DNA from: Klebsiella pneumoniae
GTDB lineage: Bacteria; Myxococcota_A; UBA9042
Direction: 5' to 3'
Length of the DNA: 64,000 nt
Assembly (NCBI GenBank): GCA_945889325.1
Contig: CAMDBH010000007.1
Span: 1 to 64,000 of the forward strand
The position numbers and the translations under genes were made by a program. Below, piece by piece: positions 1-64,000 of this stretch (positions within the stretch are counted from its first letter, which is position 1; every line of letters begins with the position of its first letter). A model generated the notes under the pieces. It saw nothing but the letters and a program-made list of their open reading frames with translations. It had not been told where the DNA came from and made no database searches.

Positions 1-111
1 GATTTGGGCGTGGACTATTTCGCCAAGCGCGACGAGGCCAAGACCGTCAAGCGGCTGCAGAACCGAATCAAGGAGCTTGGATATGATGTGCAGGTTCAAA
101 AGGTTGCGTGA
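1..111 (+). pseudogene. C-terminal fragment of a transposase-like protein (truncated by window edge)
   Basis: Frame 1 reads DLGVDYFAKRDEAKTVKRLQNRIKELGYDVQVQKVA*, resembling DDE transposase C-termini. Confidence 0.35.
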
Positions 112-830
112 TCAGGGTGGCCGCGAACGCGGAGGTGTTTCTACATAGGTGTAGCCGAGAAAATTGACGCCATTGAGAAACGAGTAGGAGCTGCGAACGC
201 CCTGTGCCCATCGTCCACCGCCATTTTCGCCACCTAAAACCGCCATCATCGGCAAGATCCGCGGCCCACCGCGGGCTGCGCGCCTCAATTTGGCGCGGTT
301 GAGCTCGCACGTCAAGGACATTTTTTGTGGAGCGCCCGCAAAAGCGCATGACCTCCCGCCCAGCGTGAACTTGGTTCACCCCGAGCCATCCGCCGAACGC
401 TTTCAGCCACGTTTACGCGGCCCAGTCCTCGGCGTCAGCTGCCAGTAGCTCTTGGCTTTGGTCGAAATCGGCCGTCATCTGTTCTTCGCAGAAATCGTCC
501 CACTCCTCTTGGCGTTCGATCTCATCGAAGTCAAATATTTCCGGCGGTCCATGTACGCCTAAAGTATGCCAAAGGTACGTTTATTTACACCGGCTTGGCG
601 TTTTTCCGTCAGTTGCCGGCGGGGGGGCCCCGGGGGCTTATCGCTTGTTGGCGAATTTGTTGGCGATGTGGTTTGGGGCGTTTCCTGCGGAGGATCTTGA
701 ATTTTGGTGGTGGATCGCGGCAAGTGCGCGCGCCCCCAGCGCAAGTGATGGAAAGATGGAGTATAAATAGCTGCGCAATTCGAGGGGGATCCAGCGAAGG
801 CCGCAGCGAATCGAAAGGAACAAAAAAGCT

Positions 831-1045
831 ATGAACACGAAGTCTAAGCCAGCAACCGAACCACCGATGCGCGCCGAGTACGATTTCGCGAACGTGGCAA
901 GTACGCTGCCGCGTACGCCGCCGGAACCAATGTCGTGACGCTGGACGCGGATGTTGCCAAAGCATTTCCGACTGCAGAAGCAGTCAACCAGGCATTGCGC
1001 CAACTGGTGGCGGCGCGTTCGGATTCAGAGCCGTCGATTCGCTGA
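831..1045 (+). pseudogene. Frameshifted small antitoxin-like gene
   Basis: MNTKSKPATEPPMRAEYDFA then, after a frame change near 893, RGKYAAAYAAGTNVVTLDADVAKAFPTAEAVNQALRQLVAARSDSEPSIR*; resembles EYDF...RGKY antitoxin-type proteins. Confidence 0.45.
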
Positions 1046-1138
1046 GCGCTGGCCAATTTTTCAGGCACGATAAGCATCCACCCCTACTCAATCCAAAAAT
1101 CATCCGTAAATATCCAAGCTTAACTTGCGCACACCCGG

Positions 1139-1480
1139 GTGCACGCAATTGCCGCTGTCAGGGTGCCGGCTTGTCCTCTTCCAGCTTGTTCAACATCGCA
1201 TCAATTTTCGCCAGTTTGGCCCGCACCGGTGGACTCGGGATCTTTGCCTAAGAAATACGTGGATGACGACGACTTCTACCTCCTCCGCACCGACCCCTGG
1301 GGCCACGCATCCTGCGCAGAATCCGGCACTTGCTTCAACAAGGAACCCGCCGACTGCGACGACGCCAAACCCTGCACCGCCGACCTTTGCGACGCCAAAC
1401 TCGGCTACCAGCACAGCAACTTAGCCGACGGCAGCGCTTGCGGGGGCGGAAAAACCTGCAAAGGCGGCGTGTGTTTGTAG
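1139..1480 (+). CDS. Small Cys-rich extracellular repeat-type protein or fragment
   Basis: CAESGTCFNKEPADCDDAKPCTADLCDAKLGYQHSNLADGSACGGGKTCKGGVCL pattern. Confidence 0.35.
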   Translation: MHAIAAVRVPACPLPACSTSHQFSPVWPAPVDSGSLPKKYVDDDDFYLLRTDPWGHASCAESGTCFNKEPADCDDAKPCTADLCDAKLGYQHSNLADGSACGGGKTCKGGVCL

Positions 1481-1503
1481 CGCAAGCTGCGGAGCCGTCG
1501 CTG

Positions 1504-1848
1504 CTACGTTATTGCAAACAATTTCTGAGGCTTTTTAACCAGCTCCGCCTCGCGCTCCGGCGGCAGATGCCCCAAGCTACGCAGCAGAACGCTCTGCGCC
1601 ACCGTCAGCAGCCGATGCACGCGCAGCCGCGAAGAAACCCGCAGCCCCGTCAACACAAAACCCAGATCGGAATCTGAAAAAACCATGTCCGTATCGACAT
1701 CGTGCGGACCGTCGAGGCGGCTGGTCACGAACGCAACGACCACATGGCGGTGTGGTCCGACGGCGTTAGTTAAGCAAAGCGCCGGCCGAACTTTGGTCGC
1801 AGCGAGATCATCAAACGGGAAAGGCAACAGCACGAATTTATAGCGCAT
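1504..1848 (-). CDS. PemK/MazF-like toxin
   Basis: MRYKFVLLPFPFDDLAATKVRPALCLTN...VVVAFVTSR motif; start overlaps the stop of the upstream antitoxin-like ORF. Confidence 0.75.
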   Translation of the reverse strand: MRYKFVLLPFPFDDLAATKVRPALCLTNAVGPHRHVVVAFVTSRLDGPHDVDTDMVFSDSDLGFVLTGLRVSSRLRVHRLLTVAQSVLLRSLGHLPPEREAELVKKPQKLFAIT

Positions 1849-2086
1849 TGCCGATGGCCTCGCCGTCGGCGGATGAGTACAGATCCTCGCTTGGATCTCG
1901 CAGGAAGGCAAAAGCACTCGATTTGGCGGCTGCGCGAAGCCAAGTCATTTCGTCGTCGTCGGTTTGGAGAGATTCATCAAACAATACAACAAGTCGCACG
2001 CGACCGCGGGCACCTTTGGGCAGAGGGCGGTCCAGCGTCAACATTTGGTCGTTTGCGATTGTGGCTGTAATTTCAATAGCTTGCAT
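1838..2086 (-). CDS. Putative antitoxin of the MazF-like pair
   Basis: Small ORF MQAIEITATIANDQMLTLDRPLPKGARGRVRLVVLFDE... directly upstream and overlapping. Confidence 0.6.
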   Translation of the reverse strand: MQAIEITATIANDQMLTLDRPLPKGARGRVRLVVLFDESLQTDDDEMTWLRAAAKSSAFAFLRDPSEDLYSSADGEAIGNAL

Positions 2087-2200
2087 GGCCGTGCTCCGTC
2101 GCAAACTGCGACGAACTCATCCTACGCGTCCGTGCCTGCTAGGTCAAGGGATTCGCCGCAACCGCAGATTCCCCTTGCGCAATCGCGCGCGGGTGTGCAC

Positions 2201-2231
2201 GATGCGCCTGCGCGCGAGGCGCAGGCGCATC
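2201..2231. other. Perfect 13-bp stem hairpin
   Basis: GATGCGCCTGCGC-gcgag-GCGCAGGCGCATC. Confidence 0.7.
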
Positions 2232-2481
2232 GACTGATGTTGCAGAAGTTCTTGATTTTGGCAGTGTTGAGTGCATAGGAACCCCAAAGCCCCCTCGCCC
2301 CCGCATCGCTGGCCTTTTTCCCCGCGAAAATTGCCAAGCAACACCTCCAAGCGCCCATTTTGCGCTCCAGGGCCGAGTCGGTTAAGCCGTTTTTCCGTGC
2401 TGCGCGAAAAGCGGTGCATCAACGGCCCAAAACTGCATTGGACCGCATGGTTGCACGCTCGCTGTCTGACGAAAAACTACC

Positions 2482-4093
2482 TCACGCGGCGGCGTCCGCG
2501 TCATCGTAGCTCGGATCGGCCGGGTCCATGGGCCAGTCGTCGTCGGGCGACGGCACAAAAGCCTCTTCGCCCGCGAAGTTGGTCGGGTAGGCCCAGCCGA
2601 AATCTTCCCACGGCGGAGCGCGGATCGCCGCGAAACCTTCTGCCGTCAGCGGCAGTTTCAGGTGGGTCAAGATCTTTTGAGCGATGGCGCCGTGCGGAAT
2701 GGTCGCGATGATTTTGCGCCGGCCGCCGCAATGGTCGCACTCAAGGACGTCCCATAAGAACACACGCTTGTGAATTTCGGCCCAGCTCATGCGGTCGGGC
2801 GTTACCCGGTCGGTCGCCGGTTTGGGCGCGTGCCCGCATTCGGTTGCGGGCGCCTCGGTCTTGGGCAACGCGGGCGTGCGCGGACGCGCCGTGTGCAGGA
2901 CGATGGCGCGCCGCCACTGGCAGGCCGGCGCGAAAACCCCGTGGTAATGCAGCAAAGCCCGCTTCGGGGCCGGCACCAATGCCACCATCCGCCGGACAAA
3001 ATCCGGACCCGACAATTTCAGCCACGGAGTGCCATCGCGCCACGGTGAGCGGGGACAGGTATTAACAGTTTCTCCCACTCGATCCGCATCAAGTATTCAG
3101 ATATAAATTCGATGGTTTGCGCGACATGTATCGGGGTGGCGCGGCCGTTTGGTGCCGGATTCGGGCGCCGACAAATGGCATCGATTCGCGAAATTGAATC
3201 GGCGCGCCCCAATTTGGCAATTTGTCGGTCCGTCGGGGCAAATTTGCTGCGACGGACCCGAATGGAGCCAGCGTTTTCCGCACGCAGTTGCGACTTTGGG
3301 GTACCGAAATCGGGAACAATCCGAGTTAACCATTCAATTTATTTTGATAATACACGATCCGCATCAAGTGGGTTTCTTCAAAGGAAATTGTTAATACCTG
3401 TCCCCCCAGGCGCACCGTATTGCCGCCGTCCAGCAGTTCCACGCGATCCGCGGAGATCGCCGGGCGGCATAAATAGCGGACCATCTTCTCCAGGCCGGTG
3501 CGGTTGCACGCACCGACGCGGGTATTTGCATGCAGGCTGAACTGGCACAAGTCCGCGCAGTTGCGTGAGCGCAGGTGGACCACGCCGGGCGCGTTGCCCT
3601 TCTCGCGCCTGGGTTTTTTTTCCGGCCCCCACAACGTTTGGTCGAACAGCGACGCTTTCAAAGCCGCCGCCAGCGCCGGTTGCTCCGCGGCGAATTCATC
3701 GGACGGCGGCTCGTGGCTCTCCTCGTCATAGAAGTCACCCAGCAGATATAGCAGCTTGCGCCGTTGCAGCGGCCGATGGCTACGCGCCACGATCGCCTCC
3801 GGCACTTCAGGGACATCGTCCGGATCCAGTTTGGCCAATTCGTGAAATTGCGGTTTTTGTTCGCCTTGCCGGGTCCAAACGCCATCGCCAAACAGAATGT
3901 GGTGGTGCGGGTCGATTTTGAGCGCGCTGTCAAACCGGTGCAACACCGAAATACCGTCGGCTTTGGCGTCGGCCACTTCGAGTTTGCGCACGTAGAACTT
4001 TGGGATCTCGCTAGTGAAAATGGTCAGCACCGCCGCCCGCAGCGATTGATCCCAGGCCAGGCGATAGCGCAGACGAAACGGATAAGTCAGCAC
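2482..4093 (-). pseudogene. IS91-family transposase, interrupted and truncated
   Basis: N-part LTYPFRLRYRLAWDQSLRAAVL...FDSALKIDPHHHILFGDGV and C-part LVPAPKRALLHYHGVFAP...MSWAEIHKRVFLWDVLECDHCGGRRKIIATI, separated by an inverted-repeat element. Confidence 0.75.
3051..3405. mobile_element. 355-bp non-autonomous inverted-repeat element inserted in the IS91-like gene
   Basis: Perfect 17-bp terminal inverted repeat GGGGACAGGTATTAACA (3051-3067) / TGTTAATACCTGTCCCC (3389-3405); no coding capacity. Confidence 0.75.
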
Positions 4094-4230
4094 CCATTGC
4101 CGGTACCCGATCGCCGGCAGAAATTACGTGTGGCACTTGGTGGGGCGCGCCCGGTGCTGGTGATGTGCTGCTGAGCAAGTAACATTAGATGATTTCTGTA
4201 AAATAAGCGCGTGCTTTTTGGCGGTTGGCG

Positions 4231-4764
4231 CTAACGCTTCATCGTAGTCGTAGTCAATCCGCTCAGGCGGCGCAGCGCGGCCCGCTGGTCGCGTTCCGCG
4301 AGGTTCATCGTCATGACCAGTTCTACCAATTGCGCTGTCTGAACCAAGCCGCGTTGCAGCAATTGCGCAACAAGTTTGAGATCTTTATCGCGACCGACAC
4401 GCAACTTCACAGCGGCGATGTCCTCGGCCGCCAGCGCATTTGCGCCCGCCAGGGCACGCGTTCGCTGCTGCCAACCCAGCGCAAAAGTTTGGCTGACGTG
4501 CGGTTGCAGCAAATCGACGTAGTAGCCGAAACGCGCGTCAAATAGGCTGCCTTCGCCCAACGCTTCGTGAACAATAGCAGCCATCTGCGCGTCAGATGGC
4601 ACAATCAAGAGATCGGCATCGCGGGTCAATTCCAGAGGCCCATCGGCATCGCCCAGCGCCGGATCACAGGCCAAGAGCGCTGCGGATCCAGCGACCGTTA
4701 TTTGCTCGCAGGCGGTCAGCGCGCGCACGGCGTCAATGACGTGAATCAGTGCCGGTAGCCGCAC
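4231..4764 (-). CDS. DUF6036/AbiEii-like nucleotidyltransferase
   Basis: Small NTase-like protein: VAGSAALLA...TRDADLLIVPSD...YYVDLLQPHV...LAAEDIAAVKLRVGRDKDLKLVAQLLQRGLV. Confidence 0.55.
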   Translation of the reverse strand: MRLPALIHVIDAVRALTACEQITVAGSAALLACDPALGDADGPLELTRDADLLIVPSDAQMAAIVHEALGEGSLFDARFGYYVDLLQPHVSQTFALGWQQRTRALAGANALAAEDIAAVKLRVGRDKDLKLVAQLLQRGLVQTAQLVELVMTMNLAERDQRAALRRLSGLTTTTMKR

Positions 4765-5093
4765 AAATCCCTCGCTTTGCGCCGCACTTCGCGCGGTAGC
4801 AGGCCCGCAAGCGGCGCGAACTCGCGCAAGCGCTGGCTGTCGCCATCACAGCCGCGCAACACGTGTTGCAGCCGCGCCATGCCTTGCGCCGACACGCGCG
4901 CATCCGCCAACAACACGTCCCAGCAATCGAACCATTTATCAGCGTGCGCACCGAGTTGCCGCCAATGGGTGTTGGTCGCCTGCGCGGTTTGCAACAGTGC
5001 GGGGTCGGCCAGAAGCGCGTCGGCGACAAGTTCTGCGAACGTTGGCATCTTTGACTTTGGTCGCAAGCGCACGACTTCTTGTCCTTTTACCAA
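4746..5093 (-). CDS. Partner gene of the nucleotidyltransferase (uncharacterised)
   Basis: 115-aa ORF whose end overlaps the start of the NTase ORF; two-gene operon layout. Confidence 0.5.
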   Translation of the reverse strand: MVKGQEVVRLRPKSKMPTFAELVADALLADPALLQTAQATNTHWRQLGAHADKWFDCWDVLLADARVSAQGMARLQHVLRGCDGDSQRLREFAPLAGLLPREVRRKARDLCGYRH

Positions 5094-5272
5094 ACGGCGG
5101 TCGATTTGTCCACTGGCGATGGACCCGCTAATCCGTGCCGCCCGCCCACCAAAACAAAATCACAAACTGCGCGGAACGCGCGGGAGCTAAAAATTGCAGA
5201 TTGGGTAAGAATCATCAAACATAACCTTGAATCCGCGCCCATTCATCCACCGCTTCCCCGTGGTTCGCGGCT

Positions 5273-5545
5273 CACGTGCACCTATCGCGGCCCTATCTGA
5301 TCCCCGTCCGCTGCCTGCGTCAGGATCCATTTGCGCGGCGCGCAAATGCAACGGTTAGTGCGGCGGGAGAAAAGCTTGAATTTAATGGTAAAAGCGCGCG
5401 GGGGGTGCAAGGGGCGGCCGCGCGAAGCCGCCCCCTGCTCGCCGATAGGCGAAACCAATCTAAAGATAACAATATGTTACAACCGAGCGCCGTTTGGCGC
5501 AAATCAAGCCTTTGCAAATGGAAGCCGCGCCGCTAGGCGCAACGC
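5273..5545 (+). ncRNA. Candidate structured RNA, repeat copy A (upstream of the AAA/PD-(D/E)XK gene)
   Basis: ~270-nt direct repeat shared with 7200-7465; hairpins CATTTGCGC-GGC-GCGCAAATG (5328-5348), GGGGCGGC...GCCGCCCC (5411-5434), TCGCC-GATA-GGCGA (5439-5452) show compensatory changes relative to copy B. Confidence 0.65.
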
Positions 5546-5610
5546 TTCGCAACCAAGCACATCCGTGCTAATCTCACCGCGTACCGGTGAAACCGAGGGA
5601 GGTGAGCAAA

Positions 5611-6720
5611 ATGCGCTGGTTCAACACCGCCGGGCCGAGTCGACCTGAAGACAATTACATGCTACCGACCATGGACCGGCTGCCGAGCGTGAACCAACTT
5701 ATTGAAAGCAAAGCTTGGTTTGTGCTGCACGCGCCGCGCCAGTCGGGCAAGACCACGGCCATGATAACTTTGGCGGCGGAACTGACGGCGACTGGAAAAT
5801 ACGCTGCAGTCAAAGCCACTTGTGAAAACGGCGCGCCCTTTGGCAAGCAGCCTTTGCTGGCCGTCGCGGCCGTGATGGCGGGCATCAAGCTCAGCGCGCG
5901 AAACACGCTGCCCGAAACGCTGCGGCCACCGCCGCCACCAGAATCGTCTGCGAGCGCGCTCGCGGATTGGTTGGATCAATGGTGCAGTGTGTGCCCTTTT
6001 CCTGTGGTGCTTTTACTGGATGAAATCGATGCGTTGCAGGATGACGCGCTCATTTCCGTGTTGCGCCAGTTGCGGTCCATCTACGACGCCCGGCCGAAGG
6101 CCGCGCCCTCGACGGTCGCCCTGATCGGGCTGCGCGATGTTCGGGATTACAAAGTAGCTTCTGGCCGTTCGCCGCATTTGGGCACCCAGTCGCCGTTCAA
6201 TGTGTCGGTTGCTTCGCTGACTTTGAGGTCTTTTACTCAGGAAGAAGTTGGCCAATTGTATCGCCAACATACCGATGAAACCGGCCAGATTTTTACCGAC
6301 GCGGCGGTAGAACGGGCGTTTTATTACACCCAAGGCCAACCGTGGCTGGTCAACGCGCTGGCGTATGAGTTGGTAACGACCCAGAAAATTAAGGACACCT
6401 TGACGGCGGAGCATGTCGATTATGCCAAGGAACAGTTGATTTTGCAACGCAGAACTCACTTGGACAGCCTGGCGGACAAGCTTAATGAGCCGCGCGTACG
6501 GGCGGTAATCGAGCCGATTTTGACTGGCGAGGAATTGCCTTTTGATTTGCCCCAGCGCGACGTGGATTACTGTACCGATCTCGGCCTCATCGTCAAAAAG
6601 CCGCGGGAGAATCTGATGATCGCAAATCCGATGTACCGCGAAGTGCTGCCACGTGAACTCACGGAGCCCGCGATGCTGCGCATGCGCGTGGGCTCGTCTG
6701 AAAGTCGCTGGGCGCTATAA
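5611..6720 (+). pseudogene. AAA family ATPase, N-terminal part of an AAA-PD-(D/E)XK gene split by in-frame TAA
   Basis: MRWFNTAGPSRPEDNYMLP...WFVLHAPRQSGKTT (Walker A), VVLLLDEIDAL (Walker B); TAA at 6718-6720 is in frame with the next ORF. Confidence 0.75.
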
Positions 6721-6729
6721 GACGGCCGC

Positions 6730-7191
6730 TTGAATCTCAGCGGACTGCTGCTGGAATTTGTCGATTTTTGGCACCAACACGGCGAGTGGATGGTCAAGGG
6801 TCAGGTGTGGCCGGAGGCGGCGCATCAGATTGTTTTGATGGCCTTTTTGCAGCGCATCGTCAACGGCGCCGGTTGGATCGAACGCGAATATGGTTTGGGC
6901 AGCAAGCGGCTGGATTTGTTGATCCGCTGGCATTTGGAGCGCGATAAAAGCGGTGTGCCGATACGCCAAGAGCGTTTTGCGATTGAAGTGAAAGTTTGGA
7001 GACAGGGTCAAGGCGATCCGACGGCGCAGGGCTTGAAACAGCTGGATACTTATTGTGAAAAGCTGGGTTTAAGTACAGGGACGCTGATCGTGTTTGACAC
7101 CCGCGATGCTGCACCGCCGTTTGAAGAGCTTGGGATTTGTAGCGAAACGACGTCGCCCGCGGGCCGCACGGTGCAGGTTTTGCTGGCATAG
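6730..7191 (+). pseudogene. PD-(D/E)XK nuclease-like C-terminal part, same frame as 5611-6720
   Basis: FLQRIVNGAGWIEREYGLGSKRLDLLIRW...RFAIEVKVWRQGQGD...QGLKQLDTYCEKLGLSTGTLIVFD. Confidence 0.7.
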
Positions 7192-7199
7192 CGCGGAGG

Positions 7200-7465
7200 C
7201 ACGTGCACTTATCGCGGGCCCATCTGATCTCTGTCCGCCGCCTGCGACAGAACCCATTGTCGCCGCGCGACAATGCAGCGGTTAGTGCGGCGGGAGAAAA
7301 ATGGGGAAATACGAGCAAAAGCGCGGGGGTGCAGGGGTGCCGCGCTTGGCACCCTTGCCCGCCGTCAGGCGGAACCTGACCAAGATAACAATGTGTTACA
7401 ACCGCGCGCCGTGAGGCACAAATCAAGCCTTTGCAAATGCAAGCCGGGCCACAAGGCGCCCAAAC
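7200..7465 (+). ncRNA. Candidate structured RNA, repeat copy B (downstream of the AAA/PD-(D/E)XK gene)
   Basis: Direct repeat of 5273-5545; hairpins CATTGTCGC-CGC-GCGACAATG (7255-7275), GGGTGCC-gcgctt-GGCACCC (7335-7354), CCGCC-GTCA-GGCGG (7359-7372); invariant AAATCAAGCCTTTGCAAATG. Confidence 0.65.
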
Positions 7466-7587
7466 TGCCGGAGGCAAAAGCCATGCGCAGCATAATGTTA
7501 GCACCGCGACGCAGTCGGGTAATCGACCTGAAGGTCAGCAATGCCAAGCAAAATCCAAATGAAAGCTGGACCGCTCAGGGCAAAACC

Positions 7588-10131
7588 TCAGCGGAGCACC
7601 ACTTCCACGCAGTGATCCTTGTCCAAAAACCGCCGCGAGGTATTGAGCACATCTTCCACGCTAACCGCCAAAAGCGCTTGCAATTCACCGCGATAGGCGT
7701 CGCGGCCGAGGCCGCAGACTTCGTGCATACAAATCGTGCCCGCGCGCGCGTTGCGGCGCTGCAGGCCGATCGCATGACCACCGGCGAGACTTTGTTTTGC
7801 ACGCTCAAGTTCCTGGACTGCCACAGGCTTTTGCAACAGGTGATCGACTTGCTGCCATAGACCGGCGAGGGCCTGCTCGACTTTATCCGGCGAAGTGCCA
7901 ATGTACAAAGCGAAATGCCCTGCATCCAAGCCATCGACGTTCATGGCGCTGACGGTGTAAGCCAACGACTGGCGATCGCGGAGTTCCATAAACAGACGGC
8001 CGGACTGGCCGCCAAGGATCGTCGCAAGCACTTGCAATGCATAGCGTTCTGGCATCTTCAACGTCGCGGCTAAGAAGCCAATCGCGATGTGGGTCTGTTG
8101 CTTTTGCGACGTCGGACGCAGTTCGATCTTGCCGGTTAGGGGTTGCAGTTTAGGCAGTTGTGGCAGGGTATCGGCCACGCGATCGGTGGGTGTCCGCGCC
8201 TCAATGGCACGCGCGAGCGTGTACGGGTCCACGTCGCCCGCCGCCGCGTAAATCAGGCGGCCGGGCGCAAGCGTGCCCCGCAGGTAGCGGTGCAAATCTT
8301 CGCGCTGCAAACCGGCCAAACTCTGCTCATCACCCAACATATCGCGGCCATACGGATGCTGACCGTGCAGCGCGGCAGACATCGCGCGCAAAGCCACCCG
8401 TGCGGGCGAATCCGCTTGGTGGCGAATATCTTCCAGTTGCGAATTGCGCTCTTGCGTCAAATCTGCCGTCGGCAAATCGGCGTCAAACAGACAATCGAAC
8501 AGCAAATCCAACACAGCATCGCTGGTTTTCTTGAGCGTGACCGCCTGCACACCCAGGGAATGTTTGCCGCTCAGGCCGCCGACTCCAGCGGCAAGGCTTT
8601 CAATTTGTTGAGCAATATCGTCAGCCGACTTGCGCGCCGTGCCGCGCGTCAGCATGGCCGCCAGCAAGTGGCCGCGGCCGCTGCTCAAAGCGTCTTCGTC
8701 GCGCACGCCGCCCAAGGTCGCCACGCGTAGACCGATGACCGGCACGCTCGCATCGGGCTGGACCAAAAGCACATCGCCGCTGGGCAATACGACTCGCTCA
8801 ATGCCATCTAGGACATCGGGTTCATGCAGCGCCAAATGCACAGCGACCGGCTTGGCGAGCACTTGCTGCGTTTCAGCCAAAAGTGTTTCAGCTGTCGGCA
8901 CATCGGTAAAATCTTGGCCGGGCAGGAGCACAATTTGCACGCTGTCGGCGCGCAGGTACTGTTTGGCTACGCGCAACACATCGGCCAGCGTCACCGCTGC
9001 AATACGCTGATTATAAATGCGATCCCAGTGAGGATCGCCGGTTGCCGCGCTGAAATAACCGGCCGCATGGGCCAAGCCCTGCACACTTTCCAGCTTGTAT
9101 GTCGCGTCGGCCAGCATATTGCTGATGGCCTTGTCCAATTCCGCTTGACGAATGCCATCTTCACAGACTTGACGCACCACTTCCAAGCTGGCCAATCGCG
9201 CCGGCGCCAAGCGTTCGGCGCTGGTGTGTAGCGTCAGGGTAAACAGGCCTTCGTGCATCGGGGTGTAGGCAGAAGTCCCGATATCATTAACCAAATGCCC
9301 TTCGCGTTGGACGATCTTGACCAAGCGCGAGGAATCGCCCTGGCCCAAAGCCAACGCCAACACGTCCAGCGTCGGCACGTCCGGATGCTCCAACGGCGGA
9401 ATCGGCCACGCGTAAATGATGCGCGTTTCAGAAAAAGTCGCGGCCAAGACGTCGGCGCGCGGCTGCGAGGTCGGTTTGAGCGCGCGCGGCTTGGGCAACG
9501 CTGGCGTTGTCGGCAAATCGATAAAGGCTTGGGCAATCGCGGCTTGCACTTCAGCCGCATTGAAATCGCCCACCGCAATGACCGCGGCGTTGGGCGCGAC
9601 ATAATGCTTTTTGTAAAACGCCCGCATTTTTTCGGACGTCATTTCGCGCACACTTTCAGCCGTTCCGAGCACCGGCAAGGCGTACGGATGACCGGGATAG
9701 GCCATTTGAAACAAGCGTTTGTACGCGACGTTGCTCGGGCTGTCCTCGCTTCGTTTGATTTCTTCGACGACGACTTCGATTTCGCGGCGCAACTCTTCGG
9801 CATCAAATAAGGAATGACAAACGATGTCGGCCAAGACATCCAGACCGGCGCGCCAACTGTGCGCGGGCATCACGACGTGAAAACACGTTTGATCGCTGGA
9901 AGTCCAAGCGTTGATTTGGCCGCCGGCGGCTTCGACGTTCCCTGCAATTTCACCAACTTTTCGCGTAGGCGTGCCCTTGAACAGCATGTGTTCGTGCAAG
10001 TGCGCCAGACCGCGTTCGCCGTCGATTTCGTCAAAACCGCCTGAACGAATCCAGACTTGGAAAGCTGCGACGGGGCAGCCGTGGGACGCTTGAATGTACG
10101 TCGTCAGCCCGGAGGCCAAAGTGCTGAGCAT
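7588..10131 (-). CDS. M16 family zinc metallopeptidase (tandem domains)
   Basis: HLHEHMLFKGTPTR zinc motif and ~100 aa later REIEVVVEEIKRSEDSP; 847 aa. Confidence 0.92.
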   Translation of the reverse strand: MLSTLASGLTTYIQASHGCPVAAFQVWIRSGGFDEIDGERGLAHLHEHMLFKGTPTRKVGEIAGNVEAAGGQINAWTSSDQTCFHVVMPAHSWRAGLDVLADIVCHSLFDAEELRREIEVVVEEIKRSEDSPSNVAYKRLFQMAYPGHPYALPVLGTAESVREMTSEKMRAFYKKHYVAPNAAVIAVGDFNAAEVQAAIAQAFIDLPTTPALPKPRALKPTSQPRADVLAATFSETRIIYAWPIPPLEHPDVPTLDVLALALGQGDSSRLVKIVQREGHLVNDIGTSAYTPMHEGLFTLTLHTSAERLAPARLASLEVVRQVCEDGIRQAELDKAISNMLADATYKLESVQGLAHAAGYFSAATGDPHWDRIYNQRIAAVTLADVLRVAKQYLRADSVQIVLLPGQDFTDVPTAETLLAETQQVLAKPVAVHLALHEPDVLDGIERVVLPSGDVLLVQPDASVPVIGLRVATLGGVRDEDALSSGRGHLLAAMLTRGTARKSADDIAQQIESLAAGVGGLSGKHSLGVQAVTLKKTSDAVLDLLFDCLFDADLPTADLTQERNSQLEDIRHQADSPARVALRAMSAALHGQHPYGRDMLGDEQSLAGLQREDLHRYLRGTLAPGRLIYAAAGDVDPYTLARAIEARTPTDRVADTLPQLPKLQPLTGKIELRPTSQKQQTHIAIGFLAATLKMPERYALQVLATILGGQSGRLFMELRDRQSLAYTVSAMNVDGLDAGHFALYIGTSPDKVEQALAGLWQQVDHLLQKPVAVQELERAKQSLAGGHAIGLQRRNARAGTICMHEVCGLGRDAYRGELQALLAVSVEDVLNTSRRFLDKDHCVEVVLR

Positions 10132-10143
10132 AAATGATGATTC

Positions 10144-11238
10144 CTACGGATCGATGGGCTGGGCATTGGCGACAAAACGGGCCAAATCGTCAGCAAAAGG
10201 CGGCCGCGCAACACCCATCTCCGTGACAATGCCGGCGATCAGCGCGGCCGGCACAACGTCAAAGGCTGGATTAAACACGGCAAAATCGTTGGGTGCCCAT
10301 TGCACGTCGCCAAAACAGGTGACTTCACGGGCATCGCGTTCTTCAATGACAATGGCATCGCCGTGCGGACAATGCAAGTCGACCGTTGAGGTCGGCGCAG
10401 CGATGTAAAACGGGATGTTATGGTATTTGCACAGGATTGCCAGCCCATAGGTGCCAATTTTATTCGCCGAGTCGCCGTTGGCGGCCACCCGGTCGGCACC
10501 GGTGATCGCCGCTTTGACTTTGCCCAGTTTTAACACGTGCGCTGCCATGTTGTCGGTGATCAGGGTCGCTTCAATGCCATCTTGCGCACATTCCCAAGCA
10601 GTTAGCCGCGCACCTTGCAGCAGCGGACGCGTTTCATCGATCCAAACGTGCAATTTCTTGCCCGCAGCCAAGGCTGTGCGGATGACGCCAAGGGCCGTGC
10701 CATGGCCACCGGTGGCCAAACCGCCTGTATTGCAATGGGTAATTACGCCGCCTTCGTCGGGCATCAGCGCGGCGCCGTGCCGGCCGATGGCCAAACACAT
10801 CTCAATATCCTGGGCGTGGATTTTTTGGGCTTCGGCCACAAGCCCTTGCGCGCGCACGCCAACCGCCAGCGCGCGTTGCTCGTGGTTGCGCCGGCGCATA
10901 CGATCGATGGCCCAAAACAGGTTCACGGCTGTGGGTCGGGTTGCCGCAAACCGTTTGCACACTTCGTCAAACAGGACTTCATAACTCTCAGCATGCAACG
11001 GCGATTGTGCAGCGATGACCATCGATTGAGCCACGCCATACGCCGCGGCAATGCCGATCGCAGGCGCCCCGCGTACACCTAACGTGCGGATCGCAATGGC
11101 CACCTGATCGGGTTGAACGCAGTCCAAATACACGGTTTTGGATGGCAAAGCCCGCTGATCCAACAGCCGCACCACGGGTTGCCCGTGAATTTCTGCCCAA
11201 GCCACGGCGGAAAAGTTCTGCGCCAGCGCTTCAGCCAT
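10144..11238 (-). CDS. mtnA: S-methyl-5-thioribose-1-phosphate isomerase
   Basis: TLGVRGAPAIGIAAAYG, MTHCNTGGLATGGHGTALGVIR-type motif, VDLHCPHGDAIVIEERDAREV. Confidence 0.9.
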   Translation of the reverse strand: MAEALAQNFSAVAWAEIHGQPVVRLLDQRALPSKTVYLDCVQPDQVAIAIRTLGVRGAPAIGIAAAYGVAQSMVIAAQSPLHAESYEVLFDEVCKRFAATRPTAVNLFWAIDRMRRRNHEQRALAVGVRAQGLVAEAQKIHAQDIEMCLAIGRHGAALMPDEGGVITHCNTGGLATGGHGTALGVIRTALAAGKKLHVWIDETRPLLQGARLTAWECAQDGIEATLITDNMAAHVLKLGKVKAAITGADRVAANGDSANKIGTYGLAILCKYHNIPFYIAAPTSTVDLHCPHGDAIVIEERDAREVTCFGDVQWAPNDFAVFNPAFDVVPAALIAGIVTEMGVARPPFADDLARFVANAQPIDP

Positions 11239-11254
11239 CGATTCCTCCTTTTAT

Positions 11255-14200
11255 TTACCTTACTTGCAACTGGCCGATCGTCACGCGGTTGTCGTTGTGC
11301 TTGATCACACCTTCACCGCTGGCGGATAGCAGCGGCATGCGCGTGTCGCTGCCCGGGTTGTACCAGCCCAAAATGATCTCATTCGGGCCGGATTGGGTGC
11401 CCAGCGGCACTTCCTGTTCGAAAGAATCTGCAATAATATCGCCGACCATCCAGTGATTGGTCTGGAAGCAGCCGCCGCAAGGTTTGCTGCCTTCTTCCTC
11501 AGACGGATCGGGATCGGTCAGCGGCCAGCGATCCAAGTTCAGCGGATGCGGATGCATGAACAATTTCCACGAGGTCGGCACTTGCTTGAGCACTTTCCAA
11601 TACAGCGTCAGCTTGTATTTTTGCGAGCGCGCGACCGACGGCTCCGCCAGCTTGTAACCGATCAGCGCGATTTGATTGTCAAAATTCGCTGCCATCTTTT
11701 TCACGCCAGTGAGCTTGTCAAATTCATCCTGGCTTAAGATCGCCTTGCGCACCCAATTTTGGTCCGCCGCGCCCGGCGGCAAGCGATTGGTCGCCAGCAC
11801 CAAACGCGAGGACGCCGCATCCAGCACCGCAATATGCTGCCCAGCAAAAGCCTGACGATAGGCATGATTCAATTCAGAAAAGCCGTCCTTGGGCACCACG
11901 ACAAAGCGCGAACTGCCTTCTGGTGCCGCAAATTTCTCATGTTCAGCTGGGCCGTTGGCCCACTTGTCCAACGCAAATGCCCCCTTGGTCGGATCATCGG
12001 TGGTGAGATCTACTTTTGCGGCGACCGTCAAACTATCCGCTGTATTATCTAATACTTGAACTGCATCACCGGTGGGCGGATACAACGTCGCCCCTTGCCA
12101 AGCGTGCGGCGTCCACTTGGCGCCGGTCACGCCAATTTCCAGTCCATCCGCTTTGGTTGCCACGCCAAACCACGCGTTTTGATCGCGTTTGCCGTCTTTG
12201 TTGGCATCCACAGCGCTGGAGAAGCCGGGCAGCACGATGGTGCGGGCGAGGCCGCCTTCACTGTTGTCGGTGATGCGTGTGGCGACATTGCGCGCCGCGA
12301 GCAGGTTGAGCACGGCCTGCCGATCTTCAATCAGCGGCATGGTGGCCGTATAAAAATTGTTGTCGTTGGCGGACTTGGCCGATCCGTGGGTAAACGTACG
12401 CGGTGTGCCAGTCTGGTCTTTGCCTGCGCCGCCAGCATCGGCGATTTTGACCAGCAAATGCTTTTGCGAGTAGTGCACCGACAGAGCCGGCAACAGCGAA
12501 TACGCATAACCCGCTGAAAAAACAAAGGCAGCAAACCCCAGAGCGGTTGCCGCAAACCGAGGCTGCTCCAATTTGCCGATGCCATTGACAAGCAGGGTCA
12601 TCAAGCGGTCGAGCAAGCGAAGCCGCAAAGCCAAACGGTTGACAAGCAAGGCCGCCGCAACGCCGATCAGCAGACCGCTGTCCGGGGCCGTCAGCACGAC
12701 GTGGGCGAGGTATTTGAGCGCATCGCCCAACGGTTGCACTTCCTGGACATAGCGTTGGGCAAAGACCATGAACACCGGCCCAGCAACGATTTTGCCGATC
12801 ACGAGCAGCGGCCAACCGTAAGCACCGGCATCTTCTTGCGCCACGGCCCAAACGGCCAGCATCGAGGCCAACGACCACAGCCAAATGCCTGCCAAGTATG
12901 CGTAACTCCAAGTACCTGCGGCCTGACTGGCGCCGATGCCCAAGCCCGCGACCGCAGCCAGCGCGAGCAATCCGACGATCAACGGCGCCCGCGTCGCCAA
13001 CCCGCGCGCCAGAGGCGCAAGCAAGTTGTCGTCGGCAGCGGCAAATCGCTGCAGCCCATTGCGCCCAATCAAAGCGACAATCGCCGCCAGCAACGGCACG
13101 TAAAACGCCGCGTTGCCCAAGCCAGCGCCCAAAGCGCCGGCCCAATCGCCAGCATGAAGTTCGGCATACTTGGCCAAGCCTGCGAACAAAACGGTCGCAG
13201 CACCGACTGCAACGGCCGCGATTGCCACCGGCAAGGCGCTAAAACCGCGGCTGATTGTCAGCGGCAAGCGCAGCAGAAAATGCTGGCTCATTTGACCGCG
13301 GGGCGTAAGCGTCGCCGCAGCGGCCATGGCCAACGTCAGCGCAAACACGATTGCCCCGGCGAGCACTTCTGGGCGGCGGCCCTGCAGTTCAACCCAAATG
13401 CGGTCGTAGTTATAACCGCTAGTAATTGCGTTTGATTTCAGCAGAACATCCAGCTTTGTGCCGAGCGAAATCAGGCTGTCCAATATCCAAGCCACGCCGA
13501 CCAGGCCCAGCGCCCAAGCCGCCGCGCGCGGTTGGCGCAACTTGGCGATCGTGGCGCGCAAAGACGCAAGCGGTTCGGCGCGCCCCAGTGCAAAGCCCAG
13601 GACCGATAAAAGCGCGACGGCGCGCAGCGATCGCGGCATCAGCAGGTCGGCAGGCCATGGAAAATCGGTGCCGCCAATCGGCGGATCAAAGGCGATAAAG
13701 CGCGTCACGGCGTCGGCGCCTTTGCCGATTTCGCGGTGCAAAAGCAAAGTGGCAAGTGCGATAAACACAGCTAAAACACGGCCTTTGAGCTTGCCGCGCA
13801 GCAGATCGGCCAGCATCACCCCCGTGACGATGGCGGCGAGCGGTGCGGCGGGAATGACAAAATGGTTGTATTTCTTGATCAGCAGCGCGTCGATGCAAAA
13901 TGGCACCAACACGCCGATGAGCAGCACAGCTGAAACGCGTTGCGCAATCGCATGTTGTTCTGTAAAATCGGAGGCTTCCTCCGTATTGGGTGTGCCTAGA
14001 AGGCGCGCGAGGCCAACGACAAACGGCGCCCCCCAAGGAAACAGGCCGAAGCCTGCTTGGCCGACAAACCACGCAAAATCGCGGTGTACCATGTCCGGAC
14101 CGCCGCCAAAGGGCCATTGGGTGAAACGCAGGCTGCGCAAGAACATGTCGTCCGGATTGCCGTTGTAAACCAGGTTCGCGGCGATCGCGGTGGCGACGCC

Positions 14201-15352
14201 TGCGAAAACGGTGGCCGCGATCGCGGCCGGCTGGGCGCCAAGAGCCAGCACCGCCAAGCCCGCAATCCCGCACGCGATACCAGCGCCCGCCATGCCGCGA
14301 CCGAGCAGAAGAATCGCAAAACCCAAGACAAACCAGCCCAACCAAAGCCAGCCGCGGCGCAGCATGCCTTGGGCCAAACCCAGCGTACACAAAGCGATAC
14401 CCAGCGGCGCGGTCGCTTCAAAGGTCAGCACCCGACCCAAGCCAAAGGTCATGGGCAAAGTGGCGTAAACCAGCAGCACAAGCCAAGCCTCCGTCGTGCC
14501 CCACAGACGCCTCGCGGCGACAACAACAACCAAACCGAGCAATATCGCCAGCAACGCGGCGGGAAACCGCGCGGCAAATTCACTGGGGCCCAAGATCTTT
14601 AGGCTCAGCCCGGTCAGGGCGGCGTCGAGCCAAGGCGCTGTTACACTTTGGTTATCGCGCATGTGCACTGGCAACGACCACGGCGACGGCGTGCGCAATT
14701 TGAGCGCCGCGGCAACGTCGGCGGGCTGTAGAATCGCATCGTCGGCGGCATAGGCAGAAGCGAGCAACGCGGCCGCGCGTTCGTCGGAAAATAGCCCCGC
14801 AAAGATTGAAGTTTTATAAGCTATCAGCGACGCCTTGGCTCGTCCCAGCGCCAAATTCTTGCGCAGGTTTGCCGATTCCGCGGGCGTTTTCTTGCTCAGC
14901 AGCAACGTCGGCGTGCCGCGGTTGGCGCTTTCCATGGTGGCCAGTTGTCCTGCCAATACTTCCACACGCTTATCTGCATCTGTGCGCGCTTCGCCGAGCA
15001 CGGCGTCGACGTCGACCACAAGCGCGTGAGAGACTTGGCGGGTGGCCCGCGTGACGGCTTGCTGCATGGCGGAAACGGCTGTCGTATCGCGCTGTTCAAA
15101 TGGGTGGGCCAAGACAAATTGGCCCGGCAATTGCTTTTCAATTTGCGTCAGCAGCGTGCCTGTGCCGGCTTCAACGATCACGACCCGCGGCGGCGCAGCC
15201 ATGTGGCGACCGACAGCGGCGCGATCCATTTCCCACGGATCGAGCAGACCGGAGCGCCCCAAGGCAGGCAACAGCAGCGCTGACAAAATGACTGTCGTAA
15301 CAAGTAACTGCCAGCGATTCAGAGAGGCTTTGAGGGGGCTCAAACTCATCAT
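11255..15352 (-). CDS. Large GT39/ArnT-like membrane glycosyltransferase family protein
   Basis: Many hydrophobic segments; APWLDAALTGLSLKILGPSEFAARFPAALLAILLGLVVVVAARRLWGTTEAWLVLLVYAT. Confidence 0.65.
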   Translation of the reverse strand: MMSLSPLKASLNRWQLLVTTVILSALLLPALGRSGLLDPWEMDRAAVGRHMAAPPRVVIVEAGTGTLLTQIEKQLPGQFVLAHPFEQRDTTAVSAMQQAVTRATRQVSHALVVDVDAVLGEARTDADKRVEVLAGQLATMESANRGTPTLLLSKKTPAESANLRKNLALGRAKASLIAYKTSIFAGLFSDERAAALLASAYAADDAILQPADVAAALKLRTPSPWSLPVHMRDNQSVTAPWLDAALTGLSLKILGPSEFAARFPAALLAILLGLVVVVAARRLWGTTEAWLVLLVYATLPMTFGLGRVLTFEATAPLGIALCTLGLAQGMLRRGWLWLGWFVLGFAILLLGRGMAGAGIACGIAGLAVLALGAQPAAIAATVFAGVATAIAANLVYNGNPDDMFLRSLRFTQWPFGGGPDMVHRDFAWFVGQAGFGLFPWGAPFVVGLARLLGTPNTEEASDFTEQHAIAQRVSAVLLIGVLVPFCIDALLIKKYNHFVIPAAPLAAIVTGVMLADLLRGKLKGRVLAVFIALATLLLHREIGKGADAVTRFIAFDPPIGGTDFPWPADLLMPRSLRAVALLSVLGFALGRAEPLASLRATIAKLRQPRAAAWALGLVGVAWILDSLISLGTKLDVLLKSNAITSGYNYDRIWVELQGRRPEVLAGAIVFALTLAMAAAATLTPRGQMSQHFLLRLPLTISRGFSALPVAIAAVAVGAATVLFAGLAKYAELHAGDWAGALGAGLGNAAFYVPLLAAIVALIGRNGLQRFAAADDNLLAPLARGLATRAPLIVGLLALAAVAGLGIGASQAAGTWSYAYLAGIWLWSLASMLAVWAVAQEDAGAYGWPLLVIGKIVAGPVFMVFAQRYVQEVQPLGDALKYLAHVVLTAPDSGLLIGVAAALLVNRLALRLRLLDRLMTLLVNGIGKLEQPRFAATALGFAAFVFSAGYAYSLLPALSVHYSQKHLLVKIADAGGAGKDQTGTPRTFTHGSAKSANDNNFYTATMPLIEDRQAVLNLLAARNVATRITDNSEGGLARTIVLPGFSSAVDANKDGKRDQNAWFGVATKADGLEIGVTGAKWTPHAWQGATLYPPTGDAVQVLDNTADSLTVAAKVDLTTDDPTKGAFALDKWANGPAEHEKFAAPEGSSRFVVVPKDGFSELNHAYRQAFAGQHIAVLDAASSRLVLATNRLPPGAADQNWVRKAILSQDEFDKLTGVKKMAANFDNQIALIGYKLAEPSVARSQKYKLTLYWKVLKQVPTSWKLFMHPHPLNLDRWPLTDPDPSEEEGSKPCGGCFQTNHWMVGDIIADSFEQEVPLGTQSGPNEIILGWYNPGSDTRMPLLSASGEGVIKHNDNRVTIGQLQVR

Positions 15353-15499
15353 GCGTGTGGTCAACCCTGTTTGGTGATCGGGCGGCTTGGCTGGCTGCAA
15401 GTGTTGCAAGCGGCGCGAGAGTTTAGGTATTCGCAAGCAAAATGTCCAATCGGTCGCAGCTGCCGAACGGTTGACAGAAACGCGGCACATTGCAGATTG

Positions 15500-15600
15500 T
15501 GTCAAGCCCCCCAGGCGGCGACGAACTAACTTATTGTCCTAATATTATGTATCTTTTGCGCTCGACGGCACCCGCCGCGTTCGCTGCGGGGGGCTTGACA
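15500..15600. repeat. Perfect 13-bp inverted repeat bracketing ~100 bp upstream of dnaG
   Basis: TGTCAAGCCCCCC (15500-15512) / GGGGGGCTTGACA (15588-15600). Confidence 0.7.
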
Positions 15601-15622
15601 AAGTTTGGGTGGCGAGTACCAT
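15595..15622 (+). promoter_or_regulatory. Candidate sigma70 promoter for dnaG-rpoD
   Basis: TTGACA, 16-nt spacer, TACCAT; the -35 lies inside the right arm of the inverted repeat. Confidence 0.4.
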
Positions 15623-15707
15623 ACACGGTCCCGCGCACCGCAGCGCTGCGGGGTAAGTGCCTAAATTTATTTCACTTTTCTGACTTATTGTGCTGGAAAA
15701 CGCCTGC

Positions 15708-17639
15708 ATGTCCGGTTTGATTCCCCCTCAAGCGATTAAGGATGTCGTCGAGCAGACGGACATGCTCGCGGTTGTGCGCGACGTGATCGAGTTGCGCAAG
15801 GCGGGCACGAGCTACAAGGGTTTGTGCCCGTTTCACCACGAAAAAAGCCCGTCTTTTCATGTCAATCCGGCACTAAAGCTGTACCATTGCCATGGCTGCG
15901 GCGCGGGCGGCGATGTGATCAAATTTGTGCGCGAAACGCGCGGCTTGTCGTTTGTCGAAGCGGTGGAGCACTTGGCGAATATGCACGGCATTCGCTTGCA
16001 GCGCGAAGATGTGCGGCCCGAAGAAATGCAGCGAGCGGCACAAGAGCGGTCGCAGCGCGGCAAGATGCTTGAACTCAACCGCGCGGCGCAGGCGTTTTTT
16101 CGCGGGCGATTTAGCCGACCTGAGGGCCGTCTTGCTTTTGCTTACGCGGAAAAGCGCGCGCTGGGTCCTGAAATCGCAGAGAAATATGGTCTAGGCGCCA
16201 GCGGCACGGACTGGGCTGAATTGATGCAGCATTTGCAACGGCGCGGTTTTGCCGACGGTGATTTGGCGGCGATGGGTCTGGGAAAGTTCAACGATTCTGG
16301 AAGCCTGTACGATCGTTTCCGCAACCGCTTGATGTATCCGATTTTCACTTCCGCCGGCGACTTGGTCGGCTTTGGCGGCCGCGATCTGACGGGCGGTGAA
16401 AAATCGGCCAAGTACATCAACTCCAGTGAAATTACGCTGCAAGGTGAAAACGAAGGCAGTCGGTTTTACCACTTTTACAAAAAGGGTCAGATCGTGTTTG
16501 GCCTGTGGCAGGCGCGTCAGGCCATTCGGCAGCACAAGTTGGCCATTTTGGTGGAAGGCAATCTGGATGTGATGACGCTGGCGCAAGCGGGATTTGAACA
16601 CGCTGTTTGCGCGGGTGGTACAGCCATCACGGAGGCTCAACTTGCTGAAATTAAGCGATTTACCGATCGGGTCGCCTTGGTTTTTGACGGCGACAGCGCT
16701 GGGCGCAAAGCGGCGATGAAGGCGGTGTTGGTCGCGATCGGTGCTGGGTTGCAAGGCGCCTATGTCACGATGCCCCAAGGCGAAGATCCCGATAGTTACA
16801 TCCGAAAATACGGCGCCGCGGCCTTTGCCAATTTGCTCAAAAGCGCACCGGAACTGGTCATGGGCTACATCGATGCGCTGCGCGCCGACGACGCCCTGCT
16901 TTCCGCCAACGACGATTCGCTGCAAAGCAAGACAAGTATTGTGCAAAAAGCGGGACCGCTGATGAGTTCAATCGCCGATCCGATCCTCCGCGGCATGGCG
17001 CTGAAATACCTAGAGGCGCACGCGGTGGATCGCAATGTGCACCAAGGCAACGGTCAGCTGGAATTGCAAAGGTATCTTCAAGTGTTGCCGACGCTTCCGA
17101 CCACAGCTGTGGCGCAAAAATCACCGGCCTCTGCCCTGGCCAATGAGCCGGAAATTCCCAAAGTTGAACAGGATTTTGCCGCTTGTTTGGTTTGGTATCC
17201 CGCCATGCTGCAGGAAGTGGAAGCGTCGGGCGTTATCGAATTTGTCTCACACGCGGGCTTGGGCCAAGCGCTGCGCGACCTGTGCACTTACGCGCAGCAA
17301 CTGCGCGCAACCAATGAGCAAATGCCGCACGAAGCGCCTGTCGCATTGGATGGCCGGGCGGTTGCGCAGTGGGCGCAGGGCATCGCCGATGGCCGCGCTC
17401 GGCGCGCGCTTTTGGTTTGGGTGATGGAACCACCGCTTGTGGCCGCCGATCACGCGGGTACCTATTTACAGCAATGTATTCAGCGCCTTCAGGCGGCCGC
17501 GGTGACTGAACAGATCCAAGATCTCAAACAGAAATTGCGCCAGCCCAATTTGGCGCAAAACCAGTTGGCGTGGTTCGGTGCCGAAATGATGCGTCTCAGC
17601 CAGATTCAGCAGGCGCTCAAACTGCGCACGGTCCGTTAA
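15708..17639 (+). CDS. dnaG: DNA primase
   Basis: YKGLCPFHHEKSPSFHVNPALKLYHCHGCGAGGDVIKF zinc finger; EGNLDVMTLAQAGFEHAVCAGGTAITEAQL; LVFDGDSAGRKAAMKA. Confidence 0.97.
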   Translation: MSGLIPPQAIKDVVEQTDMLAVVRDVIELRKAGTSYKGLCPFHHEKSPSFHVNPALKLYHCHGCGAGGDVIKFVRETRGLSFVEAVEHLANMHGIRLQREDVRPEEMQRAAQERSQRGKMLELNRAAQAFFRGRFSRPEGRLAFAYAEKRALGPEIAEKYGLGASGTDWAELMQHLQRRGFADGDLAAMGLGKFNDSGSLYDRFRNRLMYPIFTSAGDLVGFGGRDLTGGEKSAKYINSSEITLQGENEGSRFYHFYKKGQIVFGLWQARQAIRQHKLAILVEGNLDVMTLAQAGFEHAVCAGGTAITEAQLAEIKRFTDRVALVFDGDSAGRKAAMKAVLVAIGAGLQGAYVTMPQGEDPDSYIRKYGAAAFANLLKSAPELVMGYIDALRADDALLSANDDSLQSKTSIVQKAGPLMSSIADPILRGMALKYLEAHAVDRNVHQGNGQLELQRYLQVLPTLPTTAVAQKSPASALANEPEIPKVEQDFAACLVWYPAMLQEVEASGVIEFVSHAGLGQALRDLCTYAQQLRATNEQMPHEAPVALDGRAVAQWAQGIADGRARRALLVWVMEPPLVAADHAGTYLQQCIQRLQAAAVTEQIQDLKQKLRQPNLAQNQLAWFGAEMMRLSQIQQALKLRTVR

Positions 17640-17727
17640 AGAGTCAGTGTACGGCAGGCAGACAAGTTAAGTAGTTATCAACAGTTATGCGGTCATGTTG
17701 TGGCCATTGTCAAGGAAAGTGCAACTT

Positions 17728-20457
17728 ATGCTCGAACACATCAAGGAATCGGAATTGCGCGCGTTGATCGCCCGCGGCAAAGCGGCTGGATTTGTGTCGG
17801 TGGACGACATCCAGCGCGTGGTCGGCGGCGGTGACGTCGATCGCAGCATTTTGGATGACATTTTGTCACTGCTCGGTGCCAATTTTATTGAAGTGCTCGA
17901 TCACAAGCAGGCCGCGCGCGAGCAGCCGCAAATGCCGATCCGTCCTGTGGCACCGCCGCCGCAAGCCAACGCCCACAAAGATGAAACACTGGGTTATGTG
18001 GAAGAAACCTACCTGCGCACCAACGATCCCGTGCGCATGTACCTGCGCAAGATGGGATCGGTTGCGCTACTGACCCGTCAGGGCGAAATCGAAATCGCCA
18101 AGCGCATTGAAATGGGCGAGCACGAGGTGCTGGACTCACTGTTGTCGACCAAGCTGACTTTTGAATCGATTTTGGCGCTGCGCGACCACGCCAAGCAGAT
18201 CATCAACTGGGTGGAGCAAGAACGCCACACGCAGCAGCAGATGGCCAGTGAAGGTATTGATAAAGAAGAGATTTTGGCGCGGGTCGAAAACCGCCGCGGT
18301 GGCGAGCGCCCGCCGTTTTCCCTCAAAGAACTGGTCAAGTCGATGGACGACGGCGTCGGTGGCGCCGATGAAATCGCGATTTGTCAGCAATTGCTTGAAT
18401 CTTTGAATGAATTGGAGCGTTTTGCCAAAGAGCAGCACAAGATCAGCCACGACGTGCACAACGCCAAAGCCGAACAACCGCGCCGCGATGCGATCAAGCA
18501 CGAATTGGGCAAAGTGGTGACTGAGCCCTATATCGCCGAAGTGGTCAGCGACATGCTGGAGAAGATCCAGGTCGGCAAGATGGTCGTGGGCGATGTGGTC
18601 GAAGCCGCGCTTTACAAGGCGAAAAAAGGCACAGAACCTGAGACGTTGCCGGTGATGGCCACCTTGCTGCGCATCACCAAGTTGTACCGCAAACGCGTGC
18701 GTTCGGAAGATCCGGCGGAAGCCGCGCGCGCCGATTTGGCGCGCAAGAAACCGACGCGCTCGCTGGACGATTTGTTGCGCGCTGTGCTTGAAGACGAGGC
18801 GGCGACCAAGCTGCTGCTCAAGCTCGCCCACGGCATCGCGTCCGATGATACCGATCCGTATAAAGTTTTGGACAATTTGCAGGAGAAACTCAGCCGCGCC
18901 CAAACCAAGAATTTCCAAAAAGCCTTGGCCATCGCTTTTGAGGAAGCGGCTCCTATGTGCAAGGAATTGCTTGCCAAACGTGCCGAAGTCGTTATCGGCG
19001 AGCCTTCGCACAATGATTATCAGAAGCATTTGAAGGCGCGCAACGATCGCATCGGTCAGCTAGTAAATGAAATTATTGATTTGTTTACTTGGGTGCCCAA
19101 GTCGCGGCAAAAGGGCAAGCCGTTGCCCAACCGCCCGGCGATCATCCAGGGGCCCGATGGCCCGATCGTGCCCAAGCCGGGTCTAGACACCCATGATTTT
19201 GCGTCCCTTTCAGCGCAATACGCTGAGACGGTGGTTTTTGATGAAGTGCGCAAGGCTTTGGAGGATCTGCCTGTCTCACTGCGGCTTTATGATATTATTC
19301 AGAAACGCGCGCTTTTAGAGCGATTGCTCGACTGCGGTCTGCACCGCAAGCAGTACGACCTGGTGATCGAACAATTCAAGACCATTGTCCGCGAGGTGAT
19401 GGACGCCAACCACAATCAAGCGCAAGAGGAGATGAAACTTGCGGATATCGCAGCTGAAAGGCTTAAGGCGCAGGGCAAGAAGAAGCCGGACATCATTTTT
19501 GCCTATAAAAAGCATGTGACTGTTCTGATGCGTGATTTCAAGGATGCCCAGCCGCAGGCGCTGCGCAACTTGGAAAAGAAAAACGGCATCACGCGCCAAG
19601 AGCTGAGCGACGGCTTCAAGGCCATGAAAGAAGCGCAGCGCGTTATCGACAACTATGCCAAACAGACCGGACACAATCAGGATTCGCTCAAGAAGATTTA
19701 CGAATCGATCGTGCGCGGCGAACGCATGGCCAACAAGGCCAAGTCCGAGTTGGTCGAGGCCAACTTGCGCTTGGTGGTGTCCATTGCCAAAAAGTACACC
19801 AACCGCGGGTTGCAATTTCTTGATTTAATTCAGGAAGGCAATATCGGCCTGATGAAAGCGGTGGACAAATTTGAATACCGCCGCGGTTACAAATTTTCGA
19901 CCTACGCGACGTGGTGGATTCGGCAGGCGATCACGCGGGCGATCGCCGATCAAGCGCGCACGATCCGCATTCCGGTGCACATGATCGAGACGATCAACAA
20001 GTTGGTGCGTACATCTCGGTATTTGCAGCAAGAATTGGCGCGCGAGCCGATGCCCGAAGAAGTGGCGGCCAAAATGGAAATGCCGCTGGACAAAGTGCGC
20101 AAAGTTTTGAAGATAGCCAAGGAGCCGATATCGTTAGAGACGCCGATCGGCGAAGAAGAAGACAGCCACTTAGGCGATTTTATCGAAGACAAACGCGCGG
20201 TGTCGCCGGTCGATGCAGTGACGATGGCAGCGTTGGAAGAAAAGGTCCGCAAATCACTGGCTTGCCTGGCGCCGCGCGAGGAGAAGGTCATCCGTATGCG
20301 TTTTGGCATCGGCGAACGCAGCGATCACACGCTGGAAGAAGTCGGCCAACAATTCGGCGTCACCCGCGAACGCATCCGCCAGATAGAGGCAAAAGCATTG
20401 CGCAAATTGCGCCAAACCACCCGCGCGAAGATCTTGAAGCCGTTTTCCGATGGTTGA
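17728..20457 (+). CDS. rpoD: RNA polymerase sigma-70 factor with long non-conserved region
   Basis: [114 protein letters not shown]. Confidence 0.97.
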
Positions 20458-20527
20458 CGCGATCGCTGCATAGCGGTCTACTACTGCCGCGCTTGACGGC
20501 CGCGTAAGCGTTGCCTAAAGCGTAAAC

Positions 20528-20603
20528 GGGCCTATAGCTCAGCGGTTAGAGCTGCCGGCTCATAACCGGCTGGTCCCAGGTTCAAATCCTGGTGGGCCCA
20601 CCA
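20528..20603 (+). tRNA. tRNA with CAT anticodon, probably tRNA-Ile2 (lysidine type)
   Basis: GGGCCTATAGCTCAGCGGTTAGAGCTGCCGGCTCATAACCGGC...GGTTCAAATCCTGGTGGGCCCACCA; cloverleaf, encoded CCA. Confidence 0.9.
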
Positions 20604-20679
20604 GAATGAACTGGCATTGAGCCAGCAACAGCAGCTGTTTGCGGGTACGCCCCGCTTGTAACAGCAAGGGAATTGCAGC

Positions 20680-21438
20680 ATGTCTGTGACGCAACCGACC
20701 CAGATTATGGATATTTTGCGCAAAATTCAAGCGCTCGACGATGAAAGCCGCGACATTCGGACCAACCGCGATGCCATGGTCAGCAACCTTGAACGGTTGC
20801 GCAAAGTTTTGGGCCATTTGGACCGCGAACTCGACGACAAACGCGGCAAACTCGCGGAAGCCGAATCGTGGAACCGCAAGAAAAGCAGTGAGTTGGAAAC
20901 GGAGCGCGAAAAGCTCAACAAAGCCAAAAGCAAGTTGACGGGTGTTACCAAATCCAAAGAATACATTGCCGTCAACAAAGAGCTTGAAAACGTTCGTAAA
21001 AACATCGCTCGCAGTGAAGACGAAGTGACCAATTTGTTGGGCGCGGTCGACGAATTTCGCGCGGCGATCACACGTGAAGAAGAAAAGGTCAAGGACCTCC
21101 GCAGCCAAGCCATTGAAGCTGAACGAGAAAACCAGACTCGGTTGGGCATCATGGACGGCAAGATCGCCGAAGTCGACGCGCGCCGGGCGATCGTGTCGGG
21201 GCAAATTGATCGCGCGATCGTTAGCCGCTACAACAAGATTGCCGGCGCCCGCGGCGGCATCGCCGTGGTTGGCGTCACTTCCGACACCGGTTGCTGCCAA
21301 GGCTGCAATATGACATTGCAACCGCGTTTTGTTGAAAACATTATCCGCGGGTCGAGCATCGTGTGTTGCCCGCATTGTTCGCGTTATCTGTATGCGGATT
21401 TCGGTCATGATGCGGGCGGTGTGGCGCAGGTCCCGTGA
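20680..21438 (+). CDS. Coiled-coil + C4-type zinc ribbon domain protein
   Basis: Coiled-coil N-terminus; CCQGCNMTLQPRFVENIIRGSSIVCCPHCSRYLY. Confidence 0.85.
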   Translation: MSVTQPTQIMDILRKIQALDDESRDIRTNRDAMVSNLERLRKVLGHLDRELDDKRGKLAEAESWNRKKSSELETEREKLNKAKSKLTGVTKSKEYIAVNKELENVRKNIARSEDEVTNLLGAVDEFRAAITREEEKVKDLRSQAIEAERENQTRLGIMDGKIAEVDARRAIVSGQIDRAIVSRYNKIAGARGGIAVVGVTSDTGCCQGCNMTLQPRFVENIIRGSSIVCCPHCSRYLYADFGHDAGGVAQVP

Positions 21439-21685
21439 TTTCTATTGACCTTTGAACCCGATGGTCGCCAGCGCGTCGACGACAGCAAACAGGGCCGGAA
21501 TGGCTGCAACGACTGCGGCCAGACTGGCTGGCATTGTCATGCGCGCGCAATTCCGCGGCTGTTTCAGCGAGTTGTCCGGCGCGCTTCGCGTTTTGCGCTT
21601 GCTGCACCGCAGCGGTTCTGCTAATCTGAAATTCAGACTATCGGAGCTCAGAGGCTGTGAAATATCCATTTCACAGCTGCTGAGC

Positions 21686-21806
21686 GGGGTCAGGTCTTAG
21701 CAATTTCTGCGTGTCCGTTCCGTAAGTTATTGATATTATAGAAGCTAAACAATTGAATCCGAGCAGGCCGCTGGTCGATCGGCAGAAATTGCTAACACCA
21801 GGCCCC
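21686..21806. mobile_element. ~121-bp inverted-repeat mini-element
   Basis: Left GGGGTCAGGTCTTAGCAATTTCTG; right reverse complement GGGGCCTGGTGTTAGCAATTTCTG (21/24 matches). Confidence 0.65.
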
Positions 21807-21846
21807 ATTTGAGAGCGGTGAAACTGCGCGCATCGGCAAGCGCGGC

Positions 21847-22163
21847 ATGCTGGTGATTCCGCAAAAAATGCGCAAAATCCTAGATTTGCAAGAAGGCGAT
21901 TTGCTTTTGGCTGAGTTGCACAACGGCGGCATCCTCTTGCGCCCCGCCGTCACGCTGCCGATCGAGATCTATGCCCTTGAACGCAAAGTGGAATTGCTGT
22001 TGGCCAACGCCATCGATTTTGACGATTTGCAAACCATCAAGGCAGAAGTGCTGAGTTGGGGCTTAGATCCTGAAGCATACTGGCAGATTTTGCGGCGTTG
22101 CGCGCCAAGGATCAGCCGATTTTGCGCGCGGCGATTCTGGCAAAGGCGACGCATCTGGTGACT
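21847..22163 (+). pseudogene. AbrB/MazE-type antitoxin joined to the C-terminal remnant of a PIN toxin
   Basis: IGKRGMLVIPQKMRKILDLQEGDLLLAEL...; then, after deletion of the PIN N-terminus and a frame change, LADFAALRAKDQPILRAAILAKATHLVTGD. Confidence 0.7.
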
Positions 22164-22398
22164 GGCGATTGGCGCCGCGCCCTTCGGCGGGACCTAGATC
22201 GACGATGAGCACATGATCTTCGGTTGCCGACATGGTTTTCTCAATCGGCGCCTGCATTTCCACGCGCTCGCGATCGCCGGCAATGACGCGAAAGACCGAA
22301 TATTGCACGCGATCCCCGTAACCGCGCATCATGCGGGCAATTTTGCGCAGGCGTTTGTCGTCGCTGATATCGTAGCAAACCAAATACGCTTGGCGCAT
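22063..22398 (-). pseudogene. cas2: CRISPR-associated Cas2, C-terminally truncated/chimeric
   Basis: MRQAYLVCYDISDDKRLRKIARMMRGYGDRVQYSVFRV...EDHVLIVDLGPAEGRG; residues after GRG come from the antisense of the PIN remnant. Confidence 0.85.
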
Positions 22399-22422
22399 GA
22401 AAATGACCTCGTCGGTGGCGTA

Positions 22423-24000
22423 TTATCGCACTTCGAATGCTGGCAACTCTTTGATCTCACCTAGCAAATGTCTCGCCAACAACCTGGCCTGCACTTCAAA
22501 TACCCGGCGATAGCTGCTGCGGTAGCCAAAAACTGGATGGGTAACAAGGCTGTCGACGCGGCGCTCGTAGCCGGTGATCACTTTCTTGCGCCCGTGCTCG
22601 TTCAAATTGCAGCTTGGACCACGCTGGACAAAGTGGCCCGGCCCGAGTTCGCCCTAGTTCAGCAGCGTAATCGCCACCGAGTCGGCGATAATTGGACGAA
22701 ATTCTTCCATCATATCCGAGGCAAGGGCTGGGCGACCGTGGCGAGTTTGGTGGAGGAATCCCAGCAGCGGCTCCAGACCGATGCGCCAGAGCACATGGGT
22801 CCACTCGCGCGCCAACATGGCGTACAGAAACGAAAGTACCGCATTTGTCGGGTCCGCGGGCGGTCGACGGTTGCGGCCGTTGAAATCGAAGCCGGCAAAT
22901 TTGGCGTTGTCGCCGAGCATCGCTGAAAATACGCTGAAATAGGCGCGTGCCGCCGATCCCTCACAGCCGATCAACACGGCCAAGTCGGCGGCATTGGCGG
23001 CCGCATCGGCTGCTTCACTCATTTGCCGCAGTGCCGACGCCACAGCTGGCGTTTGATCGGACCCTTCGTCGCGCGCGGCGTTGCGCCGCAAGACATGGCG
23101 TTGGTTGCGGATTTTTGTGACGACAAGTCTCTTGGCCAGCGTCAGCGCCACCGGCACGTCGATCGCGGCGGCGTGCTGCGCCTGGCGCAGCGCGACATTG
23201 CCATGCGGCAACCCCGTAGCCACACCGTAGAACCACCCGCCCTGACTGAGGAAAGCCACAGGGATATCCTTAGACAGCAACCGCGTCAGCGCCGGACCGC
23301 TGATGTGGCTGCCGCCGTGCATGGCGACATGCAACACCTGAGACAGCGGAATCCGAGCGCTTTCACGCCCTGAAACGACCAATTCATCCCCAGAAAGTCC
23401 GACTTTCGCGCCCGGCGTCGCGATGTGCACGGGCATCGCGTCGTCGCGAGCGGGGATCAAACGGCGCGGCAATCGATCGTCCAAATCCAGACTTAGCGCG
23501 ACCGGGTTGTGCAATAAGCTCAGTTCATGTGGCAAGCAGATCGGCGCAAGGGAACAGCCGTCGCATTTGCTGCTGGCGACCAAAGGCGGGGGCAGCATTG
23601 CATCGGCGACCGCAGCGCGCAATTGCGCAGCAGCAGTCAGGGTTTGGGCAATCAGGGCGTCGTCGATGGCGACGTAGACCCGCTTGTTGCTGCCTGCGTA
23701 CCAAAGGCCAGCTTGGCGCACCTGATAACCGTGCTCGCGCAAAACCAAAGCCTGAGCGCAGACTTGGACGCGATCTGCTGGCCAGGCACCTTCAACCAAA
23801 TCCGGTGCTTTGCCGCGCTTGTAGTCGATGGGGCGAACCCACGGCGTTTCCTCTTCTGCTTCAACTAGATCGATGCGGGTCGTCACGCCGATTTCATGCG
23901 CGGTCAAATACAAACTACGGGCCACCTCTTTGCCGCTAGATCGCAGTGCCCCAAAATGCGTTTGACCGTTGGCGTGCATTTCTGTACAATAACTTGTACG
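22423..24000 (-). pseudogene. cas4-cas1: Cas4-Cas1 fusion, 5'-truncated, with in-frame TAG at 22654-22656
   Basis: Cas4 part KCDGCSLAPICLPHE; Cas1 part GRESARIPLSQVLHVAMHGGSHISGPALTRLL...LSFLYAMLAREWTHVLWRIGLEPLLGFLHQTRHGRPALASDMMEEFRPIIADSVAITLLN*GELGPGHFVQRGPSCNLNEHGRKKVITGYERR in one frame. Confidence 0.88.
23962..23990 (+). promoter_or_regulatory. Promoter/operator-like site for the antitoxin-PIN operon
   Basis: TTGACC, 17-nt spacer, TACAAT; -10 overlaps GTACAA-taac-TTGTAC inverted repeat. Confidence 0.5.
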
Positions 24001-24027
24001 GTGTCCATGGCCGCAAGGGTAAATCGT

Positions 24028-24264
24028 ATGTCGCAAGTAGCAACCACACAATTTCGTGAGCATTTACTCAATTGGCTCGACAAGGCCGAACGCGGTGAAG
24101 AGGTGATCATTGTGCGCCGCGGTCGCCCGAGTCTGCGCCTAACGCCGGTGCAGCCCGATCAGGCCCAAGCGGCAGAAAAGTTGGCGCAATGGCGCGACCG
24201 CGCGGTGCTGCACGATGTCGTCACGCCGGCAATCGCTGAGGATGTTTGGGAGATGGCGCAGTGA
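24028..24264 (+). CDS. Phd/YefM-type antitoxin
   Basis: MSQVATTQFREHLLNWLDKAERGEEVIIVRRGRPSLRLTPV. Confidence 0.8.
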   Translation: MSQVATTQFREHLLNWLDKAERGEEVIIVRRGRPSLRLTPVQPDQAQAAEKLAQWRDRAVLHDVVTPAIAEDVWEMAQ

Positions 24265-24650
24265 TCCTGCTCGATACCAACGCGTTTTTGTTCGATGCGT
24301 TGGCCCCTTCCAGACTGACGGCGCAGGCCAGTGCCGCAATCATCCAAGCGTTTTTGGCCAATCAATTGTGCGTCTTGGATGTGACTTTGACCGAAGTCGC
24401 GTGGCTTGCTCAGGCTGGTCGCATCGAACTGCACGGCAATACCGCGGAGTTTCTGGAGACGGCGGTACAAGCGCGCAATATCGTTGTACTTGCCGTCACA
24501 CCTGCGATCGCGACACTGGCGGCCGGTTTGGCGATGCACAAGGATCCCGCCGATCGACTGATCGCTGCAGCGGCGATGACGCATCGCGCGCGATTGGTGA
24601 CCAGCGATGAACGTTTGCGCGCGGTTGCGGGGCTGGTGGCGGTTTGGTGA
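24261..24650 (+). CDS. PIN-domain toxin (VapC-like)
   Basis: VILLDTNAFLFDALAPSRL...ITPAIATLAAGLAMHKDPADRLIAAAAMTHRARLVTSDERL-type motifs; GTG start overlaps antitoxin stop. Confidence 0.85.
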   Translation: MILLDTNAFLFDALAPSRLTAQASAAIIQAFLANQLCVLDVTLTEVAWLAQAGRIELHGNTAEFLETAVQARNIVVLAVTPAIATLAAGLAMHKDPADRLIAAAAMTHRARLVTSDERLRAVAGLVAVW

Positions 24651-24654
24651 GGTA

Positions 24655-24730
24655 GCGTTGTGGCGATTGCGATGGGGCCACCGCATGCCAACACCCTGTA
24701 GAACCACCCGCCCTGGCTGAGAAGTGGTGA
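24655..24730 (-). pseudogene. Second short cas1-like fragment
   Basis: Minus strand encodes SQGGWFYRVLACGGPIAIA; shares exact CAGGGCGGGTGGTTCTAC with cas1 (SQGGWFYGVATGLPHGNVA, about 23190-23252). Confidence 0.65.
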
Positions 24731-24750
24731 AAAAGCCTTTTTCGCAACGT

Positions 24751-24947
24751 CTCATACCAATTCCACTTGTTTCGGATCGATGATTGGGGCCGACCCCAAT
24801 CCGTCACTCCCGCGCAGGCGGGAGCCCAGGCTAAAGAAGGCATTGATTTTAATACAGATGCTGGTAGCAGCCTGGGTCCCCGCCTCCGCGGGGATGACGT
24901 TGAGAGGACCGTTGGCATAATCGTAATTTTGTGGAATTGGTATGAGT
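24751..24947. mobile_element. 197-bp MITE-like element with nested palindromes
   Basis: 16-bp perfect TIR CTCATACCAATTCCAC / GTGGAATTGGTATGAG; internal CGTCACTCCCGCGCAGGCGGGAGCCCAGGC ... GCCTGGGTCCCCGCCTCCGCGGGGATGACG. Confidence 0.8.
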
Positions 24948-25084
24948 GGAGACGCGAAGCGGCTCCTTCACAGTTCGAATTCTTGCGGCAGGTCGCGTTC
25001 GACGGCAAACAACGCGTCGTCGCCGCCGTCGGGCATCGTCGTCAACTGCGCTCGCTTGCCAATGCCGCCCTGCCCAACCGTCAA

Positions 25085-25465
25085 CTAACGCGCCACGGAG
25101 CCCGGAATGTTCGGATTTTCCGGATTCACTACAACCGTCAACTTAGCCGGATGCACAACGATATCGAAATCTTCCATGGGAATTGCCCCCAACAGCGGCA
25201 GATCGCCCAGCACCATGGCACCGCCAAAGCAATTGCGGTTGTCAAACGTCAGCTTGATCGGCCCAACGTACGGCACGCGTTGGCGTTCACCGTCGGCAAG
25301 GGTGACTTCACGCATTTCGAGCACTTCCACGCCGAGTTGATTGGCAACATGTTGCGGGATGCAGAGATGCAGCGCGCCCGTGTCGACAAGCGCGTTGACG
25401 GTCATGGCTTTGTCCTGCGGTCTGAGTGGGTTGGATAGGGTGATGTCGGTGTAGATCGGGCCCAT
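25085..25465 (-). CDS. Single-domain retropepsin-like (clan AA) aspartic protease
   Basis: NALVDTGALHLCIPQHVANQLGVE...ADGERQRVPYVGPIKLTF...VLGDLPLLGAIPMEDFDIVVHPAKLTVVVNPENPN. Confidence 0.8.
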   Translation of the reverse strand: MGPIYTDITLSNPLRPQDKAMTVNALVDTGALHLCIPQHVANQLGVEVLEMREVTLADGERQRVPYVGPIKLTFDNRNCFGGAMVLGDLPLLGAIPMEDFDIVVHPAKLTVVVNPENPNIPGSVAR

Positions 25466-25528
25466 TGGCGTTCCTCGTGCGGGCCGCATGCGCGCGGACG
25501 ACGGGCAGTATGACACGGTGCGCGGGAG

Positions 25529-25655
25529 TTAGGGCAGTGGTTTTTTGGCGGTGAACAAGCCACCCCCGAAATGGCGGTTCCTGCCCAGAGAAATGGGCCT
25601 TTGATTGCGGTGGTGAAGGTCAATTCTAGGGTGCCGGTCACTCCACCATCCGACG
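25529..25655 (-). pseudogene. RAMP-like C-terminal remnant
   Basis: VASDGGVTGTLELTF and, in the adjacent frame, RPISLGRNRHFGGGLFTAKKPLP*, resembling a RAMP glycine-rich loop. Confidence 0.3.
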
Positions 25656-25709
25656 CAACGGGGAGATTTCGGACCTTTGTCTATGGCCTTGGAACGCCGC
25701 GGCGGGCTC

Positions 25710-26084
25710 TCAAAGTATTGGCGACGTTTCAAACCGGCCTAGACCGTAATGCGAGCCGTAACCCAGACAGATTGGGCCATTGACCGGTTCGGCGAATTCG
25801 ATTTCAAATGCCGACCACGCTGCTTGGGGCGCGGCGCGCCCGCCGCGGTTGCGCTCGCGGACAAAGTGGCGAAAGCGGGCGTCGAATATTTCCGATTGCG
25901 AACTTTGGGTGATGCGAACTGGCACCGGTAAGCCGCGGCGCGACAGTTCCGCGGCAACCTGGCCGATGAAGGAATCCGCGCCAGCTCGCTTCAAGTGGCG
26001 CGGCGGAACGAACGGTGTCACCGATCGCCACACCGACGCGCTTCCGATAGTTTTTTGCATTTCATCGCCCCACGGCACCGGCAA
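25710..26084 (-). pseudogene. Csb2 (GSU0054/Cas5-Cas6)-like C-terminal fragment
   Basis: WRSVTPFVPPRHLKRAG...FARFRHFVRERNRGG-type central motif...EPVNGPICLGYGSHYGLGRF; 5' part of the gene missing. Confidence 0.65.
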
Positions 26085-26231
26085 CAGCCGCCGTTCCGAG
26101 CGCGGCGAGCCATTTTTCCTCTTATTTTGAATGGTTACATCTAGGTCGCCCCACCGACAGGCTGAGGAGACGGGCTTTCAAGCGCCTGCCGGACCGTGGT
26201 ATACACACTGACCGCTTTGCAAGATCAACCT

Positions 26232-26267
26232 GTTTCAACCCGCGGAGGCGGGTTTCTTGAATGCGAG
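26232..26267. CRISPR. Single CRISPR-repeat-like palindromic unit (possible relic array)
   Basis: GTTTCAACCCGCGGAGGCGGGTTTCTTGAATGCGAG; further GTTTCAA-start at 26274 followed by CCCTGGGTCGAGGG. Confidence 0.4.
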
Positions 26268-26313
26268 CCCGGGGTTTCAACCCTGGGTCGAGGGTCGACC
26301 GACGATGTTGTTT

Positions 26314-27900
26314 TCAATGCCGCCCAACAGGCGCCGGAATATGAAACTGCGCTTGCAACTTCGGGCGCTTGCCAGAAAAATCCGCCGGCCCCATGGGTTG
26401 TTCGATCGAAATCATCCACTCGCCCAAATCATTCCTCCCGATTTTGACGCCTGGATGTCCCTGCGATTTCTCAAACTTGCCCGCACCTGTGCTGCTGGTC
26501 GTCGTTAACTGCTGCCATCTCATCTGCGCCACAGGCTGCTTGGCCATTTTCTGCAGTTCGATGACAGCGTGCAGCATGTCGTCTGGAAAATCCTCCTGCC
26601 AACTGTACATGTAGCGCTGGCTGCCGCCGTCGATTCCGACCAAAAGCACGGCGCGCCACGGCACGCGCAATTGCACAAGCGCGCCTTCGGGTCCGACCAA
26701 CTGAGCGGAAAGTGTGCTGCCGGCGGTATCGAGTTGCGCTGGCGGCAGTTCGGCAAAGCCGAACGGAATCGCAATGAACCCGAGGCAGCGCAGGGATTCC
26801 GGCATTTCGCAACCGGGCACGCGCGCGTCGACGACGCAAAAGCCTGGCCCGCGGGCAAACGTGGCGCGCAGCGCCCGCGCTTTGTCCGGCATCGGCGCGT
26901 GCAAGCCCGCAATCGGCGGTGGCTGCTTGGGCAGCACGTAGTTTGGTATGCCCTCGCAGCAAGCAAAAGCGGGCCACAACTGTGGATTTCTAGTCGCGAT
27001 CTCTTGCTGCATTGCCACTGGCAGCCGCGATGGCCACCACCAACCGTAACCATCCAGCGGACTTTGAATGACGGGCACCGCCAGCCACGGCACAAAACAA
27101 TCAAAACGCACCTGCGGATCTTGGTGCGTCCAGGCGACACCGTCCTGTTCCGCGCGCAACCGCAGCAGGTTTTCACTTTTGCGCAACAGCATCGGCACCA
27201 TGCGCACCGGGCCGGCCAGACTGGCGCGTCGCGACTCGACGGCACCCGGCGGCATGCGGATACCGCTGACATCCAAGTCAACCCAGAGGTGCACGACCTG
27301 AGGCGCACGTTCCAGCAATTCGCGAAAAGCGCGGCGCGCGTTTGGCTGAAACTGGGTCCGATCCGCATCGTCCAGCACCAGCTTTTGATCTACGCGCAGC
27401 GCGAATTGATTGACGTCAGTGGCTGGCTGTCCCCAACCGAGCGCCGACATCAGCCAGCGCTGTGCCAGTTCGCTTTCAACCTCCAACCACGCCGGCAGCG
27501 CTCGCCACAACGCGTGCTGCTGACGCAACCGCTGGTCTCGCCAAAAGATCGCCACAATCGCACCAAAGGGCACCTGCGCCGTATGCACCTGACGATCGTG
27601 CCACATACAGGGCAGCGGTAAATAATCACTAGCATTTTCAACATCATCGGCGTCATCCGGGCCCGCAAGACTGTATTGGAACAGGTGCGGCTGGGGCATC
27701 GCGGGCAGCCCGCAAGCACCAGCTGCGACTGAATCGATTAGAATTTCAACGTGACCGTGGCCGAGGGCTTCGAGGAGGAGCGCCTTGGTTTCAGGCGTAT
27801 TATCGGCAGTTTCAGAATTTGGTTGCATCGGGCGCCTACTTGTCGCGGCAATTTCGCACACCACAAGTTTGGCGCGTTGGCGCCTAGCGTCAAGTGCCAT
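26314..27900 (-). CDS. Uncharacterised protein with SspB-like domain
   Basis: CVVDARVPGCEMPESLRCLGFIAIPFGFAELPPAQLDTAGSTLSAQLVGPEGALVQLRVPWRAVLLVG resembles the SspB fold core; rest unrecognised. Confidence 0.5.
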   Translation of the reverse strand: MALDARRQRAKLVVCEIAATSRRPMQPNSETADNTPETKALLLEALGHGHVEILIDSVAAGACGLPAMPQPHLFQYSLAGPDDADDVENASDYLPLPCMWHDRQVHTAQVPFGAIVAIFWRDQRLRQQHALWRALPAWLEVESELAQRWLMSALGWGQPATDVNQFALRVDQKLVLDDADRTQFQPNARRAFRELLERAPQVVHLWVDLDVSGIRMPPGAVESRRASLAGPVRMVPMLLRKSENLLRLRAEQDGVAWTHQDPQVRFDCFVPWLAVPVIQSPLDGYGWWWPSRLPVAMQQEIATRNPQLWPAFACCEGIPNYVLPKQPPPIAGLHAPMPDKARALRATFARGPGFCVVDARVPGCEMPESLRCLGFIAIPFGFAELPPAQLDTAGSTLSAQLVGPEGALVQLRVPWRAVLLVGIDGGSQRYMYSWQEDFPDDMLHAVIELQKMAKQPVAQMRWQQLTTTSSTGAGKFEKSQGHPGVKIGRNDLGEWMISIEQPMGPADFSGKRPKLQAQFHIPAPVGRH

Positions 27901-28091
27901 CAAAGCACCGCGCCCGTGTTCAGCGCCGCCTGGTGAATCGGCAGCCAAGGCCCGCGCTTGCGCTGCACGACCACTTCGATGCGCTGTTCACCCAAAATGC
28001 TGGTGCAATTCAGCCAGCAACGCCAGTTTGCGCCGGACGCCTTCGCCGGCATCGGTCAGATCGCAGTCGCGGCAAAGGTCAGCGCAACCAT

Positions 28092-28817
28092 TCAAAGCCC
28101 TTTCAACCCCATCGTCGCCAACGCATCGACATACTCATTCCAGCGGCTGCCATCGTGGGCTTTGATCCACTGCAACTTGACCTTGGTCCGTTCGGTAAAC
28201 AAGGCATACGCTTCCTGCACCAAATCCAAGTTCTTGATCTCGCCGTCTTTTTTCTTCCAGCCCCGCGATTTCCAGCCCTTGGCCCACACCGTCAGCGTCT
28301 TGACGCATAAGTCGCTGTCGGAGAACAAAACGGCGGTCTGGTCCACCGCCAAGGTCTGCAAAGCCCGAATAATCGCGGTCATTTCCATGCGGTTGTTGGT
28401 CGTCATCTTTTCGCCACCGTGGCCTTGGGCAATAATTTTGCCGTCCTCCACATGCACAAAGCCCCAACCGCCAACGCCCGGATTGGGCCGCGAACCGCCA
28501 TCGGTAAAAATGCCGGTCTGGGGTCCGGCGTGGTACATCTGCAAAACTTGTTCTGGCGTCAAATCCGCAGCATCGCCGCCGACCGCGCCGCCGCGCCACG
28601 TCTTGCTGCCCGCCGCATGGGCCGCCGGAACGCGGCGGATTTCCACTGGCACGTTTGGATCGCGCGGCGCTGGCGGCATTGTTGAACGCGACTGACTTTG
28701 CCCTTTATTAGCGCGATGTTGCATGCAAAATCGCGGAACCCAACCCGGATACTTGAGCAACGTGGCATCTGGCACGTCAAATTCATTCTGGCAGACACTG
28801 CATGGAAATTTTGGCAT
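28092..28817 (-). CDS. rnhA: Ribonuclease HI with N-terminal Cys motif
   Basis: GIFTDGGSRPNPGVGGWGFVHVEDGKIIAQGHGGEKMTTNNRMEMTAIIRALQTL; N-terminal FPCSVCQNEF...FCMQH. Confidence 0.9.
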   Translation of the reverse strand: MPKFPCSVCQNEFDVPDATLLKYPGWVPRFCMQHRANKGQSQSRSTMPPAPRDPNVPVEIRRVPAAHAAGSKTWRGGAVGGDAADLTPEQVLQMYHAGPQTGIFTDGGSRPNPGVGGWGFVHVEDGKIIAQGHGGEKMTTNNRMEMTAIIRALQTLAVDQTAVLFSDSDLCVKTLTVWAKGWKSRGWKKKDGEIKNLDLVQEAYALFTERTKVKLQWIKAHDGSRWNEYVDALATMGLKGL

Positions 28818-28824
28818 TTCTGGT

Positions 28825-30294
28825 CTACTTCCCGTTGAGTTCCGCGTTGCGTTTCTTTAGCGCGCCGAGCGTTTTCAAAGTCGCACCGATACCGCCCGTC
28901 CGCTGGCGCGACACCAAAATCCGCATGAGATCCAGCATCTTTGGCCCATAGGGATACCACCACGGTTCGATCGCTTTGGTCGAATCGACCAAGATCAAAT
29001 GCGGCCGCGTCATGTGCAATAGCGCGTCGGGCGAATTGGTGACGCCTGTGCCCGAATCGCCAATGCCCACCCACGGCAGGTCGGGTACAGCCGCGGAAAA
29101 ACTGTGGTTGTTGATCCAAACCATGCCGCTGCGCACTTGGCTGGCGACGCGTTGGCCGCGCTCGAGATCGCTTGTCCAAACCGATGCGCCCAAACCGTAG
29201 CGCGTGGCGTTGGCGGCGGCGACCAAACTGGCGTCGTCGTTTTGGATTTCCAAAACCGCGATGGGGCCAAAGCTTTCATCGGCCCAAGCTGGGGCTTCGC
29301 GCGGCACATTGGTTAGCAAAGTTGGCGGGATCGCCTGATCGTCGGCCGTCGGCAAGCCACCGGTGAGTACCGTGCAACCGCGGTCCTGCGCGTCGCTGAT
29401 GTGACCGATGACAATTTGCCGCTGCATCGGTGTGACCAAATCTGGCACCGATGGCGCAGTGACTTCAAGGGCTTTGACCAATGCGGCGCTGAATTTGGCC
29501 GCAATTAGGCTCGACACGGCGACGCGTTCAATGCCAGAACAATTTTGCCCAGCGTTGGAGACGATGCCCCACGCAATGCCGGCCGCGCTGCGTTCGATGT
29601 CCGCGTCATCTAACACGATTGCGCAATCTTTGCCGCCGAGTTCGACTTCGCAGGGAATGCCGCGTTCGGCACAAGCGACGGCGACTCTGCGACCGGTGCG
29701 GGTTGAACCTGTAAAAACCACCATATCCGGCAGGGCTTCCACCAGCGCTGCACCCGCCTCGCCGGCGCCGGGCATGACATCGACGATATCGCCCAAGCTC
29801 TCACGCAGGCGCGCGACCAGCCATTCACCGGTAAGTGGTGTAATTTCAGATGGTTTAAGCAAAACGCCGTTGCCCGCCAGCAGTGCCGGAATCAGCGAAC
29901 GCATCGGCAGGGACACCGGAAAATTCCACGGCGAGATCACGCCGATCACACCGCGCGGCAACCTTTCGATCCACGCTTTCTTGCCTGGCAACTCCAGCGA
30001 CGGAATCTCACCTTTGCGCGGTTGCAGCAAAATCGGGGCTTTTTTCAGCCAATATTTGAACAGGTCGCCGATTCCCAAAACTTCAGCCGAATAGGCTTCT
30101 GCCAGCGGCTTTTTGGTTTCCTGCGCGATCAAGACCGCCAATTCCTCAGCCCGCGATAGGATATTTTGGCAAGCCGCCTGCATTTTCTGCCCACGCTCCT
30201 GCACGGTCAGCGCCGCCCACGGCCCTTGCGCGGAGCGAATCGCGGCCATTTTATCGCGGGCCATTTGCTGCGTTTGCGTCAGATCGGTTGACAT
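28825..30294 (-). CDS. Aldehyde dehydrogenase family protein
   Basis: RLPRGVIGVISPWNFPVSLPM, VVFTGSTRTGRRVAVA, CEVELGGKDCAIVLDDAD, NAGQNCSGIERV. Confidence 0.93.
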   Translation of the reverse strand: MSTDLTQTQQMARDKMAAIRSAQGPWAALTVQERGQKMQAACQNILSRAEELAVLIAQETKKPLAEAYSAEVLGIGDLFKYWLKKAPILLQPRKGEIPSLELPGKKAWIERLPRGVIGVISPWNFPVSLPMRSLIPALLAGNGVLLKPSEITPLTGEWLVARLRESLGDIVDVMPGAGEAGAALVEALPDMVVFTGSTRTGRRVAVACAERGIPCEVELGGKDCAIVLDDADIERSAAGIAWGIVSNAGQNCSGIERVAVSSLIAAKFSAALVKALEVTAPSVPDLVTPMQRQIVIGHISDAQDRGCTVLTGGLPTADDQAIPPTLLTNVPREAPAWADESFGPIAVLEIQNDDASLVAAANATRYGLGASVWTSDLERGQRVASQVRSGMVWINNHSFSAAVPDLPWVGIGDSGTGVTNSPDALLHMTRPHLILVDSTKAIEPWWYPYGPKMLDLMRILVSRQRTGGIGATLKTLGALKKRNAELNGK

Positions 30295-30384
30295 AAGCTG
30301 GTGTCCTTCCTGAGCATGCGGGTGCGCGTGCGCGCCCTTTTTACGCCATCGCGCAAACTTGCGCCACTGTCTGCGGAGACCCTG

Positions 30385-30804
30385 ATGCTGCTCACACCCG
30401 TGGCTTGGACTTTGGAAACGACTTTTCCGCAGTTCGGCGATCTGCCGGGTCTCCAACGGCCCGCGACGCTGGTCTTTTTGCGCAGACTTTTCGCCGACAG
30501 TCCGCCGCTTATCCGCATCGCGTTGCTGGCCTCGACCGCCGTGTTTATTTTGTCGCCTGTGATCACGATTTATGTCCCATTGCCTGCGTTTTTGTTGCCG
30601 CGGGCGCTGCGCGATCGGCATGCGCACAAATTGGCCACCCATCCGATCTACATTTTGCGCGGGGTGATGTTGATGATCAAAACCATCGGCGGCTTGCAGT
30701 GGGGCGCTGATGTCGATGTGCGGGCAAAATTGGCCATGCAGCCCTACCAGCCCGATCCCGACACCTTTCGCGTTGGCCGCGATGCGACGTTGGAGCAAGC
30801 ATGA
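30385..30804 (+). CDS. Hypothetical protein
   Basis: ORF directly upstream of and overlapping the GMC oxidoreductase gene. Confidence 0.55.
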   Translation: MLLTPVAWTLETTFPQFGDLPGLQRPATLVFLRRLFADSPPLIRIALLASTAVFILSPVITIYVPLPAFLLPRALRDRHAHKLATHPIYILRGVMLMIKTIGGLQWGADVDVRAKLAMQPYQPDPDTFRVGRDATLEQA

Positions 30805-32378
30805 GCCTGACCAACCCAAATGCCGGCAGACATTACAGTTATGTCGAGGGCGCCGCGCTCGAAATCGACTGCGACTATGCGATTGCCGGCAGCGGCAGCG
30901 GCGGATCGGCCGCGGCGATCCAACTGGCGCGCGCGGGTTTCAAAGTCGTTGTGGTTGAAGCAGGTGCCTGGCGCAACCCGCAGGACTATCCGCACAGTAT
31001 GTACGGCACGATGAAAGAAATGTTCTATGACTGGGGGCAGTTGATTGCGACCGGTGATTCGATCATTCCTGTGGTGCAAGCGCGCACGGTCGGCGGTACC
31101 TCGGTGATCAACAGTGCAATTGTGGTGCGCACGCCGGGCGATGTGCTGCAGGATTGGAAAATGCGGTTGGGTCTGGGCGATGTTTTTACGGAACAATCCA
31201 TCGGTCTGGCGCAGGATCGCATTGAGACTGAGTTGCAAGTCCAAGTAACGCCTGATGCTATCTTGGGACCGTCGTCGGCGATGATGCTCGACGCGATGCA
31301 CAAAATGGGCGTCGATGGCCACGCGATCACCCGCAACGTCGCGCATTGCAAGGGTGCGATGCAGTGCTTGCAGGGCTGTCGCAACAAATCCAAGCAAACG
31401 GCGAATTTTCTGTGGCTCCGTGAACTCATTGAGGAAAAGCAGGGCAGCGTGCTATCGTGTGCGCCGGTGGATCAGGTGCTGATTGAAAAAGGCCAAGCGA
31501 TCGGTCTGCAAGGGCGCTTTCAGCATCCGCATACGCACAAATGGGGAAGTTCATTTGTCATTCGCGCCAACCGCGGTGTGCTACTGGCAGCTTCGGCGAC
31601 TGGCACGGCGCCGCTGCTTTGGCGCTCTGGCGTAAAATTGCCTTACTTGGGCAACGGTTGGCGCGGCCACCCTGGTGCCGGCATCGTCGGCGTGTACGAC
31701 AAGCCAGTCGACATGCACATCGGCCCCAGCCAAGCAGCCGCATCGATGCATTACCGGGAAAATATTGGGATCAAACTGGAATCGCTCAGTTTGCCGCTGG
31801 AATTGTTTGCAGCACGTGTCGGCGGCGCGGGCAGCGAATTGATGCAAAAGTTGAGCGAATACCGCAACTGCGCCATGTGGGTCAGCGCGGTTCGCGCCGA
31901 CGCGGTCGGCCAGCTGCGCCGCAGCGTTTTTGGTGGCACCGCGCTGCGCTATGCGCCTACGCCCAAAGATCTGGAGCGTTTGCGTCAGGGCTGCAAAATT
32001 GTGGCGCAGCTGCATTTTGCGGCCGGTGCGAAAAAGATTTGGCCGGGCATCTACGGTCTGCCGCCGGAGATCGGGCCCAATGACCTGCATTTGCTGGATA
32101 ATGCTCCGCTGAAGAACAAGTCCTATACTTGGGTGCTGTCGCATTTGTTCGGCGGTGCGATTTTAGGCAATGATCCCAATGAGTCCGTTGTCGCGCCCGA
32201 TTTGCATGTGCGCGGCGTGCGGCGCCTGCATGTGGTCTGTGCGTCAGCGATTCCAACAACTTTGGGCGTCAATCCGCAGCACACGATCATGGCGCTGGCC
32301 ATGGTGACTGCCGATCGTTTGATCGCCGATGGCGCGGCGACAACAGCGAACGCAAAACAGGTGGCTATCGGTGGCTGA
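30801..32378 (+). CDS. GMC family FAD-dependent oxidoreductase
   Basis: CDYAIAGSGSGGSAAAIQLARAGFKVVVVEAGAW; C-terminal GVRRLHVVCASAIPTTLGVNPQHTIMALA. Confidence 0.9.
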   Translation: MSLTNPNAGRHYSYVEGAALEIDCDYAIAGSGSGGSAAAIQLARAGFKVVVVEAGAWRNPQDYPHSMYGTMKEMFYDWGQLIATGDSIIPVVQARTVGGTSVINSAIVVRTPGDVLQDWKMRLGLGDVFTEQSIGLAQDRIETELQVQVTPDAILGPSSAMMLDAMHKMGVDGHAITRNVAHCKGAMQCLQGCRNKSKQTANFLWLRELIEEKQGSVLSCAPVDQVLIEKGQAIGLQGRFQHPHTHKWGSSFVIRANRGVLLAASATGTAPLLWRSGVKLPYLGNGWRGHPGAGIVGVYDKPVDMHIGPSQAAASMHYRENIGIKLESLSLPLELFAARVGGAGSELMQKLSEYRNCAMWVSAVRADAVGQLRRSVFGGTALRYAPTPKDLERLRQGCKIVAQLHFAAGAKKIWPGIYGLPPEIGPNDLHLLDNAPLKNKSYTWVLSHLFGGAILGNDPNESVVAPDLHVRGVRRLHVVCASAIPTTLGVNPQHTIMALAMVTADRLIADGAATTANAKQVAIGG

Positions 32379-33144
32379 ACAGCAAAAGTCTAAGCATCCT
32401 CGGCACTCCGAGCAAATTGTCTGCGGCCATCACGCCAGTCTGGCCGCTTTGCGCGCGCGGCTGCCCGATGTGCTGCGCCTGTTCTATCACCGCGAACTTG
32501 TGCCGGATCTCAAGCCCTTTTTGAGCACGCTGGCCCAACAAAAAGCCATTTACCGCCAAGTTGAGGACGAAGAACTGTCGCGCATCGCCGGCAGCCGCAC
32601 CCATCAGGGTCTAGTCGTGGTGCTGCGGCTGGCGCAAACACCGATGCTGGATATGAAAATAATCTCAGCCCTGGCAACGCAGCCCGGCACCGTGATCGCT
32701 TTGGACGGCGTGGGCAATCCGCACAATTTGGGCGCGATCGCACGCACGGCGGCTTTTTTTGGCGCCAAAGGCCTGCTGCTCAGCGATGAAGGCGCGGCGG
32801 CTATTCGCAGCACCGCGGCGTATCGCACCGCCGAGGGCGGCATGGAAGCCCTACAACTCTGGCGTAGCGCGGATCTGGCCGCCGATATCGCAACATTTGT
32901 CGCCGCGGGCGGCCATGCTGTGGGCCTTGCTGTGCAAGCCAAACAAGCTTTGGACGCGGTACGCGGCCACGCGCAAACGCGCAGCGTGCTGCTGGTGGCC
33001 GGTGCCGAGGAATTGGGCGCGCGGCCTGCAGTCTTGCGCGCTTGTTCACAAGTCGTGCGCATCGGCAGCGGTCAAGGCAGTGCCGTGCAATCGCTCAATG
33101 TCGGCGTGGCGACAGGGATTGCGTTGTTTGCTTTGGATAACTAA
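32371..33144 (+). CDS. TrmH/SpoU family RNA 2'-O-methyltransferase (RlmB-like)
   Basis: LDGVGNPHNLGAIARTAAFFGAKGLLLSDEGAA...VLLVAGAEELGARPAVLRACSQVVRIGSGQGSAVQSLNVGVATGIALF. Confidence 0.88.
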   Translation: MAEQQKSKHPRHSEQIVCGHHASLAALRARLPDVLRLFYHRELVPDLKPFLSTLAQQKAIYRQVEDEELSRIAGSRTHQGLVVVLRLAQTPMLDMKIISALATQPGTVIALDGVGNPHNLGAIARTAAFFGAKGLLLSDEGAAAIRSTAAYRTAEGGMEALQLWRSADLAADIATFVAAGGHAVGLAVQAKQALDAVRGHAQTRSVLLVAGAEELGARPAVLRACSQVVRIGSGQGSAVQSLNVGVATGIALFALDN

Positions 33145-33166
33145 GTGTGCTTTGGATAACTAAAGA

Positions 33167-33649
33167 CTACGAGGCCTTATCTTCATCGCCCATAGTCGCC
33201 AAGCTAGCAAAAAAACGCAGCACAGCGTCCTCGGTCGGTTCAGGCCGGTGTTGCGGCATTTTTTCCGCAAATTCAATCTGTTCAACGCGTTCGGCCGCGG
33301 CAAGATTGGCTTCTTCAACAATTGCTTCATGCAAATTGGGCAAGCGACGCAGCAAGCGACCTTTCATGTTGTCGCGCAACGTAATCTGATCGATGCCGTC
33401 AAAAGCTTCAAGAAATGTCACGATTTCAGGCGGAAGCACGCCTTTGCAGAATTGCCAGCCGATGGGCGGCGTGTCGTCGACATCTTGCCAGCGCAGCCAA
33501 TTGCCGACGTTGCCGGAATCCAAATCGCGGGCGCGAAAAGTCCCGTCGTCATCGACTTCAGCGATGATATAGGGTTTTCCCACCGTGTAATTGTGGTTGT
33601 TGCAATTGCCGACGACGTAAACGGTCGTTCCCACTGGCCAAGCGCGCAT
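33167..33649 (-). CDS. Hypothetical protein
   Basis: 160-aa ORF downstream of carD on the same strand. Confidence 0.6.
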   Translation of the reverse strand: MRAWPVGTTVYVVGNCNNHNYTVGKPYIIAEVDDDGTFRARDLDSGNVGNWLRWQDVDDTPPIGWQFCKGVLPPEIVTFLEAFDGIDQITLRDNMKGRLLRRLPNLHEAIVEEANLAAAERVEQIEFAEKMPQHRPEPTEDAVLRFFASLATMGDEDKAS

Positions 33650-33666
33650 GCAGACGACTCCGTAAT

Positions 33667-34167
33667 TTAGGCGCTGGCGATCGTTCCAGAAAAAATCGAA
33701 TCGAGCTCCGACGCAATGTCTTCCTCGCCAGTAGCGCGCGCCACGGAAAGCTCTTTGATCAACAGGCCTCGCGCCTGATCGAGCATTTTGCGCTCGCCAA
33801 AGCTCAGCGGTTTGGTGTACTTGAGCAAGCTCAGGTCGCGCATGACTTCGGCGATGTCAAAGATGCTGCCGGTGTTGATTTTTTCCACGTAACCGCGGTA
33901 ACGCCGGTTCCACGTTTGGTTATTGCCCTGAGCCGTGCGCTCTTTGAGCATGTGGTAAATCCGTTCCACTTCAAAGTTGCCGATCACTTTGCGCAAGCCG
34001 ACTGAATTGACTTTCGATACGGGAATCATGATCTTGCGGTTGGTATTGAGAACCCGCAGCATGTACAGCACTTCAGTATTTCCCTGAATCTGCTTGGATT
34101 CGATGCCAGTAATCTCAGTCACACCTTGGCCGGGATAAACGGCGCGGTCACCAATCTTAAACATCAT
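33667..34167 (-). CDS. carD: CarD family transcriptional regulator
   Basis: MFKIGDRAVYPGQGVTEITGIESKQIQGNTEVLYMLRVLNTNRKIMIPVSKVNSVGLRKVI. Confidence 0.93.
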   Translation of the reverse strand: MMFKIGDRAVYPGQGVTEITGIESKQIQGNTEVLYMLRVLNTNRKIMIPVSKVNSVGLRKVIGNFEVERIYHMLKERTAQGNNQTWNRRYRGYVEKINTGSIFDIAEVMRDLSLLKYTKPLSFGERKMLDQARGLLIKELSVARATGEEDIASELDSIFSGTIASA

Positions 34168-34346
34168 CGGTTCTCTCCAGATTGTGGAGCGAACTAGCTA
34201 AGTTCGCAGGGAAATATGCGGCAAATCGTCTCGTTTCAACATCAAACGAGGCTCACCGCCGCCTCACAGTATACGCATCGCCGCCACAGCTTCAACACAA
34301 TTCGACAGCGGCTATGTGTGAAGATGTGAAGGCGATGTTCGGATAG

Positions 34347-34952
34347 CTAGTCGCGCAGAATATGTCGCGCCCGCAGCGCCCGCCCAAGCGTGCCTTGGTC
34401 GAGGTATTCCAAATCGCTGCCGTGCGGCACGCCGGACGCGATTCGGCTCAGGCGAAGCGGCCTATTGCGCAACAAATTCTGAACGTAAGACGCCGTCGCT
34501 TCGCCTTCGACGGAAATCGAAGTGGCCAAAATCACCTCGTGCGGCGGTTGCGCATCCAAGCGCGTTTGCAGACCTTCGAGGGTCAAATCGCGGGGCCCCA
34601 CGCCTTTGAGCGGCGACAGTACCCCGTGCAACACATGGTAAAGACCGTTGAATTCGCCTGAACGCTCCAGCGCCAACAAGTCCGGCACATCCTCCACCAC
34701 GCACAAAAGCCCTGGGTCGCGGTGGGGATTTGTGCAAATGCCGCAAAGTGCTTGGGTGCTCAAATGGTGGCACTGCCGACAAAATTGCACATTTTCATGC
34801 AGTTCCGCGAGCGACTCCGCCAGACCGCTGGCATAAGCCGGCTCCAATTTGAGGACATGAAGGGCCAAACGCTGCGCCGTGCGCTCGCCCACGCCGGGCA
34901 AACGCCCGAGCAGCGCCGCCAGCCTTTCAATCGCGTGGGGAAGTTGCGCCAC
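34347..34952 (-). CDS. recR: Recombination protein RecR
   Basis: LAALLGRLPGVGERTAQRLALHVL, CRQCHHLSTQALCGIC, LLCVVEDVPDLLALERSGEFNGLYHVLHGVLSPLKGVGP. Confidence 0.96.
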   Translation of the reverse strand: MAQLPHAIERLAALLGRLPGVGERTAQRLALHVLKLEPAYASGLAESLAELHENVQFCRQCHHLSTQALCGICTNPHRDPGLLCVVEDVPDLLALERSGEFNGLYHVLHGVLSPLKGVGPRDLTLEGLQTRLDAQPPHEVILATSISVEGEATASYVQNLLRNRPLRLSRIASGVPHGSDLEYLDQGTLGRALRARHILRD

Positions 34953-34958
34953 GATCGT

Positions 34959-36788
34959 TTAATGCAGCAGCCGCGGTGGCAGCGTCGGGTCGATGGGTGA
35001 AACATTTGTAATTTCACCATCTAAGACGTCAATTACCATTTTGACCGCGCGGTCCTGCCTCAGCAACTGTTCCAGCGATTGGCGTTCTTGTTGCTTGCCA
35101 GCGACGCGTTTGGCGCCCAAACTGTCGCTGCGCGCACGCAAATCCGGTGGCCCAATCGTGACTTGCCACACGCCGCCAAAGGCGATCGCCGCAGCTTGGG
35201 TCAGCGCGGTCAGCGCTTCACTTTGCCGCGCCGCGTCGGTCCAGAAATCGTTGCCAAAAGCCAGCGTCACTTTTCCCGGCTCACTGCTTGAAACAACAGC
35301 GGAATCCAGCAGCGACGCCACCACCGGTTTTTGCACTTGGTGGCGCACGGCGGCCTGCCACTTTTCAATATCCGCGTCGGTCAACGCGACTTGGGCCTTG
35401 GTGACGGGCGCAACCGCGGGTATTTGTGGCTGGATTCGCGGCGGCAGCGCCGCCATTTTATCAACGGATACTGGGGCTTTGTGCGTCGCAAAAGGTGAGG
35501 CTGCGCTTGCTGTTGGTGCCGCAGCGCCAAACGGCCGTCCGGCGGGCGGTGGCGAACCGCCCATCCCTCCGGAATAACCCGCATTTCCGGCGGGCGCCGC
35601 GCTGCCTTGGCCGCCTGAGCGCCCGCCAGCGAGCAAGCGCGGGGCCGCAGCCAACAAACCCTCAACCCGCACCGCCAGTTCCGCGACATCGACCAACGGC
35701 GCCGCGCGACACAGGCGCACCACGCCCAGTTCAAGCACCAGCCGCGGATGCCGAGCGCGTCCAACAGTTTCAGCCAGTTCCAGCAGCACATGCGAAATGC
35801 GTTCGAGTTCTTGGGTCGGTACGCCGTCGGCCATGGCGACCATGGCTTGGATTTCATTTTCCGCGCGATCGACCAAGTCTTTGGCGGTGGTGCCCGCAAG
35901 CCGCGTCACCAGCACATCGCGCGCTTCCATCGCCAGCGTACGCGCGAAAGTTTTTAGGTCCATGCCGTGATCGTTTGCTGCGGCCAGCGCCGACAATCCG
36001 GCGGTCACTTCACGTTTCAGCAGTGAAACCATGAGTTTATGCGTGCGGTTGCGATCTGCGACGCCCAAAAGGTCCGCGACATCTGAGGCGTTGAGTTTGG
36101 CGCCGCCAAATGCGATCACTTGATCGAGCACGGAAAGCGAATCGCGCATGGATCCGTCGCCTTCACGCGCGATGAGATACAGGGCTTCCAGATCTGTCTC
36201 AACCCCTTCAGATTTGCACAGTTCACCGAGTTTTTGCACCACATCGGCTGCCTTGACGCGGCGAAAATCGTAGCGCTGGCAGCGGCTGCGAATCGTGATC
36301 GGCAAACGCTGTGGATCGGTGGTCGCCAAAATAAATGTGACGTGCGAAGGCGGTTCTTCCAGCGTTTTCAAAAACGCATTGGCCGCCTGATCCGTCAGCA
36401 TGTGCGCTTCATCGATGATGTAGATTTTGCTGCGATCGCGGGCCGGGGCATAGCCAACCCCTGAACGCAACTCGCGAATTTCATCAATGCCGCGGTTGGA
36501 TGCGGCGTCGACTTCCAACACATCGATGCAATTGCTGGTGGCGATTTCCTTGCACGGTGAACATTGGCCGCACGGCGTAGCGGTCGGTCCGTGGACACAA
36601 TTGAGCATTTTCGCGACGATACGCGCGGTCGAGGTTTTGCCAGTGCCGCGCGCGCCGCAAAACAACAGCGCGTGGGGCACGCGCTTCATCTCAATGGCGT
36701 TGGTCAACGCGCGGGCGATGTGCTCTTGGCCGACCAGTTCGGCCAGCGTGCCGGGACGGTATTTACGCGCAAGGACAACGTAGGCCAC
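34959..36788 (-). CDS. dnaX: DNA polymerase III subunit gamma/tau
   Basis: VLARKYRPGTLAELVGQEHIARALTNAIEMKRVPHALLFCGARGTGKTSTARIVAKMLNC. Confidence 0.96.
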   Translation of the reverse strand: MAYVVLARKYRPGTLAELVGQEHIARALTNAIEMKRVPHALLFCGARGTGKTSTARIVAKMLNCVHGPTATPCGQCSPCKEIATSNCIDVLEVDAASNRGIDEIRELRSGVGYAPARDRSKIYIIDEAHMLTDQAANAFLKTLEEPPSHVTFILATTDPQRLPITIRSRCQRYDFRRVKAADVVQKLGELCKSEGVETDLEALYLIAREGDGSMRDSLSVLDQVIAFGGAKLNASDVADLLGVADRNRTHKLMVSLLKREVTAGLSALAAANDHGMDLKTFARTLAMEARDVLVTRLAGTTAKDLVDRAENEIQAMVAMADGVPTQELERISHVLLELAETVGRARHPRLVLELGVVRLCRAAPLVDVAELAVRVEGLLAAAPRLLAGGRSGGQGSAAPAGNAGYSGGMGGSPPPAGRPFGAAAPTASAASPFATHKAPVSVDKMAALPPRIQPQIPAVAPVTKAQVALTDADIEKWQAAVRHQVQKPVVASLLDSAVVSSSEPGKVTLAFGNDFWTDAARQSEALTALTQAAAIAFGGVWQVTIGPPDLRARSDSLGAKRVAGKQQERQSLEQLLRQDRAVKMVIDVLDGEITNVSPIDPTLPPRLLH

Positions 36789-36828
36789 GGGTTGCTCCTA
36801 AAAAGCTCTAACATCTAGGCGTTCTAGC

Positions 36829-36869
36829 AAAAAGCCCCAGCCGATCACGCGATCGCTGAGGCTTCTTTT
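36829..36869 (-). terminator. Rho-independent terminator downstream of ffs
   Basis: Minus strand AAGCCTCAGCGATC...GATCGGCTGGGGCTTTTTGC stem plus T-tract. Confidence 0.75.
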
Positions 36870-36884
36870 ACAATTCACGGACAT

Positions 36885-36966
36885 GGCCGGCGGCACACGG
36901 CGTCATCGCTACCGTTGCTACCTCTCGGTCCTGGCGGGGTTTACAACGCTGCCGTTGCCGCCGGCC
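36885..36966 (-). ncRNA. ffs: Bacterial small SRP RNA (4.5S type)
   Basis: Minus strand GGCCGGCGGCA...CCCCGCCAGGACCGAGAGGTAGCAACGGTAG...TGCCGCCGGCC; 11-bp closing helix and CAGG-ACC-GAGA-GGT-AGCA domain IV-like motif; ORF-free, next to dnaX. Confidence 0.85.
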
Positions 36967-37013
36967 TTGCCCACGAATTATCAATACTTTCATAGGTTAT
37001 CTTGCCGAGCAGT

Positions 37014-37104
37014 TGGCGGAGAGAACGGGATTCGAACCCGTGGTACCCTTTTGGAGTACACCCGCTTTCCAGGCGAGTACCATAAACCACTCGGACATCT
37101 CTCC
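37014..37104 (-). tRNA. tRNA-Ser(GGA)
   Basis: Class II tRNA with long variable arm; anticodon loop TGGAAA; CCA encoded. Confidence 0.93.
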
Positions 37105-37193
37105 GTGATCATTGCCTTTATGCGTTTTGAGCGCCAACAAGCACGCCGAAACGGTTTCTACGCAACAAACTGTCTAAAATCAAACGGGGACTT

Positions 37194-37281
37194 TGGCGGA
37201 GAGCGAGGGATTCGAACCCCCGGTACCTTGCAGTACACCTGATTTCGAGTCAGGCTCCTTCAGCCACTCGGACAGCTCTCC
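37194..37281 (-). tRNA. tRNA-Ser(CGA)
   Basis: Class II tRNA; anticodon stem-loop CCTGA-CTCGAAA-TCAGG; CCA encoded. Confidence 0.93.
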
Positions 37282-37380
37282 ATCGGCCCGTCTTACTGCG
37301 TTTCCGCGATTTTGCAGCGCGCAGCCGCAGATCTTCGGGGCCAAGAGTTTAGCTTGGCGCGGCGGCAACTGCAAGCCGGC

Positions 37381-37866
37381 TCACTGGTCGACGAGAGAAA
37401 CCAGCCGTTCGCCCTGGCGCAAAGACTGAAAAAAACCCGACAAAAGGGCGCTGGCCTGTTCGCGGCGCACCCCTTCGGTCGTGATCAACCTGTGGTTCAG
37501 ACGCTCGTCCTGACCGAGCTGATACAGCGAAACCGCAGCACCGGCCTTAGGATCGCGGCAAGCGAACACCAAACGGCCGACGCGGGCGTTGATCGCCGCG
37601 CCCATGCACATCGGGCACGGTTCAAGCGTGACGTACAAAGTGCAATCATTGAGCCGCCAAGAACCCAGCGTGCGGCCGGCTTCGGCCAACGCCAAAATTT
37701 CCGCGTGCGCGATCGGATTCTGATCCTGTTCGCGGCGGTTGGAGGTGATGGCGACAATTTCGTTTTCGTGAACAACGACGGCGCCGATCGGCACATCGCC
37801 AGCGTGACCGGCTTCTACCGCGGCGCGCAGAGCAACGTCCATGAAATCATGGTCCTGACGCTGCAT
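37381..37866 (-). CDS. tadA: tRNA adenosine(34) deaminase
   Basis: IAHAEILALAEAGRTLGSWRLNDCTLYVTLEPCPMCMGAAINARVGRLVFACRDPKAGA. Confidence 0.95.
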   Translation of the reverse strand: MQRQDHDFMDVALRAAVEAGHAGDVPIGAVVVHENEIVAITSNRREQDQNPIAHAEILALAEAGRTLGSWRLNDCTLYVTLEPCPMCMGAAINARVGRLVFACRDPKAGAAVSLYQLGQDERLNHRLITTEGVRREQASALLSGFFQSLRQGERLVSLVDQ

Positions 37867-37993
37867 TGGTGCGGCTCCATCGGCGACTCCCGGTCAATTG
37901 GGGCGAGAAAACTACTGGGTCAAATTAGCAGGAGAAAAACGAACGGCAGCGCGGTAGATCTGGCTGCGATTTCTAGAAACATGAACTATTTAG

Positions 37994-38067
<74 letters not shown>

Positions 38068-38266
38068 GATGCGGACAGCCTGCGCTGTAAGCTCGGAATA
38101 ATACACAGACAAATTACAATCTCACCGGCGAACGCCGCAAAGTCGAAAAAATTTCGCCCGAACCGAGCTACCGCTCTGGCAGCTGGGTGAGCTTGCGGGC
38201 GCACGCGCCTCGGGGGAGGGCGGGGGCAACGGCCCTGGCGGCGAGCCCCCTAAAAACGAAACTGGG

Positions 38267-38355
<89 letters not shown>

Positions 38356-38423
38356 GTTGTTATTTGGCCTTTGTTTTTAGCCGGAGTCACATCAAAATAT
38401 CAAGGCGACTTTTGCAGCTAAGT

Positions 38424-38511
38424 TGGCGGAAGAGGAGGGATTCGAACCCCCGGAGGCTCTCACCTCGGCGGTTTTCAAGACCGCTGCCATCAACCACTCG
38501 GCCACTCTTCC
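38424..38511 (-). tRNA. tRNA-Ser(TGA)
   Basis: Class II tRNA; anticodon stem-loop GCGGT-CTTGAAA-ACCGC; CCA encoded. Confidence 0.93.
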
Positions 38512-38551
38512 ACTTTTTGGCCTTTTTCAGCCGGTTTTTTGGTAAAGTCGG

Positions 38552-39868
38552 ATGTTTCGATCGGGCGCACCGAACGAACGGGCGCGCAATGTACAGCCTC
38601 GGCCGCAAGTTTGCAAGATGTGGTTGCGGCATCTGCGCGTTTTGCGCCATGCTGCGGCCATGCATTTTAGCCAAATTGTGCACAACAACGCTCAAATTCT
38701 GTTGCTTTTGGCGCAGCAGTTGCGCGATCGCGAGTCGCCGCCGCGGCAAGCGTTGCTGCACGATTTGTCCGCTACCACAGGGCTTCACCGCGCAAGCCTT
38801 GAACGTTTGACGGATTTGTGGGCGCAGGCGTGGCAGCCCGAGGCGATTGATCGGTTGCTTTCACTGGACGGCGACGGCCTGCAAAGCTGGCAGGCTGTTG
38901 GAACTGTGGGCATTGTTGCGCCAACCAATTTGCCAGTCGCCACGTGGCAGCCGATCTTGCAGGCGCTGCTGTTGGGCAACCGCGTGCGCGTGCGCCCGGG
39001 GGCGGGCGACGCACTTTCGGCCCACAACTTGCTGGAAGTATTGAGAACAACTGCGCCCAAGCTGGCCCAACGCGTAGAAATCAGCGCATTTGATCAGGCC
39101 GACGCCGCGCAGTGGCGACTTTTTTTCAAAGATCTCGATTCCTTGCTGATTTATGGTGGCGACGCGGCGATAGCCGGTGTGCTTGAACAAGCCCAAAGCG
39201 TTGGCTACACCGGCCCTGTGCGTTGCCATGGACATCGACAATCATTGGCCATTTTACCGGTGACGGCCCTTGATGGCCGATTTGCCGAAGTCGCCGCGGG
39301 CCTAGCCCATGACGCGCTGCTGGCCGACGGCCGCGGTTGCCTGTCGCTGCGTGCGGTGGTGGTAATGGGCGAGGTTTCGCCCGCTGTTTGGCAGCGTTGT
39401 GCGCTGCAACTCGGGGCTGCGGTTGCACAAACCGCTAAACGCTTTCCGGCTGGTTCCATCGCACCCGATTGGGCGGCGCAAACCCGTTTGTTGCAAGACT
39501 CACTGGCCATGCAGGCGGCCCTTTTTCCCGATCGCGTTGTCTGGCAAGACTTTGGCGATGCGTGGCTGGCAGCCGAACCGCGCCTGCCCTTGGCTGCAAC
39601 TACCGATCTGGGCTCCGGCGCGCGCGGTCTGATGGTGTGGGCTGCGCCGGATGTTGCCGCTTTGCAACGCAATTTAGCGCCGCTCACCGGCAAAATCGCT
39701 GCATGCGCGGTTGCGCACCAAACACCGCAACTGTTAGCCATGGTAAAGGATTTGCGCGTGCCGCGCGTTTGCGCGCCCGGCGAGTTGCAGGCGCCCCCCC
39801 TCGACGCACCGCACGACGGCTACGCCGCGCATGAAGGGCTGGTTCGCTGGCAACACCGGACCGACTAA
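38552..39868 (+). CDS. Acyl-CoA reductase (LuxC)/aldehyde dehydrogenase-like protein; true start uncertain
   Basis: SWQAVGTVGIVAPTNLPVATWQPILQALLLGNRVRVRPGAGDALSAHNLLEVLR. Confidence 0.6.
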   Translation: MFRSGAPNERARNVQPRPQVCKMWLRHLRVLRHAAAMHFSQIVHNNAQILLLLAQQLRDRESPPRQALLHDLSATTGLHRASLERLTDLWAQAWQPEAIDRLLSLDGDGLQSWQAVGTVGIVAPTNLPVATWQPILQALLLGNRVRVRPGAGDALSAHNLLEVLRTTAPKLAQRVEISAFDQADAAQWRLFFKDLDSLLIYGGDAAIAGVLEQAQSVGYTGPVRCHGHRQSLAILPVTALDGRFAEVAAGLAHDALLADGRGCLSLRAVVVMGEVSPAVWQRCALQLGAAVAQTAKRFPAGSIAPDWAAQTRLLQDSLAMQAALFPDRVVWQDFGDAWLAAEPRLPLAATTDLGSGARGLMVWAAPDVAALQRNLAPLTGKIAACAVAHQTPQLLAMVKDLRVPRVCAPGELQAPPLDAPHDGYAAHEGLVRWQHRTD

Positions 39869-39871
39869 AGC

Positions 39872-41311
39872 CTATTCGCGGCCGCGCGTCGGCGCGACAA
39901 AAAACGTTTGCTTGCCGCGCTGCACCAACATCGGCAGGGCATCTTCTGGGGCGGCACGGCGATAAACTTCTGTCAATTTAGCAACATTGGCCAGCGGAGT
40001 CGTGCCGACGCGCAGCAAGACGTCGCCCTCTTTGAGGCCCACGCGATCGGCCGGACTGCCGCGGTCCACGCTGACGATCAAAACGCCGTGATCCGCCGCG
40101 ATCTGAAAGCGTTGGCGCAATCCCGCGGTCAAGTCGACAATGGCCATGCCCAATCCGCGCAGCGACGTCAGACCGGGCTGAGCCGGTTGCGCGTTCGGCG
40201 GCGGCGCTGGATCATCGCCATATTGCCCCGGCATACTCGCCAGTTGCACGTTTATCGTTACCGGTTTGCCTTCGCGGACCATTTCCAGCGGCACTTTGCC
40301 GGCAATCCCTGCCGACGCCGTCAGCCACGGCAAATCCGACTTGTTGCGCACGGCCGAACCATCAAAAGCGGTAATTACATCGCCGGGTTTTACCCCACTC
40401 TTTTCCGCTGGACTGCCGGTGACCACATCGCGCACCACCGCCCCGAACACGCGATCCAGATGCAAGCTGCGCGCCAGCTCAGGCGTCACATCGTCAACGG
40501 CCACACCGAGAAAAGACCTCTCGATTTTGCCCTGCGCCAATTGCGGCAACAATTTCTTGGCCATGTTGGATGGAATGGCAAAGCCGATGCCTTGGCCATC
40601 GCCGCGCACCGCTGCGTTGATGCCGATCACTTCACCGCGGGTATTGACCAACGGTCCTCCGGAGTTACCCGGATTGATACTGGCGTCGGTTTGGATGAAG
40701 TTGGCGTACATCTGGCGTCCGCCCGGGTGCACCTCACTGCGGCCAACGGCGCTCACGATGCCTTGGGTCACGGTGTGCGACAGGCCAAACGGATTGCCAA
40801 TCGCGACAACCCATTCACCTATTTCGATTTTGGAGGAATCGCCCAGCGCGGCAATCGGAAATTTTTCCTTGCCGTCGACCTTGATCAACGCCAAATCGGT
40901 GCGCGGATCGCGGCCAATCACCCGCGCCTTGTAAACTTTGTCTGACGCCGTGCGTACCACAATATCTTGCGCATTTTCAACGACATGGTTGTTGGTCAGG
41001 ACGTAGCCGTCGGCGTGGATGAAAAACCCAGTGCCCTCGCCATGCGAATGCGGTTGACCCTGAGGTCCAATTTCCCAACCATCTTGCGCACTTGCCGCAC
41101 CAGTCACGCTGATATTGACCACGGCAGGCGAGATCAATTTGGCCAATTTGGAAAATGCGCCCATCGTCACGGGCGTATCTGGGTTAATCCCTGTATTGAC
41201 AGCTTGTTCGGTCCACAGCCGCTCCGCTTGCTTCTTGGGCGCTTGGGCGTGGACAGCCAGGGTGGTCAACGTCCCCAACAAGGACAGCGTGATTTGCAGT
41301 TGCCATTTCAT
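39872..41311 (-). CDS. HtrA/DegP-like trypsin-type serine protease with PDZ domains
   Basis: GTGFFIHADGYVLTNNHVVENAQDIVV, DLALIKVD, INPGNSGGPLVNTRGEVIGINAA; signal peptide. Confidence 0.95.
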   Translation of the reverse strand: MKWQLQITLSLLGTLTTLAVHAQAPKKQAERLWTEQAVNTGINPDTPVTMGAFSKLAKLISPAVVNISVTGAASAQDGWEIGPQGQPHSHGEGTGFFIHADGYVLTNNHVVENAQDIVVRTASDKVYKARVIGRDPRTDLALIKVDGKEKFPIAALGDSSKIEIGEWVVAIGNPFGLSHTVTQGIVSAVGRSEVHPGGRQMYANFIQTDASINPGNSGGPLVNTRGEVIGINAAVRGDGQGIGFAIPSNMAKKLLPQLAQGKIERSFLGVAVDDVTPELARSLHLDRVFGAVVRDVVTGSPAEKSGVKPGDVITAFDGSAVRNKSDLPWLTASAGIAGKVPLEMVREGKPVTINVQLASMPGQYGDDPAPPPNAQPAQPGLTSLRGLGMAIVDLTAGLRQRFQIAADHGVLIVSVDRGSPADRVGLKEGDVLLRVGTTPLANVAKLTEVYRRAAPEDALPMLVQRGKQTFFVAPTRGRE

Positions 41312-41415
41312 GTGTTGCCTTTTTCCGCGTGCGCCGACTCTTGGCGCGCTGCGAAATGTAACGCACCAACAGCGGCACAAATTCCGCCGCTGTTTTTGCG
41401 TTGGCAATGCTGTTT

Positions 41416-42354
41416 CTACTTCTTGGCTTTCTTGCCTAGCGACGCCAAATTCTTGGCGCGGATGTAGCCATTTTTGCCAGCAGCATCGCCGTTGATCACT
41501 TCAATCCGCGACCAACCGTTGCCGGTGTCTAAAAAATGGTGGACCAAAATATCGTCCTCCAAATGCGCGACATCGTCGCTGCCGTTGTTGGCTGCTGAAC
41601 GCAGAACAATGTACGGTTCATCGGGATTTTTGGTCGCACCCTGAATCTTGTCGGTCGCCCGTGCAAGTTTGCGCGCTTCTTCCAATTCCTTGTGTTTGGT
41701 GACCGTCATTTCAGCGCGCAATTCGGTCGCCGCTTGCCGCAGTGCCGCCGTTTCACCTTTGACGGGTGCGGCCTTGATGCCTTCAACCGCTTTATTTGCA
41801 GCCATATACAGCACTTGATCGTCTGCACTGTCGGCGTAAGCTGCGATCGCTTTGTCCGCCGCTGCGACGGCTGCCTTGATCGGCGAAACGGTGTCGGCCG
41901 CTGCCTCCGCTTCGTCGATCTTTTTGGGTGCAGCTACCTGTTTAGCATCGACTTTTTTGGATGGCTCGCCCTTATCGCCTTCGCCCTTGTCAGCGCCTTC
42001 GCCATTTTTGGCCGTACCATCGGCCTGCTTGTCGCCGTCATCGTCATCGCCTTGGCCATGTCCGCGCGCAGTTGGCGGCCGATCGGCATTGGTATTTTTG
42101 TCCCACGGTGAATCGGGGTCGGCCTTTTTCTCGATCACTTTGACATCACCGGTTTTTTCAATAAACGCCCGCGAAACGCCCGGTGGCAACCAGCCCATCA
42201 CCGTGGCAGTGCCGCCCGCTAAAAACAGCCAATACGAAATGCCGAGCAAGCCAATGCCGCTGGCGATCATAATGCCGATCGTTGCGCCACCGGAAAGGCC
42301 GGACTTGGCGGGCGTTTGGGGTGCATTGCGATTTTGAGGGGGAGGCGGCGGCAT
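41416..42354 (-). CDS. Membrane-anchored protein with C-terminal SH3-like segment
   Basis: Single TM near N-terminus; acidic/Lys-rich linker; C-terminal YIVLRSAANNGSDDVAHLEDDILVHHFLDTGNGWSRIEVINGDAAGKNGYIRAKNL. Confidence 0.55.
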   Translation of the reverse strand: MPPPPPQNRNAPQTPAKSGLSGGATIGIMIASGIGLLGISYWLFLAGGTATVMGWLPPGVSRAFIEKTGDVKVIEKKADPDSPWDKNTNADRPPTARGHGQGDDDDGDKQADGTAKNGEGADKGEGDKGEPSKKVDAKQVAAPKKIDEAEAAADTVSPIKAAVAAADKAIAAYADSADDQVLYMAANKAVEGIKAAPVKGETAALRQAATELRAEMTVTKHKELEEARKLARATDKIQGATKNPDEPYIVLRSAANNGSDDVAHLEDDILVHHFLDTGNGWSRIEVINGDAAGKNGYIRAKNLASLGKKAKK

Positions 42355-42373
42355 CGGTCACCTTGCCGGCAGG

Positions 42374-42769
42374 CTATTTGCCAACATTTTTCTTGTTGAT
42401 ATTGTTCGGCACGCAGTAGTTTTCAGCCGGCAGCGTGACTTTGGGGTCTTTGGGATCCGGTTCAGCGCTGCGAAAAGTCCAGCAAAACGAGTCCACGCCG
42501 CATTCCGTGCTGGAAATGCCCGCGGTGGCGCTGGTGCCGTTTATGCAGGTCGTGGTGCAAAAAGGCTTGCTGCTGTAGAAACTTAGGCAAGCGTCGTGGA
42601 TGCAAGTCGGATGCTGTTTGACCACGCAACTGGTCACGCCGCCGTGGCCAGCGCACACGCCTTTGGCCGTGACTTCAATGTCCAATTCGCATTCGGCATA
42701 CGGCGGCTGTGTTTCACAACCGAGTAATGCCCAAGCCAAAAGGGCAGAAATCAGCAGGCGCGCTCGCAT
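42374..42769 (-). CDS. Cys-rich lipoprotein
   Basis: MRARLLISALLAWALLGCE lipobox, then many Cys. Confidence 0.7.
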   Translation of the reverse strand: MRARLLISALLAWALLGCETQPPYAECELDIEVTAKGVCAGHGGVTSCVVKQHPTCIHDACLSFYSSKPFCTTTCINGTSATAGISSTECGVDSFCWTFRSAEPDPKDPKVTLPAENYCVPNNINKKNVGK

Positions 42770-42876
42770 CGACGTTCCTCACAAAACAAACGGGGGGGCT
42801 GCGCTAAAATGCGTGGCCGGAACAGTGTAGCTTGACACAACGGCGCGGTCAACGCCGCGACAATCTCGCACGTAAA

Positions 42877-45800
42877 TCAATACATACCGATCATGCGCAC
42901 AAAGAACCCGCCCAAATCCGTAGTTTGGCGGATATCGCCCGCCGGGGTTTCAACAAAGCGCGTGAAATTATAACCCAAACCGACGCGCATCGCCTTGGCA
43001 AACGTATAGGCCGTTTCAAATAGCACGCCTTGCTGCGCGTCATGGGTCAAAAGCGTGGTCAGCATGCGATATTCGGCAAAGATATCCCAGTTATCCATCG
43101 CGTGCCAACCCAAACGGTTGATCCACAACACCGTGTCACTGGTCGTAGCGGGCGTGTCGACGCCGGTGCCGACAAGCGTATCTGTCACGCGCCGCCACGC
43201 CACTTTCTCCGACAATTGCAAGCGATACGGCAATTCCGCAATTGGCTCAATACTGAAAATATCTTTGATGGCGCGGTCTTGCACGCCGGTGTTGAGATTG
43301 CTCGGCCGCATCTCAATCAAATGGCTGTATTTGCCCACGACGTTGAGCCAGTTGGTCCGCAACGGCCGGAACGCTGCCCCCGCGGTCGCCTCCAACGCTT
43401 CGGCTTCCAATTGGTCGGTCGTTTGATTTTGCGTGCGCATGTAGTTGGCGCGACCAAAAAGCGTTAGCTCTTTGGTTATACCGGCTTGGCCGTTGTTCAG
43501 GCTCAGCACCTGCAATTTGCGCAAGCCGCCTTGGTTTGGATCGCCTTGGTCCATCCGCACTTCCTGGCGGGTGGTGAATTTCAGCCACTCATTGCGCAGC
43601 CATTCGCCGCCCAGCGACAGCGCATCGCGCGAGCCGGGACCCGCCGCGCCGCTAAAGGTCTGCTGCCGTTCGTAGCCAGCATCGATATTGACACCCTTCA
43701 TAATTTCAAAGCGTTTGCCCACACCCATGACGGCGCGGTTCATCGCACCGGTGTTCAGCGCATCGATTTGGTATTCACCGTAAGCGCGGCTCAGTTTGTC
43801 CGCACCGTAGCGCGATTCTGCGCCGACAACTGTCGCGCTCGCCAAACGACCGGTCTGGTAGGTGTCCTCAAGTCGCTGTTGCACATAGGCATTGGTGTCT
43901 TTGTCCAATTCGGTGCGGATACCGGCGGCTGTGGCGTTTTGCCCGCCCCAACCCAATTTTTCCGTCAAGGTCAGCGCCAGCGTCTTGTTCAGCTTATAAT
44001 CCAAGCCGACCGTGCTCATCAAATGATCCGCACTGCTGCGGAATTGCTGTGGATCGCCGAACAAAATCGCCTGTTGATCCGCGCGCAAAGTCAGATGCTC
44101 GGTCGCGCGGTAAGCCGCACCGGCACCGACGGTGGTGTTCTTGTGGCCCAAGCCCGCGCTATCCATGCCATACGCATAAGTCGCACCGCCGAGCAGCGTC
44201 CAACGCGCGTCCAACTTCTGGCTGTCCTGCAAGGCGATAGTCTGCTGATTGTAGGCAGAAAAGCTGCCAGAACTGGCCGTGGCCGGATTCAAACTGGTGT
44301 TGGTCGGCGACGTGCCCCACAAGCCGCCCAAGCCGGGGCCGGTGAATTGGCTGACGGGTCCATCGGACAAAATGCCATCATAGCGCAAATTCAAAGTGTT
44401 GCCGGTGTGCACGTTAAGCAGCGCATCCAAACCGATCTTCTGTTGCCCCTGCTGCGCCACGCTGCCGCCCGACTGAAAACCCGCCTGCATCCACTGGTAA
44501 TGCGCGCGGATGCGCCCGGGCGACGGCGCATCGCTGCTCGTTACGCCTTCGGGCAGACCGACCACATCGCGCAGATCGATTTCCGTTGCAATCTTCACAG
44601 CCTGACCGCTAACCGGTGCGCCATTGCTATAGATGCTGGTGGCGTAATTCGGCGTGCCAAAACTCAGGCCGCCGTCGTCGGATACGCTCAGCATCGTGTC
44701 GCGCGATTGACTGTAAGCATATTCAACAGTTGCCTGACTGCTTTTGGCAATTTTGAACTTGACGTCGGCGCCGGCCAATTGGTATTTCGGCGCGCCGTCG
44801 CGGCCTTCTTGCACGTAAGCCGCGCCCACGCTGATCTTGCCGCCGAGCATTTTTTCCTGCAATTGCACGCCAAAACTCGCCTGATCGGTGGAGACCACGC
44901 CGCGCGCTTCGTACACAGCTTCGACAAAGATCGGATGACCGGTCCACAAATTCGCTTGCCCCGGCAGGCCGTTCTGACTCAGCAACAAGCCCGCATCGGC
45001 GGCGCTCGACACCGGCGACTTGAACACGATGCGGCCTTGGAACGGGTCAACCGTGTAATCCACGTTGCGCGTTTGCGGCAGCCGCGCCAATTCCAAACCG
45101 CTGATGCGATCGCGAATGATCAAGTTGACTTGTTCCGAACCGTCGACCAAATCGCGCGCGCTCAAATAGTACAGTGAACCGCCAGTGCCGCGCAGCACAT
45201 CTGTGCGTTTGACAATGGCTTTGTCGGGGCTGGCGACAAAACCTTGGACGCGGGTTTCAAATTCTTTGCCAAATGCCCGCGTCGCGTCCAGTTGCACGCC
45301 GTACAAAGCGCGGCTATAGCGAAGCAATTCAATGCCTTGAATGTTGGCTTTCAAATTGCCTAACAAGAACTTGGTGCGGTCGGCTTCGACCAAAATGTAC
45401 ATTTTGCCGCGGCTTTGCGCGTCCTGAACCAACCCGCCGGAGTCACCATACACTGGATAAAACCGCGTTGGATCAAGGAGATTGGTGGCAAAGTCCGTCA
45501 GATTGGCATCCTTGGCCGTATCCAGATGGGCCGTAAATTGCAGATCTTTTAGCCCAAGGAACTCGCCCGCGATGCGCCCCTTGGCGTACACAGCGCCGCG
45601 GCCGAACAATTGCACTTTGCCGGTTTGATAGCCGCCAAATTGCTCGGTTTCTTTTAGATGCGCGTTGATTTGGCTGACCGACGTGTCGGCAATCGCCAAC
45701 AGGAACATCGAGCGCTCTTTGACCGCAAGGGCGCGTTCAATCACGGCTTTGTTGCCGGCCGCGTCGGTTGCCGTCAGTTCCAATTTCGATTTGCCATTGG

Positions 45801-48800
45801 GCAAAGTCAACAATGTGTAGAAGCTGCCGTCGCTCGCCACCGGTATTTCCTGACCCTGAATCGTCAATTTGTTGCCCGGCAGCGTGCGCCCGCGCACCGG
45901 CAACTGGGTCGCGCCGAGTTCAAGCCCGGCCTTGGGCAAATAGACTTGTAATTCCGCAGCTTGCACGGCAGCATTGTCGTCTGCGCTAGCAGTCGCTGTT
46001 GGCGCTAACGCGGCGGGCTTGCCGGCATCGGCAGGTTTGGTCGCGGCGGGCAACTCGGCGGCGGCTTCAAAGGCTTTGTTTTGCGCAGCGACTGCGTCCA
46101 ATACGTCTGCGCCAAAATCGCTCCAATCGCCCGTCGATCCCTGCGGCGACTTCGGTTGGGCTTCACCGGAAGGTGGATTGGCAAAAACCCGCTGCCAAAC
46201 CGAGGCTGTACCGTCGGCTTTTTGCAACACAACCCGCGTCGCTTCACCCTGACGCACATCGACTTTGGCGGGCAGTTTGTCCGACGCGCCGGCAATTGAC
46301 TTGTCATCGATCCACAGACCGGCGGGTGTGTCAAAACGCTTTGTCGATCCGCCGCTTAGCGAACCGGTGTTGAGCGCGCGGTAGCGCACTTCAATCCGAT
46401 GCGGCCCTAGCACCTCGCGGTTGCCCTTGAAATCGGCGACTTGGTTGCCTACACCGAATACCAGCAGCCGGTCCGCGGGCGCGCCAAAGCCCAACAGCGC
46501 CGCGCGCACCTGGTCGGCCGCAAGCTCCGTGCGCTTTTGCGCGTCGCCCGGGCCGCCGTCGTGGATGGTCACGACCGCAATGTCTTTTTGCGCCTTGACG
46601 GCTACTGCGGTTTTTTGTAGACCTTCCAAAGTATTATCCGTCGGTGCGCCGTTGGCATCAAACAGAGTCGCCCGCGTATGGCGATCCGGATCGCCCAACG
46701 GCAGCAAGCCCAGACCTCCGGCCGCAAGCTCAACGGCCACGGGCACCGTGCGCCAACCGGCGAGATGATCGCCATCTTGCACCAGCACTTCCAACGCCAA
46801 ACCGTATTTGCCCGGCGTCAGATCGCGCGCACCGCTCGGATTCCATTTGAATGTCGGGGGAATGTATTTGCCGATTTCCGTGTAAGCCCGCGTTTTGCCA
46901 GTCGCGTCGACCAGCACAATCGCCGCCGACTGCGTTTCCGGCGGCAAACCGCCGGTGGTCAAAATCACGCTGCCCAAGATCTTGCCGTCTGACAGCGGAA
47001 TCGCCATCGTTGGGCCACTTAACAGGACGTTTTTGAACTGCGGTTGTAGCGCCACGCCGCCGATCGTCAGACCCGTTTCGAGCGTGCCTTTGAGAGCGAC
47101 GGCCACGCGCCCGGGCAATTTCGGCGCTGGCGGAGCCTTCGGCAATTCAACGACTTTAGGCGCTTCAACCGCTTTGGGCGGCGCAACCACTTTAGGCGCT
47201 TCGACAACCTTTGGCGCTTCGACAACCTTTGGCGCTTCAACAACTTTGGCTGGTTCAACAACTTTGGGTGGCGCCACCACTTTGGGCGCTTCGCCGACCT
47301 TCGGCACCTCGACTACCTTTGGCGCTTCAACCACTTTGGGCGCTTCTAGTGCCTTGGGCGGTTCTGGCACTGGCTCATTCTTTGGCGGGGCCAAAATCGA
47401 GGCGTTGGCGCCGCGCGGCAGCGTCATGTACTCGTCGCGGCCGCTGCCATCGGGGGCGCGCAAGCTCAGCAGCAGGCGCCCGTCGTCCGGTCGCGCCACG
47501 CGCGCACTCGTGCGCCCAACGGCGTCCAAAAGAAAACCCACGCCGTTGAGCAACAACCGCGGCGGCCGTTTGGGCGAAGTGAAGGCTTTCTCATGAATAT
47601 CCTTTACCTCGTGGCGAATTTCAAACGCCATCGGCGCCGACCACGCGCGCGCGCCGTAGGCGGTTTCACCGCGGACGCGCAATTGGTAGCGCTTGCCTTC
47701 GGGCAAAGTGCGCAGCGCAGATTTGCCGTCTGAAGTCGGCTTGAGCTGTGCTTTTGCCGGTATTTCACCGGTTTGCGCTTGTTCAAGTACGATCGGACCC
47801 AAATGACCGCCTTCGCCGAGCTCGCGCACTTCCAGCGCCCAGCGATCGAAGCTGCCCGCCTTGTCGATCCACACGTTCAGCTGGGTGTCAGCGGTCAGCG
47901 CCACCGAACTCACATCGGTTGCCAACTGAGTCGGCCTCCCTTCGACCAGCGCCAACTGCGCACGAACAAAGCGCGGCGCCAGCTTCTTGCCGTCAATCGA
48001 TAGATCCAGCTTGGGCGCGTCGGCGTCGATTTGCACCACGCCCGGGCCGGGCGGCTGCGGCGTTTCGGTCACATGCGGCGCGCGTTCGATGCGCGTCGGA
48101 CCCGTCGTTTCCAAGGCGCATTTGACGCCAAAATGGAGGCCAAGATTGGAACCCGGCGTGAAATACAGCACTTGCTTGTCGTCGTCGACGACTGTTGATC
48201 CCGGGGCCAAGGTGTCAACATCGAGTTTGAACAGGTGATTGCCCGGCGTCAGGTTGATAAAATGCAAACGGCCGTACATATCCGAGGTGGCGAAATAGCC
48301 AGAATCGACGTAAATACGCGCACCTGGCAGGCCATCTTCGCCTTCTTGCTGCACGCCATCGCCATTGGCGTCGCAAAATACTTTGCCCAAGACCAGACCG
48401 CGGTCGAACAGCGGATCGTCTTTGACCAGCAATTGCGCGGTACCACGCGGGCTCAACGCCCCGCCGCCCAAATCGAACAACTGTGCCAGCACGTCGAGCA
48501 ACGCGCCGACCTTGGCCATTGGCGTCACAATCACTTGGGCGCGGAACGTCAACTCGCCGCCGGCCGGCAGATCCAAGCCTACGGGTTTATTGGTTGTTGG
48601 TGAAATCCGCTTGACCGACAGCACCGGCGCCTGCAGGGGCGCCAACGGCAGCTTGTTGTCCGCCCCCCCCGGTTTGCTTCGCATCATCAGCTGGGCGGTA
48701 CCGGGCACCACATTGATACCGCTGGGTAAAAGTGTGCGCAGCTCCGTGCCGCCTTGACCAGTCAACATATCTGCAGCCAGTGCGGCCGTGGAATGGTTCT

Positions 48801-51800
48801 GCACCAGCACGGTGGCATACAGCAGTTCACCGATTTGTGCTTGAGATTTGGACAGTTGTACCGTGATATGGATGGCGTCCGCCAGCGAGTCAACCGGCAG
48901 GTGATTGTGCCGCGGCGACGCCGCGCTATCGCCTGCGCCGGAATCGCCCTTGCCGGTGGTCGCACCGCCTTGCAGGCTAAAACGCGTGAGATAACGCGGC
49001 AATGCCTTGCCGATAACCGGCAATGCTTCGGGCACGACAAAACCAAAAGCGTCCAAAAGCGCCAATTCCGGCTCTGGCCCGCGCAGCAAGGGCGGGAACG
49101 CATAACCGTTTGTGGTTGCAGCCACTTCGATGCGATAGGCCCGACCTTTGGCGGGGCTGAATTCATAGGCGCCGCTGGCGTCTGTGCGCTGTCCCTGTTG
49201 GCCCACCAGCAGCGCGTCGTCGGGCACATTTTGGTTGGGTGCGATCGGATCGGCTGCGTCATAGCGCAGGAATACATGGACATTGGCCACGGGCGTGCCC
49301 GTGCGCGCGTCGTACACACGCCCCGTAGGCTTGAGCGCGACGTCCAATTTGCCGCCGACAACGGCGGCCGATTGCGCGGGATCAAACGGCGCATCGACAA
49401 ACACCGCGCCATTGGCCGAAAGAATGCGCAACCGGCGCAGCGAACCGGCGACATGGGCAATGGAATAATGGCCTTTGTCGTCCGCGATTGCCGTCAACGC
49501 CGGACCTTCAACGCCGACCGGGGGCAAAATGGCGACTTGGAAACCGGCAAAAGTCAAGTCTTTGTCGGCGTCAAAAACGCCATTTTCAGCGCCGACATCT
49601 TCAAATAGTGTCCCAGAAACAACACCTTCACCGATCATGGCCCCGATGGTGACGCAAGCCGCTTTGGCCGAAGCGCCGACATTGTCGACATCGGCGCGCG
49701 CGTTGTTGCAGATGACGGCGCCGTCAGTCAGGTTATCCATCAACTTCACGCGCAGTTGCACCGTTTGCGTTTCACCGGGCTGGATGTCGATCTTGCCAAT
49801 CGTCAGCGTGGTCTGGCCATTTTGTCCCGGCAACAAATTGATGCTGGCATTGGGCGGTGCCAGCAAATCGTTTGGATTTCCGCTACCTGGACCCAGCGCA
49901 GGCGGAATGACCAAGCCTTTAGGCAAATTATCCGTCACAACGCTGCCTAAAGCCGCCAGACCTCCCAGATTTTGCACCACAAGCGTATAGCGCAGCCAAT
50001 CGCCGGGCTTGACCGAACCGCCATTTTCATCCTGCACCGTTTTCACAACCTGCAACAAGCGCGCGGGGATGCCGACTTGCGTCACCGTGGGCTGATTGCC
50101 GTTGCCGTCGTCGCCGTCTTGATCGCTCGGCTCATCCGACATGCCTTTGGCTTTGACAATCGCTTGGTTGCTCACAGTCGGCCCGACGGCGATCTGCACA
50201 CGCAGCGCGATCTTTTTGCTTTCACCGGGTCCAATCGAACCCAGTTGCAAATGCACGCTGTTGTCTGCGGCAACAAATGTCGCCGCATCGGTATCGGCCG
50301 CATCGGTCATCAGCTTGCCGTCAACCTCGGTAGAACTGCCGATATATTTGGCATTTTTTGGCACCGCATCGTCGACGATCACATTTTCCGCCGTGCCAAT
50401 ACCGGTGTTCTTCACCGCAAGCGTGTAGAGAATTTCCTCGCCCACATCGGCTTGCCCGTTGTGGTTGGCGTCGACGAGTTGCGCAGTTTTTTGAAACGAT
50501 CGCAGCGAAGCCCCTTTGCCCACAGGCAATTCTGCCGGACCAATCTGCGTGGGCCCCACGTTGTCCGCTTGAGCGGTCGCGGTATTGCTGACAATTGTGC
50601 CTTCTGGCACCCCGGCGCGCAGCCGCGTTTGGAACGTCACGATCGCCGCTTGATCCGTTCCCGCCGCAAGTACGCCATTTGGCTGGCCATTTGAAGAAAC
50701 AGCGACACCGCTGAGCAACGGCGAACTGCCACCGACATCGGCCACCTTGTTGCCGTTCAGCGTGGTCGATCCCGGCACGTAGTCCATACCAGCTGGAATC
50801 GTGTCAAAAACCCTCGTGCCGGTCAGGCTTTGCGCCGATGTGGCGATGAGCGTCATTCGCCACGTCACCGTGTCACCGGTTTGCAGCGCCGCGCCGTTGT
50901 CGTCCTTAACCGTTTTAGTCGAAGCAGCAAGCGCACTTGCGACGCGAACGGTGACGATCGTCGGATCGTTCAGCGCAGGCGTGCTGGGATCGTCCGAAGG
51001 CGTTTTGTCCGTCAGTCCGCTGGCTTGGACCTGTGCCTGGTTGGCGATTTTTGTGCCGTCGCCCACCGCGGCCTTGACGCGAACGTCCAATTGCAGCGTC
51101 AACGGTTTGCCCGGCATAATCGTCTGCAATCCCGGGGTGCTGGTGCTGTTCCAGCTGACCGTACCGGCGCCACCGCTGCCATTTTGCCCAACCGCGACCA
51201 AGTCGACGCCAGCGTCCAAAACATCCTGCACGACCACATCTTGCGCCGCTGCATTGCCAGAAACACCGATCTCTATTTGATAACGCAGCGTATCGAGCGG
51301 ATGGACCTTGCCGCCCGCGGCAAAACCGTTGAGGTCGATCACCGTCTTTTTGATCGCCAGTTGCGGCACCGAAACAATCGGCATTTGCACGACATTGCCG
51401 TCATAGGCCAGATTCGTTTCGCCTTCGCGGGCAGTTGCGCTCGCGCTGGCGTTGCTGCCGTTTTTCGCCGTCGCCTTGACCCGCAGGCCCACGGTCAGGC
51501 CCACGCTGGCGCCCGCGGGGATGTTGGCCAAAGCGGCGTTGTCCTTGACAGTCCATTTGACGATTTTGGCCGTGCTGTCGTACTGGCCGCCGCCCAAAGT
51601 CACGATGTCAAACGCATTGGTGTCGATCGGCGCCAAAACTGTGACATTGCTGGCATTTTCCGGGCTATTGTCCGTCACAACAACCTGCATCGCCACGCTG
51701 TCACCGGGCTGAATCGGCGATTTGGCCGGCGCTTCTGGCGTCAAGGTCACCGCAACCGCCAACGTCGGATAGCTAATTTTGGCCGTGACCGTGTTGGAAG

Positions 51801-54800
51801 TCGCCGGTTCGCTATTTTGCGCCTTGGCCTGCGCGGTATTGACAATGGCTGAGCCATTGAACGCATTTGCCGCGACTTTGCCTTGCACATTGACGGTGAC
51901 CGCCTGGCCGACCGCCAGAGTCGGAAGGGTCCAAGTCGCGATATTGCCTGCCACCTTGCCCGAATTGTCGGTGGTCAGGCCCGTCAAACCGGCCTGCACT
52001 GCGTCGGTGATTTGCAACGCGGTCGCCGGTGCGTTGCCGACGTTGCTGGCCGTGACGGCAAAACGCAGGCCGTCGCCCGGGAACAGGTGGTTGCCCGTCA
52101 AATCTTCAAAAGTTTTAATCAGTTTGATAATCGGCCGCAGCGCAATGATCAAAGTCGGCCCCTTGAGCGCCACGGGCAACGGCAAGGCGGCAACTGCCAA
52201 ACTTGCTGTAATTGGCAGGACTTCGCCGTCCAGTCCATCGGCCGCGACTGTCGCTTTGAGCACCACCGTGACTGAACCGCCAGCGGCAAGCAGCGGCAGC
52301 GTCCACTGCGCTGTTTGGCCATTGGCCACGCCGCCCGGCGTTACAATCTGAATTTTACTGAGCTTTGTCGGCAGGGGCACGCTGACAACCACATTGTCCG
52401 CCGCCGCCTTGCCGGTATTTTTCACGGTCACTTCGACGCGAACCACGTGCCCCGGCGCGACTTGGTTGACTTTGCCCAGCCAGCCCGTTTCATCTTCTGC
52501 AACCACCGTCGATGTATCGAGTTTTGGCTTGCTCACCACCGTGAGCACCACCGACAGCGGCGCGATCGTCGGCACTTGGCCGATGACCGTGATCTTGACG
52601 CCATCGGCGACATTGGCAGCGATTTTGGCTTTGAAAGTAACAGTTTGATCGCCAAGCGGGCTCAAAAGCAGCGAGGGCAAAGTCCAGGTCACCTTATCGG
52701 CCAAATTCTGTCCGCCATCCAGCGGCAAAATGTCCGACAGAGTTCCCGCCTGCAACAGCGCTTGTAGCAATAGGTTTTGCGCGATCGCGTCGCCCGTGTT
52801 GCGCACGGTCAGCTTGATAAAGACTTCATCGCCCGGCTCGATCGCGCCACCGTTCACGTCGACATAGGTCATCGAACTCGTGGAGAAATTTGCCTTGGCG
52901 CTGACCGCAATCTGCGTTGCCTCTTTGATCGCTGTGGCCAGGTTGGCGTCGGACAGCACCGGCACGCCAAAACCGGTCGCGCTTATCTGGGCTTGTTCCA
53001 AAATCACCGCGCCATCGATCTGGGGCTTGATCAGAGCTACCTTGAACTTCAGAGTCTTAGCGTCCGTCGGCGCCATGTTGCCCAACTTCCACGTCAGCAC
53101 GCCACCGGCCAACACCGCGCCGTCGCTAAACGGCGGCTGGGCGATCAGGCGCGCATCGATGGGCAGGTTGATGGTGACGTTCTTGCCCGTGCCGTCGCCG
53201 TCGTTTTGCAGCGTCAGCGTGAATTCAAAAAGGTCGCCGGGCTGCGCCAGACCGCCATTCAAATCCACTGCGGTCAAGCTGGCTTTGCTGAAATCCACGC
53301 TTGAAGCGATGCTCACAATCGTCGCATCTCCGATGGCAATCGTCGTTGGATCGTCGGATTTGGTAGGCGTGGCGTTGCCTTCAAAAATCACTTGCGCTTG
53401 GTTGCTTATCGGCACGCCGTTGTCCAGACCAACCGCGATCTTGGCTTCAAAGCGGACGACTAATTCGTCATTGATACCAGTACTTAGCACGGCAAGCGGC
53501 CAGACGATCTTCTTTTGCGCCGCGTCAAAAACACCGCCGTCGAGCGGCACAATGTTGGTCAGTTCGGGCGGCACTGAATCGGTCACCGCGACATTTTTGG
53601 CCACCGCGCTGCCGGTATTCTTGACCTTTAGGCTGTAACGCAAGCCAACATTTGGCTTAATCGTCGCTTGGTTGATCTGCTTGCCGGTGGCAACGTCAAA
53701 AACATCCTTGGTCAAAACCAGTTTCACGGCGCTGTCGACGTCAAAACAAGTCGGCTCACCGCCTTGCTTGGGCGCCACACCCGGCGGACTCGTTTGCGAC
53801 GGCGTCGGATTTTCACTTGCGGTAATCAGCGCTTGGTTGCAAACCTTGCTGCCCTTGTCCAATGGTTTTTTGAGAGATCCCGACACGGTCAACGCCTTGG
53901 TTGCGCCCGCGGCCATGGCACCCACATTCCATGTCACCTTGCCTGTGGCGTCGATTGCGCCGCCGGGGGCCTGCACATTTTCGATTTCCTTGGGCAATTG
54001 GTCGCTCACCACAATGCCGGTGCCAGGCGCATTGCCGCTGTTGACGATCGTCAGCGTGTAACTGACTTGCCCACCCGCCGTAATCACCGGTGCGGACACA
54101 GCTTTGAGCGACAACCCAAAATCCGGCAGATTTTGCACGGAAAAACTGGTGGTGTTGGTCACGCCCGAACCTGGCGTCTCGCTAAAGGTGAACTTTGCTT
54201 GGTTGTTGACGATTGTCCCGCTCGGGGTCGCCTTGTCGATCACCGCGCTCAGCACCAATTCAGCCGGCGTCTCGCCAGGTGCCACACCGGCAACCGCGTT
54301 CCAAGTCACCGTGCGGTTCACTGCATTGAAAGTGCCATTGATAACAATGACATTGGTCAGCGCCAGCGCCAGCACATCGGTAACCACCACGTTGGAGGCC
54401 GGACCGTTGCCGGTGTTCTTCAGCTGAATTCGGTATTCAATCTGATCGCCACCTTGAACAATGCCGCCGTTCAGGTCGACGTATTTCTTGGTCGTACCGC
54501 TCATGTCCGGCGCAGAGAGCACGGAGAAAACCGTCGGGTCGGTCTTGCCCGGCTTGGCCGGATCATCGCTCAGCGCCGGTGCCGCCAAACCGTCGCCGGT
54601 CAGGGTCAACTGGTTGGAAACGGTCTTGCCCTGCGCCACGCTCGCCGCCAATTTACCTTGAAAAGCAAGGCTTTGCAGCGGATCTCCCTTGAGCAAGTTG
54701 GCAAATTTCCACGTAATCGTCTGGCCGTTTATCACGCCGCCGTTGCTGGCACTTTCCAGCGCGATCAGCGGATCGACCGTCGTTGTGAGCACGCCATTGG

Positions 54801-57800
54801 TGACCGCTCCGTTGCCGGTGTTTTGCAGTTGCACCGTGTAAGTAATCAAATCACTGGGCTTAAAGCTGCCTGAACTCGAAGCCACCGTATCACTGAACAA
54901 ACTGATGTTCGGCTGTGCCTGCACTTTGATCGTAGAGATGATTTGCACCGGATTGGCCAATTCCGCGCCAGCAATCGTGCCGATCACGGTCAAATTGGTG
55001 CCATTGATGGTGCCCAGCTTCACTTTGGCGCTAAAAGTAATCTTGACCGTGGCGCCCGCGGGAATCGATGCCAAATTCCACAACACACTGTTGGTGCCCG
55101 CGTCAAAAGAGCCGCCGTTGTCGATGGCAGCGACGGAATCCAGATTTTTATCAACCGCTGCACTCACTTGTAGCGCACCTGATGCCAATTTGCCGGTATT
55201 GGTCAAAGTCGCCGTGTAAACCAAAGTATCGCCCGGCTCGACATCGCCGCCGTTGGCATCAACGACCGTTAACACAGAACTTGTTAAATCTGGGCCACCT
55301 TGCACTGTCAGCGTCGGCGTTTGCACGTTGGTCGGCGGGTTGCCATCGCTTGGATTGATGGTAGCGAAGTTGAAAAATGTCGCGCCCGGCCCCGTCGTCA
55401 ATTTAATTTTTGCTATAAAACTCAGGGTCTTGGTCGCGCCCGGTGCAACCGTCACGTTGAGCGCCTGCACCGTACCCGCGGCAAACTTGATTTCCGGGTC
55501 CGGCGAACTGACAAAGTCCAACTCCGCTGGCACCGAATCGGTCAAGCTGATCGTGCCCGGCCCAGGTCCAGAATTTTTCAAGGTAAACGTAAACAGCACG
55601 TCATCGCCCGGCAGCAGCGGCGTACCGATCGACAGGTCGGCCGCAGTTTTGGTCGAAGTGGTAAAATCACTCAGCACGGTAACCGCAAAAGGCGTGGTAT
55701 TATCGGTGCCTACCTGATTCGGGTCGTCGGTCTTGGTCGTCTTGGCGCCAATAGTTGCGGTGCCCTGCGCCGTGACGATGTGGCCGTTGAGCGGACTGAT
55801 GCCAAGGGCGGTCAGTTGCGCCAGATTTTTCAGTGTCGCCTGAATCGTAAACGTGATTGTGGCATTGGCCGCAATCGGCGCTCCGTCAAAGCGCATTTGC
55901 CCACTGCCATTGGCACCACCGCCCAGCGTTGACTTGGAAGCACCTGGACCCACAGCAGAAACCAGCTGCACTTCCGGCGGCATATCCAGCACGACGGTAT
56001 CGATCGTCACGATCGCGTTGGTGGTATTTTGAATGCTCAGCGTGTACGTCAGCGCACCACCCGGAGCCAATTTCGCTGGCGTTACCGTCAGTAACGGCGT
56101 TCCGATGACCGGCTGCACGATTTTCACAACGCTCATCGCACTGTCCAGCGTCGACACACCCGGATTGTCCTTATAGGTGTACGTCAGCTTGGCGGTGGAA
56201 TCGATTTCAGTCACGCCGGGAACCGCTTTGACTTTGACTTTAAAGCTGATTTTGCGCACCGATGTCAGGCCGAGCTGGGTAATTGACCCGAGAGAAAAAC
56301 CGGCCTGTATCGGACTCTGACCGGCCACATCGGGCACGGCCACGCCGCCGAGCGTTGTGGAGCCCGGCACGTAGTCTGTGCCCGGCGGGGCGAAAGCATC
56401 GAGTTTTAGTATGGAATTTTCCGCGTCCTGCGGCCCAGTGTTGGCGATATCCAGCGTGTAGGTGATCGTATCGCCGGGGGCTGCTTGTGCGACATTGGCG
56501 GAATAGGAATTGCTCGGTCCTTTGAAAAACGGTGCAAGGCGATTGATTTGTAAAAGCGTGTAACCGTAGAGAAAAAGCTCGCCCGCACCACCAGCTGAAC
56601 TGTCGTCGCCCATGTCCGTTTGCAGCACCCCATCGCCCGAAGAAATGAGAAAGTTCGCGGTCGTTTGCCCAGTTACCACAAGGCCTGATAGGTCAAACGT
56701 GTCCAAGTCCACGCCGGCCGCCGGCGTCGAATTCATGATGTTGTTGGCTTCATTGTTGCCGGCGCCGCCAGTCAACTTAGTGGTTCCGAATTGCACAAAA
56801 TCTTCGCAGTGGAGACAAGCTGGTGAAAAAGCTGAGTTTAGACTTTGTTCCGGATTGCCCAGGTGCTTGTCGCCTTCCATCACGTGATAGCTAATTTGCG
56901 CTTGTGGCGGATTGCCGACAATAAAACCGCTCAAGGTGAAGGGCACTTGACCAAGGCTTGGCGCGGGGCCGCCGTTGGTAACGCCTTTTTCATCCAACAA
57001 GATGAAGCCGTCGTACAAGAACACGTCGCGCAGCGTGGTTTCGCTCGAAACCGTATCATAAACGACCACCAGTGACCACGACGCGTGGCGGGCTTGGCAC
57101 GAAAGATCGCTGGCTTGGCAGCACACATCTTCCGGCGAATTGTTCCAGGTCGGTTGGCACGGATTGGCTGGGGTCGAAAATTTAATCGCCGCCACTTTGG
57201 CGTCGATACCGCCAACTGTATAAGACCCATTCCAGTGATCGACACCAGGATGGGCCGACAGCAGGGCTGTGACGTCCGTATGGCAATAAAAATGCTTGCC
57301 TACACCGCCAACGTCGTTGAGTTCTTTGCAGACGCCGTCGGCGTTCAAGGTGGTCTGGAAACCGTCGGCCATGGTAAACACGGCCGTCGTGTCGACGCCG
57401 GCGTTGCTGGTTGATGCGCCCCAATACACAAAAGCGGCTTTAATTTTGGCATCTACCGGCAGTTTTTGCGTCAGCTGAATTGAATCAGAACTTTGCGACA
57501 GCAACTTGTCGTTGAAGCGAAAGTCGACAAAATTGGTCACCAGCGAATTGCCGATCTGCACGCCGCGGCCATAGACCTGATACGGCGTGGTTTTCTCCGG
57601 ATAGGTGTTGCCGAGCACAGTCGCATGCGCGCGCGAGGGCAGCGCCAACGCCCACAGGCCCAGCAAACACGCCAACGCACGCGCCGCAAATCCGCGAATA
57701 CGCGTGTGATTTTGTCGCTGGTTGGCGTTTGGCCTAAACAAGTTCCACTTCCACCGCGTCAAAAAGCACACTGTTGCACACGCATTTAACGCGGCGATCG

Positions 57801-57912
57801 CACACGGTAGATCAATTTGTCGCTGCGCGCTACTGGCAACGACACCGGATTGCTCTTGCACACGAATTGGCGGTTGGCCACGCCCAGAAACTGTAGCTAA
57901 AACGGATTCCAA
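42877..57912 (-). CDS. Giant 5011-aa secreted protein: tandem DUF11-type repeats, Pro-rich linker, OmpA-like segment, predicted C-terminal outer-membrane beta-barrel
   Basis: Repeated ...PGDxxxYTLTVxNTGxxxAxNVxVxDxxP...; KVVEAPKVVEAPKVV linker; HRIEVRYRAL; C-terminal alternating strands ending GGFFVRMIGMY; signal peptide-like segment near N-terminus. Confidence 0.85.
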   Translation of the reverse strand: MESVLATVSGRGQPPIRVQEQSGVVASSAQRQIDLPCAIAALNACATVCFLTRWKWNLFRPNANQRQNHTRIRGFAARALACLLGLWALALPSRAHATVLGNTYPEKTTPYQVYGRGVQIGNSLVTNFVDFRFNDKLLSQSSDSIQLTQKLPVDAKIKAAFVYWGASTSNAGVDTTAVFTMADGFQTTLNADGVCKELNDVGGVGKHFYCHTDVTALLSAHPGVDHWNGSYTVGGIDAKVAAIKFSTPANPCQPTWNNSPEDVCCQASDLSCQARHASWSLVVVYDTVSSETTLRDVFLYDGFILLDEKGVTNGGPAPSLGQVPFTLSGFIVGNPPQAQISYHVMEGDKHLGNPEQSLNSAFSPACLHCEDFVQFGTTKLTGGAGNNEANNIMNSTPAAGVDLDTFDLSGLVVTGQTTANFLISSGDGVLQTDMGDDSSAGGAGELFLYGYTLLQINRLAPFFKGPSNSYSANVAQAAPGDTITYTLDIANTGPQDAENSILKLDAFAPPGTDYVPGSTTLGGVAVPDVAGQSPIQAGFSLGSITQLGLTSVRKISFKVKVKAVPGVTEIDSTAKLTYTYKDNPGVSTLDSAMSVVKIVQPVIGTPLLTVTPAKLAPGGALTYTLSIQNTTNAIVTIDTVVLDMPPEVQLVSAVGPGASKSTLGGGANGSGQMRFDGAPIAANATITFTIQATLKNLAQLTALGISPLNGHIVTAQGTATIGAKTTKTDDPNQVGTDNTTPFAVTVLSDFTTSTKTAADLSIGTPLLPGDDVLFTFTLKNSGPGPGTISLTDSVPAELDFVSSPDPEIKFAAGTVQALNVTVAPGATKTLSFIAKIKLTTGPGATFFNFATINPSDGNPPTNVQTPTLTVQGGPDLTSSVLTVVDANGGDVEPGDTLVYTATLTNTGKLASGALQVSAAVDKNLDSVAAIDNGGSFDAGTNSVLWNLASIPAGATVKITFSAKVKLGTINGTNLTVIGTIAGAELANPVQIISTIKVQAQPNISLFSDTVASSSGSFKPSDLITYTVQLQNTGNGAVTNGVLTTTVDPLIALESASNGGVINGQTITWKFANLLKGDPLQSLAFQGKLAASVAQGKTVSNQLTLTGDGLAAPALSDDPAKPGKTDPTVFSVLSAPDMSGTTKKYVDLNGGIVQGGDQIEYRIQLKNTGNGPASNVVVTDVLALALTNVIVINGTFNAVNRTVTWNAVAGVAPGETPAELVLSAVIDKATPSGTIVNNQAKFTFSETPGSGVTNTTSFSVQNLPDFGLSLKAVSAPVITAGGQVSYTLTIVNSGNAPGTGIVVSDQLPKEIENVQAPGGAIDATGKVTWNVGAMAAGATKALTVSGSLKKPLDKGSKVCNQALITASENPTPSQTSPPGVAPKQGGEPTCFDVDSAVKLVLTKDVFDVATGKQINQATIKPNVGLRYSLKVKNTGSAVAKNVAVTDSVPPELTNIVPLDGGVFDAAQKKIVWPLAVLSTGINDELVVRFEAKIAVGLDNGVPISNQAQVIFEGNATPTKSDDPTTIAIGDATIVSIASSVDFSKASLTAVDLNGGLAQPGDLFEFTLTLQNDGDGTGKNVTINLPIDARLIAQPPFSDGAVLAGGVLTWKLGNMAPTDAKTLKFKVALIKPQIDGAVILEQAQISATGFGVPVLSDANLATAIKEATQIAVSAKANFSTSSMTYVDVNGGAIEPGDEVFIKLTVRNTGDAIAQNLLLQALLQAGTLSDILPLDGGQNLADKVTWTLPSLLLSPLGDQTVTFKAKIAANVADGVKITVIGQVPTIAPLSVVLTVVSKPKLDTSTVVAEDETGWLGKVNQVAPGHVVRVEVTVKNTGKAAADNVVVSVPLPTKLSKIQIVTPGGVANGQTAQWTLPLLAAGGSVTVVLKATVAADGLDGEVLPITASLAVAALPLPVALKGPTLIIALRPIIKLIKTFEDLTGNHLFPGDGLRFAVTASNVGNAPATALQITDAVQAGLTGLTTDNSGKVAGNIATWTLPTLAVGQAVTVNVQGKVAANAFNGSAIVNTAQAKAQNSEPATSNTVTAKISYPTLAVAVTLTPEAPAKSPIQPGDSVAMQVVVTDNSPENASNVTVLAPIDTNAFDIVTLGGGQYDSTAKIVKWTVKDNAALANIPAGASVGLTVGLRVKATAKNGSNASASATAREGETNLAYDGNVVQMPIVSVPQLAIKKTVIDLNGFAAGGKVHPLDTLRYQIEIGVSGNAAAQDVVVQDVLDAGVDLVAVGQNGSGGAGTVSWNSTSTPGLQTIMPGKPLTLQLDVRVKAAVGDGTKIANQAQVQASGLTDKTPSDDPSTPALNDPTIVTVRVASALAASTKTVKDDNGAALQTGDTVTWRMTLIATSAQSLTGTRVFDTIPAGMDYVPGSTTLNGNKVADVGGSSPLLSGVAVSSNGQPNGVLAAGTDQAAIVTFQTRLRAGVPEGTIVSNTATAQADNVGPTQIGPAELPVGKGASLRSFQKTAQLVDANHNGQADVGEEILYTLAVKNTGIGTAENVIVDDAVPKNAKYIGSSTEVDGKLMTDAADTDAATFVAADNSVHLQLGSIGPGESKKIALRVQIAVGPTVSNQAIVKAKGMSDEPSDQDGDDGNGNQPTVTQVGIPARLLQVVKTVQDENGGSVKPGDWLRYTLVVQNLGGLAALGSVVTDNLPKGLVIPPALGPGSGNPNDLLAPPNASINLLPGQNGQTTLTIGKIDIQPGETQTVQLRVKLMDNLTDGAVICNNARADVDNVGASAKAACVTIGAMIGEGVVSGTLFEDVGAENGVFDADKDLTFAGFQVAILPPVGVEGPALTAIADDKGHYSIAHVAGSLRRLRILSANGAVFVDAPFDPAQSAAVVGGKLDVALKPTGRVYDARTGTPVANVHVFLRYDAADPIAPNQNVPDDALLVGQQGQRTDASGAYEFSPAKGRAYRIEVAATTNGYAFPPLLRGPEPELALLDAFGFVVPEALPVIGKALPRYLTRFSLQGGATTGKGDSGAGDSAASPRHNHLPVDSLADAIHITVQLSKSQAQIGELLYATVLVQNHSTAALAADMLTGQGGTELRTLLPSGINVVPGTAQLMMRSKPGGADNKLPLAPLQAPVLSVKRISPTTNKPVGLDLPAGGELTFRAQVIVTPMAKVGALLDVLAQLFDLGGGALSPRGTAQLLVKDDPLFDRGLVLGKVFCDANGDGVQQEGEDGLPGARIYVDSGYFATSDMYGRLHFINLTPGNHLFKLDVDTLAPGSTVVDDDKQVLYFTPGSNLGLHFGVKCALETTGPTRIERAPHVTETPQPPGPGVVQIDADAPKLDLSIDGKKLAPRFVRAQLALVEGRPTQLATDVSSVALTADTQLNVWIDKAGSFDRWALEVRELGEGGHLGPIVLEQAQTGEIPAKAQLKPTSDGKSALRTLPEGKRYQLRVRGETAYGARAWSAPMAFEIRHEVKDIHEKAFTSPKRPPRLLLNGVGFLLDAVGRTSARVARPDDGRLLLSLRAPDGSGRDEYMTLPRGANASILAPPKNEPVPEPPKALEAPKVVEAPKVVEVPKVGEAPKVVAPPKVVEPAKVVEAPKVVEAPKVVEAPKVVAPPKAVEAPKVVELPKAPPAPKLPGRVAVALKGTLETGLTIGGVALQPQFKNVLLSGPTMAIPLSDGKILGSVILTTGGLPPETQSAAIVLVDATGKTRAYTEIGKYIPPTFKWNPSGARDLTPGKYGLALEVLVQDGDHLAGWRTVPVAVELAAGGLGLLPLGDPDRHTRATLFDANGAPTDNTLEGLQKTAVAVKAQKDIAVVTIHDGGPGDAQKRTELAADQVRAALLGFGAPADRLLVFGVGNQVADFKGNREVLGPHRIEVRYRALNTGSLSGGSTKRFDTPAGLWIDDKSIAGASDKLPAKVDVRQGEATRVVLQKADGTASVWQRVFANPPSGEAQPKSPQGSTGDWSDFGADVLDAVAAQNKAFEAAAELPAATKPADAGKPAALAPTATASADDNAAVQAAELQVYLPKAGLELGATQLPVRGRTLPGNKLTIQGQEIPVASDGSFYTLLTLPNGKSKLELTATDAAGNKAVIERALAVKERSMFLLAIADTSVSQINAHLKETEQFGGYQTGKVQLFGRGAVYAKGRIAGEFLGLKDLQFTAHLDTAKDANLTDFATNLLDPTRFYPVYGDSGGLVQDAQSRGKMYILVEADRTKFLLGNLKANIQGIELLRYSRALYGVQLDATRAFGKEFETRVQGFVASPDKAIVKRTDVLRGTGGSLYYLSARDLVDGSEQVNLIIRDRISGLELARLPQTRNVDYTVDPFQGRIVFKSPVSSAADAGLLLSQNGLPGQANLWTGHPIFVEAVYEARGVVSTDQASFGVQLQEKMLGGKISVGAAYVQEGRDGAPKYQLAGADVKFKIAKSSQATVEYAYSQSRDTMLSVSDDGGLSFGTPNYATSIYSNGAPVSGQAVKIATEIDLRDVVGLPEGVTSSDAPSPGRIRAHYQWMQAGFQSGGSVAQQGQQKIGLDALLNVHTGNTLNLRYDGILSDGPVSQFTGPGLGGLWGTSPTNTSLNPATASSGSFSAYNQQTIALQDSQKLDARWTLLGGATYAYGMDSAGLGHKNTTVGAGAAYRATEHLTLRADQQAILFGDPQQFRSSADHLMSTVGLDYKLNKTLALTLTEKLGWGGQNATAAGIRTELDKDTNAYVQQRLEDTYQTGRLASATVVGAESRYGADKLSRAYGEYQIDALNTGAMNRAVMGVGKRFEIMKGVNIDAGYERQQTFSGAAGPGSRDALSLGGEWLRNEWLKFTTRQEVRMDQGDPNQGGLRKLQVLSLNNGQAGITKELTLFGRANYMRTQNQTTDQLEAEALEATAGAAFRPLRTNWLNVVGKYSHLIEMRPSNLNTGVQDRAIKDIFSIEPIAELPYRLQLSEKVAWRRVTDTLVGTGVDTPATTSDTVLWINRLGWHAMDNWDIFAEYRMLTTLLTHDAQQGVLFETAYTFAKAMRVGLGYNFTRFVETPAGDIRQTTDLGGFFVRMIGMY

Positions 57913-59660
57913 AGCGGCAAACTGTTGCGGGCCAAGGCCGCAGCCGAGCTGCCCCCCACACCGCCAAACAGCATCACGTAGCCGGTCGCCAGCGGAATCG
58001 CGTTACCGAACGTGCGGTTGCCGTCTGGCATGGCGTTGTCGACCGGCCGCACGGCGATGAGTTTGTTGGCGTCGTCGAAGGCCACAACCTCCGCGGAACT
58101 CAGCGGACTTGTCACCGATGCGCTGCCGCCCGCGACCAACACCTGACCCAGCCCAGGACCGTTGGTGACGGCTGTGACCAGCGGTGCGCCGCGGGGGGTG
58201 TTCAATTGCACCGGGGCGCCCGTGATAAACTCACCGCTGATATCATAGATATCGATGCGTGCCGACGGTTTGGTTTTGGCGCTGTCGCCAAAGCCGCCGA
58301 CGATATAAACATAGTTGTACGCGGGTCGCGTGATCTTGGCGTCGGTGTACGCCGGCCGCGAAACGAACACGGCACCGGGCAGAATGCGCGGCGCTTTGTC
58401 CGGCAATTCCAAGATAATCGGCTGACATTTGTCCGCTAGCACCCGCGGACCGTCGGCGGGACCTTTGGGATTGGCCAAGGGGCAGAGCTCCAAATCTTCC
58501 GGGTCGATGTTGGCGCTGGAGACTTTGGTGCCAGTAAACTGAATGACTTCAATACTATCCAGCGGCCCTGCGGCATTTTCACCGCCGATCAGCATGGCAA
58601 AACCGCTGCCTTGGCCGGGCAAACGCACCGCCGCATGGTTCCAGCGCGACGTGCTCAAGCGACCTTGGGCCAAATTGCCGGACACCGGATGCCAGACCTC
58701 CCACGTGTTGGACGCGCACGCGCCATCGTCGCTCAAATCGTCGTCTTTGCAGGGCCCTGCGTCTAAACCGCCCAGAATTAAAAAGTAATCCTGATTGGCG
58801 AACATTTGAATCACCGTCGGCTGCGCGCGGGCAAAGCGCAAATTGGCGTTGGTCGCGGCGCTGGTCACAAAACCATCGGCCGTTGGGTTGTAAAATTCAA
58901 TGGTGTCCGAAAATTTCGCTTCGCCACCTTCCATTGTGTAACCGCCGACCACCACGACCGATGTTGCGCCAGAAGCCGCGGTGGCAAACGCGCGCGGCTT
59001 GGCCAAAATGACCGGCGCGCCCTGCGAATTGTTCATCTTGGTCACGGTACGCGAATCGGGATCGAACAGATCGACACTATCGGTAAACGTTTGGAAGTTC
59101 TTGACGTCAAATGCCGATTTCGCATCCTTTTTGAGGGCACCGCCGCCCATGAACATCACCCTGCCGTCGGGCAGCGTCGCGGTCATGCCGGCGATGCGGG
59201 CTTCGGTCAAGGCAGCCTTGAGATGATTTTCATCTTCCGCCGGGGAAAATTTATTGGTTCTAGTCACATAAGCCCGGCGCTGCAGAGGCGCTGCGTCGCT
59301 TTTGTTGATGTCCAGCGGCATGCACAGGCCGCGACCGATCAGCGCCGCCGGTTGGTTGTCGGCGTTGGCAGAATACATGTCCACGCGCACTTGCAGTTTG
59401 GTGCCAAACGGCATTTTGGGCAGGGTGATGTCCATGCCCGGTGTGAACGGCTGGATGGCGTAATCAGAATTTTCAGGGATATCACGACCTTCCGCAATAA
59501 GAGAAATAAACGCGGCTTCCGGCTGGGTAAATGGGCCGTCGTCTTTGGGGCTATCGATGAACAAGCCGAGCAGGCTCGTCGGCGCCACTTCCGGCCGCGT
59601 GCAGCCCGCGGCAAAGCTCAGACCCAGCGGCAGCAAAATCTTGCTAAATTTCAACAACAT
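57897..59660 (-). CDS. Kelch-like repeat lipoprotein
   Basis: MLLKFSKILLPLGLSFAAGC lipobox; repeated GRVMFMGGG / SVVVVGGYTMEGG / YFLILGGLD / AMLIGGEN / YVYIVGGFGD / QVLVAGGSA motifs. Confidence 0.75.
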   Translation of the reverse strand: MLLKFSKILLPLGLSFAAGCTRPEVAPTSLLGLFIDSPKDDGPFTQPEAAFISLIAEGRDIPENSDYAIQPFTPGMDITLPKMPFGTKLQVRVDMYSANADNQPAALIGRGLCMPLDINKSDAAPLQRRAYVTRTNKFSPAEDENHLKAALTEARIAGMTATLPDGRVMFMGGGALKKDAKSAFDVKNFQTFTDSVDLFDPDSRTVTKMNNSQGAPVILAKPRAFATAASGATSVVVVGGYTMEGGEAKFSDTIEFYNPTADGFVTSAATNANLRFARAQPTVIQMFANQDYFLILGGLDAGPCKDDDLSDDGACASNTWEVWHPVSGNLAQGRLSTSRWNHAAVRLPGQGSGFAMLIGGENAAGPLDSIEVIQFTGTKVSSANIDPEDLELCPLANPKGPADGPRVLADKCQPIILELPDKAPRILPGAVFVSRPAYTDAKITRPAYNYVYIVGGFGDSAKTKPSARIDIYDISGEFITGAPVQLNTPRGAPLVTAVTNGPGLGQVLVAGGSASVTSPLSSAEVVAFDDANKLIAVRPVDNAMPDGNRTFGNAIPLATGYVMLFGGVGGSSAAALARNSLPLWNPF

Positions 59661-59692
59661 GACAGCACTCCGTTGGCAGACGAGCGGGCAGA

Positions 59693-61444
59693 TTACGGGG
59701 AGACGCGGGCGTCGACTTGAAATCCGGTGGCGGGCAGGGGCGGACGCGCGGCAAAGTAAATGCCCGTTCCCGCGCCCGCGACGGCCATACCCACGAGGGT
59801 CCAAAACCACCAAGCCTTGTAAAACGGCGGCTTATTGGTGTCTTCCTGCTCAATCAAGCCGGCATACGGATCGTTGGCTGGGTCGTTTTTCGGTTCCAGT
59901 TTTGGCTCAACCTTGACCTTGGGCTCGACCTTTGGCTCAACTTTGGGTTCGACCTTCGGCTCAACTCTGGGCTCAACTTTGGGTTCGACCTTGGGTTCAA
60001 CTTTGGGCTCAACTTTGGGTTCAACCTTCGGCTCAACTTTAGGTATTACCTTTGGTTTGACGAGATCATCGTCGTCATCACCCTTGGGCGCCACCACCTC
60101 AGGTGCTTCAGCGACTTCGACGGGTTTGCCGTAAACTGTCGGGATATCCTTAACTTCTTTGGCGTCACTGCAGCCATTGAGCACTGCACGCACGCGGCCT
60201 TCTGCGTCCAGCGTTTTCATCTGCAGATCGCTCAAACCCGGCGAATAGTCAATCTTTTCCACCGCGCACAGTTTTTTGAGCTTGGCGTTAAACAAGTACA
60301 TGTGCAGTTCTAGCGTGCGCGGCGACTTGTTGACTACACCGAACAACAAATAGTTGGCCCGAACTTGTTTTGCAAATAAATACGCGGTGTTGCGAAACAT
60401 TTTGTCGCCGAATTTGCCGGTAGCCGCAAAACCCTTGATGTCATCGGGTGACACGCCGAGTTCAATTTCACCGCCCGGCGCTTCATCCATGGTCAATTTC
60501 GCTGAAATTGACCCGGCTTTGCCTTTAGCAACAAAGAGTTGGCCCCAAGGCAGCGCGCCCGCTTTGCGCACTTGCACGTAGTGCGTGCCGGGCGCCAATT
60601 CCTTGATCTGCGCCGGCGCTGGGCCGACTTTGACGCCATCGACGTAGACATCGGCTTCTTTTTGGTTGCAGTCCACGCTCAGATCGGTGGGGGCTTTTTC
60701 TGAAAGTGCAATGCGCACCGAAGTGACAATTCCCTGCAATTGTTTATTGGTTTTGCGGGCATCGACGACAAATGTCGGCTGGATCGTCAGCGCTTTGGTC
60801 ACCCAATCGCGGGCGCCTTTTTCGTCTTTGTTGAGCAGTGAGGCAGCACCACCTTGGGCGTAGACGTCGACTAGTTTTGTAAAATCGACCAGTTCGACAA
60901 AATTGTCCTCATACAGCTGCGCCGCTTTGTGCAAAAGTTTGAGCACATCGCCGGTGTCCTCGCCTTCCTCCAGCATCTGGCGCGCGTTAACGGCAATTGT
61001 ATCAGCGCGATCCAAGCTTTTGCTGGCCGCCGTCGGGGCGCGGGTCACCGCAACTTTTTGCACGGGGCCAAGTGGCTTGCCTGTTTCTATGGCTTTTGCC
61101 GGCACAACCAGCACAGATCCGCCGGCATCGAGCATCTGGCGCAAATATTCTTCAATCCGCGCCATGGCCAACGTGCCGACTTCACCGCGACGGACAAACG
61201 GCACCACGCCCAAACCCGGCTTTTCCTCCTGCGCGTGGGCGACGCCAAAATCGCGACCGAGAAATTCAATCGGCAGCGTCAAAGAAGTGACAACAAACGC
61301 CAGCAACACGATCAGCGCAACCGGCGCGAGCGCTTGGGCCCTAGCGGAACAATGGCTTGTAAACACGGACAATATTTGCGGCGGCCAGGTCGGCAGCGCA
61401 GTTCGGGCCGGGCTGGAATGTGGGGAACCCATTTGCACTTGCAT
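59693..61444 (-). CDS. PEGA-domain protein with (EPKV)n linker and C-terminal TM segment
   Basis: TDLSVDCNQKEADVYVDGVKVGPAPAQIKELAPGTHYVQVRKAGALPWGQLFVAKGKAGSISAKL; VEPKVEPKVEPK repeats; C-terminal WWFWTLVGMAVAGAGTGIYFA. Confidence 0.8.
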   Translation of the reverse strand: MQVQMGSPHSSPARTALPTWPPQILSVFTSHCSARAQALAPVALIVLLAFVVTSLTLPIEFLGRDFGVAHAQEEKPGLGVVPFVRRGEVGTLAMARIEEYLRQMLDAGGSVLVVPAKAIETGKPLGPVQKVAVTRAPTAASKSLDRADTIAVNARQMLEEGEDTGDVLKLLHKAAQLYEDNFVELVDFTKLVDVYAQGGAASLLNKDEKGARDWVTKALTIQPTFVVDARKTNKQLQGIVTSVRIALSEKAPTDLSVDCNQKEADVYVDGVKVGPAPAQIKELAPGTHYVQVRKAGALPWGQLFVAKGKAGSISAKLTMDEAPGGEIELGVSPDDIKGFAATGKFGDKMFRNTAYLFAKQVRANYLLFGVVNKSPRTLELHMYLFNAKLKKLCAVEKIDYSPGLSDLQMKTLDAEGRVRAVLNGCSDAKEVKDIPTVYGKPVEVAEAPEVVAPKGDDDDDLVKPKVIPKVEPKVEPKVEPKVEPKVEPKVEPRVEPKVEPKVEPKVEPKVKVEPKLEPKNDPANDPYAGLIEQEDTNKPPFYKAWWFWTLVGMAVAGAGTGIYFAARPPLPATGFQVDARVSP

Positions 61445-61557
61445 CCTCCAAAATATCGGACACGCGGACGGCTCAGGGGGCCGTTTAGGGCGCGCGCGCG
61501 GCACAGTTTGCATCAATTCGCGAAGAGATCCAAATCGCAGCACTTGTTTGTACACAA

Positions 61558-62364
61558 TTAGTCCGCCGCAGGCGCGGAAATTTTCCGCGGTCTCGCTACA
61601 ACTGCAATTCCTATCGGTACTTGTACTGCGGTGCGCAAGGAGATTGCGCTCGCTCCGGCGTGAACTTCGAGCATCGTCGATGAACCACCATCCAAATTCA
61701 GCGCGTCGCTGAGCCCCGCGCCGCCCGTCGACTCCGAACGGCCCAGCAGGGCGGCCCATTCTTCCAACGTCAGAGCACCCGCCGAAACCGCTAAAATCAC
61801 GCGATTTTGCGGGTCATTGCCGATGGCCACCCGCCGAGCGCGGCCCGGCTTGAAATGCAGCGGCTGGCCTTGTACAACCAAGCGCGGGCCACATTCGACA
61901 GCAAATTCCAAAGCTTGTGGCGGCTGCCATTGCCGAGCGTGCTGCAGGCCCGGCTTGCCCGCTGCGACATAGAACACGCCGTGATCGACTTTGCGCAATT
62001 TGCTCAGCTCTTTGCCGTCGCTTATCAGCAGGCCCAGCGGCTTGTACTCCGGATCGAAATAGCCACCGTTGATCGCAGCCAGTCCCGCCGATAATTGCAT
62101 AAATTCAGCAGCATCGGCCAATTTCTTGCCGCCCTGTGCTGCGTCAACCACGCGCAACCGGTGCTGTTTGAGGTCAACGCGCAGCAAATGGACCGCGATG
62201 GGCTGATCGTCCAACGGCGTAAGCGTTGTGATTTTCGCAACTTCAAATCCGGGCACCGCCACGCGCCACTGCACCGGATCGTGCGTTTGATCGCGGCTGC
62301 AATGCGCCAAGCCAAGCACGACGGCAACCAGCGCGATCGGGGTCGCAGCTTTGCCTTCGATCAC
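61558..62364 (-). CDS. Phosphodiester glycosidase family (NAGPA/DUF2233-like) protein
   Basis: AAINGGYFDPEYKPLGLLISDGKEL...SDALNLDGGSSTMLEVH. Confidence 0.8.
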   Translation of the reverse strand: MIEGKAATPIALVAVVLGLAHCSRDQTHDPVQWRVAVPGFEVAKITTLTPLDDQPIAVHLLRVDLKQHRLRVVDAAQGGKKLADAAEFMQLSAGLAAINGGYFDPEYKPLGLLISDGKELSKLRKVDHGVFYVAAGKPGLQHARQWQPPQALEFAVECGPRLVVQGQPLHFKPGRARRVAIGNDPQNRVILAVSAGALTLEEWAALLGRSESTGGAGLSDALNLDGGSSTMLEVHAGASAISLRTAVQVPIGIAVVARPRKISAPAAD

Positions 62365-64000
62365 AAAAGGCCTTTGATGGCGCTGCGCAATTTTTCCAGT
62401 TGTTCTTCAGGCTTAAAGCCGGTGTCCATAAATTTCACCACGCCCTGACGGTCGACAATAAAGGTGGCGGGCATAGAGTACACGCCAAATTGACCCATCA
62501 ATTCACTTTCTTCGTCTTGGACGATGCCCCACATGGCCTCAAAGCCCTTGGCAAATTCGACCGATTTGGCGCCTTCGCGGTCGACGCCAACTGAAATGAC
62601 TTGGAATCCCTTGGCTTTATGCTCCTTGGCCAAATTGACCAGTTCCGGAAATTCCTTCTTGCACGGGCCACACCAAGAGGCAAAGAAGTTGATCAACGTC
62701 ACTTTGCCTTTGAAACTCGCGCTGTTGATCTCTGCGCCGTTGTGGTCTTTGACCTTGAACGCAGGTACCGGCTTGCCGACTTCGACCGTCTTGTTTTCAG
62801 CCACTTGTGCCGCTGTATCGGCCACGATGTTGCTGTCAGCGCAGCAGCGGAAACCCGTGGTTTGGTTGCGGTTGCCCACGCCAAAGCTGGCCGATCGCTG
62901 GTTGCAGGCCGCGCGTTCGCCGGAATTGTTGTGGCCGCCCATCAAGCCCGCGGTTTCCTTGGTCGTGCCGCTCCACTCGCCAATGTTGCCCGCTAGATCG
63001 AAAATCCCTGAAGCCGTGCGACATTTTTCCTTGACGCCCGTCTTGCCGGCTTTGCCTTTGTATTTGTCTTCTTGGTCGACACAATTGCCGACTTCATAAA
63101 ACGATCCATAGGGATACATGTTGCCTTCGACATTGTCGTCGGCAAATTGGTTGTTGGTATTTTCATCGATCGCCGGTGTCGCGGCGCAAGCGGATACCCA
63201 TTCTTCCTCTGTGCAGAGGCGTTTGCCGGCTTTTTTGCATGCGCCATCGGCTTCCAACCAACTGACCTGCGCAGGTTCAACATCCGGTTTACTTAAGGCT
63301 TTTCCATCCGGCGTCAGCGATCCTTCATACGCATCGATAAAAAACGAAGTCTTGGCCGTTTTGGCCGCGATCATGTTCTTGCCATCGGGTTTGGGCGCAA
63401 TTTTTTCGGCGACAGCCGCTTGGGCCTGACCCGTAGAATCCGGATTTTCCAAGGTCTTTTGAATGTAATATTCCAAAATCGCTGTCGATGCCGAGCCCGT
63501 GACCATGCGACCATTGATATACGTCCGCGGCGCGCCGTTGATACCAGCGCGAATCGCCAAATCGATATCCGAATTCATACGTTGCAGCACGCTTGGATCT
63601 TTGACGCATGCATCGTACTTGGCCATGTCCAAGCCCAAGCCTTCGGCATAACCGCGGTTGTCCTCCGGTGAAAGTTTGGGCTGCTCGGCATACAACTTAT
63701 CGTGCATTTGCCAGAACTTGCCTTGGCGCCCGGCGCAAATGCCCGTGATCGACGCGTTGCAGGCGTTGGGATGCTTGTCGTAACCCGCCATGTACTTGTT
63801 GCAAATCGGGTTCATCGGAAAATGCTTCATGACAAAGCGGACTTTGTCCTTGTATTTCTCCTCAAGTGGTTTCATTTGCAGCGCGAGGAATTTGCAGTAC
63901 GGACATTCAAAATCCGAATATTTCACTACAGTTACCTTAGCATTTGGATTGCCTTCGATGTAGTCCTGATCGTCTAACGGCGTGATGTAAAATGTGTAGC
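62361..64000 (-). CDS. DsbA-like + formylglycine-generating-enzyme-like + TlpA/ResA-like thioredoxin fusion (5' end beyond window)
   Basis: KYSDFECPYCKFLALQMKPLEEKYKDKVRFVMKHFP; CKKAGKRLCTEEEWVSACA...GIFDLAGNIGEWSG...TGFRCCAD; LINFFASWCGPCKKEFPELVNLAKEHKAKGFQVISVGVD; frame open to position 64000. Confidence 0.88.
   Translation of the reverse strand, partial: YTFYITPLDDQDYIEGNPNAKVTVVKYSDFECPYCKFLALQMKPLEEKYKDKVRFVMKHFPMNPICNKYMAGYDKHPNACNASITGICAGRQGKFWQMHDKLYAEQPKLSPEDNRGYAEGLGLDMAKYDACVKDPSVLQRMNSDIDLAIRAGINGAPRTYINGRMVTGSASTAILEYYIQKTLENPDSTGQAQAAVAEKIAPKPDGKNMIAAKTAKTSFFIDAYEGSLTPDGKALSKPDVEPAQVSWLEADGACKKAGKRLCTEEEWVSACAATPAIDENTNNQFADDNVEGNMYPYGSFYEVGNCVDQEDKYKGKAGKTGVKEKCRTASGIFDLAGNIGEWSGTTKETAGLMGGHNNSGERAACNQRSASFGVGNRNQTTGFRCCADSNIVADTAAQVAENKTVEVGKPVPAFKVKDHNGAEINSASFKGKVTLINFFASWCGPCKKEFPELVNLAKEHKAKGFQVISVGVDREGAKSVEFAKGFEAMWGIVQDEESELMGQFGVYSMPATFIVDRQGVVKFMDTGFKPEEQLEKLRSAIKGLL

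Follow-up and report, generated by a model that had tools for sequence, protein, structure and literature searches.

The two repeats that bracket an ATPase-nuclease gene in the window (the whole stretch of 64,000 nucleotides analyzed here) are members of a family with about 50 loci in the same genome. We consider it likely that this family is a lineage-specific, structured, non-autonomous dispersed intergenic repeat, similar to BIME, YPAL, or MITE elements, that inserts at gene 3' ends. This explanation is favored by the number of copies, their covariation, the orientation rule, composites that run from stop codon to stop codon, the mosaic make-up of the family, and its near-absence in relatives. 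The orientation of insertion, at a gene 3' end or just beside it, would be fixed, and the structured strand of such an element would face, antisense, the 3' end of the neighboring gene.

Repeat family and the two window copies

A MITE-like family is expected to be present in a genome as numerous dispersed non-coding copies, and approximately 50 were found here. A DNA search gave 40 matches in the own genome and a covariance model gave 55, which correspond to about 50 loci because some matches are extra tail units. Identity of repeat copies to copy 1, the left-hand copy in the window, reaches 91%. The family is a mosaic of one 3' core, alternative 5' modules, and a mini-hairpin tail, and element units are 150-400 nt long. 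The 5' modules upstream of the shared core fall into four or more kinds (types A, B, C, and D), and some are in tandem. Types A and D are related; in both, CC and GCGGTTA flank a variable hairpin. In module B, an outer stem with G-C/C-G swaps and an apical stem that is hypervariable yet complementary enclose a purine-rich internal loop that is invariant. In the tails, A-rich linkers connect mini-hairpins; a single tail has 44 matches in the genome, mostly beside cores. Two 5'-truncated cores at contig ends (L098 and L099) have in common a foreign sequence upstream, which contains a TGCTATAAT box and may be another repeat fused at the identical point.

The sequence-only reading had described direct repeats of about 270 nt at 5273-5545 and 7200-7465 on either side of the ATPase gene, and both are present there. 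Self-alignment of the window gives 79% identity between 5273-5402 and 7200-7329 and 88% between 5463-5540 and 7382-7459, and overall identity of the two copies is 78%. The start region of copy 2 was placed correctly, but its proposed extent is too short, as a third copy, on contig C2, is homologous to it over 7192-7587. Both window copies are type A and lie on the + strand.

The 5' module of copy 1 (5273-5388) contains the hairpin CATTTGCGC-GGC-GCGCAAATG with flanking conserved CC/GCGGTTA elements. It is 91% identical to the C2 copy and aligns to A/D module set A4. The 3' core, which is common to the whole family and is described by the R1 model, occupies 5389-5542 (R1 match of 151.1 bits). 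It includes stem S1 of a pseudoknot (5396-5423), in which GCGCGG (5396-5401) pairs with CCGCGC (5418-5423), and stem S2 (5407-5438), in which 5407-5417 pairs with 5428-5438. These are followed by the hairpin TCGCC-GATA-GGCGA (5439-5452), with CG/UA covariation at its base, and the hairpin GCGCC-GTTT-GGCGC (5487-5500), with a near-invariant stem. A conserved unpaired linker (5501-5526; family consensus AAAACAAnCCTTTGCAAATGGAAGCC) leads to the hairpin GCGCC-GCTA-GGCGC (5527-5540), unit 1 of the mini-hairpin tail, which is short in copy 1. Two strings that had been called conserved from the window pair, TAACA-AT(A/G)-TGTTA and the unpaired CAAATCAAGCCTTTGCAAATG, are features of the closest (type A) copies, the latter as an exact string; the consensus of the family at this place is AAAACAAnCCTTTGCAAATGG.

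Copy 2 has its 5' module at 7192-7315, with the hairpin CATTGTCGC-CGC-GCGACAATG and homology to the C2 copy from 7192 onward. Its core is at 7316-7461 (R1 match of 131.1 bits), and its tail of small hairpins and linkers at 7462-7587 is common to the C2 copy and other family tails. Copy 2 thus fills 7192-7587 completely, from the stop codon of the ATPase gene (7189-7191) to the convergent stop codon (7588-7590) of an M16 peptidase gene (7588-10131, - strand; PF00675/PF05193), the 3' end of which adjoins it. Upstream of copy 1 is a gene pair at 4231-5093 (- strand), and 4498-5279 is 86.5% identical to the pair beside the C2 type A copy. Copy 1 and its gene pair together are 86-91% identical to the C2 unit, which is beside a recO-like gene and has no ATPase gene (this name, like the rpsB- and lspA-like names below, is our presumptive reading of translations, not a search result). 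Because copy 2 runs from stop to stop and copy 1 with its gene pair resembles an ATPase-free unit, these alignments indicate that the bracket is two separate elements, not a pair of ends. Copy 2 would be an insertion between convergent stop codons, and copy 1 would belong to a separately duplicated gene-pair-plus-element unit.

To the left of the gene pair is an IS91-like transposase in two pieces (2482-3078 and 3326-4093, - strand). The second piece matches PF04986 (Y2_Tnp; 39.7 bits) and the first is below the cut-off; together they are probably a decayed element.

Covariation, pseudoknot, and strand

Compensated changes in both arms of hairpins had been noticed between the two window copies. 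They are found in the sequence and are upheld in a large alignment of copies. With 22 copies aligned, double changes affect all nine model pairs of helix S2, 87% of cells in stem S1 are paired, and the covariation score of 0.238 was reached by none of 500 shuffles. An alignment of 58 matches has 155 double-change cells and a covariation score of 0.264, compared to 0.017-0.080 with slid partners; this alignment was fitted to the structure, so it is biased towards it. Approximately 10 quite different S2 arms occur, and all are still complementary. S1 (GCGCGG/CCGCGC) crosses S2, likely forming an H-type pseudoknot. The covariance model and genome search that had been proposed as a check returned further copies in the own genome with covariation far above shuffles and slides, and the claim of a conserved secondary structure is borne out by genuine covariation across about 50 same-genome copies. 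Arm-by-arm correction at the DNA level could also yield compensated changes, but without a preference for G-U.

The suggested unit had also been called unrecognized, and Rfam 15 assigned no family to the repeat copies. In the window, no relevant Rfam family scored over its gathering cut-off, and every match from a permissive search of eight copies (E<=5) was unrelated and did not exceed the gathering score. HDV-like ribozymes and type III antitoxin RNAs were considered by eye and rejected for wrong topology or a missing toxin gene.

Strand preference was evaluated from mismatches and folding energy. On the + strand, G-U and A-C mismatches number 21:12 over all helices found (p 0.08) and 17:2 without four ill-matched helices whose folds look wrong or truncated, an exclusion chosen post hoc with the data already seen. 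Folding energy is ambiguous: the core leans to the + strand, and the upstream 130 nt favor the - strand by energy and the + strand by z-score. The G-U excess and the invariant purine-rich internal loop of module B favor RNA from the + strand, which is more likely but not proven.

These features raise the alternative that the copies are multicopy small-RNA genes, with the + strand transcribed outward from the 5' module and a pseudoknot core acting in a regulatory RNA or in one that is antisense to the neighboring gene's 3' end. Covariation, the excess of G-U over A-C, the invariant loop of module B, and the A-rich linkers on the + strand are all consistent with this. However, no promoter-like site was found within the element in the two regions scanned, the 5' modules differ and do not describe one conserved RNA, and the repeat is nearly absent within the same bacterial family, so we regard small-RNA genes as unlikely. 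The same invariant internal loops count against a dispersed repeat, because they exceed what a passive repeat needs. The family allows a direct question, whether repeats are kept as RNA parts or are merely DNA parasites.

Position at gene 3' ends

Orientation of the repeat relative to its neighbors is nearly fixed. With genes called as mechanical open reading frames, the downstream gene in 46 of 50 copies at first count is on the opposite strand and has its 3' end towards the element. On recheck, the better interpretation of L096 is a + strand lspA-like gene, and L092 borders masked sequence, which gives about 45 of 49. Exceptions are copy 1, which precedes the ATPase gene, and copies that precede an rpsB-like, an lspA-like, and one other gene. 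The tail usually extends right to the stop codon of the adjoining gene. Contigs C79, C28, and C9 have back-to-back pairs of cores, each forming a composite that occupies the whole space between convergent stop codons. A structured strand that is antisense to the adjacent gene is also a point of likeness to integron attC sites.

Such a position would suit a 3'-UTR or terminator element that, read on the minus strand, would form the end of the mRNA from the adjacent gene. The fixed location at gene 3' ends is in line with that role, as are the T runs that follow stem S1, module B, and module C on the minus strand; nevertheless, the role seems distinctly improbable. Terminator-like sites number 7 compared to 3.8 in shuffled sequence in the window (a modest excess) and 3 compared to 2.7 on L059, the balance of G-U and A-C points to the other strand, and relatives do without the element. 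As a dispersed repeat, the family may still affect the 3' ends of neighboring transcripts.

Against insertion as a dispersed repeat stand the copies that break the orientation rule and the lack of a transposase tied to the family; no target duplication was seen in the window family, and no empty site was shown for it. The family would be mobilized in trans by some transposase. A RAYT-type Y1 transposase was rejected as the mobilizer, because the single Y1 gene (PF01797) in the genome has different palindromes. This gene (L109:1430-2110, contig C28) is flanked by inverted AGTCCCTTCGGGACT palindromes, and the two are likely a REP/RAYT pair of their own.

ATPase-nuclease gene, relatives, and known repeats

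The sequence-only reading named an AAA ATPase/PD-(D/E)XK gene between the repeats. Both parts are present on the + strand, but they are split by an in-frame stop. The AAA open reading frame (5611-6720) has its likely start at ATG 5611 after GGGAGGTG, ends with TAA at 6718-6720, and matches AAA_35 (35 bits) and AAA_22 (31 bits), both over cut-off. The PD-(D/E)XK part continues in the same frame after the TAA (6721-7191) and keeps its D...ExK...QxDxY residues; compared with 13 homologues (14 sequences), D62, E86, K88, and Q104 are invariant. Pfam family PDDEXK_9 matched one homologue only, below cut-off. In full-length relatives the two parts are fused in one open reading frame, mostly of 520-610 aa, and because the in-frame TAA separates them here, the window gene is probably interrupted. 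PADLOC had no model match for the window ATPase or nuclease part, NCBIfam had no convincing model for the ATPase-nuclease, and no solved structure matched it in sequence.

Pairing of the repeat RNA with the ATPase-nuclease had suggested a mobile or defense unit, in which the repeat would be the recognition RNA or the end on which the ATPase acts. This proposal for the most part did not hold up: the ATPase gene is single-copy in the genome and is present at one of about 50 repeat loci, and no defense model was matched. The idea that the ATPase gene travels with the repeat was rejected on account of this single copy and by 19 ATPase loci of relatives, none of which has an R1 match. Guide RNAs of HEARO/IscB and TnpB are structured, have many copies, and occur beside a nuclease gene in a mobile context. 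By comparison, the repeat here has no Rfam match, the nuclease is PD-(D/E)XK and not RuvC/HNH, and only one repeat locus has the gene, whereas an RNA-guided nuclease would have the RNA beside its gene in most copies.

The window family is lineage-specific and nearly absent from relatives. A search of 55 relatives gave only two weak matches; both look like real partial homologues, and they have the same orientation at gene 3' ends. The core was also searched against viral contigs, plasmids, and GTDB genomes and gave one GTDB match, in an Opitutales MAG, which was judged to be chance because the model does not match it.

Relatives do have structured repeats of their own. In G010, a query of about 420 nt made from its own repeat had 48 matches, and three genomes of a sister genus (G014, G021, and G017) each have about 40 or more copies of a repeat of about 140 nt that folds well (z -3.5) and has TIR-like GGG...CCC ends. 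The G014 repeat (L180:242-380 and other loci) has precise ends, 3-bp target duplications (TAA/TTA/CTA), and head-to-tail copies; more than 40 copies are 94-99% identical, which suggests that it was probably active recently. TAA, TTA, and CTA are stop codons on either strand, which would explain the gene-end position of this repeat and would be a simple reason for the build-up of such elements at gene ends. The sister-genus repeat and the window family are both structured and dispersed, mostly at gene 3' ends and in some cases at ATPase genes; no sequence homology was shown between them, and the clean 3-bp target duplications are a sister-genus feature. By analogy with this repeat, the window family is probably mobile.

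The ATPase family is multicopy in relatives, and a dispersed structured repeat is at the 3' end of 5 of 16 ATPase genes compared to 3 of 70 other long open reading frames from the same loci (Fisher p 0.005), in loci that were chosen for the ATPase and with ATPase copies that are not independent of each other. Direct repeat copies also bracket the ATPase gene in G010 (L165) and G014 (L180). Such neighborhoods would fit one ATPase-repeat unit. Many ATPase copies in relatives have no repeat, repeats favor gene ends anyway, and the window gene is interrupted; together with the copy numbers given above, these make a single unit highly improbable. There is also little chance that the fused AAA/PD-(D/E)XK proteins of this bacterial family mobilize lineage-specific structured RNA/DNA repeats or are directed to them, with the two co-evolving, the fold as recognition element, and the protein acting at gene ends. 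We treat repeat adjacency of the ATPase-nuclease genes in relatives as a weaker lead.

Foldable small mobile repeats with intergenic positions and target duplications are a well-described class (PMC2229807). YPAL elements have internal inverted repeats, are not A+T-rich, and target areas of dyad symmetry, and MITE RNA can affect neighboring mRNA (PMC2229807). Like RU/MITE elements, especially YPAL/RU-2 and ERIC/RU-1, the window family is non-coding, intergenic, dispersed, and foldable. It differs in its larger size, modular make-up, covarying pseudoknot, and alternative 5' modules, and in that its mobility is inferred. REP, BIME, and REPIN elements with RAYTs share with it mosaics of extragenic palindromes, back-to-back pairs, and lineage-specific expansion; the window family has units of 150-400 nt with conserved long-range pairing, and the Y1 gene of this genome carries other palindromes. 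REPINs are covered in PMC3116915 and TnpAREP in PMC8266576. The family appears to be undescribed, though of a known kind: a bacterial dispersed repeat, locked to gene 3' ends, in which compensated changes preserve a pseudoknot and alternative modules across many copies.

Two further features of the window, both on the - strand, are a small SRP RNA in a cluster with five tRNA genes (36877-38511) and a single open reading frame of 5011 aa (42877-57912).
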